NCBI GenBank assembly: GCA_037893245.1
Contig: JBAIAA010000009.1
Location: 2,046,001-2,110,000, forward strand
Reading direction: 5' to 3'
Length of the DNA stretch: 64,000 nucleotides
Source of the DNA: Crossaster papposus
Taxonomy: Eukaryota > Echinodermata > Asteroidea > Velatida > Solasteridae
Below the pieces are notes generated by a model, which was not told the origin of the DNA, did no database searches, and saw only the letters and a program-made list of their open reading frames with translations. A program made the position numbers and the translations under genes. Positions 1 to 64,000 of the stretch are shown in pieces. The first letter of the stretch is position 1; each line of letters opens with the position of its first letter.

Positions 1-2754
1 AATGAGAATAATGTTCTCGACATATATCTGAGCTGCGAACCTCAACGTTGTTCAAGAATAAAGAGACATTCACAACCTCCACAACTGAGCTAACACATCG
101 CCAAAATTATCACCGGAAGAGATCAAAACTTTGAGACTCATGCGTCAGGACACTGGCGGCATAGGCCTATGAGGCAATACACGTGTACATCCATACACAT
201 AAGAAAACATGGCTGCGAATGAGGACAATTTTCTCGACATATATCTGAGCTTCGAGCCTCAACGTTGTTCGAGAATGAAGAGACACTCACCAGCTCGACA
301 TCCGAGCCAAAATATTGCCAAATTTCTAACTGGAAAAACAAACAAACTGAGAGATTCATGCGTCAGGATACTGGCGGAATAGGCCTATGTGGCAATACAC
401 GTGTACATACAAACACATCAGAAAACATGGCTGCGAATGAGGATATTGTTCTCGACATATATCTGAGCTGCTAACCTCAACGTTGTTCGAGAATGAAGAG
501 ACACTCACCAGCTCGACATCCGAGCCAAAATATTGCCAAATTTCTCACTGGGAAAAAACAAACTGAGAGACTCATGCGTCAGGATACTGGCGACATAGGC
601 CTATGAGGCAATACACGTGTACATACATACACATCAGAAAGCATGGCTGCGAATGAGGATAATGTTCTCGACATATATCTGAGCTGCGAACCTCAACGTT
701 GTTCGAGAATGAAGAGACATTCACCACCTCCACATCTGAGCTAACACATCGCCAAAATTCTCACCGGAAGAGACCAAAACTTTGAGACTCATGCGTCAGG
801 ACACTGGCGACATATGCCTATGTGGCGATACACATGTACATACATACACATCAGAAAACATGGCTGCGAATGAGGATAATTCTTTCGACTTATATTTGAG
901 CTGCGAGCCTCAACGCTGTTCGAGAATGAAGAGACACTCACCAGCCCGACATCTGAGCAAAAATATTGCCGAATTTCTCAATGGAACTAACCTAAACTGA
1001 GAGACTCATGCGTCAGAACACTGGCGGCATATGCCTATGTGACAATACACGTGTACATACAAACACATCAGAAAACATGGCTGCGAATGAGGATAATGTT
1101 CTCGACATATATCTGAGCTGCGAACCTCAACGTTGTTCGAGAATGAAGAGACACTGGCCAGCTCGACATCTGGGCCAAAATATTTCTAAATTTCTCACTG
1201 AAAAACAAACAAATGAGAGACTCATGCGTCAGGATACTGGCGGCATAGGCCTTTGTGACAATACACGTGTACATAAATACACATCAGAAAACATGGCTGC
1301 GAATGAGGATATTTTTCTCGACATATATCTGAGCTGCAAACCTCAACGTTGTTTGAGAATGAAGAGACACTCGCCAGCTCGACATCTGAGCCAAAAAAAT
1401 TCCTAATTTCTTACTAGAAAAAAAACCAAACTGTGAGACTCATACGTCAGGACACGAGCGGAAAAGGCCTATGAGGCAATACACGTGTACATACATACAC
1501 ATAAGATAACATGGCTGCGAATGAGGACAATTTCCTCGACATATATCTGAGCTGCGAGCCTCAACGTTGTTCGAGAATGAAGAGACACTCACCAGCTCGA
1601 CATCCGAGCCAAAATATTGCCAAATTTCTCACTGGAAAAACAAACAAACTGTGAGACTCATGCTTCTGGACACTGGCGACATAAGCCTATGCGGCAATAC
1701 ACGTGTACACGCATAAACATAAGAAAACATGGCTGCGAATGAGGATAATTTTGTGAACTTATATCTGAGATGCGAACCTCAACGTTGTTCGAGAATGAAG
1801 AGACACTCGCAAGCTCAACATCTGAGCCAAAATATTGCCAAATTTCTCACTGGAACAAACCTAAACTGAGAGACTCATGCGTCAGGACACTGGCGGCATA
1901 TGCCTATGTGGCAATACACGTTTACGTACAAACACATCAGAAAACATGGCTGCGAATGAGGATAATGTTCTCGACATATATCTGAGCTGCGAACCTCAAC
2001 GTTGTTGGAGAATGAAGAGACATTCAACACCTCCACATCTGAGCTAACATATTGCCAAAATTCTCACCGGAAGAGACCAAAACGTTGAGACTCATACGTC
2101 AGGACACGGGCGGCATAGGCCTATGAGGCAATACACGTGTACACGCATAAACATAAGAAAACATGGCTGCGAATGAAGATAATTTTATGAACTTATATCT
2201 GAGTTGCGAACCCCAACGTTGTTCGAGAATGAAGAGACACTGGCCAGCTCGACATCTGGGCCAAAATATTTCCAAATTTCTCACTGGAAAAAAAAAAACT
2301 GTGAGACTCATACGTCAGGACACGGGCGGCATAGGCCTATACACGTGTACATACATACACTTAAGAAAACATGGCTGCGAATGAGGACAATTTTCTCGAC
2401 ATATATCTGAGCTGCGAGCCTCAACGTTGTTGGAGAATGAAGAGACACTCACCAGCTCGACATCCGAGCCAAAATATTGCCAAATTTCTCACTGGGAAAA
2501 AACAAACTGAGAGACGCATGCGTCAGGATACTGGCGGCATATGCCTATGCGGCAATACACGTGTACACGCATAAACATAAGAAAACATGGCTGCGAATGA
2601 GGATAATTTTGTGAACTTATATCTGAGATGCGAACCTCAACGTTGTTCGAGAATGAAGAGACACTCGCAAGCTCAACATCTGAGCCAAAATATTGCCAAA
2701 TTTCTCACTGGAACAAACCTAAACTGAGAGACGCATGCGTCAGGATACTGGCGG

Positions 2755-2782
2755 CATAGGCCTATGCGGCAATACACGTGTA
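2755..2782. other. paired palindromes of the satellite monomer (example copy)
   Basis: Shown here for one copy; most monomers have it. CATAGGCCTATG (2,755-2,766) is a perfect 12-bp palindrome. Six bases later TACACGTGTA (2,773-2,782) is a perfect 10-bp palindrome with a CACGTG (E-box type) core. Many monomers carry CATATGCCTATG or CATACGCCTATG, which break the first palindrome, and one class has CACATG instead of CACGTG. A protein-binding role is possible but unproven. Confidence 0.8.
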
Positions 2783-4323
2783 CATACATACACATAAGAA
2801 AACATGGCTGCGAATGAGGATATTTTTCTCGACATATATCTGAGCTGCAAACCTCAACGTTGTTTGAGAATGAAGAGACACTCGCCAGCTCGACATCTGA
2901 GCCAAAAAAATTCCTAATTTCTTACTAGAAAAAAACCAAACTGTGAGACTCATACGTCAGGACACGGGCGGAATAGGCCTATGAGGCAATACACGTGTAC
3001 ATACATACACATAAGAAAACATGGCTGCGAATGAGGACAATTTCCTCGACATATATCTGAGCTGCGAGCCTCAACGTTGTTCGAGAATGAAGAGATACTC
3101 ACCAGCTCGACATCCGAGCCAAAATATTGCCAAATTTCTCACTGGAAAAATAAAAAACTGTGAGACTCATGCTTCTGGACACTGGCGACATAAGCCTATG
3201 CGGCAATACACGTGTACACGCATAAACATAAGAAAACATGGCTGCGAATGAGGATAATTTTGTGAACTTATATCTGAGATGCGAACCTCAACGTTGTTCG
3301 AGAATGAAGAGACACTCGCAAGCTCGACATCTGAGCCAAAATATTGCCAAATTTCTCACTGAAAAAAACCAAAACTGTGAGACTCATGCGTCAGGACACT
3401 GGCGGCATAGGCCTATGAGCCAATACACGTGTACATCCATACACATAAGAAAACATGGCTGCGAATGAGGACAATTTTCTCGACATATATCTGAGCTGCG
3501 AGCCTCAACGTTGTTCGATAATGAAGAGACACTCACCAGCTCGACATCCGAGCCAAAATATTGCAAAATTTCTCACTGGAAAACAAACAAACTGAGAGAC
3601 TCATGCATCAGGATACTGGCAGCATAGGCCTATGTGGCAATACACGTGTACATAAATACACATCAGAAAACATGGCTGCGAATGAGGATAATGTTGTCAA
3701 CATATATCTGAGCTGCGAACCTCAACGTTGTTCGAGAATGAAGAGACATTCACCACCTCAACATCTGAGCTAACACATCGGCAAAATTCTCACCGGAAGA
3801 GACCAAAACTTTGAAACTCATGCGTCAGGACACTGGCGGCATAGGCCTATGCGGCAATACACGTGTACATACATACACATAAGAAAACATGGCTGCAAAT
3901 GGGGATAATTTTATGAACTTATATCTGAGCTGCGAACCCCAACGTTGTTCGAGAATGAAGAGACACTCGCCAGGTCGACATCTGGGCAAAATATTGCCAA
4001 ATTTCTCACTGAAAAAAACCAAAAAACTGAGAGACTCATGCGTCAGGATACTGGTGGCATAGGAATATGCGGCAATACACGGGTACATACATTCACATAA
4101 GAAAACATGGCTGCGAATGAGGATAATTTTCTCGACATATATCTGAGCTGCGAGCCTGAACGTTGTTTAAGAATGAAGGGACACTCACCAGCCCGACATC
4201 TGAGCAAAAATATTGCCAAATTTCTCACTGGAAAACAAACAAACTTAGAGACCCATGCGTCAGGATACTGGCGGCATAGGCCTATGCGGCAATACACGTG
4301 TACATACATACACATAAGAAAAC

Positions 4324-7300
4324 ATGGCTGCGAATGAGGATAATTTTCGCGACATATATCTGAGCTGCGAACCTCAACGTTGTTGGAGAATGAAGAGACA
4401 TTCACCAGCTCGACATCTGAGCCAAAATATTGCCAAAATTTCTCACTGGAACAAACCTAAACTGAGAGACTCATGCGTCAGGACACTGGCGGCTTATGCC
4501 TATGTGGCAATACACGTTTACGTACAAACACATCAGAAAACATGGCTGCGAATGAGGATAATGTTCTCGACATATATATGAGCTGCGAACCTCAACGTTG
4601 TTGGAGAATAAAGAGACATTCAACACCTCCACATCTGAGCTAACATATTGCCAAAATTCTCACCGGAAAAGACCAAAACTTTGAGACTCATACGTCAGGA
4701 CACGGGCGGCATAGGCCTATGAGGCAATACACGTGTACACGCATAAACATAAGAAAACATGGCTGCAAATGGGGATAATTTTATGAACTTATATCTGAGC
4801 TGCGAATCCCAACGTTGTTCGAGAATGAAGAGACACTCGCCAGGTCGACATCTGGGACAAAATATTTCCAAATTTCTCACTGGAAAAAAAACAAACTGTG
4901 AGACTCATACGTCAGGACACTGGCGGCATAGGCCTATACACGTGTACATACATACACATAAGAAAACATGGCTGCGAATGAGGACAATTTTCTCGACATA
5001 TATCTGAGCTGCGAGCCTCAACGTTGTTGGAGAATGAAGAGACACTCACCAGCTCAACATCCGAGCCAAAATATTGCCAAATTTCTCACTGGGAAAAAAC
5101 AAACTGAGAGACGCATGCGTCAGGATACTGGCGGCATAGGCCTATGAGGCAATACACGTGTACATACATACTCATCAGAAAACATGGCTGCGAATGGGGA
5201 TAATTTTGTCTACTTATATTTGAGCTGCGAGCCTCAACGTTGTTCGAGAATGAAGAGACACTCACCAGTCCGACATCTGAGCAAAATATTGCCAAATTTC
5301 TCACTGAAAAAAACAAAAAAAATGAGAGACTCATGCGTCAGGATACTGGTGGCATAGGCCTATGCGGCAATACACGGGTACATACATTCACATAAGAAAA
5401 CATGGCTGCGAATGAGGATAATTTTCTCGACATATATCTGAGCTGCGAGCCTCAACGTTGTTCGAGAATGAAGATACACTCACCAGCTCGACATCCGAGC
5501 CAAAATATTGCCAAATTGTTCACTGGTAAAACAAACAAATGAGAGACTCATGCGTCAGGATACTGGCGGCATATGCCTTTGTGGCAATACACGTGTACAT
5601 AAATACACATCAGAAAACATGGCTGCGAATGAGGATAATGTTCTCGACATATATCTGAGCTGCGAACCTCAACGTTGTTCGAGAATGAAGAGACACTCAC
5701 CAGCTCGACATCTGAGCCAAAATATTGCCAAATTTCTCACTGGAACAAACCTAAACTGAGAGACTCATGCGTCAGGACACTGGCGGCATATGCCTATGTG
5801 GCAATACACGTTTACGTACAAACACATCAGAAAACATGGCTGCGAATGAGGATAATGTTCTCGACATATATCTGAGCTGCGAACCTCAACGTTGTTCGAG
5901 AATGAAGAGACACTCACCAGCTCGACATCCGAGCCAAAATATTGCCAAATTTCGCACTGGAACAAACCTAAACTGAGAAACTCATGCGTCAGGACACTGG
6001 CGGCATATGCCTATGAGGCAATACACGTGTACATACTAACACATCAGAAAACATGGCTGCGAATGAGGATATTTTTCTCGACATATATCTGAGCTGCGAA
6101 CCTCAACGTTGTTCGAGAATGAAGAGACACTCGCCAGCTCGACATCTGAGCCAAAATATTTTCAAATTTCTCACTAGAAAAAAACCAAACTGTAAGACTC
6201 ATACGTCAGGACACGGGTGGAATAGGCCTATGAGGCAATACACGTGTACATACATACACATAAGAAAACATGGCTGCGAATGAGGACAATTTCCTCGACA
6301 TATATCTGAGCTGCGAGCCTCAACGTTGTTTAAGAATGAAGGGACACTCACCAGCCCGACATCTGAGCAAAAATATTGCCAAATTTCTCACTGGAAAACA
6401 AACAAACTTAGAGACGCCCAGGCGTCAGGATACTGGCGGCATAGGCCTATGCAGCAATACACGTGTACATACATACACATAAGAAAACATGGCTGCGAAT
6501 GAGGATATTTTTCTCGACATATATCTGAGCTGCGAGCCTCAACGTTGTTCGAGAATAAAGAGACACTCACCAGCTCGACATCTGAGCCAAAATATTGCCA
6601 AATTTCTCACTGGAACAAACCTAAACTGAGAGACTCATGCGTCAGGACACTGGCGGCTTATGCCTATGTGGCAATACACGTTTACGTACAAACACATCAG
6701 AAAACATGGCTGCGAATGAGGATAATGTTCTCGACATATATATGAGCTGCGAACCTCAACGTTGTTGGAGAATAAAGAGACATTCAACACCTCCACATCT
6801 GAGCTAACATATTGCCAAAATTCTCACCGGAAAAGACCAAAACTTTGAGACTCATACGTCAGGACACGGGCGGCATAGGCCTATTAGGCAATACACCGTG
6901 TACACGCATAAACATAAGAAAACATGGCTGCAAATGGGGATAATTTTATGAACTTATATCTGAGCTGCGAACCCCAACGTTGTTCGAGAATGAAGAGACA
7001 CTCGCCAGGTCGACATCTAGGACAAAATATTTCCAAATTTCTCACTGGAAAAAAAACAAACTGTGAGACTCATACGTCAGGACACTGGCGGCATAGGCCT
7101 ATACACGTGTACATACATACACATAAGAAAACATGGCTGCGAATGAGGACAATTTTCTCGACATATATCTGAGCTGCGAGCCTCAACGTTGCTGGAGAAT
7201 GAAGAGACACTCACCAGCTCAACATCCGAGCCAAAATATTGCCAAATTTCTCACTGGGAAAAAACAAACTGAGAGACGCATGCGGCAGGATACTGGCGGC

Positions 7301-9740
7301 ATAGGCCTATGAGGCAATACACGTGTACATACATACTCATCAGAAAACATGGCTGCGAATGAGGATAATTTTGTCTACTTATATTTGAGCTGCGAGCCTC
7401 AACGTTGTTCGAGAATGAAGAGACACTCACCAGTCCGACATCTGAGCAAAATATTGCCAAATTTCTCACTGAAAAAAACCAAAAAACTGAGAGACTCATG
7501 CGTCAGGATACTGGTGGCATAGGCCTATGCGGCAATACACGGGTACATACATTCACATAAGAAAACATGGCTGCGAATGAGGATAATTTTCTCGACATAT
7601 ATCTGAGCTGCGAGCCTCAACGTTGTTCGAGAATGAAGATACACTCACCAGCTCGACATCCGAGCCAAAATATTGCCAAATTGTTCACTGGAAAAACAAA
7701 CAAATGAGAGAATCATGCGTCAGGATACTGGCGGCATAGGCCTTTGTGGCAATACACGTGTACATAAATACACATCAGAAAACATGGCTGCGAATGAGGA
7801 TAATGTTCTCGACATATATCTGAGCTGCGAACCTCAACTTTGTTCGAGACTGAAGAGACACTCACCAGCTCGACATCTGAGCCAAAATATTGCCAAATTT
7901 CTCACTGGAACAAACCTAAACTGAGAGACTCATGTGTCAGGACACTGGCGGCATATGCCTATGTGGCAATACACGTTTACGTACAAACACATCAGAAAAC
8001 ATGGCTGCGAATGAGGATAATGTTCTCGACATATATCTGAGCTGCGAACCTCAACGTTGTTCGAGAATGAAGAGACACTCACCAGCTCGACATCCGAGCC
8101 AAAATATTGCCAAATTTCGCACTGGAACAAACCTAAACTGAGAAACTCATGCGTCAGGACACTGGCGGCATATGCCTATGAGGCAATACACGTGTACATA
8201 CTAACACATCAGAAAACATGGCTGCGAATGAGGATATTTTTCTCGACATATATCTGAGCTGCGAACCTCAACGTTGTTCGAGAATGAAGAGACACTCGCC
8301 AGCTCGACATCTGAGCCAAAATATTTCCAAATTTCTCACTAGAAAAAAACCAAACTGTAAGACTCATACGTCAGGACACGGGAGGAATAGGCCTATGAGG
8401 CAATACACGTGTACATACATACACATAAGAAAACATGGCTGCGAATGAGGACAATTTCCTCGACATATATCTGAGCTGCGAGCCTCAACGTTGTTTAAGA
8501 ATGAAGGGACACTCACCAGCCCGACATCTGAGCAACAATATTGCCAAATTTCTCACTGGAAAACAAACAAACTTAGAGACCCATGCGTCAGGATACTGGC
8601 GGCATAGGCCTATGCAGCAATACACGTGTACATACATACACATAAGAAAACATGGCTGCGAATGAGGATAATTTTCGCGACATATATCTGAGCTGCGAGC
8701 CTCAACGTTGTTCGAGAATGAAGAACCACTCACCAGCTCGACATCTGAGCCAAAATATTGCCAAATTTCTCACTGGAACAAACCTAAACTGAGAGACTCA
8801 TGCGTCAGGACACTGGCGGCATATGCCTATGTGGCAATACACGTTTACGTACAAACACATCAGAAAACATGGCTGCGAATGAGGATAATGTTCTCGACAT
8901 ATATCTGAGCTGCGAACCTCAACGTAGTTGGAGAAGGAAGAGACATTCAACACCTCCACATCTGAGCTAACATATTGCCAAAATTCTCACCGGAAGAGAC
9001 CAAAACTTTGAGACTCATACGTCAGGACACGTGCGGCATAGGCCTATGAGGCAATACACGTGTACACGCATAAACATAAGAAAACATGGCTGCGAATGAG
9101 GATAATTTTATGAACTTATATCTGAGCTGCGAACCCCAACGTTGATCGAGAATGAAGAGACACTCGCCAGCTCGACATCTGGGCCAAAATATTTCCAAAT
9201 TTCTCACTGGAAAAAAACCAAACTGTGAGACTCATACGTCAGGACACGGGCGGCAGAGGCCTATACACGTGTACATACATACACATAAGAAAACATGGCT
9301 GCGAATGAGGACAATTTTCTCGACATATATCTGAGCTGCGAGCCTCAACGTTGTTGGAGAATGAAGAGACACTCACCAGCTCAACATCCGAGCCAAAATA
9401 TTGCCAAATTTCTCACTGGGAAAAAACAAACTGAGAGACGCATGCGTCAGGATACTGGCGGCATAGGCCTATGAGGCAATACACGTGTACATACATACTC
9501 ATCAGAAAACATGGCTGCGAATGAGGATAATTTTGTCTACTTATATTTGAGCTGCGAGCCTCAACGTTGTTCGAGAATGAAGAGACACTCACCAGTCCGA
9601 CATCTGAGCAAAATATTGCCAAATTTCTCACTGAAAAAAAACAAAAAACTGAGAGACTCATGCGTCAGGATACTGGTGGCATAGGCTTATGCGGCAATAC
9701 ACGGGTACATACATTCACATAAGAAAACATGGCTGCGAAT
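4324..9740. repeat. 10-monomer higher-order repeat (~2,165 bp)
   Basis: Specific monomer variants recur at about 2,165-bp spacing. The variant with AAACATGGCTGCAAATGGGG is at about 4,755 and 6,920. The variant with CACCAGTCCGACATCTGAGC is at about 5,270, 7,430 and 9,590. The shortened CATAGGCCTATACACG variant is at about 4,926, 7,091 and 9,255 (as CAGAGGCCTATACACG). Units are therefore ten monomers with small indels, present about two and a half times. Confidence 0.8.
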
Positions 9741-12700
9741 GAGGATAATTTTCTCGACATATATCTGAGCTGCGAGCCTCAACGTTGTTTGAGAATAAAG
9801 AGACACTCACCAGCTCGACATCCGAGCCAAAATATTGCCAAATTTTGCACTGGAACAAACCTAAACTGAGAAACTCATGCGTCAGGACACTGGCGGCATA
9901 TGCCTATGTGGCAATACACGTGTACATACAAACACATCAGAAAACATGGCTGCGAATGAGGATATTTTTCTCGACATATATCTGAGCTGCGAGCCTCAAC
10001 GTTGTTCGAGAATGAAGAGACACTCACCAGCTCGACATCTGAGCCAAAATATTGCCAAATTTCTCACTGGAACAAACCTAAACTGAGAGACTCATGCGTC
10101 AGGACACTGGCGGCATATGCCTATGTGGCAATACACGTTTACGTACAAACACATCAGAAAACATGGCAGCGAATGAGGATAATGTTCTCGACATATATCT
10201 GAGCTGCTAACCTCAACGTTGTTCGAGAATGAAGAGACACTCACCACCTCCACATCTGAGCTAACATATCGCCAACATTCTCACCGGAAGAGACCAAAAC
10301 TTTGAGAGTCATGCGTCAGGACACTGGCGGCATAGGCCTATATACATACACATCAGAAAACATGGCTGCGAATGAGGATAATGTTCTCGACATATATCTG
10401 AGCTGCGAACCTCAACGTTGTTCGAGAATGAAGAGACACTCACCAGCTCGACATCTGAGCCAAAATATTGCCAAATTTCTCACTGGAACAAACCTAAACT
10501 GAGAGACTCATGCGTCAGGACACTGGCGGCATATGCCTATGTGGCAATACACGTTTACGTACAAACACATCAGAAAACATGGCTGCGAATGAGAATAATG
10601 TTCTCGACATATATCTGAGCTGCGAACCTCAACGTTGTTCGAGAATGAAGAGACACTTACCAGCTCGACATCCGAGCAAAAATATTGCCAAATTTCGCAC
10701 TAGAACAAACCTAAACTGAGAAACTCATGCGTCAGGACACTGGCGGCATATGCCTATGTGGCAATACACGTGTACACGCATAAACATAAGAAAACATGGT
10801 TGCGAATGAGGATAATTTTATGAACTTATATCTGAGCTGCGAACCTCAACGTAGTTCGAGAATGAAGAGACACCCGCCAGCTCAACATCTGAGCCAAAAT
10901 ATTGCCAACTTTCTCACTAAAAAAAACCCAAACTCTGAGACCCATGAGTCAGGACACTGGCGGCATAGGCCTATGCGGTAATACACGTGTACATACATAC
11001 ACGTAAGAAAACATGGATGCGAATGAGGATAATATTCTCGACTTATATTTGAGCTGCGAACCTCAACGTTGTTAGAGAATGAAGAGACACTCACCAGCTC
11101 GACATCCGAGCCAAAATATTGCCCAATTTCTCACTGGAAAAAAACCTAAACTGAGAGACTCATGCGTCAGGACACTGGCGGCATATGCCTATGTGGCATT
11201 ACACGTGTAAATACAATCACATCAGAAAACATGGCTGCGAATGAGGATAATGTTCTCGACATATATCTGAGCTGCGAACCTCAACGTTGTTTGAGAATGA
11301 AGAGACACTCACCAGCTCGACATCCGAGCCAAAATATTGCCAAATTTCGCACTGGAACAAACCTAAACTGAGAAACTCATGCGTCAGGACACTGGCGGCA
11401 TATGCCTATGTGGCAATACACGTGTACATACAAACACATCAGAAAACATGGCTGCGAATGAGGATATTTTTGTCGACATATATCTGAGCTGCGAACCTCA
11501 ACGTTGTTCGAGAATGAAGAGACACTCGCCAGCTCGACATCTGAGCCAAAATATTTCCAAATTTCTCACTAGAAAAAAACCAAACTGTGAGACTCATACG
11601 TCAGGACACGGGCGGAATAGGCCTACGAGGCAATACACGTGTACATACATACACATAAGAAAACATGGCTGCGAATGAGGACAATTTCCTCGACATATAT
11701 CTGAGCTGCGAGCCTCAACGTTGTTCGAGAATGAAGAGACACTCACCAGCTCGACATCCGAGCCAAAATATTGCCAAATTTCTCACTGGAAAAAACCTAA
11801 ACTGAGAGACTCATGCGTCAGGACACTGGCGGCATATGCCTATGTGGCAATACACGTGTAAATACAAACACATCAGAAAACATGGCTGCGAATGAGGATA
11901 TTTTTCTCGACATATATCTGAGCTGCGAACCTCAACGTTGTTCGAGAATGAAGAGACACTCGCCAGCTCGACATCTGAGCCAAAATATTTCCAAATTTCT
12001 CACTAGAAAAAAAACCAAACTGTGAGACTCATACGTCAGGACACGGGCGGAATAGGCCTATGAGGCAATACACGTGTACATACATACACATAAGAAAACA
12101 TGGCTGCAAATGAGGACAATTTCCTCGACATATATCTGAGCTGCGAGCCTCAACGTTGTTCGAGAATGAAGAGACACTCACCAGCTCGACATCCGAGCCA
12201 AAATATTGCCAAAGTTCTCACTGGGAAAAAACAAACTGAGAGACTCATGCGTCAGGATACTGGCGGCATAGGCCTATGAGGCAATACACATGTACATACA
12301 TACACATCAGAAAACATGGCTGCGAATGAGGATAATGTTCTCGACATAGATCTGAGCTACGAACCTCAACGTTGTTCGAGAATGAAGAGAGACTCACCAG
12401 CTCGACATCCGAGCCAAAATATTGCCAAATTTCGCACTGGAACAAACCTAAACTGAGAGAATCATGCGTCAGGACACTGGCGGCATATGCCTATGTTGCA
12501 ATACACGTGTACATACAAACACATCAGAAAACATGGCTGCGAATGAGGATATTTTTCTCGACATATATCTGAGCTGCGAACCTCAACGTTGTTGGAGAAT
12601 GAAGAGACATTCAACACCTCCACATCTGAGCTAACATATTGCCAAAATTATCACCGGAAGAGACCAACACTTTGAGACTCATACGTCATGACTCGGGCGG

Positions 12701-12829
12701 CATATGCCTATGTGGCAATACACGTGTACACGCATAAACATAAGAAAACATGGCTGCGAATGAGGATAATTTTATGAACTTATATCTGAGCTGCGAACCT
12801 CAACGTAGTTCGAGAATGAAGAGACACTC
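4990..12829. repeat. 8.2-kb tandem duplication of satellite, copy 1 (no transposon)
   Basis: This stretch matches 13,206-29,538 almost base for base once the transposon and its extra ATA are removed. The offset is 8,216 bp upstream of the insertion point and about 16,710 bp downstream of it. Shared rare variants include GAGACGCCCAGGCGT (6,412 and 14,628), the CAGTCCGACATC monomer and TTAGAGACCCATG. Differences seen include an extra C in ATACACCGTG near 6,896. Boundaries are good to a few tens of bases. Confidence 0.85.
6441..6443. other. empty insertion site equivalent (single ATA)
   Basis: In copy 1 of the 8.2-kb duplication the sequence reads GGATACTGGCGGC-ATA-GGCCTATGCAGC. In copy 2 the same context is split by the transposon, with ATA on both sides (14,657-14,659 and 23,151-23,153). 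One ATA here against two there fixes the element borders and a 3-bp target duplication. Confidence 0.9.
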
Positions 12830-13229
12830 GCCAGCTTAACATCTGAGCCAAAATATTGCCAACTTTCTCACTGAAAAAAACCAAACTCTAAGACCCATGA
12901 GTCAGGACACTGGCGGCATAGGCCTATGCGGTAATACACGTGTACATACATACACATAAGAAAACATGGATGCGAATGAGGATAATATTCTCGACTTATA
13001 TTTGAGCTGCGAACCTCAACGTTGTTCGAGAATGAAGAGACACTCACCAGCTCGAGATCCGAGCCAAAATATTGCCAAATTTCTCACTGGAAAAAAACCT
13101 AAACTGAGATACTCATGCGTCAGGACACTGGCGGCATACGCCTATGTGGCAATACACGTGTAAATACAAACACATCAGAAAACATGGCTGCGAATGAGGA
13201 TAATGTTCTCGACATATATCTGAGCTGCG
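12450..13229. repeat. block shared with 32,199-32,978
   Basis: This segment reappears at an offset of about 19,749 bp. Shared markers are GAGAGAATCATGCG, the ACGTCATGACTCGGG variant, CAGCTTAACATCTGAG and CTCGAGATCCGAG. It covers the end of copy 1 of the 8.2-kb block, which is missing from the end of copy 2, so the array was rearranged after or during that duplication. Confidence 0.7.
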
Positions 13230-14656
13230 AGCCTCAACGTTGTTGGAGAATGAAGAGACACTCACCAGCTCAACATCCGAGCCAAAATATTGCCAAATTT
13301 CTCACTGGGAAAAAACAAACTGAGAGACGCATGCGTCAGGATACTGGCGGCATAGGCCTATGAGGCAATACACGTGTACATACATACTCATCAGAAAACA
13401 TGGCTGCGAATGAGGATAATTTTGTCTACTTATATTTGAGCTGCGAGCCTCAACGTTGTTCGAGAATGAAGAGACACTCACCAGTCCGACATCTGAGCAA
13501 AATATTGCCAAATTTCTCACTGAAAAAAACAAAAAAACTGAGAGACTTATGCGTCAGGATACTGGTGGCATAGGCCTATGCGGCAATACACGGGTACATA
13601 CATTCACATAAGAAAACATGGCTGCGAATGAGGATAATTTTCTCGACATATATCTGAGCTGCGAGCCTCAACGTTGTTCGAGAATGAAGATACACTCACC
13701 AGCTCGACATCCGAGCCAAAATATTGCCAAATTGTTCACTGGAAAAACAAACAAATGAGAGACTCATGCGTCAGGATACTGGCGGCATAGGCCTTTGTGG
13801 CAATACACGTGTACATAAATACACATCAGAAAACATGGCTGCGAATGAGGATAATGTTCTCGACATATATCTGAGCTGCGAACCTCAACGTTGTTCGAGA
13901 ATGAAGAGACACTCACCAGCTCGACATCTGAGCCAAAATATTGCCAAATTTCTCACTGGAACAAACCTAAACTGAGAGACTCATGCGTCAGGACACTGGC
14001 GGCATATGCCTATGTGGCAATACACGTTTACGTACAAACACATCAGAAAACATGGCTGCGAATGAGGATAATGTTCTCGACATATATCTGAGCTGCGAAC
14101 CTCAACGTTGTTCGAGAATGAAGAGACACTCACCAGCTCGACATCCGAGCCAAAATATTGCCAAATTTCGCACTGGAACAAACCTAAACTGAGAAACTCA
14201 TGCGTCAGGACACTGGCGGCATATGCCTATGAGGCAATACACGTGTACATACTAACACATCAGAAAACATGGCTGCGAATGAGGATATTTTTCTCGACAT
14301 ATATCTGAGCTGCGAACCTCAACGTTGTTCGAGAATGAAGAGACACTCGCCAGCTCGACATCTGAGCCAAAATATTTTCAAATTTCTCACTAGAAAAAAA
14401 CCAAACTGTAAGACTCATACGTCAGGACACGGGTGGAATAGGCCTATGAGGCAATACACGTGTACATACATACACATAAGAAAACATGGCTGCGAATGAG
14501 GACAATTTCCTCGACATATATCTGAGCTGCGAGCCTCAACGTTGTTTAAGAATGAAGGGACACTCACCAGCCCGACATCTGAGCAAAAATATTGCCAAAT
14601 TTCTCACTGGAAAACAAACAAACTTAGAGACGCCCAGGCGTCAGGATACTGGCGGC

Positions 14657-14659
14657 ATA
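14657..14659. repeat. target-site duplication ATA, left
   Basis: The left flank reads GGCGGC-ATA followed directly by the element end TAGACCGTGG. The matching ATA is at 23,151-23,153. The unoccupied monomer has one ATA, at 6,441-6,443. Confidence 0.9.
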
Positions 14660-14673
14660 TAGACCGTGGGCCG
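14660..14673 (+). repeat. left terminal inverted repeat
   Basis: TAGACCGTGGGCCG, an exact reverse complement of the element's last 14 bases (23,137-23,150). After this the two ends differ for about 20-30 bp before a second shared block. Confidence 0.95.
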
Positions 14674-14973
14674 TCACCACTTTTCTTGTCAACTTGTTTA
14701 CAGGGGTCTTTGGCACTATTATTTTGCATCCCTATTCAAAAGCTAACATCGAATGCTTCCCAAAAATGTAATGTTCAAATTTTTTTATGTGGTTTTAGCC
14801 GAAATCTCGTTGAAAAAACCCCCGAGAATTTCTCATTTGGAACTTGTAAATTTCCGGGGTCACAAATATGTTGATAAGTAAGAAGTGATCTGATTGGTTG
14901 TGAAAAATTGTTTGGGAAAGTATTGTCAAATCAGAACGTTTGTTATATACTCATTGGAATCCTCGCAATCATC
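14674..14973 (+). promoter_or_regulatory. 5' leader and presumed promoter region of the transposon gene
   Basis: 300 bases between the left terminal repeat and the preferred start codon, holding the left subterminal repeat. An inverted CCAAT motif (ATTGG) lies at 14,893-14,897 and a TATATA at 14,944-14,949. The latter is only 25 bases before the ATG, too close for an ordinary TATA box unless translation starts downstream. An upstream in-frame ATG at 14,908 would add 22 mostly hydrophobic residues. No other gene is visible here. Confidence 0.35.
14694..14713 (+). repeat. left subterminal inverted repeat
   Basis: TTGTTTACAGGGGTCTTTGG, 34 bp inside the left end, is the exact reverse complement of 23,088-23,107, which lies 43 bp inside the right end. 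Such subterminal blocks are commonly transposase-binding sites; that role here is inference. Confidence 0.9.
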
Positions 14974-16275
14974 ATGGCGGACGACCAAACGCCCTGTGTC
15001 TGTCATGTTGTGGAGGTTGAAAACGACGTGATTCGACCTTTCTCCGATACCTCTTGGGCCAAATTGGTGGAGTCTGTCAGTAAATGGAAGTCACTGGATG
15101 GACTGGAACGTACAATTTCAGCAAATTTCGATCCGGATTCCGCGAAAAAGGCCGGCTTTCACCGTAATTGTTATCAACGGTTCACGGACAAATGTCGCAT
15201 AGCTCAAGCGAAGAAACGGATCGCAAAGGGTAAGCCTAAAGCAGCCCATGTCCCCGTCGTAGCCGTAGACATTGATGATGTGGTTGAAGTGTCCGAACCA
15301 CCTACCAAGCGACATTTAAGATCAGAGTTTAGCAGTATTTCTGGGCCACATGTCGATCGCAGAAGCGTGCATGTTTTGCCGCGAATGTGCTTGATTTGTA
15401 GAGATGTAAAGCGCACGTATAACAAAGGCATGGGTAAACGAGTACTGGAGAAGTTGACAACATGTGAAACAGAAGGAAGATCACTGAAACAAGCGGCAGA
15501 ACAGAAGCAAGATGAAAAGCTGCTGGTCCATTTAAGAGATCAAGATTTAGTCAGCATAGAAGTACGGTACCACAGGTCATGCTACAGAAACTACACTCGC
15601 TGTTTGTCAAACAAGTACCAGAAGAAAGCCGAAGAGGACAGTGATGTCATGTATGCACCATCATTCAAAGTTTTCTGCACCGATGTAATTGAGACGAGAA
15701 TTATTAATGGCGGTGAAGTGCTGAGAATGAGAACACTGAAGAATCTCTTCGTAAAAACAATCAGTAAAACTGAGAACTGTAATCCCGTCAACTACAGAAA
15801 CAGTGCCTTAAAAAACAGGCTGTTGAATAAATATGGTGACAAACTACAGTTTATCCGTCCTCATATTCGTGAGTGTGAACTGGTTCTTGCTCAGTGTTCT
15901 GTTTCACCTGGTCAAATTTTGAGCATTGCAGAGTCTGAAAGTGAGACTGATGACGAGGAACAAATGGAGCAAGCAGGACCCACAACAAAAATGAGAAATG
16001 CTGGTGGAAATGATCTACGAGACATTTACCATGCTGCGATGAGGTTGCACGGCATTATTGAGGATGCAGAAAGTGTTGACATATGGCCCCCAGGAGAAGA
16101 AGACCTCACACCAGAACGGTGCAAAGAACTGATACCGATTCAGTTATTCAACTTTCTGGCCTGGTGTACTGGAGTCACCTGTACCTTCTGCTCAGATGAT
16201 TATGTGCAAGTCTCAGAAGATACACAGAGAAAGCTGTTGTCTATTGGTCAAGACCTGATCTATTTGACCTCAAGG
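14974..16275 (+). CDS. exon 1: N-terminal Cys/His modules
   Basis: 434 codons. Two similar modules end in an HRxCY motif: HRNCYQRF at residues 63-70 and HRSCYRNY at 200-207. Each is preceded by a Cys pair (CVC at 8-10, CLIC at 139-142), which suggests zinc binding. A basic stretch follows the first module and an acidic, Ser-rich stretch follows the second (SESETDDEE). The exon ends in phase 0 at AGG before the donor GTAAGG (16,276). The frame runs on to a stop at 16,300-16,302 if unspliced. Confidence 0.75.
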
Positions 16276-19200
16276 GTAAGGATGAGCCAATTACTATTTT
16301 AGAAAACCATATGTCTTTAACATTTTAATGAAACATAAAGTAGGCCTACCCCCAAAAAAAACTGGACTTCAATTAGGTCAAACAAAATAAATGGTGTGTT
16401 TAAGAACAATTCCAGGTAGGTACTGTAGTTGGGAAGTTATTTGTATTTGTTCTTGGTTGTGTCCAGTTACAGTGTGGAAAATGGTCGTTGCAAATAATTG
16501 AAACCAGTTCATTAAAAATTATCGACTAGCATTGAGGTCGGTAATTTGTTTGCAACATTTATAGACCATGTTTGTTGAACATTTGTATGAAGTGAAAATC
16601 CATGTACAGTGTGTACCTTTACCTGTATTTTACAGGGACGAAAACATACTCCAAAGCATATTGCCCTAGGAATGGCAGTGCGGCATCTGACAGGATCCTC
16701 AACAATGATACGACTTCTGAATGGCTTTGGTCACTGCACTTCACATTCCGCAGTATTGCAGCACGATACAGCATTGGCCGTCCAGCAACTTGCAGGAGAG
16801 GGAATCCCACCAGGATTTCATCAAGGGGTGTTTACAACGCTCGTTTGGGATAACAACGATTTCGGCGAAGAAACTTTAACTGGTAGGTAATTGCTACATG
16901 TACATGTACATGTACATGTTTATGTTTAACCCCAAACCTCTTTAATAATTTTTAAGGGGAAATAAGGATTGTGGATATCGAAGGAATAAATAGGGGCCAA
17001 GGGCCTTGCTACAAGTAATGCTGAAAATATCAATGTCTGCGGATCACATACAAAAGAAATATGATTTTGCTGAATTGTTTAAACATTGGTCACTTTCAGG
17101 GAAAGGAACCACGCATAATACAAATGGAATCATCCTGCAAAGGACCCAGGCCGACTGCACCAGTTCCACCTTGGCATGTACCACAACCAGAGCAGTGACC
17201 TTTGCCAAGTCCAAGAAAAGAACACTGGAACCACCACCTAGTGATATCAAGGAGTACCATGGCAAACCACGTCATGGGCCAGCACCAACAGGTTACCAGT
17301 GTTTCAATTTGACCTTTTGGCACTGATGTTGATGTTGATATCTGTTCCTGTTGTTGTAAGTACTAACCATTGCATGAATTTTGAACTTTTTAATTGTTAT
17401 TGTTATTTTCAATGTTCATTTTACGGTTGAGACAACCGAAGTGCCAAATAGTTTTGTTTTTGTTTTATTTAATTACCTTTGTCCCTTTTTGTTACTCGAG
17501 ACATTTTAACAATCACATCTTTAAATTGTATCATTCTTTATGTTGCACTCCAGAGTAATAAAAAAAAGTAGCACCTGACATGGTTAACATGTTAAGTATG
17601 ATATTTGTAAATACTCTGGGAATTAATCCCCAATGAATACATTGCATGAAATTGATAAGCAATTTTTTTGTTTTTAAAGTTTGAATGATGTGCAGTGTAA
17701 TACAGGCAGTCAGTACTAGGCACAGGGAGAATCAAATTCAATAATTTTTGGGCATTTTCTGTTATTGTAATGTTGTTTTTACTAACATTTACATTTACTA
17801 CACAAATAAACCACAAGGAAAACTGACTAGGTAAATTTGCATAAATTTCAAAAAGAAAAAGATTCCCAGGTTATGTAATTAGTTAATTATTGTGAAAAAT
17901 TTAAATATTACGCAGGGACTGAAGTGTCTTTTGAGGTGGACAGGAGCATTCAGGAAGCAACTGTCAGCATGGACCTTGCAATGTGGATGTGCAAGACTGT
18001 ACAGGTTGGTTCTCTTAAAACAAACTACATACCAGAAAAAAATTGTAACCATCTGGCTGGCCGACAATCACTGGAAATTGATATTTTTTTAAAACCTGTT
18101 TTTTTAAATACTGCCCGATTCATCAAAATTCAGTTATTGAACCAGTTTGTGTCAGTTGACATGTATACGCAAAATGTCCTGAATTTTAAAATGGATGACT
18201 GATGAACATGCCACGAGCAACTCGCAGCCGGCATCTATGGGTGTGCTACCCATAAGATGCCGGCCTGAATCATTCAATTTATTGTTTTTAATTTTTTTTT
18301 TTAGATCCTGTAGATTTGCCACTGACATTGTTATCTTTTAAATATTACTGTAATTGTTTTATTGTATTTTGTCAGAGCAGGGGAGATTTCTTTTTTACTC
18401 AACCACCCCCCCCCCCCCCACCCCCCCGTGGCAGCGTGAAGATGTTACAGTCAAAGTATCGGGCACACATCAAGGAATGCTGCACAAGAAACATCAACTA
18501 TGCTTTCTGGTGTTCTTACTTAGAAATGGTACAACTTCTCCTCCTTTTTGTTAGAGCAACACGAGAAGGAGCATGGGAGTTGCATCTGTCAGCTGTCAGA
18601 GATATGCTTCCATGGTACTTTGCTTATGGGAGGGTGAATTATTCTCGCTACCTGCCTGTCTATCTTCAAGAGATGTTGGCACTCCCAGAAACCCATCCAA
18701 GTGTGCATGAGAAGTTCTGTGATGGAGAGTTTGCTGTACAGCGGTCAAGTGACTACGCTTTTACAATGACAGCTTGTGACCAGATAATCGAACAGACGTT
18801 CAACCGTGACTCGAAGACCAAAGGTGGTATGGTGGGGTTCACTCAAAACAGAGGTGCTGTCAGCCGATGGATTCTAAGCCATCCCTCACGGGCTGCTATC
18901 ACAAATGTCTGTTTCTCCCAATCAGGAAAAACGGAGTCTGAGTCAGTTCACAAAGACCTCGCAGCCTCCAGAAAAGTAAAGGATGAGTCAGATGTTCAAG
19001 AGGTGGTAACAACTCTAACATCTTTGGGATCACCATTTTCTTTGGAAGATGACAACCAGCTTGTCCACTTAACAGCAGGCTATGTAGCTACAGATGATAT
19101 AAAGTCTGATCTCATGGATGCCTATGCCAAAGGAAAAGATGCCTACGTGCAGTTTCAACAGCAGCGTCTTTCAGAAGGGTCAAAGGACTTATTTGAAAAG

Positions 19201-20790
19201 ATGACAATGGTTAAATGCAAGACCTTCTCAGATATTTGCAAGAAGCAAAAGTCAAAGGGAACGATGAACAGCCTTTCCCTGAAAGAAAACAGAAATCTCT
19301 TGGGAAGAATGCTCGCCATTGCACAAGTAAGAGATCTTGACATGCATGAAGTGATGACTTATTCACTTGGGTCTGTGCCACCAGCATTGGCTAACTTTGA
19401 TGGAACCATGAGAAAGACCAACAAAGCTGTAATGGCACATGTGCTGGAAGAAAAATGTCCTGATGCTGTGGTCAACTTACCATTTGAAGGTGAGACAGCT
19501 GTCATCATTGATGCTATGGCTATGATTCAGGTACAGAGCAAACTACCTGCCACATTTGGCGAGTTTGTGTTTAGTGTTCTGCACCAGGTTGTCTCTATTG
19601 CATCACAGTTCAGTGCTACCAGAGTGGATTTTGTAATTGACAGGTATGAAGAAGTGTCTATCAAGAATGCCGAAAGAATGAGAAGAACAAGTGCCGGCAC
19701 CTATGACGAGATACGAATAACAAGGGCAGGTCAAAAAATGCCAAGGCAGTTCAAGAAGTTCCTTGCATGTGGGAAGAATAAAGAGGGTCTGTTATCTTTT
19801 CTGGTAGACTCGTGGAAAAAGTCTGAACCACACCGTCTGAAAAATGTGACACTGTATGCTACTGAAGGTCAGGATTGCTTCAAGCTTCAGACTGTTAACA
19901 GCGTGTTGGTTATCAGTGAAGTACCTGAATTGCACTGTGACCATGAAGAGGCAGATACACGTGTCTTTCTCCATGCACAGCATGCGTCTAATGTTGGTAA
20001 GGCTGTGAACGTCGTAATTCGTAGCCCAGATACAGATGTCCTTGTGTTGGCAGTAAGTTGCGTCAAAAGTCTGCATACCCAGCTGTTTCAACATTTGCCG
20101 GGGAAAAGTAGTCGTATCGTACATGTCAACAAAATAGTTGATAAACTAGGGGAGAAACCAGCACAGGCTCTCATTGGACTGCACTCTCTTTCTGGTTGTG
20201 ACTCTGTCAGTGCATTGTGGGGGAAAGGCAAGAAGAAGTTTGTCAAGGTGTTGTTGAACAGTGAAAGTCATGTTACCACATTCCTCCAATTGGGTGCAGA
20301 CTGGACAGTCACAAAGCAGTTGACAGAGCAGATTGAAAGATTTTTTTGCGAGTTGTATGACCAAAAACAGTGCAACAACATCAACGATGTTCGATACAAC
20401 TGCTTTCGGCTTGGCCATAATGACAGTGCGCTGCCTCCAAATCATGACAGTTTGGTTCTACACATCAGTCGAGCAAATTACCAGACAGCTGTGTTTAGGC
20501 GATGTCTATTGCAGACAATCGGTGCACCTAATCCAGATGGCCATGGGTGGCAGTGTTCTGGAAATGACCTTGTCATACAGTGGATGACTTTGCCACCAGC
20601 ACCAGATTCTGTCATGAATTACATCAAGTGTAAATGCAAGAAGTCATCATGTGATACACGCAGATGTCCCTGCACTAAAGCAACGTTGCCGTGTACAGAT
20701 CTTTGCCAATGTACATCCTCCAAATGTACAAACAGACGTGATGACGTAGAGACCAGACCAAGTGGTGATGAAAGTGATGACACCGACTGA
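14974..20790 (+). CDS. transposon-encoded protein with XPG/FEN1-like nuclease and CXC domain (five exons)
   Basis: Proposed exons are 14,974-16,275; 16,636-16,882; 17,100-17,291; 17,916-18,004; 18,451-20,790. They join in frame to 1,389 residues. The start at 14,974 has a strong context (ATCATGG). Cys/His modules lie at C8-x-C10 with H63-x2-C66, and C139-x2-C142 with H200-x2-C203. An XPG/FEN1-like signature follows: VIIDAMAMI (D964), VDFVIDRY (D1003, D1007), HEEADTR (E1109, E1110, D1112), SPDTDV (D1137, D1139) and SGCDS (D1194) followed by a GKGKKK stretch. At about 1337-1369, C-x-C, CPC and CQC pairs form a tesmin/TSO1-type cluster. In XPG/FEN1 nucleases such acidic residues bind metal for DNA cleavage; here a role in transposition is inferred. 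Compared with relatives as I remember them, about 200-250 residues between exons 4 and 5 may be missing. It is probably nuclear, but no localisation signal was assigned. Confidence 0.75.
16276..16635 (+). other. intron 1
   Basis: 360 bp. Donor GTAAGG and acceptor TTTTACAG are both typical, and the phase is 0. The intron is AT-rich, has stops in all frames and shows no other feature. Confidence 0.7.
16636..16882 (+). CDS. exon 2: conserved middle region
   Basis: 247 bp, starting GRKHTPKHIALG and ending DNNDFGEETLTG across the splice. It contains HLTGS, FGHCTSHS and TLVWDNNDFGEE, which I recognise as conserved blocks in this transposon protein family. Acceptor TTTTACAG precedes it and donor GTAGGT (16,883) follows, phase 1. 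Confidence 0.7.
16895..16918 (+). repeat. (TACATG)4 microsatellite
   Basis: Four perfect TACATG units in intron 2 (16,883-17,099), starting 12 bases after the proposed donor. The rest of the 217-bp intron has no recognised feature. Confidence 0.9.
17100..17291 (+). CDS. exon 3: conserved middle region
   Basis: 192 bp, continuing the conserved LTG-KGTTHNTNGIILQ block and then a basic, proline-containing stretch (KSKKRTLEPPPSD). Acceptor CTTTCAG is good. The donor GTTACC (17,292) is weak but is the position that keeps phase 1 with exon 4. Read-through meets an in-frame TGA at 17,324. A stronger-looking GTAAGT lies near 17,356, beyond that stop. Confidence 0.6.
17292..17915 (+). other. intron 3
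   Basis: 624 bp with weak donor GTTACC and acceptor TTACGCAG, phase 1. It is AT-rich with stops in all frames. No separate gene or repeat is recognised. Confidence 0.5.
17916..18004 (+). CDS. exon 4: short middle exon
   Basis: 89 bp encoding a segment with FEVDRSIQEA and MDLAMWMCKTVQ. Acceptor TTACGCAG precedes and donor CAG/GTTGGT follows, phase 0. It is included because it joins exon 3 and exon 5 in frame and resembles the family's region ahead of the nuclease-like part. It is the least certain exon. Confidence 0.5.
18227..18264. repeat. inverted repeat / hairpin in intron 4
   Basis: GCCGGCATCTATGGGT (18,227-18,242) and ACCCATAAGATGCCGGC (18,248-18,264) form a 16-bp stem with one bulged base and a 5-base loop (GTGCT). 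It is GC-rich in an AT-rich intron. It is not a bacterial-type terminator in this setting and may be the scar or end of a small insertion. Confidence 0.85.
18406..18427 (+). repeat. poly-C tract
   Basis: C14-A-C7 just upstream of the exon 5 acceptor. It can serve as a pyrimidine tract, but it is also a place where sequencing or assembly errors are likely. Confidence 0.9.
18451..20790 (+). CDS. exon 5: nuclease-like region and CXC cluster
   Basis: 779 codons plus stop TGA. After SKYRAHIKECC comes a block with FVRATREGAWELHL, MLPWYFAYGRVNYSRYLPVY, ACDQIIEQTFNRDSKTKGG and NRGAVSRWILS, conserved in this family. The XPG/FEN1-like signature lies at 19,498-20,250 and the CXC cluster near 20,629-20,727; the last residues are acidic (DESDDTD). 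The exon start at 18,451 follows TTACAG and fits exon 4 phase 0. The frame is open upstream to 18,316, but that part is a proline/poly-C stretch and is treated as intron. Confidence 0.8.
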   Translation, partial: SKYRAHIKECCTRNINYAFWCSYLEMVQLLLLFVRATREGAWELHLSAVRDMLPWYFAYGRVNYSRYLPVYLQEMLALPETHPSVHEKFCDGEFAVQRSSDYAFTMTACDQIIEQTFNRDSKTKGGMVGFTQNRGAVSRWILSHPSRAAITNVCFSQSGKTESESVHKDLAASRKVKDESDVQEVVTTLTSLGSPFSLEDDNQLVHLTAGYVATDDIKSDLMDAYAKGKDAYVQFQQQRLSEGSKDLFEKMTMVKCKTFSDICKKQKSKGTMNSLSLKENRNLLGRMLAIAQVRDLDMHEVMTYSLGSVPPALANFDGTMRKTNKAVMAHVLEEKCPDAVVNLPFEGETAVIIDAMAMIQVQSKLPATFGEFVFSVLHQVVSIASQFSATRVDFVIDRYEEVSIKNAERMRRTSAGTYDEIRITRAGQKMPRQFKKFLACGKNKEGLLSFLVDSWKKSEPHRLKNVTLYATEGQDCFKLQTVNSVLVISEVPELHCDHEEADTRVFLHAQHASNVGKAVNVVIRSPDTDVLVLAVSCVKSLHTQLFQHLPGKSSRIVHVNKIVDKLGEKPAQALIGLHSLSGCDSVSALWGKGKKKFVKVLLNSESHVTTFLQLGADWTVTKQLTEQIERFFCELYDQKQCNNINDVRYNCFRLGHNDSALPPNHDSLVLHISRANYQTAVFRRCLLQTIGAPNPDGHGWQCSGNDLVIQWMTLPPAPDSVMNYIKCKCKKSSCDTRRCPCTKATLPCTDLCQCTSSKCTNRRDDVETRPSGDESDDTD

Positions 20791-21081
20791 ATTCACAGCA
20801 AGATTGAGGTAGACAAGGCAGTCGGCTTGTCTGGTTTTCATCTGAATCAATCGCCTATGGTGGGGCTGTCAAGTGCGCATGAGTTGCAAGTTGACTGATT
20901 TATGTTATCTTGTATTTATCTTGTCTTAGATTTGGAAGGCATTCAGTGCGGGTTGTTTTTTGGTCGAGTCGGGTAGAAGGTTCCATTCAGGAATTGTCCA
21001 AGGGTATAACGACCGGATGTGTTGAAGATTTAAAGCGCTATTGGTTTGTCTTGTAGTACGTCTAGTGCTCAATTATTTTAA

Positions 21082-21130
21082 CGGGATTATTTTAACATCG
21101 CCGAACCCACGGGCGGGATTATTTTTAACG
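21082..21130 (+). repeat. short direct repeat pair
   Basis: CGGGATTATTTTAAC (21,082-21,096) and CGGGATTATTTTTAACG (21,114-21,130), 32 bp apart, in the 3' noncoding part. Function unknown. Confidence 0.7.
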
Positions 21131-21312
21131 AAACTCGATCCGAAGCGGGTTCAGGCTGATAGTGCCGGGAAGCACACCCACGCATTTCCAGCCTTGCTCG
21201 CTGCTGACTTAAATTTCCGAACTTGAACTTGGTGTGTTTATGCGTCATCCGTTTTGAATTTGGGGAAATATTTGCGTTTATATACGTCATCCGGCGCGAA
21301 CTGGTTAACTGG

Positions 21313-21603
21313 TCACTGGGTAGATGATTTTGCAGGTGGGAAATACCACAATGTACTTGGAATTAGATCGTAAATCTCTGTTTACATGTAGATGGTGTAT
21401 AATCGAGCTCTGGTGCATCTTTCTTCCAAGAGATCCCAGCCTAGCTCACTTGATGGGCTACTGTAGTCCAGTAGAATGAACCTGGCTGCACATCTTTGAA
21501 CTTTTTCAAGCACACTGATGTGTTACATTGGTGAGGGTCGAACAAGTGCTTTATATGCTATTCCTTTGGTGTGTTTATCAGCTAAATCATGTTCTTTTGA
21601 GCA
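21313..21603 (-). pseudogene. LINE reverse-transcriptase C-terminal fragment (fossil)
   Basis: Read on the minus strand in a single frame from 21,603, the translation contains AYKALVRP, then LEKVQRCAARFILLDYSS, then LGWDLLEERCTRARLYTIY. These occur in the order and spacing of the C-terminal end of CR1/L2/Jockey-type LINE ORF2 proteins (LVRP; LEKxQRRAARF; LGWDxLExRR). Two in-frame stops interrupt it before the TGA at 21,313-21,315, and the rest of the element is not seen. It is a dead fragment, in antisense orientation, inside the 3' part of the DNA transposon. Confidence 0.7.
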
Positions 21604-22334
21604 GGCTGATTTTACTGCACATGGTTTGTCTATTCCAAGTCATATCAGAAGAAAGTTTTACTGGTTAAGATTAGTTTTCTTTTTTGAGTCACTCGCATGG
21701 ATAATACCATGAGATGCAGGGGACTCGCAAAAAGCAAGCTTCTCCAGTGTGAGCCCCCTGTATACAGTGTAAATCTAGGTTCACCCAATTAAAAGAAAAA
21801 GATGCATTTTATAATTGTCTAAATTCTCACCGTGTATACCATTCAAAACATGATATTTTCACAATTTTTTTATTTTTTTTTCCTTTTTATTTGTTTCTCT
21901 CTCACCCTGACCTAGGGTCAAATTACAAGAGACAACTGCTAATATTGTGATAAGGCCAAGTAATTTTAATAACTTAAAATTGATACAACAAGTTGTTAAT
22001 GTATTCAAACAACTTAGCCTTCGAACTTCAAATATATAGTGAAAAGGGATAATTTGAAAGATAAGAGCTGTGCATTTCCTATATTTTTTAAAATTTTTCC
22101 CATTGTTGTATTTGAAGAGATATCAGTGCAATTGACACAATTAATACATTATTTGTAATAATTCATTTCCCCTCTGGTCCATCAGAATTATTTATTATTT
22201 ATTATGTTCATTGTCTGTAGTTCTGTGACATTAATTGTATATCCCGGAAAATGAAATAAATAAAAATTATTTAATATCCCGGCAGTTGTGCAATTGGTCG
22301 AAATATATGTACATGTTGTATTTGGAAAATGAAA

Positions 22335-22340
22335 AATAAA
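22335..22340 (+). terminator. candidate polyadenylation signal
   Basis: AATAAA followed immediately by GTGTGTTCTATT, a GU-rich sequence of the type found downstream of animal poly(A) sites. Two further AATAAA overlap at 22,255-22,264. If used, the 3' UTR would be about 1.5 kb. Confidence 0.35.
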
Positions 22341-22766
22341 GTGTGTTCTATTAAAACATCAGCTAAATCATACAAGTATGTAGCTATTGTTTCTTATTCG
22401 ATTTTAAAGTGAGATATTCATGTGTGGACAATCGGTCATGTTTTTACCTTATCACAGGACGAGCCATTGCCTATAGACTAAGCAAAAAAAACCACCAGTA
22501 AACATGTACAGTGTATGTGTACATGTGGCTGCTGTGTCAAACTGAGGAATGTCCCCCAAAACCTTGTTTTGAGTTTTGTATTCGTCCAATAATACTACAA
22601 AAAAAAAAAATTAAATCGAAATCGATACAATTTAGTTTTTATTTGTTTACTTTTTCAGTTAGTCAAAGTATATAAATTCCACACTAAATTGTTGTAAGGA
22701 AAAAATACCCCTAAAAGTGGAAAAACAGATTGTTTTTCATGACAACTGGCAGCGCAAATGGGTATC

Positions 22767-22783
22767 TTTTTTTTTTTTTTTTT
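22767..22783 (+). repeat. T17 homopolymer
   Basis: A run of 17 T. It could be the reversed poly(A) tail of a retroposed fragment, but no such fragment is recognised beside it. Confidence 0.85.
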
Positions 22784-23087
22784 GAAAGTTGGCGGGATAT
22801 TGTTAAAGTGTATGCAGCATTTCTTTGGAATAAACTAAGTAAATTTAGAATCAAAGGAACCATTGTTAAGCCAACAAATTTGAGCTTTATCATGGTGTTA
22901 ACAAAAAAGTCGAATGTGAGGCTTATTCCTCATTATGATATAGCAGATCACATATTTGAGCCTATACAAGCATACATACATGTTTGGGGATTTCGTTTTA
23001 GAAAGTGAACAAAGGCATTAATATGAACATTGCAAATTATTACTATATACATCTGAAACTATGATTTGGAGCACATATCAGGTTGCC

Positions 23088-23107
23088 CCAAAGACCCCTG
23101 TAAACAA
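23088..23107 (-). repeat. right subterminal inverted repeat
   Basis: CCAAAGACCCCTGTAAACAA, the exact reverse complement of 14,694-14,713. Confidence 0.9.
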
Positions 23108-23136
23108 ACTCCTTTTCTAAACATTTATTCAGGGTC

Positions 23137-23150
23137 CGGCCCACGGTCTA
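23137..23150 (-). repeat. right terminal inverted repeat
   Basis: CGGCCCACGGTCTA, the exact reverse complement of the first 14 bases of the element. Confidence 0.95.
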
Positions 23151-23153
23151 ATA
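23151..23153. repeat. target-site duplication ATA, right
   Basis: ATA directly after the right terminal repeat, continuing into GGCCTATGCAGC of the satellite. Confidence 0.9.
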
Positions 23154-26100
23154 GGCCTATGCAGCAATACACGTGTACATACATACACATAAGAAAACAT
23201 GGCTGCGAATGAGGATATTTTTCTCGACATATATCTGAGCTGCGAGCCTCAACGTTGTTCGAGAATAAAGAGACACTCACCAGCTCGACATCTGAGCCAA
23301 AATATTGCCAAATTTCTCACTGGAACAAACCTAAACTGAGACACTCATGCGTCAGGACACTGGCGGCTTATGCCTATGTGGCAATACACGTTTACGTACA
23401 AACACATCAGAAAACATGGCTGCGAATGAGGATAATGTTCTCGACATATATATGAGCTGCGAACCTCAACGTTGTTGGAGAATAAAGAGACATTCAACAC
23501 CTCCACATCTGAGCTAACATATTGCCAAAATTCTCACCGGAAAAGACCAAAACTTTGAGACTCATACGTCAGGACACGGGCGGCATAGGCCTATGAGGCA
23601 ATACACGTGTACACGCATAAACATAAGAAAACATGGCTGCAAATGGGGATAATTTTATGAACTTATATCTGAGCTGCGAACCCCAACGTTGTTCGAGAAT
23701 GAAGAGACACTCGCCAGGTCGACATCTAGGACAAAATATTTCCAAATTTCTCACTGGAAAAAAAACAAACTGTGAGACTCATACGTCAGGACACTGGCGG
23801 CATAGGCCTATACACGTGTACATACATACACATAAGAAAACATGGCTGCGAATGAGGACAATTTTCTCGACATATATCTGAGCTGCGAGCCTCAACGTTG
23901 TTGGAGAATGAAGAGACACTCACCAGCTCAACATCCGAGCCAAAATATTGCCAAATTTCTCACTGGGAAAAAACAAACTGAGAGACGCATGCGGCAGGAT
24001 ACTGGCGGCATAGGCCTATGAGGCAATACACGTGTACATACATACTCATCAGAAAACATGGCTGCGAATGAGGATAATTTTGTCTACTTATATTTGAGCT
24101 GCGAGCCTCAACGTTGTTCGAGAATGAAGAGACACTCACCAGTCCGACATCTGAGCAAAATATTGCCAAATTTCTCACTGAAAAAAACCAAAAAACTGAG
24201 AGACTCATGCGTCAGGATACTGGTGGCATAGGCCTATGCGGCAATACACGGGTACATACATTCACATAAGAAAACATGGCTGCGAATGAGGATAATTTTC
24301 TCGACATATATCTGAGCTGCGAGCCTCAACGTTGTTCGAGAATGAAGATACACTCACCAGCTCGACATCCGAGCCAAAATATTGCCAAATTGTTCACTGG
24401 AAAAACAAACAAATGAGAGAATCATGCGTCAGGATACTGGCGGCATAGGCCTTTGTGGCAATACACGTGTACATAAATACACATCAGAAAACATGGCTGC
24501 GAATGAGGATAATGTTCTCGACATATATCTGAGCTGCGAACCTCAACTTTGTTCGAGACTGAAGAGACACTCACCAGCTCGACATCTGAGCCAAAATATT
24601 GCCAAATTTCTCACTGGAACAAACCTAAACTGAGAGACTCATGTGTCAGGACACTGGCGGCATATGCCTATGTGGCAATACACGTTTACGTACAAACACA
24701 TCAGAAAACATGGCTGCGAATGAGGATAATGTTCTCGACATATATCTGAGCTGCGAACCTCAACGTTGTTCGAGAATGAAGAGACACTCACCAGCTCGAC
24801 ATCCGAGCCAAAATATTGCCAAATTTCGCACTGGAACAAACCTAAACTGAGAAACTCATGCGTCAGGACACTGGCGGCATATGCCTATGAGGCAATACAC
24901 GTGTACATACTAACACATCAGAAAACATGGCTGCGAATGAGGATATTTTTCTCGACATATATCTGAGCTGCGAACCTCAACGTTGTTCGAGAATGAAGAG
25001 ACACTCGCCAGCTCGACATCTGAGCCAAAATATTTCCAAATTTCTCACTAGAAAAAAACCAAACTGTAAGACTCATACGTCAGGACACGGGAGGAATAGG
25101 CCTATGAGGCAATACACGTGTACATACATACACATAAGAAAACATGGCTGCGAATGAGGACAATTTCCTCGACATATATCTGAGCTGCGAGCCTCAACGT
25201 TGTTTAAGAATGAAGGGACACTCACCAGCCCGACATCTGAGCAAAAATATTGCCAAATTTCTCACTGGAAAACAAACGAACTTAGAGACCCATGCGTCAG
25301 GATACTGGCGGCATAGGCCTATGCAGCAATACACGTGTACATACATACACATAAGAAAACATGGCTGCGAATGAGGATAATTTTCGCGACATATATCTGA
25401 GCTGCGAGCCTCAACGTTGTTCGAGAATGAAGAACCACTCACCAGCTCGACATCTGAGCCAAAATATTGCCAAATTTCTCACTGGAACAAACCTAAACTG
25501 AGAGACTCATGCGTCAGGACACTGGCGGCATATGCCTATGTGGCAATACACGTTTACGTACAAACACATCAGAAAACATGGCTGCGAATGAGGATAATGT
25601 TCTCGACATATATCTGAGCTGCGAACCTCAACGTAGTTGGAGAAGGAAGAGACATTCAACACCTCCACATCTGAGCTAACATATTGCCAAAATTCTCACC
25701 GGAAGAGACCAAAACTTTGAGACTCATACGTTAGGACACGTGCGGCATAGGCCTATGAGGCAATACACGTGTACACGCATAAACATAAGAAAACATGGCT
25801 GCGAATGAGGATAATTTTATGAACTTATATCTGAGCTGCGAACCCCAACGTTGATCGAGAATGAAGAGACACTCGCCAGCTCGACATCTGGGCCAAAATA
25901 TTTCCAAATTTCTCACTGGAAAAAAACCAAACTGTGAGACTCATACGTCAGGACACGGGCGGCATAGGCCTATACACGTGTACATACATACACATAAGAA
26001 AACATGGCTGCGAATGAGGACAATTTTCTCGACATATATCTGAGCTGCGAGCCTCAACGTTGTTGGAGAATGAAGAGACACTCACCAGCTCAACATCCGA

Positions 26101-29100
26101 GCCAAAATATTGCCAAATTTCTCACTGGGAAAAAACAAACTGAGAGACGCATGCGTCAGGATACTGGCGGCATAGGCCTATGAGGCAATACACGTGTACA
26201 TACATACTCATCAGAAAACATGGCTGCGAATGAGGATAATTTTGTCTACTTATATTTGAGCTGCGAGCCTCAACGTTGTTCGAGAATGAAGAGACACTCA
26301 CCAGTCCGACATCTGAGCAAAATATTGCCAAATTTCTCACTGAAAAAAAACAAAAAACTGAGAGACTCATGCGTCAGGATACTGGTGGCATAGGCTTATG
26401 CGGCAATACACGGGTACATACATTCACATAAGAAAACATGGCTGCGAATGAGGATAATTTTCTCGACATATATCTGAGCTGCGAGCCTCAACGTTGTTTG
26501 AGAATAAAGAGACACTCACCAGCTCGACATCCGAGCCAAAATATTGCCAAATTTTGCACTGGAACAAACCTAAACTGAGAAACTCATGCGTCAGGACACT
26601 GGCGGCATATGCCTATGTGGCAATACACGTGTACATACAAACACATCAGAAGACATGGCTGCGAATGAGGATATTTTTCTCGACATATATCTGAGCTGCG
26701 AGCCTCAACGTTGTTCGAGAATGAAGAGACACTCACCAGCTCGACATCTGAGCCAAAATATTGCCAAATTTCTCACTGGAACAAACCTAAACTGAGAGAC
26801 TCATGCGTCAGGACACTGGCGGCATATGCCTATGTGGCAATACACGTTTACGTACAAACACATCAGAAAACATGGCAGCGAATGAGGATAATGTTCTCGA
26901 CATATATCTGAGCTGCTAACCTCAACGTTGTTCGAGAATGAAGAGACACTCACCACCTCCACATCTGAGCTAACATATCGCCAACATTCTCACCGGAAGA
27001 GACCAAAACTTTGAGAGTCATGCGTCAGGACACTGGCGGCATATGCCTATATACATACACATCAGAAAACATGGCTGCGAATGAGGATAATGTTCTCGAC
27101 ATATATCTGAGCTGCGAACCTCAACGTTGTTCGAGAATGAAGAGACACTCACCAGCTCGACATCTGAGCCAAAATATTGCCAAATTTCTCACTGGAACAA
27201 ACCTAAACTGAGAGACTCATGCGTCAGGACACTGGCGGCATATGCCTATGTGGCAATACACGTTTACGTACAAACACATCAGAAAACATGGCTGCGAATG
27301 AGAATAATGTTCTCGACATATATCTGAGCTGCGAACCTCAACGTTGTTCGAGAATGAAGAGACACTTACCAGCTCGACATCCGAGCAAAAATATTGCCAA
27401 ATTTCGCACTGGAACAAACCTAAACTGAGAAACTCATGCGTCAGGACACTGGCGGCATATGCCTATGTGGCAATACACGTGTACACGCATAAACATAAGA
27501 AAACATGGTTGCGAATGAGGATAATTTTATGAACTTATATCTGAGCTGCGAACCTCAACGTAGTTCGAGAATGAAGAGACACCCGCCAGCTCAACATCTG
27601 AGCCAAAATATTGCCAACTTTCTCACTAAAAAAAACCCAAACTCTGAGACCCATGAGTCAGGACACTGGCGGCATAGGCCTATGCGGTAATACACGTGTA
27701 CATACATACACGTAAGAAAACATGGATGCGAATGAGGATAATATTCTCGACTTATATTTGAGCTGCGAACCTCAACGTTGTTAGAGAATGAAGAGACACT
27801 CACCAGCTCGACATCCGAGCCAAAATATTGCCCAATTTCTCACTGGAAAAAAACCTAAACTGAGAGACTCATGCGTCAGGACACTGGCGGCATATGCCTA
27901 TGTGGCATTACACGTGTAAATACAATCACATCAGAAAACATGGCTGCGAATGAGGATAATGTTCTCGACATATATCTGAGCTGCGAACCTCAACGTTGTT
28001 TGAGAATGAAGAGACACTCACCAGCTCGACATCCGAGCCAAAATATTGCCAAATTTCGCACTGGAACAAACCTAAACTGAGAAACTCATGCGTCAGGACA
28101 CTGGCGGCATATGCCTATGTGGCAATACACGTGTACATACAAACACATCAGAAAACATGGCTGCGAATGAGGATATTTTTGTCGACATATATCTGAGCTG
28201 CGAACCTCAACGTTGTTCGAGAATGAAGAGACACTCGCCAGCTCGACATCTGAGCCAAAATATTTCCAAATTTCTCACTAGAAAAAAACCAAACTGTGAG
28301 ACTCATACGTCAGGACACGGGCGGAATAGGCCTATGAGGCAATACACGTGTACATACATACACATAAGAAAACATGGCTGCGAATGAGGACAATTTCCTC
28401 GACATATATCTGAGCTGCGAGCCTCAACGTTGTTCGAGAATGAAGAGACACTCACCAGCTCGACATCCGAGCCAAAATATTGCCAAATTTCTCACTGGAA
28501 AAAACCTAAACTGAGAGACTCATGCGTCAGGACACTGGCGGCATATGCCTATGTGGCAATACACGTGTAAATACAAACACATCAGAAAACATGGCTGCGA
28601 ATGAGGATATTTTTCTCGACATATATCTGAGCTGCGAACCTCAACGTTGTTCGAGAATGAAGAGACACTCGCCAGCTCGACATCTGAGCCAAAATATTTC
28701 CAAATTTCTCACTAGAAAAAAAACCAAACTGTGAGACTCATACGTCAGGACACGGGCGGAATAGGCCTATGAGGCAATACACGTGTACATACATACACAT
28801 AAGAAAACATGGCTGCAAATGAGGACAATTTCCTCCACATATATCTGAGCTGCGAGCCTCAACGTTGTTCGAGAATGAAGAGACACTCACCAGCTCGACA
28901 TCCGAGCCAAAATATTGCCAAAGTTCTCACTGGGAAAAAACAAACTGAGAGACTCATGCGTCAGGATACTGGCGGCATAGGCCTATGAGGCAATACACAT
29001 GTACATACATACACATCAGAAAACATGGCTGCGAATGAGGATAATGTTCTCGACATAGATCTGAGCTACGAACCTCAACGTTGTTCGAGAATGAAGAGAG

Positions 29101-29955
29101 ACTCACCAGCTCGACATCCGAGCCAAAATATTGCCAAATTTCGCACTGGAACAAACCTAAACTGAGAGAATCATGCGTCAGGACACTGGCGGCATATGCC
29201 TATGTTGCAATACACGTGTACATACAAACACATCAGAAAACATGGCTGCGAATGAGGATATTTTTCTCGACATATATCTGAGCTGCGAACCTCAACGTTG
29301 TTGGAGAATGAAGAGACATTCAACACCTCCACATCTGAGCTAACATATTGCCAAAATTATCACCGGAAGAGACCAACACTTTGAGACTCATACGTCATGA
29401 CTCGGGCGGCATATGCCTATGTGGCAATACACGTGTACACGCATAAACATAAGAAAACATGGCTGCGAATGAGGATAATTTTATGAACTTATATCTGAGC
29501 TGCGAACCTCAACGTAGTTCGAGAATGAAGAGACACTCACCAGCTCGACATCCGAGCCAAAATATTGCCAAATTTCGCACTGGAACAAACCTAAACTGAG
29601 AAACTCAAGCGTCAGGACACTGGCGGCATATGCCTATGTGGCAATACACGTGTACATACAAACACATCAGAAAACATGGCTGCGAATGAGGATATTTTTC
29701 TCGACATATATCTGAGCTGCGAACCTCAACGTTGTTCGAGAATGAAGAGACACTCGCCAGCTCGACATCTGAGCCAAAATATTTCCAAATTTCTCACTAG
29801 AAACAAAACCAAACTGTGAGACTCATACGTCAGGACACGGGCGGAATAGGCCTATGAGGCAATACACGTGTACATACATACACATAAGAAAACATGTCTG
29901 CGAATGAGGACAATTTCCTCGACATATATCTGAGCTGCGAGCCTCAGCGTTGTTT

Positions 29956-32189
29956 GAGAATGAAGAGACACTCGCCAGCTCGACATCTGAGCCAAAATAT
30001 TTCCAAATTTCTCACTAGAAAAAAACCAAACTGTGAGACTCATACGTCAGGACACGGGCGGAATAGGCCTATGAGGCAATATACGTGTACATACATACAC
30101 ATCAGAAAACATGGCTGCGAATGAGGATAATGTTCTCGACATATATCTAAGCTGTAAACCTCAACGTTGTTCGAGAATGAAGAGACACTCACCAGCTCGA
30201 CATCCGAGCCAAAATATTGCCAAATTTCTCACTGGAAAAAAACCTAAACTGAGAGACTCATGCGTCAGGACACTGGCGGCATATGCCTATGTGGCAATAC
30301 ACGTGTAAATACAAACACATCAGAAAACATGGCTGCGAATGAGGATAATGTTCTCGACATATATCTGAGCTGCGAACCTCAACGTTGTTTGAGAATGAAG
30401 AGACACTCACCAGCTCGACATCCGAGCCAAAATATTGCCAAATTTCGCACTGGAACAAACCTAAACTGAGAAACTCATGCGTCAGGACACTGGCGGCATA
30501 TGCCTATGTGGCAATACACGTGTACATACAAACACATCAGAAAACATGGCTGCGAATGAGGATATTTTTGTCGACATATATCTGAGCTGCGAACCTCAAC
30601 GTTGTTCGAGAATGAAGAGACACTCGCCAGCTCGACATCTGAGCCAAAATATTTCCAAATTTCTCACTAGAAAAAAACCAAACTGTGAGACTCATACGTC
30701 AGGACACGGGCGGAATAGGCCTATGAGGCAATATACGTGTACATACATACACATCAGAAAACATGGCTGCGAATGAGGATAATGTTCTCGACATATATCT
30801 GAGCTGCAAACCTCAACGTTGTTCGAGAATGAAGAGACACTCACCAGCTCGACATCCGAGCCAAAATATTGCCAAATTTCGCACTGGAACAAACCTAAAC
30901 TGAGAAACTCATGCGTCAGGACACTGGCGGCATATGCCTATGTGGCAATACACGTGTACACGCATAAACATAAGAAAACATGGCTACGATTGAGGATAAT
31001 TTTATGAACTTATATCTGAGCTGCGAACCTCAACGTAGTTCGAGAATGAAGAGACACTCGCCAGCTCAACATCTGAGCCAAAATATTGCCAACTTTCTCA
31101 CTGAAAAAAAACCAAACTCTGAGACCCATGAGTCAGGACACTGGCGGCATAGGCCTATGCGGTAATACACGTGTACATACATACACGTAAGAAAACATGG
31201 ATGCGAATGAGGATAATATTCTCGACTTATATTTGAGCTGCGAACCTCAACGTTGTTCGAGAATGAAGAGACACTCACCAGCTCGACATCCGAGCCAAAA
31301 TATTGCCAAATTTCTCACTGGAAAAAAACCAAACTCTGAGACCCATGAGTCAGGACACTGGCGGCATAGGCCTATGCGGTAATACACGTGTACATACATG
31401 CACATAAGAAAACATGGATGCGAATGAGGATAATATTCTCGACATATATCTGAGCTGCGAACCTCAACGTTGTTCGAGAATGAAGAGACACTCGCCAGCT
31501 CGACATCTGAGCCAAAATATTTCCAAATTTCTTACTAGAAAAAAACCAAACTGTGAGACTCATACGTCAGGACACAGGCGGAATAGGCCTATGAGGCAAT
31601 ACACGTGTACATAAATACACATAAGAAAACATGGCTGCGAATGAGGACAATTTCCTCGACATATATCTGAGCTGCGAGCCTCAACGTTGTTCGAGAATAA
31701 AGAGACACTCACCAGCTCGACATCCGAGCCAAAATATTGCCAAATTTCGAACTGGAACAAACCTAAACTGAGAAACGCATGCGTCAGAACACTGGCGGCA
31801 TATGCCTATGTGGCAATACACGTGTACATACAAACACATCAGAAAACATGGCTGCGAATGAGGATATTTTTCTCGACATATATCTGAGCTGCGAACCTCA
31901 ACGTTGTTCGAGAATGAAGAGACACTCGCCAGCTCGACATCTGAGCCAAAATATTTCCAAATTTCTCACTAGAAAAAAACCAAACTGTGAGACTCATACG
32001 TCAGGACACGGGCGGAATAGGCCTATGAGGCAATAGACGTGTACATACATACACATAAGAAAACATGGCTGCGAATGAGGACAATTTCCTCGACATATAT
32101 CTGAGCTGCGAGCCTCAACGTTGTTCGAGAATGAAGAGACACTCACCAGCTCGACATCCGAGCCAGAATATTGCCAAATTTCTCACTGG
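29956..32189. repeat. 2.2-kb satellite block, copy 1 (offset 4,340 bp)
   Basis: Matches 34,296-36,529, apparently base for base wherever I compared them. Shared rare variants include CATATATCTAAGCTGTAAACC (30,139 and 34,479), GGCTACGATTGAGG, GAAACGCATGCGTCAGAACA and CAATAGACGTG. The offset of 4,340 bp is exactly 20 monomers. After 32,189 the copies part (GGAACAAACC here, GGGAAAAAAC there). Confidence 0.85.
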
Positions 32190-32198
32190 AACAAACCT

Positions 32199-32978
32199 AA
32201 ACTGAGAGAATCATGCGTCAGGACACTGGCGGCATATGCCTATGTTGCAATACACGTGTACATACAAACACATCAGAAAACATGGCTGCGAATGAGGATA
32301 TTTTTCTCGACATATATCTGAGCTGCGAACCTCAACGTTGTTGGAGAATGAAGAGACATTCAACACCTCCACATCTGAGCTAACATATTGCCAAAATTAT
32401 CACCGGAAGAGACCAACACTTTGAGACTCATACGTCATGACTCGGGCGGCATATGCCTATGTGGCAATACACGTGTACACGCATAAACATAAGAAAACAT
32501 GGCTGCGAATGAGGATAATTTTATGAACTTATATCTGAGCTGCGAACCTCAACGTAGTTCGAGAATGAAGAGACACTCGCCAGCTTAACATCTGAGCCAA
32601 AATATTGCCAACTTTCTCACTGAAAAAAACCAAACTCTAAGACCCATGAGTCAGGACACTGGCGGCATAGGCCTATGCGGTAATACACGTGTACATACAT
32701 ACACATAAGAAAACATGGATGCGAATGAGGATAATATTCTCGACTTATATTTGAGCTGCGAACCTCAACGTTGTTCGAGAATGAAGAGACACTCACCAGC
32801 TCGAGATCCGAGCCAAAATATTGCCAAATTTCTCACTGGAAAAAAACCTAAACTGAGATACTCATGCGTCAGGACACTGGCGGCATACGCCTATGTGGCA
32901 ATACACGTGTAAATACAAACACATCAGAAAACATGGCTGCGAATGAGGATAATGTTCTCGACATATATCTGAGCTGCG
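32199..32978. repeat. block shared with 12,450-13,229
   Basis: Carries the same rare markers (GAGAGAATCATGCG, ACGTCATGACTCGGG, CAGCTTAACATC, CTCGAGATCCGAG). Its first 385 bp also match about 29,154-29,538 at an offset of about 3,040 bp (14 monomers). It contains the last CTCCACATCTGAGCTAAC monomer in the window (near 32,370). Confidence 0.7.
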
Positions 32979-34295
32979 AACCTCAACGTTGTTTGAGAAT
33001 AAAGAGACACTCACCAGCTCGACATCCGAGCCAAAATATTGCCAAATTTCGCACTGGAACAAACCTAAACTGAGAAACTCAAGCGTCAGGACACTGGCGG
33101 CATATGCCTATGTGGCAATACACGTGTACATACAAACACATCAGAAAACATGGCTGCGAATGAGGATATTTTTCTCGACATATATCTGAGCTGCGAACCT
33201 CAACGTTGTTCGAGAATGAAGAGACACTCGCCAGCTCGACATCTGAGCCAAAATATTTCCAAATTTCTCACTAGAAACAAAACCAAACTGTGAGACTCAT
33301 ACGTCAGGACACGGGCGGAATAGGCCTATGAGGCAATACACGTGTACATACATACACATAAGAAAACATGTCTGCGAATGAGGACAATTTCCTCGACATA
33401 TATCTGAGCTGCGAGCCTCAGCGTTGTTTGAGAATGAAGAGACACTCACCAGCTCGACATCCGAGCCAAAATATTGCCAAATTTCTCACTGGGAAAAAAC
33501 AAACTGAGAGACCCATGCGTCAGGATACTGGCGGCATAGGCCTATGAGGCAATACACGTGTAAATACAAACACATCAGAAAACATGGCTGCGAATGAGGA
33601 TAATGTTCTCGACATATATCTGAGCTGCGAACCTCAACGTTGTTTGAGAATGAAGAGATACTCACCAGCTCGACATCCGAGCCAAAATATTGCCAAATTT
33701 CGAACTGGAACAAACCTAAACTGAGAAACTCATGCGTCAGAACACTGGCGGCATATGCCTATGTGGCAATACACGTGTACATACAAACACATCAGAAAAC
33801 ATGGCTGCGAATGAGGATATTTTTCTCAACATATATCTGAGCTGCGAACCTCAACGTTGTTCGAGAATGAAGAGACACTCGCCAGCTCGACATCTGAGCC
33901 AAAATATTTCCAAATTTCTCACTAGAAAAAAACCAAACTGTGAGACTCATACGTCAGGACACGGGCGGAATAGGCCTATGAGGCAATATACGTGTACATA
34001 CATACACATAAGAAAACATGGCTGCGAATGAGGACAATTTCCTCGACATATATCTGAGCTGCGAGCCTCAACGTTGTTCGAGAATGAAGAGACACTCACC
34101 AGCTCGACATCCGAGCCAGAATATTGCCAAATTTCTCACTGGGAAAAAACAAACTGAGAAACTCATGCGTCAGGATACTGGCGGCATAGGCCTATGAGGC
34201 AATACACGTGTACATACAAACACATCAGAAAACATGGCTGCGAATGAGGATATTTTTCTCAACATATATCTGAGCTGCGAACCTCAACGTTGTTC

Positions 34296-36529
34296 GAGAA
34301 TGAAGAGACACTCGCCAGCTCGACATCTGAGCCAAAATATTTCCAAATTTCTCACTAGAAAAAAACCAAACTGTGAGACTCATACGTCAGGACACGGGCG
34401 GAATAGGCCTATGAGGCAATATACGTGTACATACATACACATCAGAAAACATGGCTGCGAATGAGGATAATGTTCTCGACATATATCTAAGCTGTAAACC
34501 TCAACGTTGTTCGAGAATGAAGAGACACTCACCAGCTCGACATCCGAGCCAAAATATTGCCAAATTTCTCACTGGAAAAAAACCTAAACTGAGAGACTCA
34601 TGCGTCAGGACACTGGCGGCATATGCCTATGTGGCAATACACGTGTAAATACAAACACATCAGAAAACATGGCTGCGAATGAGGATAATGTTCTCGACAT
34701 ATATCTGAGCTGCGAACCTCAACGTTGTTTGAGAATGAAGAGACACTCACCAGCTCGACATCCGAGCCAAAATATTGCCAAATTTCGCACTGGAACAAAC
34801 CTAAACTGAGAAACTCATGCGTCAGGACACTGGCGGCATATGCCTATGTGGCAATACACGTGTACATACAAACACATCAGAAAACATGGCTGCGAATGAG
34901 GATATTTTTGTCGACATATATCTGAGCTGCGAACCTCAACGTTGTTCGAGAATGAAGAGACACTCGCCAGCTCGACATCTGAGCCAAAATATTTCCAAAT
35001 TTCTCACTAGAAAAAAACCAAACTGTGAGACTCATACGTCAGGACACGGGCGGAATAGGCCTATGAGGCAATATACGTGTACATACATACACATCAGAAA
35101 ACATGGCTGCGAATGAGGATAATGTTCTCGACATATATCTGAGCTGCAAACCTCAACGTTGTTCGAGAATGAAGAGACACTCACCAGCTCGACATCCGAG
35201 CCAAAATATTGCCAAATTTCGCACTGGAACAAACCTAAACTGAGAAACTCATGCGTCAGGACACTGGCGGCATATGCCTATGTGGCAATACACGTGTACA
35301 CGCATAAACATAAGAAAACATGGCTACGATTGAGGATAATTTTATGAACTTATATCTGAGCTGCGAACCTCAACGTAGTTCGAGAATGAAGAGACACTCG
35401 CCAGCTCAACATCTGAGCCAAAATATTGCCAACTTTCTCACTGAAAAAAAACCAAACTCTGAGACCCATGAGTCAGGACACTGGCGGCATAGGCCTATGC
35501 GGTAATACACGTGTACATACATACACGTAAGAAAACATGGATGCGAATGAGGATAATATTCTCGACTTATATTTGAGCTGCGAACCTCAACGTTGTTCGA
35601 GAATGAAGAGACACTCACCAGCTCGACATCCGAGCCAAAATATTGCCAAATTTCTCACTGGAAAAAAACCAAACTCTGAGACCCATGAGTCAGGACACTG
35701 GCGGCATAGGCCTATGCGGTAATACACGTGTACATACATGCACATAAGAAAACATGGATGCGAATGAGGATAATATTCTCGACATATATCTGAGCTGCGA
35801 ACCTCAACGTTGTTCGAGAATGAAGAGACACTCGCCAGCTCGACATCTGAGCCAAAATATTTCCAAATTTCTTACTAGAAAAAAACCAAACTGTGAGACT
35901 CATACGTCAGGACACAGGCGGAATAGGCCTATGAGGCAATACACGTGTACATAAATACACATAAGAAAACATGGCTGCGAATGAGGACAATTTCCTCGAC
36001 ATATATCTGAGCTGCGAGCCTCAACGTTGTTCGAGAATAAAGAGACACTCACCAGCTCGACATCCGAGCCAAAATATTGCCAAATTTCGAACTGGAACAA
36101 ACCTAAACTGAGAAACGCATGCGTCAGAACACTGGCGGCATATGCCTATGTGGCAATACACGTGTACATACAAACACATCAGAAAACATGGCTGCGAATG
36201 AGGATATTTTTCTCGACATATATCTGAGCTGCGAACCTCAACGTTGTTCGAGAATGAAGAGACACTCGCCAGCTCGACATCTGAGCCAAAATATTTCCAA
36301 ATTTCTCACTAGAAAAAAACCAAACTGTGAGACTCATACGTCAGGACACGGGCGGAATAGGCCTATGAGGCAATAGACGTGTACATACATACACATAAGA
36401 AAACATGGCTGCGAATGAGGACAATTTCCTCGACATATATCTGAGCTGCGAGCCTCAACGTTGTTCGAGAATGAAGAGACACTCACCAGCTCGACATCCG
36501 AGCCAGAATATTGCCAAATTTCTCACTGG
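34296..36529. repeat. 2.2-kb satellite block, copy 2 (offset 4,340 bp)
   Basis: Copy of 29,956-32,189, exactly 20 monomers away. The near-perfect match indicates a recent copying event such as unequal exchange or gene conversion, or an assembly duplication. Confidence 0.85.
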
Positions 36530-38327
36530 GAAAAAACAAACTGAGAAACTCATGCGTCAGGACACTGGCGGCATATGCCTATGTGGCAATACACGTGTAC
36601 ACGCATAAACATAAGAAAACATGGCTACGAATGAGGATAATTTTATGAACTTATATCTGAGCTGCGAACCTCAACGTAGTTCGAGAATGAAGAGACACTC
36701 GCCAGCTCAACATCTGAGCCAAAATATTGCCAACTTTCTCACTGAAAAAAAACCAAACTCTGAGACCCATGAGTCAGGACACTGGCGGCATAGGCCTATG
36801 CGGTAATACACGTGTACATACATACACGTAAGAAAACATGGATGCGAATGAGGATAATATTCTCGACTTATATTTGAGCTGCGAACCTCAACGTTGTTCG
36901 AGAATGAAGAGACACTCACCAGCTCGACATCCGAGCCAAAATATTGCCAAATTTCTCACTGGAAAAAAACCTAAACTGAGAGACTCATGCGTCAGGACAC
37001 TGGCGGCATATGCCTATGTGGCAATACACGTGTAAATACAAACACATCAGAAAACATGGCTGCGAATGAGGATAATGTTCTCGACATATATCTGAGCTGC
37101 GAACCTCAACGTTGTTTGAGAATGAAGAGACACTCACCAGCTCGACATCCGAGCCAAAATATTGCCAAATTTCGCACTGGAACAAACCTAAACTGAGAAA
37201 CTCATGCGTCAGGACACTGGCGGCATATGCCTATGTGGCAATACACGTGTACATACAAACACATCAGAAAACATGGCTGCGAATGAGGATATTTTTGTCG
37301 ACATATATCTGAGCTGCGAACCTCAACGTTGTTCGAGAATGAAGAGACACTCGCCAGCTCGACATCTGAGCCAAAATATTTCCAAATTTCTCACTAGAAA
37401 AAAAACCAAACTGTGAGACTCATACGTCAGGACACGGGCGGAATAGGCCTATGAAGCAATACACGTGTACATACATACACATAAGAAAACATGTCTGCGA
37501 ATGAGGACAATTTCCTCGACATATATCTGAGCTGCGAGCCTCAGCGTTGTTCGAGAATGAAGAGACACTCACCAGCTCGACATCCGAGCCAAAATATTGC
37601 CAAATTTCTCACTGGGAAAAAACAAACTGAGAGACTCATGCTTCAGGATACTGGCGGCATAGGCCTATGAGGCAATACACGTGTAAATACAAACACATCA
37701 GAAAACATGGCTGCGAATGAGGATAATGTTCTCGACATATATCTGAGCTGCGAACCTCAACGTTGTTTGAGAATGAAGAGATACTCACCAGCTCGACATC
37801 CGAGCCAAAATATTGCCAAATTTCGAACTGGAACAAACCTAAACTGAGAAACTCATGCGTCAGAACACTGGCGGCATATGCCTATGTGGCAATACACGTG
37901 TACATACAAACACATCAGAAAACATGGCTGCGAATGAGGATATTTTTCTCGACATATATCTGAGCTGCGAACCTCAACGTTGTTCGAGAATGAAGAGACA
38001 CTCGCCAGCTCGACATCTGAGCCAAAATATTTCCAAATTTCTCACTAGACAAAAACCAAACTGTGAGACTCATACGTCAGGACACGGGCGGAATAGGCCT
38101 ATGAGGCAATACACGTGTACATACATACACATAAGAAAACATGGCTGCGAATGAGGACAATTTCCTCGACATATATCTGAGCTGCGAGCCTCAACGTTGT
38201 TCGAGAATGAAGAGACACTCACCAGCTCGACATTCGAGCCAGAATATTGCCAAATTTCTCACTGGGAAAAAACAAACTGAGAAACTCATGCGTCAGGATA
38301 CTGGCGGCATAGGCCTATGAGGCAATA

Positions 38328-41300
38328 CACATGTACATACATACACATCAGAAAACATGGCTGCGAATGAGGATAATGTTCTCGACATATATCTGAGCTG
38401 CGAACCTCAACGTTGTTTGAGAATAAAGAGACACTCACCAGCTCGACATCCGAGCCAAAATATTGCCAAATTTCGCACTGGAACAAACCTAAACTGAGAA
38501 ACTCATGCGTCAGGACACTGGCGGCATATGCCTATGTGGCAATACACGTGTACATACAAACACATCAGAAAACATGGCTGCGAATGAGGATATTTTTCTC
38601 GACATATATCTGAGCTGCGAACCTCAACGTTGTTCGAGAATGAAGAGACACTCGCCAGCTCGACATCTGAGCCAAAATATTTCCAAATTTCTCACTAGAA
38701 AAAAAACCAAACTGTGAGACTCATACGTCAGGACACGGGCGGAATAGGCCTATGAGGCAATACACGTGTACATACATACACATAAGAAAACATGGCTGCG
38801 AATGAGGACAATTTCCTCGACATATATCTGAGCTGCGAGCCTCAACGTTGTTCGAGAATGAAGAGACACTCACCAGCTCGACATTCGAGCCAGAATATTG
38901 CCAAATTTCTCACTGGGAAAAAACAAACTGAGAAACTCATGCGTCAGGATACTGGCGGCATAGGCCTATGAGGCAATACACATGTACATACATACACATC
39001 AGAAAACATGGCTGCGAATGAGGATAATGTTCTCGACATATATCTGAGCTGCGAACCTCAACGTTGTTCGAGAATGAAGAGACACTCACCAGCTCGACAT
39101 TCGAGCCAGAATATTGCCAAATTTCTCACTGGGAAAAAACAAACTGAGAAACTCATGCGTCAGGATACTGGCGGCATAGGCCTATGAGGCAATACACATG
39201 TACATACATACACATCAGAAAACATGGCTGCGAATGAGGATAATGTTCTCGACATATATCTGAGCTGCGAACCTCAACGTTGTTCGAGAATGAAGAGACA
39301 CTCACCAGCTCGACATCCGAGCCAAAATATTGCCAAATTTCGCACTGGAACAAACCTAAACCGAGAAACTCATGCGTCAGGACACTGGCGGCATATGCCT
39401 ATGTGGCAATACACGTGTACACGCATAAACATAAGAAAACATGGCTACGAATGAGGATAATTTTATGAACTTATATCTGAGCTGCGAACCTCAACGTTGT
39501 TCGAGAATGAAGAGACACTCACCAGCTCGAGATCCGAGCCAAAATATTGCCAAATTTCTCACTGGAAAAAAACCTAAACTGAGAGACTCATGCGTCAGGA
39601 CACTGGCGGCATACGCCTATGTGGCAATACACGTGTAAATACAAACACATCAGAAAACATGGCTGCGAATGAGGATAATGTTCTCGACATATATCTGAGC
39701 TGCGAACCTCAACGTTGTTTGAGAATAAAGAGACACTCACCAGCTCGACATCCGAGCCAAAATATTGCCAAATTTCGCACTGGAACAAACCTAAACTGAG
39801 AAACTCATGCGTCAGGACACTGGCGGCATATGCCTATGTGGCAATACACGTGTACATACAAACACATCAGAAAAAATGGCTGCGAATGAGGATATTTTTC
39901 TCGACATATATCTGAGCTGCGAACCTCAACGTTGTTCGAGAATGAAGAGACACTCGCCAGCTCGACATCTGAGCCAAAATATTTCCAAATTTCTCACTAG
40001 AAAAAAAACCAAACTGTGAGACTCATACGTCAGGACACGGGCGGAATAGGCCTATGAGGCAATACACGTGTACATACATACACATAAGAAAACATTTCTG
40101 CGAATGAGGACAATTTCCTCGACATATATCTGAGCTGCGAGCCTCAGCGTTGTTCGAGAATGAAGAGACACTCACCAGCTCGACATCCGAGCCAAAATAT
40201 TGCCAAATTTCTCACTGGGAAAAAACAAACTGAGAGACTCATGCTTCAGGATACTGGCGGCATAGGCCTATGAGGCAATACACGTGTAAATACAAACACA
40301 TCAGAAAACATGGCTGCGAATGAGGATAATGTTCTCGACATATATCTGAGCTGCGAACCTCAACGTTGTTTGAGAATGAAGAGATACTCACCAGCTCGAC
40401 ATCCGAGCCAAAATATTGCCAAATTTCGAACTGGAACAAACCTAAACTGAGAAACTCATGCGTCAGAACACTGGCGGCATATGCCTATGTGGCAATACAC
40501 GTGTACATACAAACACATCAGAAAACATGGCTGCGAATGAGGATATTTTTTCTCGACATATATCTGAGCTGCGAACCTCAACGTTGTTCGAGAATGAAGA
40601 GACACTCGCCAGCTTGACATCTGAGCCAAAATATTTCCAAATTTCTCACTAGAAAAAAACCAAACTGTGAGACTCATACGTCAGGACACGGGCGGAATAG
40701 GCCTATGAGGCAATACACGTGTACATACATACACATAAGAAAACATGGCTGCGAATGAGGACAATTTCCTCGACATATATCTGAGCTGCGAGCCTCAACG
40801 TTGTTCGAGAATGAAGAGACACTCACCAGCTCGACATTCGAGCCAGAATATTGCCAAATTTCTCACTGGGAAAAAACAAACTGAGAAACTCATGCGTCAG
40901 GATACTGGCGGCATAGGCCTATGAGGCAATACACATGTACATACATACACATCAGAAAACATGGCTGCGAATGAGGATAATGTTCTCGACATATATCTGA
41001 GCTGCGAACCTCAACGTTGTTCGAGAATGAAGAGACACTCACCAGCTCGACATCCGAGCCAAAATATTGCCAAATTTCGCACTGGAACAAACCTAAACTG
41101 AGAAACTCATGCGTCAGGACACTGGCGGCATATGCCTATGTGGCAATACACGTGTACACGCATAAACATAAGAAAACATGGCTACGAATGAGGATAATTT
41201 TATGAACTTATATCTGAGCTGCGAACCTCAACGTTGTTCGAGAATGAAGAGACACTCACCAGCTCGAGATCCGAGCCAAAATATTGCCAAATTTCTCACT

Positions 41301-44300
41301 GGAAAAAAACCTAAACTGAGAGACTCATGCGTCAGGACACTGGCGGCATACGCCTATGTGGCAATACACGTGTAAATACAAACACATCAGAAAACATGGC
41401 TGCGAATGAGGATAATGTTCTCGACATATATCTGAGCTGCGAACCTCAACGTTGTTTGAGAATAAAGAGACACTCACCAGCTCGACATCCGAGCCAAAAT
41501 ATTGCCAAATTTCGCACTGGAACAAACCTAAACTGAGAAACTCATGCGTCAGGACACTGGCGGCATATGCCTATGTGGCAATACACGTGTACATACAAAC
41601 ACATCAGAAAACATGGCTGCGAATGAGGATATTTTTCTCGACATATATCTGAGCTGCGAACCTCAACGTTGTTCGAGAATGAAGAGACACTCGCCAGCTC
41701 GACATCTGAGCCAAAATATTTCCAAATTTCTCTCTAGAAAAAAAACCAAACTGTGAGACTCATACGTCAGGACACGGGCGGAATAGGCCTATGAGGCAAT
41801 ACACGTGTACATACATACACATAAGAAAACATGTCTGCGAATGAGGACAATTTCCTCGACATATATCTGCGCTGCGAGCCTCAGCGTTGTTCGAGAATGA
41901 AGAGACACTCACCAGCTCGACATCCGAGCCAAAATATTGCCAAATTTCTCACTGGGAAAAAACAAACTGAGAGACTCATGCTTCAGGATACTGGCGGCAT
42001 AGGCCTATGAGGCAATACACGTGTAAATACAAACACATCAGAAAACATGGCTGCGAATGAGGATAATGTTCTCGACATATATCTGAGCTGCGAACCTCAA
42101 CGTTGTTTGAGAATGAAGAGATACTCACCAGCTCGACATCCGAGCCAAAATATTGCCAAATTTCGAACTGGAACAAACCTAAACTGAGAAACTCATGCGT
42201 CAGAACACTGGCGGCATATGCCTATGTGGCAATACACGTTTACATACAAACACATCAGAAAACATGGCTGCGAATGAGGATATTTTTCTCGACATATATC
42301 TGAGCTGCGAACCTCAACGTTGTTCGAGAATGAAGAGACACTCGCCAGCTCGACATCTGAGCCAAAATATTTCCAAATTTCTCACTAGAAAAAAAACCAA
42401 ACTGTGAGACTCATACGTCAGGACACGGGCGGAATAGGCCTATGAGGCAATACACGTGTACATACATACACATAAGAAAACATGTCTGCGAATGAGGACA
42501 ATTTCCTCGACATATATCTGAGCTGCGAGCCTCAGCGTTGTTCGAGAATGAAGAGACACTCACCAGCTCGACATTCGAGCCAGAATATTGCCAAATTTCT
42601 CACTGGGAAAAAACAAACTGAGAAACTCATGCGTCAGGATACTGGCGGCATAGGCCTATGAGGCAATACACATGTACATACATACACATCAGAAAACATG
42701 GCTGCGAATGAGGATAATGTTCTCGACATATATCTGAGCTGCGAACCTCAACGTTGTTCGAGAATGAAGAGACACTCACCAGCTCGACATCCGAGCCAAA
42801 ATATTGCCAAATTTCGCACTGGAACAAACCTAAACTGAGAAACTCATGCGTCAGGACACTGGCGGCATATGCCTATGTGGCAATACACGTGTACACGCAT
42901 AAACATAAGAAAACATGGCTACGAATGAGGATAATTTTATGAACTTATATCTGAGCTGCGAACCTCAACGTTGTTCGAGAATGAAGAGACACTCACCAGC
43001 TCGAGATCCGAGCCAAAATATTGCCAAATTTCTCACTGGAAAAAAACCTAAACTGAGAGACTCATGCGTCAGGACACTGGCGGCATACGCCTATGTGGCA
43101 ATACACGTGTAAATACAAACACATCAGAAAACATGGCTGCGAATGAGGATAATGTTCTCGACATATATCTGAGCTGCGAACCTCAACGTTGTTTGAGAAT
43201 AAAGAGACACTCACCAGCTCGACATCCGAGCCAAACTATTGCTAAATGTCGCACTGGAACAAACCTAAACTGAGAAACTCATGCGTCAGGACACTGGCGG
43301 CATATGCCTATGTGGCAATACACGTGTACATACAAACACATCAGAAAACATGGCTGCGAATGAGGATATTTTTCTCGACATATATCTGAGCTGCGAACCT
43401 CAACGTTGTTCGAGAATGAAGAGACACTCGCCAGCTCGACATCTGAGCCAAAATATTTCCAAATTTCTCTCTAGAAAAAAAACCAAACTGTGAGACTCGT
43501 ACGTCAGGACACGGGCGGAATAGGCCTATGAGGCAATACACGTGTACATACATACACATAAGAAAACATGTCTGCGAATGAGGACAATTTCCTCGACATA
43601 TATCTGCGCTGCGAGCCTCAGCGTTGTTCGAGAATGAAGAGACACTCACCAGCTCGACATCCGAGCCAAAATATTGCCAAATTTCTCACTGGGAAAAATC
43701 AAACTGAGAGACTCATGCTTCAGGATACTGGCGGCATAGGCCTATGAGGCAATACACGTGTAAATACAAACACATCAGAAAACATGGCTGCGAATGAGGA
43801 TAATGTTCTCGACATATATCTGAGCTGCGAACCTCAACGTTGTTTGAGAATGAAGAGATACTCACCAGCTCGACATCCGAGCCAAAATATTGCCAAATTT
43901 CGAACTGGAACAAACCTAAACTGAGAAACTCATGCGTCAGAACACTGGCGGCATATGCCTATGTGGCAATACACGTGTACATACAAACACATCAGAAAAC
44001 ATGGCTGCGAATGAGGATATTTTTCTCGACATATATCTGAGCTGCGAACCTCAACGTTGTTCGAGAATGAAGAGACACTCGCCAGCTCGACATCTGAGCC
44101 AAAATATTTCCAAATTTCTCACTAGAAAAAAACCAAACTGTGAGACTCATACGTCAGGACACGGGCGGAATAGGCCTATGAGGCAATACACGTGTACATA
44201 CATACACATAAGAAAACATGGCTGCGAATGAGGACAATTTCCTCGACATATATCTGAGCTGCGAGCCTCGACGTTGTTCGAGAATGAAGAGACACTCACC

Positions 44301-47300
44301 AGCTCGACATCCGAGCCAGAATATTGCCAAATTTCTCACTGGGAAAAAACAAACTGAGAAACTCATGCGTCAGGATACTGGCGGCATAGGCCTATGAGGC
44401 AATACACATGTACATACATACACATCAGAAAACATGGCTGCGAATGAGGATAATGTTCTCGACATATATCTGAGCTGCGAACCTCAACGTTGTTCGAGAA
44501 TGAAGAGACACTCACCAGCTCGACATCCGAGCCAAAATATTGCCAAATTTCGCACTGGAACAAACCTAAACTGAGAAACTCATGCGTCAGGACACTGGAG
44601 GCATATGCCTATGTGGCAATACACGTGTACACGCATAAACATAAGAAAACATGGCTACGAATGAGGATAATTTTATGAACTTATATCTGAGCTGCGAACC
44701 TCAACGTTGTTCGAGAATGAAGAGACACTCACCATCTCGAGATCCGAGCCAAAATATTGCCAAATTTCTCACTGGAAAAAAACCTAAACTGAGAGACTCA
44801 TGCGTCAGGACACTGGCGGCATACGCCTATGTGGCAATACACGTGTAAATACAAACACATCAGAAAACATGGCTGCGAATGAGGATAATGTTCTCGACAT
44901 ATATCTGAGCTGCGAACTTCAACGTTGTTTGAGAATAAAGAGACACTCACCAGCTCGACATCCGAGCCAAAATATTGCCAAATTTCGCACTGGAACAAAC
45001 CTAAACTGAGAAACTCATGCGTCAGGACACTGGCGGCATATGCCTATGTGGCAATACACGTGTACATACAAACACATCAGAAAACATGGCTGCGAATGAG
45101 GATATTTTTCTAGACATATATCTGAGCTGCGAACCTCAACGTTGTTCGAGAATGAAGAGACACTCGCCAGCTCGACATCTGAGCCAAAATATTTCCAAAT
45201 TTCTCACTAGAAAAAAACCAAACTGTGAGACTCATACGTCAGGACACGGGCGGAATAGGCCTATGAGGCAATACACGTGTACATACATACACATAAGAAA
45301 ACATGGCTGCGAATGAGGACAATTTCCTCGACATATATCTGAGCTGCGAGCCTCAACGTTGTTCGAGAATGAAGAGACACTCACCAGCTCGACATCCGAG
45401 CCAGAATATTGCCAAATTTCTCACTGGGAAAAAACAAACTGAGAAACTCATGCGTCAGGATACTGGCGGCATAGGCCTATGAGGCAATACACATGTACAT
45501 ACATACACATCAGAAAACATGGCTGCGAATGAGGATAATTTTCTCGACATATATCTGAGCTGCGAACCTCAACGTTGTTCGAGAATGAAGAGACACTCAC
45601 CAGCTCGACATCCGAGCCAAAATATTGCCAAATTTCGCACTGGAACAAACCTAAACTGAGAAACTCATGCGTCAGGACACTGGCGGCATATGCCTATGTG
45701 GCAATACACGTGTACACGCATAAACATAAGAAAACATGGCTACGAATGAGGATAATTTTATGAACTTATATCTGAGCTGCGAACCTCAACGTTGTTCGAG
45801 AATGAAGAGACACTCACCAGCTCGAGATCCGAGCCAAAATATTGCCAAATTTCTCACGGGAAAAAAACCTAAACTGAGAGACTCATGCGTCAGGACACTG
45901 GCGGCATACGCCTATGTGGCAATACACGTGTAAATACAAACACATCAGAAAACATGGCTGCGAATGAGGATATTTTTCTCGACATATATCTGAGCTGCGA
46001 ACCTCAACGTTGTTCGAGAATGAAGAGACACTCGCCAGCTAGACATCTGAGCCAAAATATTTCCAAATTTCTCACTAGAAAAAAACCAAACTGTGAGACT
46101 CATACGTCAGGACACGGGCGGAATAGGCCAATGAGGCAATACACGTGTACATACATACACATAAGAAAACATGGCTGCGAATGAGGACAATTTCCTCGAC
46201 ATATATCTGAGCTGCGAGCCTCAACGTTGTTCGAGAATGAAGAGACACTCACCAGCTCGACATCCGAGCCAGAATATTGCCAAATTTCTCACTGGGAAAA
46301 AACAAACTGAGAAACTCATGCGTCAGGATACTGGCGGCATAGGCCTATGAGGCAATACACATGTACATACATACACATCAGAAAACATGGCTGCGAATGA
46401 GGATAATGTTCTCGACATATATCTGAGCTGCGAACCTCAACGTTGTTCGAGAATGAAGAGACACTCGCCAGCTCGACATCTGAGCCAAAATATTTCCAAA
46501 TTTCTCACTAGAAAAAAACCAAACTGTGAGACTCATACGTCAGGACACGGGCGGAATAGGCCTATGAGGCAATACACGTGTACATACATACACATAAGAA
46601 AACATGGCTGCGAATGAGGACAATTTCCTCGACATATATCTGAGCTGCGAGCCTCAACGTTGTTCGAGAATGAAGAGACACTCACCAGCTCGACATCCGA
46701 GCCAGAATATTGCCAAATTTCTCACTGGGAAAAAACAAACTGAGAAACTCATGCGTCAGGATACTGGCGGCATAGGCCTATGAGGCAATACACATGTACA
46801 TACATACACATCAGAAAACATGGCTGCGAATGAGGATAATGTTCTCGACATATATCTGAGCTGCGAACCTCAACGTTGTTCGAGAATGAAGAGACACTCA
46901 CCAGCTCGACATCCGAGCCAAAATATTGCCAAATTTCGCACTGGAACAAACCTAAACTGAGAAACTCATGCGTCAGGACACTTGCGGCATATGCCTATGT
47001 GGCAATACACGTGTACACGCATAAACATAAGAAAACATGGCTACGAATGAGGATAATTTTATGAACTTATATCTGAGCTGCGAACCTCAACGTTGTTCGA
47101 GAATGAAGAGACACTCACCAGCTCGAGATCCGAGCCAAAATATTGCCAAATTTCTCACTGGAAAAAAACCTAAACTGAGAGACTCATGCGTCAGGACACT
47201 GGCGGCATACGCCTATGTGGCAATACACGTGTAAATACAAACACATCAGAAAACATGGCTGCGAATGAGGATAATGTTCTCGACATATATCTGAGCTGCG

Positions 47301-50300
47301 AACCTCAACGTTGTTTGAGAATAAAGAGACACTCACCAGCTCGACATCCGAGCCAAAATATTGCCAAATTTCGCACTGGAACAAACCTAAACTGAGAAAC
47401 TCATGCGTCAGGACACTGGCGGCATATGCCTATGTGGCAATACACGTGTACATACAAACACATCAGAAAACATGGCTGCGAATGAGGATATTTTTCTCGA
47501 CATATATCTGAGCTGCGAACCTCAACGTTGTTCGAGAATGAAGAGACACTCGCCAGCTCGACATCTGAGCCAAAATATTTCCAAATTTCTCACTAGAAAA
47601 AAACCAAACTGTGAGACTCATACGTCAGGACACGGGCGGAATAGGCCTATGAGGCAATACACGTGTACATACATACACATAAGAAAACATGGCTGCGAAT
47701 GAGGACAATTTCCTCGACATATATCTGAGCTGCGAGCCTCAACGTTGTTCGAGAATGAAGAGACACTCACCAGCTCGACATCCGAGCCAGAATATCTCCA
47801 AATTTCTCACTGGGAAAAAACAAACTGAGAAACTCATGCGTCAGGATACTGGCGGCATAGGCCTATGAGGCAATACACATGTACATACATACACATCAGA
47901 AAACATGGCTGCGAATGAGGATAATGTTCTCGACATATATCTGAGCTGCGAACCTCAACGTTGTTCGAGAATGAAGAGACACTCACCAGCTCGACATCCG
48001 AGCCAAAATATTGCCAAATTTCGCACTGGAACAAACCTAAACTGAGAAACTCATGCGTCAGGACACTGGCGGCATATGCCTATGTGGCAATACACGTGTA
48101 CACGCATAAACATAAGAAAACATGGCTACGAATGAGGATAATTTTATGAACTTATATCTGAGCTGCGAACCTCAACGTTGTTCGAGAATGAAGAGACACT
48201 CACCAGCTCAAGATCCGAGCCAAAATATTGCCAAATTTCTCACTGGAAAAAAACCTAAACTGAGAGACTCATGCGTCAGGACACTGGCGGCATACGCCTA
48301 TGTGGCAATACACGTGTAAATACAAACACATCAGAAAACATGGCTGCGAATGAGGATAATGTTCTCGACATATATCTGAGCTGCGAACCTCAACGTTGTT
48401 TGAGAATAAAGAGACACTCACCAGCTCGACATCCGAGCCAAAATATTGCCAAATTTCGCACTGGAACAAACCTAAACTGAGAAACTCATGCGTCAGGACA
48501 CTGGCGGCATATGCCTATGTGGCAATACACGTGTACATACAAACACATCAGAAAACATGGCTGCGAATGAGGATATTTTTCTCGACATATATCTGTGCTG
48601 CGAACCTCAACGTTGTTCGAGAATGAAGAGACACTCGCCAGCTTGACATCTGAGCCAAAATATTTCCAAATTTCTCACTACAAAAAAAACCAAACTGTGA
48701 GACTCATACGTCAGGACACGGGCGGAATAGGCCTATGAGGCAATACACGTGTACATACATACACATAAGAAAACATGTCTGCGAATGAGGACAATTTCCT
48801 CGACATATATCTGAGCTGCGAGCCTCAGCGTTGTTCGAGAATGAAGAGACACTCACCAGCTCGACATCCGAGCCAAAATATTGCCAAATTTCTCACTGGG
48901 AAAAAACAAACTGAGAGACTCATGCTTCAGGATACTGGCGGCATAGGCCTATGAGGCAATACACGTGTAAATACAAACACATCAGAAAACATGGCTGCGA
49001 ATGAGGATAATGTTCTCGACATATATCTGAGCTGCGAACCTCAACATTGTTTGAGAATGAAGAGATACTCACCAGCTCGACATCCGAGCCAAAATATTGC
49101 CAAATTTCGAACTGGAACAAACCTAAACTGAGAAATTCATGCGTCAGAACACTGGCGGCATATGCCTATGTGGCAATACACGTGTACATACAAACACATC
49201 AGAAAACATGGCTGCGAATGAGGATATTTTTCTCGACATATATCTGAGCTGCGAACCTCAACGTTGTTCGAGAATGAAGAGACACTCGCCAGCTCGACAT
49301 CTGAGCCAAAATATTTCCAAATTTCTCACTAGAAAAAAACCAAACTGTGAGACTCATACGTCAGGACACGGGCGGAATAGGCCTATGAGGCAATACACGT
49401 GTACATACATACACATAAGAAAACATGGCTGCGAATGAGGACAATTTCCTCGACATATATCTGAGCTGCGAGCCTCAACGTTGTTCGAGAATGAAGAGAC
49501 ACTCACCAGCTCGACATCCGAGCCAGAATATTGCCAAATTTCTCACTGGGAAAAAACAAACTGAGAAACTCATGCGTCAGGATACTGGCGGCATAGGCCT
49601 ATGAGGCAATACACATGTACATACATACACATCAGAAAACATGGCTGCGAATGAGGATAATGTTCTCGACATATATCTGAGCTGCGAACCTTAACGTTGT
49701 TCGAGAATGAAGAGACACTCACCAGCTCGACATCCGAGCCAAAATATTGCCAAATTTCGCACTGGAACAAACCTAAACTGAGAAACTCATGCGTCAGGAC
49801 ACTGGCGGCATATGCCTATGTGGCAATACACGTGTACACGCATAAACATAAGAAAACATGGCTACGAATGAGGTTAATTTTATGAACTTATATCTGAGCT
49901 GCGAACCTCAACGTTGTTCGAGAATGAAGAGACACTCACCAGCTCGAGATCCGAGCCAAAATATTGCCAAATTTCTCACTGGAAAAAAACCTAAACTGAG
50001 AGACTCATGCGTCAGGACACTGGCGGCATACGCCTATGTGGCAATACACGTGTAAATACAAACACATCAGAAAACATGGCTGCGAATGAGGATAATGTTC
50101 TCGACATATATCTGAGCTGCGAACCTCAACGTTGTTTGAGAATAAAGAGATACTCACCAGCTCGACATCCGAGCCAAAATATTGCCAAATTTCGAACTGG
50201 AACAAACCTAAACTGAGAAATTCATGCGTCAGAACACTGGCGGCATATGCCTATGTGGCAATACACGTGTACATACAAACACATCAGAAAACATGGCTGC

Positions 50301-53300
50301 GAATGAGGATATTTTTCTCGACATATATCTGAGCTGCGAACCTCAACGTTGTTCGAGAATGAAGAGACACTCGCCAGCTCGACATCTGAGCCAAAATATT
50401 TCCAAATTTCTCACTAGAAAAAAACCAAACTGTGAGACTCATACGTCAGGACACGGGCGGAATAGGCCTATGAGGCAATACACGTGTACATACATACACA
50501 TAAGAAAACATGGCTGCGAATGAGGACAATTTCCTCGACATATATCTGAGCTGCGAGCCTCAACGTTGTTCGAGAATGAAGAGACACTCACCAGCTCGAC
50601 ATCCGAGCCAGAATATTGCCAAATTTCTCACTGGGAAAAAACAAACTGAGAAACTCATGCGTCAGGATACTGGCGGCATAGGCCTATGAGGCAATACACA
50701 TGTACATACATACACATCAGAAAACATGGCTGCGAATGAGGATAATGTTCTCGACATATATCTGAGCTGCGAACCTTAACGTTGTTCGAGAATGAAGAGA
50801 CACTCACCAGCTCGACATCCGAGCCAAAATATTGCCAAATTTCGCACTGGAACAAACCTAAACTGAGAAACTCATGCGTCAGGACACTGGCGGCATATGC
50901 CTATGTGGCAATACACGTGTACACGCATAAACATAAGAAAACATGGCTACGAATGAGGTTAATTTTATGAACTTATATCTGAGCTGCGAACCTCAACGTT
51001 GTTCGAGAATGAAGAGACACTCACCAGCTCGAGATCCGAGCCAAAATATTGCCAAATTTCTCACTGGAAAAAAACCTAAACTGAGAGACTCATGCGTCAG
51101 GACACTGGCGGCATACGCCTATGTGGCAATACACGTGTAAATACAAACACATCAGAAAACATGGCTGCGAATGAGGATAATGTTCTCGACATATATCTGA
51201 GCTGCGAACCTCAACGTTGTTTGAGAATAAAGAGACACTCACCAGCTCGACATCCGAGCCAAAATATTGCCAAATTTCGCACTGGAACAAACCTAAACTG
51301 AGAAACTCATGCGTCAGGACACTGGCGGCATATGCCTATGTGGCAATACACGTGTACATACAAACACATCAGAAAACATGGCTGCGAATGAGGATATTTT
51401 TCTCGACATATATCTGAGCTGCGAACCTCAACGTTGTTCGAGAATGAAGAGACACTCGCCAGCTCGACATCTGAGCCAAAATATTTCCAAATTTCTCACT
51501 AGAAAAAAAACCAAACTGTGAGACTCATACGTCAGGACACGGGCGGAATAGGCCTATGAGGCAATACACGTGTACATACATACACATAAAAAAACATGGC
51601 TGCGAATGAGGACAATTTCCTCGACATATATCTGAGCTGCGAGCCTCAACGTTGTTCGAGAATGAAGAGACACTCACCAGCTCGACATCCGAGCCAGAAT
51701 ATTGCCAAATTTCTCACTGGGAAAAAACAAACTGAGAAACTCATGCGTCAGGATACTGGCGGCATAGGCCTATGAGGCAATACACATGTACATACATACA
51801 CATCAGAAAACATGGCTGCGAATGAGGATAATGTTCTCGACATATATCTGAGCTGCGAACCTCAACGTTGTTCAAGAATGAAGAGACACTCACCAGCTCG
51901 ACATCCGAGCCAAAATATTGCCAAATTTCGCACTGGAACAAACCTAAACTGAGAAACTCATGCGTCAGGACACTGGCGGCATATGCCTATGTGGCAATAC
52001 ACGTGTACACGCATAAACATAAGAAAACATGGCTACGAATGAGGATAATTTTATGAACTTATATCTGAGCTGCGAACCTCAACGTTGTTCGAAAATGAAG
52101 AGACACTCACCAGCTCGAGATCCGAGCCAAAATATTGCCAAATTTCTCACTGGAAAAAAACCTAAACTGAGAAACTCATGCGTCAGGACACTGGCGGCAT
52201 ATGCCTATGTGGCAATACACGTGTACACGCATAAACATAAGAAAACATGGCTACGAATGAGGTTAATTTTATGAACTTATATCTGAGCTGCGAACCTCAA
52301 CGTTGTTCGAGAATGAAGAGACAATCACCAGCTCGAGATCCGAGCCAAAATATTGCCAAATTTCTCACTGGAAAAAAACCTAAACTGAGAGACTCATGCG
52401 TCAGGACACTGGCGGCATACGCCTATGTGGCAATACACGTGTAAATACAAACACATCAGAAAACATGGCTGCGAATGAGGATAATGTTCTCGACATATAT
52501 CTGAGCTGCGAACCTCAACGTTGTTTGAGAATAAAGAGACACTCACCAGCTCGACATCCGAGCCAAAATATTGCCAAATTTCGCACTGGAACAAACCTAA
52601 ACTGAGAAACTCATGCGTCAGGACACTGGCGGCATATGCCTATGTGGCAATACACGTGTACATACAAACACATCAGAAAACATGGCTGCGAATGAGGATA
52701 TTTTTCTCGACATATATCTGAGCTGCGAACCTCAACGTTGTTCGAGAATGAAGAGACACTCGCCAGCTCGACATCTGAGCCAAAATATTTCCAAATTTCT
52801 CACTAGAAAAAAAACCAAACTGTGAGACTCATACGTCAGGACACGGGCGGAATAGGCCTATGAGGCAATACACGTGTACATACATACACATAAAAAAACA
52901 TGGCTGCGAATGAGGACAATTTCCTCGACATATATCTGAGCTGCGAGCCTCAACGTTGTTCGAGAATGAAGAGACACTCACCAGCTCGACATCCGAGCCA
53001 GAATATTGCCAAATTTCTCACTGGGAAATAACAAACTGAGAAACTCATGCGTCAGGATACTGGCGGCATAGGCCTATGAGGCAATACACATGTACATACA
53101 TACACATCAGAAAACATGGCTGCGAATGAGGATAATGTTCTCGACATATATCTGAGCTGCGAACCTCAACGTTGTTCAAGAATGAAGAGACACTCACCAG
53201 CTCGACATCCGAGCCAAAATATTGCCAAATTTCGCACTGGAACAAACCTAAACTGAGAAACTCATGCGTCAGGACACTGGCGGCATATGCCTATGTGGCA

Positions 53301-56300
53301 ATACACGTGTACACGCATAAACATAAGAAAACATGGCTACGAATGAGGATAATTTCATGAACTTATATCTGAGCTGCGAACCTCAACGTTGTTCGAGAAT
53401 GAAGAGACACTCACCAGCTCGAGATCCGAGCCAAAATATTGCCAAATTTCTCACTGGAAAAAAACCTAAACTGAGAGACTCATGCGTCAGGACACTGGCG
53501 GCATACGCCTATGTGGCAATACACGTGTAAATACAAACACATCAGAAAACATGGCTGCGAATGAGGTTAATGTTCTCGACATATATCTGAGCTGCGAACC
53601 TCAACGTTGTTTGAGAATAAAGAGACACTCACCAGCTCGACATCCGAGCCAAAATATTGCCAAATTTCGCACTGGAACAAACCTAAACTGAGAAACTCAT
53701 GCGTCAGGACACTCGGCATATGCCTATGTGGCAATACACGTGTACATACAAACACATCAGAAAACATGGCTGCGAATGAGGATATTTTTCTCGACATATA
53801 TCTGAGCTGCGAACCTCAACCTTGTTCGAGAATGAAGAGACACTCGCCAGCTCGACATCTGAGCCAAAATATTTCCAAATTTCTCACTAGAAAAAAAACC
53901 AAACTGTGAGACTCATACGTCAGGACACGGGCGGAATAGGCCTATGAGGCAATACACGTGTACATACATATACATAAGAAAACATGTCTGCGAATGAGGA
54001 CAATTTCCTCGACATATATCTGAGCTGCGAGCCTCAGCGTTGTTCGAGAATGAAGAGACACTCACCAGCTCGACATCCGAGCCAAAATATTGCCAAATTT
54101 CTCACTGGGAAAAAACAAACTGAGAGACTCATGCTTCAGGATACTGGCGGCATAGGCCTATGAGGCAATACACGTGTAAATACAAACACATCAGAAAACA
54201 TGGCTGCGAATGAGGATAATGTTCTCGACATATATCTGAGCTGCGAACCTCAACGTTGTTTGAGAATGAAGAGATACTCACCAGCTCGACATCCGAGCCA
54301 AAATATTGCCAAATTTCGAACTGGAACAAACCTAAACTGAGAAACGCATGCGTCAGAACACTGGCGGCATATGCCTATGTGGCAATACACGTGTACATAC
54401 AAACACATCAGAAAACATGGCTGCGAATGAGGATATTTTTCTCGACATATATCTGAGCTGCGAACCTCAACGTTGTTCGAGAATGAAGAGACACTCGCCA
54501 GCTCGACATCTGAGCCAAAATATTTCCAAATTTCTCACTAGAAAAAAACCAAACTGTGAGACTCATACGTCAGGACACGGGCGGAATAGGCCTATGAGGC
54601 AATACACGTGTACATACATACACATAAGAAAACATGGCTGCGAATGAGGACAATTTCCTCGACATATATCTGAGCTGCGAGCCTCAACGTTGTTCGAGAA
54701 TGAAGAGACACTCACCAGCTCGACATCCGAGCCAGAATATTGCCAAATTTCTCACTGGGAAAAAACAAACTGAGAAACTCATGCGTCAGGATACTGGCGG
54801 CATAGGCCTATGAGGCAATACACATGTACATACATACACATCAGAAAACATGGCTGCGAATGAGGATAATGTTCTCGACATATATCTGAGCTGCGAACCT
54901 CAACGTTGTTCGAGAATGAAGAGACACTCACCAGCTCGAAATCCGAGCCAAAATATTGCCAAATTTCGCACTGGAACAAACCTAAACTGAGAAACTCATG
55001 CGTCAGGACACTGGCGGCATATGCCTATGTGGCAATACACGTGTACACGCATAAACATAAGAAAACATGGCTACGAATGAGGTTAATTTTATGAACTTAT
55101 ATCTGAGCTGCGAACCTCAACGTTGTTCGAGAATGAAGAGACAATCACCAGCTCGAGATCCGAGCCAAAATATTGCCAAATTTCTCACTGGAAAAAAACC
55201 TAAACTGAGAGACTCATGCGTCAGGACACTGGCGGCATACGCCTATGTGGCAATACACGTGTAAATACAAACACATCAGAAAACATGGCTGCGAATGAGG
55301 ATAATGTTCTCGACATATATCTGAGCTGCGAACCTCAACGTTGTTTGAGAATAAAGAGACACTCACCAGCTCGACATCCGAGCCAAAATATTGCCAAATT
55401 TCGCACTGGAACAAACCTAAACTGAGAAACTCATGCGTCAGGACACTGGCGGCATATGCCTATGTGGCAATACACGTGTACATACAAACACATCAGAAAA
55501 CATGGCTGCGAATGAGGATATTTTTCTCGACATATATCTGAGCTGCGAACCTCAACGTTGTTCGAGAATGAAGAGACACTCGCCAGCTCGACATCTGAGC
55601 CAAAATATTTCCAAATTTCTCACTAGAAAAAAAACCAAACTGTGAGACTCATACGTCAGGACACGGGCGGAATAGGCCTATGAGGCAATACACGTGTACA
55701 TACATACACATAAAAAAACATGGCTGCGAATGAGGACAATTTCCTCGACATATATCTGAGCTGCGAGCCTCAACGTTGTTCGAGAATGAAGAGACACTCA
55801 CCAGCTCGACATCCGAGCCAGAATATTGCCAAATTTCTCACTGGGAAATAACAAACTGAGAAACTCATGCGTCAGGATACTGGCGGCATAGGCCTATGAG
55901 GCAATACACATGTACATACATACACATCAGAAAACATGGCTGCGAATGAGGATAATGTTCTCGACATATATCTGAGCTGCGAACCTCAACGTTGTTCAAG
56001 AATGAAGAGACACTCACCAGCTCGACATCCGAGCCAAAATATTGCCAAATTTCGCACTGGAACTAACCTAAACTGAGAAACTCATGCGTCAGGACACTCG
56101 GCATATGCCTATGTGGCAATACACGTGTACATACAAACACATCAGAAAACATGGCTGCGAATGAGGATATTTTTCTCGACATATATCTGAGCTGCGAACC
56201 TCAACCTTGTTCGAGAATGAAGAGACACTCGCCAGCTCGACATCTGAGCCAAAATATTTCCAAATTTCTCACTAGAAAAAAAACCGAACTGTGAGACTCA

Positions 56301-59300
56301 TACGTCAGGACACGGGCGGAATAGGCCTATGAGGCAATACACGTGTACATACATATACATAAGAAAACATGTCTGCGAATGAGGACAATTTCCTCGACAT
56401 ATATCTGAGCTGCGAGCCTCAGCGTTGTTCGAGAATGAAGAGACACTCACCAGCTCGACATCCGAGCCAAAATATTGCCAAATTTCTCACTGGGAAAAAA
56501 CAAACTGAGAGACTCATGCTTCAGGATACTGGCGGCATAGGCCTATGAGGCAATACACGTGTAAATACAAACACATCAGAAAACATGGCTGCGAATGAGG
56601 ATAATGTTCTCGACATATATCTGAGCTGCGAACCTCAACGTTGTTTGAGAATGAAGAGATACTCACCAGCTCGACATCCGAGCCAAAATATTGCCAAATT
56701 TCGAACTGGAACAAACCTAAACTGAGAAACGCATGCGTCAGAACACTGGCGGCATATGCCTATGTGGCAATACACGTGTACATACAAACACATCAGAAAA
56801 CATGGCTGCGAATGAGGATATTTTTCTCGACATATATCTGAGCTGCGAACCTCAACGTTGTTCGAGAATGAAGAGACACTCGCCAGCTCGACATCTGAGC
56901 CAAAATATTTCCAAATTTCTCACTAGAAAAAAACCAAACTGTGAGACTCATACGTCAGGACACGGGCGGAATAGGCCTATGAGGCAATACACGTGTACAT
57001 ACATACACATAAGAAAACATGGCTGCGAATGAGGACAATTTCCTCGACATATATCTGAGCTGCGAGCCTCAACGTTGTTCGAGAATGAAGAGACACTCAC
57101 CAGCTCGACATCCGAGCCAGAATATTGCCAAATTTCTCACTGGGAAAAAACAAACTGAGAAACTCATGCGTCAGGATACTGGCGGCATAGGCCTATGAGG
57201 CAATACACATGTACATACATACACATCAGAAAACATGGCTGCGAATGAGGATAATGTTCTCGACATATATCTGAGCTGCGAACCTCAACGTTGTTCGAGA
57301 ATGAAGAGACACTCACCAGCTCGAAATCCGAGCCAAAATATTGCCAAATTTCGCACTGGAACAAACCTAAACTGAGAAACTCATGCGTCAGGACACTGGC
57401 GGCATATGCCTATGTGGCAATACACGTGTACACGCATAAACATAAGAAAACATGGCTACGAATGAGGATAATTTTATGAACTTATATCTGAGCTGCGAAC
57501 CTCAACGTTGTTCGAGAATGAAGAGACACTCACCAGCTCGAGATCCGAGCCAAAATATTGCCAAATTTCTCACTGGAAAAAAACCTAAACTGAGAGACTC
57601 ATGCGTCAGGACACTGGCGGCATACGCCTATGTGGCAATACACGTGTAAATACAAACACATCAGAAAACATGGCTGCGAATGAGGATAATGTTCTCGACA
57701 TATATCTGAGCTGCGAACCTCAACGTTGTTTGAGAATAAAGAGACACTCACCAGCTCGACATCCGAGCCAAAATATTGCCAAATTTCGCACTGGAACAAA
57801 CCTAAACTGAGAAACTCATGCGTCAGGACACTGGCGGCATATGCCTATGTGGCAATACACGTGTACATACAAACACATCAGAAAACATGGCTGCGAATGA
57901 GGATATTTTTCTCGACATATATCTGAGCTGCGAACCTCAACGTTGTTCGAGAATGAAGAGACACTCGCCAGCTCGACATCTGAGCCAAAATATTTCCAAA
58001 TTTCTCACTAGAAAAAAAACCAAACTGTGAGACTCATACGTCAGGACACGGGCGGAATAGGCCTATGAGGCAATACACGTGTACATACATACACATAAAA
58101 AAACATGGCTGCGAATGAGGACAATTTCCTCGACATATATCTGAGCTGCGAGCCTCAACGTTGTTCGAGAATGAAGAGACACTCACCAGCTCGACATCCG
58201 AGCCAGAATATTGCCAAATTTCTCACTGGGAAATAACAAACTGAGAAACTCATGCGTCAGGATACTGGCGGCATAGGCCTATGAGGCAATACACATGTAC
58301 ATACATACACATCAGAAAACATGGCTGCGAATGAGGATAATGTTCTCGACATATATCTGAGCTGCGAACCTCAACGTTGTTCAAGAATGAAGAGACACTC
58401 ACCAGCTCGACATCCGAGCCAAAATATTGCCAAATTTCGCACTGGAACTAACCTAAACTGAGAAACTCATGCGTCAGGACACTCGGCATATGCCTATGTG
58501 GCAATACACGTGTACATACAAACACATCAGAAAACATGGCTGCGAATGAGGATATTTTTCTCGACATATATCTGAGCTGCGAACCTCAACCTTGTTCGAG
58601 AATGAAGAGACACTCGCCAGCTCGACATCTGAGCCAAAATATTTCCAAATTTCTCACTAGAAAAAAAACCGAACTGTGAGACTCATACGTCAGGACACGG
58701 GCGGAATAGGCCTATGAGGCAATACACGTGTACATACATATACATAAGAAAACATGTCTGCGAATGAGGACAATTTCCTCGACATATATCTGAGCTGCGA
58801 GCCTCAGCGTTGTTCGAGAATGAAGAGACACTCACCAGCTCGACATCCGAGCCAAAATATTGCCAAATTTCTCACTGGGAAAAAACAAACTGAGAGACTC
58901 ATGCTTCAGGATACTGGCGGCATAGGCCTATGAGGCAATACACGTGTAAATACAAACACATCAGAAAACATGGCTGCGAATGAGGATAATGTTCTCGACA
59001 TATATCTGAGCTGCGAACCTCAACGTTGTTTGAGAATGAAGAGATACTCACCAGCTCGACATCCGAGCCAAAATATTGCCAAATTTCGAACTGGAACAAA
59101 CCTAAACTGAGAAACGCATGCGTCAGAACACTGGCGGCATATGCCTATGTGGCAATACACGTGTACATACAAACACATCAGAAAACATGGCTGCGAATGA
59201 GGATATTTTTCTCGACATATATCTGAGCTGCGAACCTCAACGTTGTTCGAGAATGAAGAGACACTCGCCAGCTCGACATCTGAGCCAAAATATTTCCAAA

Positions 59301-62300
59301 TTTCTCACTAGAAAAAAACCAAACTGTGAGACTCATACGTCAGGACACGGGCGGAATAGGCCTATGAGGCAATACACGTGTACATACATACACATAAGAA
59401 AACATGGCTGCGAATGAGGACAATTTCCTCGACATATATCTGAGCTGCGAGCCTCAACGTTGTTCGAGAATGAAGAGACACTCACCAGCTCGACATCCGA
59501 GCCAGAATATTGCCAAATTTCTCACTGGGAAAAAACAAACTGAGAAACTCATGCGTCAGGATACTGGCGGCATAGGCCTATGAGGCAATACACATGTACA
59601 TACATACACATCAGAAAACATGGCTGCGAATGAGGATAATGTTCTCGACATATATCTGAGCTGCGAACCTCAACGTTGTTCGAGAATGAAGAGACACTCA
59701 CCAGCTCGAAATCCGAGCCAAAATATTGCCAAATTTCGCACTGGAACAAACCTAAACTGAGAAACTCATGCGTCAGGACACTGGCGGCATATGCCTATGT
59801 GGCAATACACGTGTACACGCATAAACATAAGAAAACATGGCTACGAATGAGGTTAATTTTATGAACTTATATCTGAGCTGCGAACCTCAACGTTGTTCGA
59901 GAATGAAGAGACAATCACCAGCTCGAGATCCGAGCCAAAATATTGCCAAATTTCTCACTGGAAAAAAACCTAAACTGAGAGACTCATGCGTCAGGACACT
60001 GGCGGCATACGCCTATGTGGCAATACACGTGTAAATACAAACACATCAGAAAACATGGCTGCGAATGAGGATAATGTTCTCGACATATATCTGAGCTGCG
60101 AACCTCAACGTTGTTTGAGAATAAAGAGACACTCACCAGCTCGACATCCGAGCCAAAATATTGCCAAATTTCGCACTGGAACAAACCTAAACTGAGAAAC
60201 TCATGCGTCAGGACACTGGCGGCATATGCCTATGTGGCAATACACGTGTACATACAAACACATCAGAAAACATGGCTGCGAATGAGGATATTTTTCTCGA
60301 CATATATCTGAGCTGCGAACCTCAACGTTGTTCGAGAATGAAGAGACACTCGCCAGCTCGACATCTGAGCCAAAATATTTCCAAATTTCTCACTAGAAAA
60401 AAAACCAAACTGTGAGACTCATACGTCAGGACACGGGCGGAATAGGCCTATGAGGCAATACACGTGTACATACATACACATAAAAAAACATGGCTGCGAA
60501 TGAGGACAATTTCCTCGACATATATCTGAGCTGCGAGCCTCAACGTTGTTCGAGAATGAAGAGACACTCACCAGCTCGACATCCGAGCCAGAATATTGCC
60601 AAATTTCTCACTGGGAAATAACAAACTGAGAAACTCATGCGTCAGGATACTGGCGGCATAGGCCTATGAGGCAATACACATGTACATACATACACATCAG
60701 AAAACATGGCTGCGAATGAGGATAATGTTCTCGACATATATCTGAGCTGCGAACCTCAACGTTGTTCGAGAATGAAGAGACACTCACCAGCTCGAAATCC
60801 GAGCCAAAATATTGCCAAATTTCGCACTGGAACAAACCTAAACTGAGAAACTCATGCGTCAGGACACTGGCGGCATATGCCTATGTGGCAATACACGTGT
60901 ACACGCATAAACATAAGAAAACATGGCTACGAATGAGGTTAATTTTATGAACTTATATCTGAGCTGCGAACCTCAACGTTGTTCGAGAATGAAGAGACAA
61001 TCACCAGCTCGAGATCCGAGCCAAAATATTGCCAAATTTCTCACTGGAAAAAAACCTAAACTGAGAGACTCATGCGTCAGGACACTGGCGGCATACGCCT
61101 ATGTGGCAATACACGTGTAAATACAAACACATCAGAAAACATGGCTGCGAATGAGGATAATGTTCTCGACATATATCTGAGCTGCGAACCTCAACGTTGT
61201 TTGAGAATAAAGAGACACTCACCAGCTCGACATCCGAGCCAAAATATTGCCAAATTTCGCACTGGAACAAACCTAAACTGAGAAACTCATGCGTCAGGAC
61301 ACTGGCGGCATATGCCTATGTGGCAATACACGTGTACATACAAACACATCAGAAAACATGGCTGCGAATGAGGATATTTTTCTCGACATATATCTGAGCT
61401 GCGAACCTCAACGTTGTTCGAGAATGAAGAGACACTCGCCAGCTCGACATCTGAGCCAAAATATTTCCAAATTTCTCACTAGAAAAAAAACCAAACTGTG
61501 AGACTCATACGTCAGGACACGGGCGGAATAGGCCTATGAGGCAATACACGTGTACATACATACACATAAAAAAACATGGCTGCGAATGAGGACAATTTCC
61601 TCGACATATATCTGAGCTGCGAGCCTCAACGTTGTTCGAGAATGAAGAGACACTCACCAGCTCGACATCCGAGCCAGAATATTGCCAAATTTCTCACTGG
61701 GAAATAACAAACTGAGAAACTCATGCGTCAGGATACTGGCGGCATAGGCCTATGAGGCAATACACATGTACATACATACACATCAGAAAACATGGCTGCG
61801 AATGAGGATAATGTTCTCGACATATATCTGAGCTGCGAACCTCAACGTTGTTCAAGAATGAAGAGACACTCACCAGCTCGACATCCGAGCCAAAATATTG
61901 CCAAATTTCGCACTGGAACAAACCTAAACTGAGAAACTCATGCGTTAGGACACTGGCGGCATATGCCTATGTGGCAATACACGTGTACACGCATAAACAT
62001 AAGAAAACATGGCTACGAATGAGGTTAATTTTATGAACTTATATCTGAGCTGCGAACCTCAACGTTGTTCGAGAATGAAGAGACAATCACCAGCTCGAGA
62101 TCCGAGCCAAAATATTGCCAAATTTCTCACTGGAAAAAAACCTAAACTGAGAGACTCATGCGTCAGGACACTGGCGGCATACGCCTATGTGGCAATACAC
62201 GTGTAAATACAAACACATCAGAAAACATGGCTGCGAATGAGGATAATGTTCTCGACATATATCTGAGCTGTGAACCTCAACGTTGATTGAGAATAAAGAG

Positions 62301-62854
62301 ACACTCACCAGCTCGACATCCGAGCCAAAATATTGCCAAATTTCGCACTGGAACAAACCTAAACTGAGAAACTCATGCGTCAGGACACTGGCGGCATATG
62401 CCTATGTGGCAATACACGTGTACATACAAACACATCAGAAAACATGGCTGCGAATGAGGATATTTTTCTCGACATATATCTGAGCTGCGAACCTCAACGT
62501 TGTTCGAGAATGAAGAGACACTCGCCAGCTCGACATCTGAGCCAAAATATTTCCAAATTTCTCACTAGAAAAAAAACCAAACTGTGAGACTCATACGTCA
62601 GGACACGGGCGGAATAGGCCTATGAGGCAATACACGTGTACATACATACACATAAAAAAACATGGCTGCGAATGAGGACAATTTCCTCGACATATATCTG
62701 AGCTGCGAGCCTCAACGTTGTTCGAGAATGAAGAGACACTCACCAGCTCGACATCCGAGCCAGAATATTGCCAAATTTCTCACTGGGAAATAACAAACTG
62801 AGAAACTCATGCGTCAGGATACTGGCGGCATAGGCCTATGAGGCAATACACATG
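38328..62854. repeat. higher-order repeat domain built from 5-, 6- and 8-monomer units
   Basis: A marker monomer with CACATG in place of CACGTG occurs at 38,328; 38,979; 39,195; 40,932; 42,669; 44,405; 45,490; 46,358; 46,791; 47,876; 49,612; 50,697; 51,783; 53,087; 54,821; 55,907; 57,206; 58,291; 59,591; 60,677; 61,763 and 62,849. In monomers the steps are 3,1,8,8,8,5,4,2,5,8,5,5,6,8,5,6,5,6,5,5,5. Steps of 8 measure 1,734-1,737 bp, 5 measure 1,085-1,086 bp and 6 measure about 1,300 bp. The pair 5+6 (2,385 bp) is itself repeated at 54,821 and 57,206. Confidence 0.85.
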
Positions 62855-62866
62855 TACATACACACA

Positions 62867-63053
62867 AGTGGGTAAATGCCGTCAATAGGGGACGGGGCAT
62901 TGTCCGACCGTCTTCCCTCTTTTGTTTGTACTCTAACGTTTTCGGATGATCGCCATAGGATTTGCACACGAGTCTGAATCGGGGACCTTTGCGGAATAGG
63001 GGACCCCATTGTTCCCTTTGTCATACGTCCCCTATTTCAATCAAAAACAAACG
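62867..63053. mobile_element. 187-bp non-satellite insert, possible small transposable element
   Basis: The satellite is interrupted inside ACATACATACACATCAG. The insert has AATAGGGGACG at 62,884-62,894 and its exact inverted copy CGTCCCCTATT at 63,026-63,036, plus a direct copy AATAGGGGAC at 62,995. Possible flanking duplication: CACACA (62,861-62,866) and CATACA (63,054-63,059), with one mismatch. The inverted repeats are not at the extreme ends, so a MITE is only one possibility; a fragment of an unrelated sequence is another. No coding capacity is evident. Confidence 0.5.
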
Positions 63054-64000
63054 CATACACATCAGAAAACATGGCTGCGAATGAGGATAATGTTCTCGAC
63101 ATATATCTGAGCTGCGAACCTCAACGTTGTTCAAGAATGAAGAGACACTCACCAGCTCGACATCCGAGCCAAAATATTGCCAAATTTCGCACTGGAACAA
63201 ACCTAAACTGAGAAACTCATGCGTCAGGAAACTGGCGGCATATGCCTATGTGGCAATACACGTGTACACGCATAAACATAAGAAAACATGGCTACGAATG
63301 AGGATAATTTTATGAACTTATATCTGAGCTGCGAACCTCAACGTTGTTCGAGAATGAAGAGACACTCACCAGCTCGAGATCCGAGCCAAAATATTGCCAA
63401 ATTTCTCACTGGAAAAAAACCTAAACTGAGAGACTCATGCGTCAGGACACTGGCGGCATACGCCTATGTGGCAATACACGTGTAAATACAAACACATCAG
63501 AAAACATGGCTGCGAATGAGGATAATGTTCTCGACATATATCTGAGCTGCGAACCTCAACGTTGTTTGAGAATAAAGAGACACTCACCAGCTCGACATCC
63601 GAGCCAAAACATTGCCAAATTTCGCACTGGAACAAACCTAAACTGAGAAACTCATGCGTCAGGACACTCGGCATATGCCTATGTGGCAATACACGTGTAC
63701 ATACAAACACATCAGAAAACATGGCTGCGAATGAGGATATTTTTCTCGACATATATCTGAGCTGCGAACCTCAACCTTGTTCGAGAATGAAGAGACACTC
63801 GCCAGCTCGACATCTGAGCCAAAATATTTCCAAATTTCTCACTAGAAAAAAAACCAAACTGTGAGACTCATACGTCAGGACACGGGCGGAATAGCCCTAT
63901 GAGGCAATACACGTGTACATACATATACATAAGAAAACATGTCTGCGAATGAGGACAATTTCCTCGACATATATCTGAGCTGCGAGCCTCAGCGTTGTTC

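Follow-up and report, generated by a model that had tools for sequence, protein, structure and literature searches.

Positions 1–14659 of the window, i.e., the 64-kb stretch of Crossaster papposus DNA analysed here, and all positions from 23151 onward consist of a 217-bp satellite, as indicated by TRF. An element of 8,491 bp (14660–23150) forms a well-bounded insertion in this array. An initial annotation considered it a complete Academ-like transposon with a spliced gene, which raises the question whether this copy is indeed complete and to which kind of transposon it belongs.

Borders of the element and age of the insertion

The borders reported initially were confirmed to the base, encompassing perfect 14-bp terminal inverted repeats (TIRs), an ATA target duplication, and a perfect 20-bp inverted pair:

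14657–14659, no strand, left copy of the target duplication ATA, read directly
14660–14673, + strand, left 14-bp TIR, TAGACCGTGGGCCG
14694–14713, + strand, left arm of the perfect 20-bp subterminal inverted repeat
23088–23107, − strand, right arm of the perfect 20-bp subterminal inverted repeat
23137–23150, − strand, right 14-bp TIR, the reverse complement of TAGACCGTGGGCCG
23151–23153, no strand, right copy of the target duplication ATA, read directly

Within the window, the string of each TIR and of each 20-bp arm occurred only once. A perfect 14-bp inverted match between the 100-bp ends was obtained in none of 20,000 mononucleotide shuffles.

With the flanks fused through a single ATA, the step between the satellite anchors shrank from 8,713 bp to 219 bp, the anchor steps in the window being 216–218 bp in 239 out of 254 cases. 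The exact empty sequence, GGCGGC-ATA-GGCCTATGCAGC, was retrieved three times in the array (at 6435, 8598, and 25307). The following features of the array were relevant to the age of the insertion:

4990–12829, no strand, core of the first copy of a duplicated satellite block, without the element
6435–6455, + strand, target site, still empty, of the adjacent tandem satellite block, 120 bp being identical to the joined flanks
13206–29538, core of the second copy of the duplicated satellite block, with the element

Over approximately 7,840 bp, the two cores (the second one minus the element) differed by 17 mismatches and one single-base gap, a count that omits the strongly diverged block edges; the whole local alignment of the blocks, 8,173 columns in length, contained 55 mismatches and 10 gap positions. 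Because this near-identical neighbouring tandem block keeps the empty site, the insertion is, judging from the sequence, recent. Since the target at 6435 is undisturbed in the block duplicate, the element was inserted after the duplication or was heterozygous at the time of insertion; precise excision from the first block would be a less simple explanation. Located on the same contig at a distance of about 8.2 kb, the empty sister site thus bounds the insertion age. A coding potential of the satellite itself was rejected, as mismatches amounted to 581, 489, and 620 by codon position and stops occurred in 32 of 246 monomers (254 monomers sampled, eight of which were removed as too divergent).

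Sibling copies in the genome

The genome searched for copies comprised 1.02 Gb in 1,841 contigs and contained 20 exact TIR matches, with one and zero for the reversed control. Eighteen of these matches formed nine inverted pairs, including that of the window, and all nine pairs were flanked by 3-bp duplications, namely ATA (window), TAT, TTA, TCA, ATA, ATT, CCT, CTT, and AAC. In addition, copy C381 combined an exact right end with a left end carrying one mismatch, TTA being present at either flank, so that 3-bp duplications accompanied ten out of ten pairs. The same ends and duplication length as in the window copy, for which a search of other copies had initially been suggested, were hence found throughout these pairs. 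Harbinger transposons use the 3-bp target TWA; this candidate was rejected, as TTA made up two of the ten duplications, the others being ATA (twice), TAT, TCA, ATT, CCT, CTT, and AAC. At locus C444, a single exact left end preceded a different interior; no exact right end was found within 20 kb, a match with three mismatches being present at 15165. The left 301 bp of the element matched 12 places in the genome at ≥96% (two of these from base 7) and three at 83%. Satellite sequence was seen in the 200 bp beside the ends of the window copy and was absent there from the other eight exact pairs, as well as from the 200 bp beside the one tested end each of C381 and C444.

Over the first 2.6 kb, the window copy differed by 0.39, 0.39, and 0.43% from L011, L012, and L015, respectively (0.39–0.50% among these four copies), and by 1.37–2.16% from the other five exact-TIR copies. 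None of the nine exact-TIR copies looked intact. L011 carried an in-frame stop in exon 1, and the seven copies L012 to L018 were internally deleted or rearranged, with several different deletions; the interior of C381 was rearranged too. A complete copy may be present elsewhere in the genome. L014 and L017 shared a gene-less deletion structure of 4.26 kb, with one mismatch and one gap between them, at separate loci with different duplications. This is best explained by a gene-less copy that moved with a borrowed enzyme.

Gene structure and internal deletion

A spliced reading of the element yielded five exons with GT-AG borders and a protein of 1,414 aa without a stop:

14974–16275, + strand, exon 1, 434 codons, open
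16636–16882, + strand, exon 2, holding a VWDNND stretch
17100–17291, + strand, exon 3 (KGTTHNTNGIILQ)
17916–18004, + strand, exon 4
18376–18429, + strand, open stretch behind a cryptic acceptor, intron 4 sequence in sibling L011
18406–18430, no strand, internal-deletion scar in a poly-C tract, about 634 bp being absent compared with L011
18430–20790, + strand, rest of exon 5, open to the stop

Comparison with the siblings revealed that the first 54 bases of the last exon in this reading are intron sequence. The longest sibling, L011 (9,609 bp), retains the missing block, and its fifth exon starts from another acceptor and comprises 984 codons. The missing piece corresponds to about positions 4254–4887 of the L011 reference, extending from the intron 4 poly-C tract to within exon 5, and its deletion removed both the true acceptor of the last intron and the first 198 codons (594 nt) of exon 5. 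The DQAIY/RLGEFH block falls inside these 198 codons. It is absent from the window copy and was kept in 11 of the 11 relatives with a frame reaching it, two of these 11 rows representing one family and one being the sibling of the window copy. In L011, the full-length protein amounts to 1,597 codons, one of these being a stop. The relative L001 stems from a contig assigned to a planctomycete bin, which is probably a contaminant of eukaryotic origin. It codes for 1,466 residues without interruption, some 240 of which are absent from the window copy; its identity with the window protein was 43% across 755 aligned positions and 33% across 446. A search for this block of about 240 residues across the window returned nothing convincing. 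The gene thus turned out not to be complete, as a piece of about 634 bp is lacking compared with L011 and this piece holds a block kept in 11 out of 11 relatives. As to the spliced nuclease/CXC gene proposed initially, the GT-AG reading, the nuclease, and the CXC part were retained, but the true acceptor and 198 codons have been deleted.

Protein domains

The remaining part of exon 5 encodes two recognizable regions, both uninterrupted in the window copy:

19480–20250, + strand, FEN/XPG-like nuclease region
19510, 19639, 19945, 19948, 19954, 20029, 20035, and 20200, + strand, codon starts of the conserved nuclease acids
20626–20736, + strand, CXC (tesmin/TSO1-like) cysteine cluster

Eight acidic columns were kept in 25 to 26 of the 26 rows of the nuclease alignment, some of which are near-duplicates, and the order of the acidic motifs matches that of FEN/XPG nucleases. 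A profile of these 26 rows matched human EXO1 with E = 0.0068 for the whole sequence, in two collinear stretches that were weak individually (E = 0.22 and 540); with a 13-row profile, E was 0.076. None of the nuclease rows matched the Pfam XPG family, and 5_3_exonuc_N was found in one of the 26 rows (E = 0.21). A single-sequence model of the nuclease region reached a mean pLDDT of 34.7, gave no fold, and was set aside. At least 104 nuclease matches occurred in the genome, 102 of 1,698 candidates having been scored, and 26 relatives possessed an open frame of more than 1,500 codons, one of them being interrupted by a stop within the match. At its tail, the protein carries a CXC domain, Pfam TCR being retrieved in 10 of 13 rows (best E = 1.8e-6); the tail of the window copy itself scored 23.2 bits (E = 8.9e-5; cut-off 23.5). 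With the 13-row profile, LIN54 was matched as well (E = 0.0011).

Concerning the transposase core, the D of DQAIY, DQAVY, or DEAIY was present in 11 of the 11 rows reaching it in a 13-row alignment, and a later E was kept in 12 out of 12; the frame of L031 begins too late for both residues, and the window copy lacks the D. The D of VWDNND in exon 2 is a candidate first catalytic D, its DN.D motif being visible in two proteins only, those of the window and L001. Together, DN.D, DQAIY, and the later E likely constitute a DDE set. Pfam DUF6589, for which no mention was found in the literature searched, was retrieved in six of 13 rows at E values up to 0.5 (best 8.3e-6); it covered the DQAIY block in L039, L043, and P0001, with E values of 0.003–0.038, matches that fall short of the Pfam cut-off. 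No helicase domain was found when the window protein and P0001 were scanned against Pfam.

Several further matches were discarded. PDB matches to histone H2B (E = 0.00094 and 0.01) covered 38 residues and were absent from both family profiles at E ≤ 10; the one PHROGs match (E = 0.16) was weak and unrelated, and two NCBIfam families with one member each were taken for chance. A search of viral contigs, species genomes, and phages with the exon 5 protein gave no relative. A degenerate pattern, HEEADTRxxLHA, was found on two contigs in the species genomes and on none of the viral contigs, in which a second pattern was not found either.

Shared termini across families

For four relative families, one end each was read, without a duplication, the right ends being placed where the similarity between sister copies stops:

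TAGGCCGTGGGCC, right end of family L031/L032
TAGGCCATGGGCC, right end of family L038/L047
TAGACCATGGGATG, right end of family C641/C827, the similarity extending one base beyond
TAGGCTATGGGCCG, right end of L029, the similarity with L030 being lost two bases earlier

The end TAGRCNRTGGG was common to five families, among which that of the window element. For the C641/C827 family, the position of the left terminus could not be fixed. L001 contained TAGGCAGTGGGCCG, with two mismatches to the window TIR, in the expected place and orientation; a match of this type was found somewhere in 17 of 200 shuffles. A scan of 30 loci for such endings gave six loci with a match (that of L028 not being a terminus) and 24 without, the terminus of at least L023 and L033 to L036 lying beyond the DNA covered.

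Classification, proposed mechanism, and alternatives

The AcademX lineage within the Academ superfamily is credited to Kojima (2020); the Academ nuclease is of the XPG type. In the available part of its description, AcademX has 3- or 4-bp duplications and a nuclease, and AcademH has 9- or 10-bp duplications and a helicase (PMC10045372). Because of its 3-bp duplications, FEN/XPG-like nuclease, CXC tail, and the lack of a detected helicase, the present element probably fits the AcademX branch, the comparison being with the printed description. From the initial designation as a complete Academ-like element, the borders and, probably, the family hold, and completeness does not.

Altogether, the data make it likely that the element is a cut-and-paste transposon from a large family whose protein combines a transposase core, a FEN/XPG-like nuclease, and a CXC tail, AcademX being the most plausible assignment, and that the window copy moved in trans. 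The ends, the duplication, and the empty site imply a cut-and-paste process with 3-bp staggered target joining. The full-length protein would recognize, cut, and rejoin the ends via a DDE-type site, the middle acid of which would lie within the DQAIY block. The nuclease may assist in end cutting or rejoining, and might conceivably trim flaps at target gaps or excision ends, whereas the CXC tail would bind DNA. As the window copy is unable to make the full-length protein, it was probably inserted in trans by the enzyme of a sibling. Its deletion may stem from an earlier gap repair or, less likely, have occurred after insertion; internal deletions of DNA transposons have been attributed to abortive gap repair, according to the part of the source available (PMC4161770).

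That the window copy would be complete and autonomous, an Academ element whose spliced gene is intact and whose short central region is natural for the family, is scarcely credible. Five exons do encode 1,414 aa without a stop and with GT-AG borders, but all 11 siblings and relatives with a frame reaching the missing block possess it, and what replaces it in the joined protein is a poly-proline stretch derived from intron sequence. The deletion copy could still make an in-phase nuclease and CXC protein acting on its siblings, for instance as a repressor, given that exactly 198 codons of exon 5 were lost, that the cryptic acceptor links the remaining exon 5 sequence to exons 1 to 4 in phase, and that the nuclease and CXC parts are uninterrupted. 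However, an in-phase join has a one-in-three chance and the copy, residing in satellite, is perhaps silent, which renders such a role quite improbable.

It seems unlikely that the element represents a separate superfamily outside Academ with an AcademX-like nuclease and duplication length. Such a superfamily would accord with the comparison with Academ being by description only and with the CXC tail and TAGRCNRTGGG ends, neither of which was found described for Academ in the available portions of the literature examined. Yet a nuclease with a 3-bp duplication and without a helicase corresponds to AcademX as printed in the part available (PMC10045372), and the initial annotation, from family knowledge, named Academ as well. 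Very improbable is the combined scenario of a distinct, abundant superfamily, defined by a DDE-like core, a FEN/XPG nuclease, a CXC tail, and TAGRCNRTGGG ends, whose in-phase deletion copies would regulate their siblings.

Under the preferred assignment to a cut-and-paste family with movement in trans, the window element is of an ordinary kind, a known type of transposon that is unusually well documented. The ten duplications, the common termini, and the 26 long-frame relatives offer a clean entry to the role of the nuclease in transposition.

Comparison with known systems

As far as the available parts of the descriptions go, the element resembles AcademX in the nuclease within its transposase, the 3-bp duplications, and the lack of a detected helicase. 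It differs in length, as it measures 8.5–9.6 kb, whereas Academ elements, which are abundant in bivalves, have a mean curated length of 5,565 bp there (PMC10294476, partly available), and in the internal deletion of the window copy. With AcademH, it presumably shares a related transposase core; in the available description, that group possesses a helicase and 9- or 10-bp duplications, in contrast with the 3 bp in ten out of ten pairs and the lack of a helicase here. With XPG/FEN nucleases such as EXO1, the order of the acidic motifs and a GCD..G.GK stretch are in common, and with tesmin/LIN54 CXC domains the cysteine spacing; EXO1 (E = 0.0068) and LIN54 (E = 0.0011) align over short stretches, and both regions are parts of a transposon protein here. 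Finally, the copies resemble internally deleted transposons of the Ds type, which likewise have intact ends, a lost interior, and varied deletions among siblings.

The genome searched for siblings and relatives of the Academ-like element (G000) contained numerous related transposase genes, for example at loci L033 - L047, with open frames of more than 1,500 codons, and several of these genes were almost identical from locus to locus. The transposase relatives represent a large expansion in this genome, recent in part. A single exact left end of the family, i.e. its 14-bp terminal inverted repeat, was retrieved at L020 (positions 201 - 214; C444), where the interior was unrelated and no exact right end occurred within 20 kb.

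Intron 4 of the element carries a strong hairpin (18225 - 18267; GCCGGCATCTATGGGT...), and the 80-base stretch containing it had a computed fold of -32.4 kcal/mol. Intron 4 of the longest sibling copy, L011, contained an extra segment of approximately 463 bp (L011 3928 - 4390), absent from the window copy and from the siblings L012 and L015, which is probably a secondary insertion.

Within the surrounding satellite array, a 7.8-kb block was tandemly duplicated (4990 - 12829 and 13206 - 29538; 17 mismatches and one gap in the core), and anchor spacings suggest higher-order units of approximately 2.16 and 2.39 kb.

Transposase relatives were also present on two contigs filed under genomes of prokaryote species, L001 and L002 (a planctomycete bin and a Bathymodiolus symbiont); both contigs probably represent eukaryote contamination.
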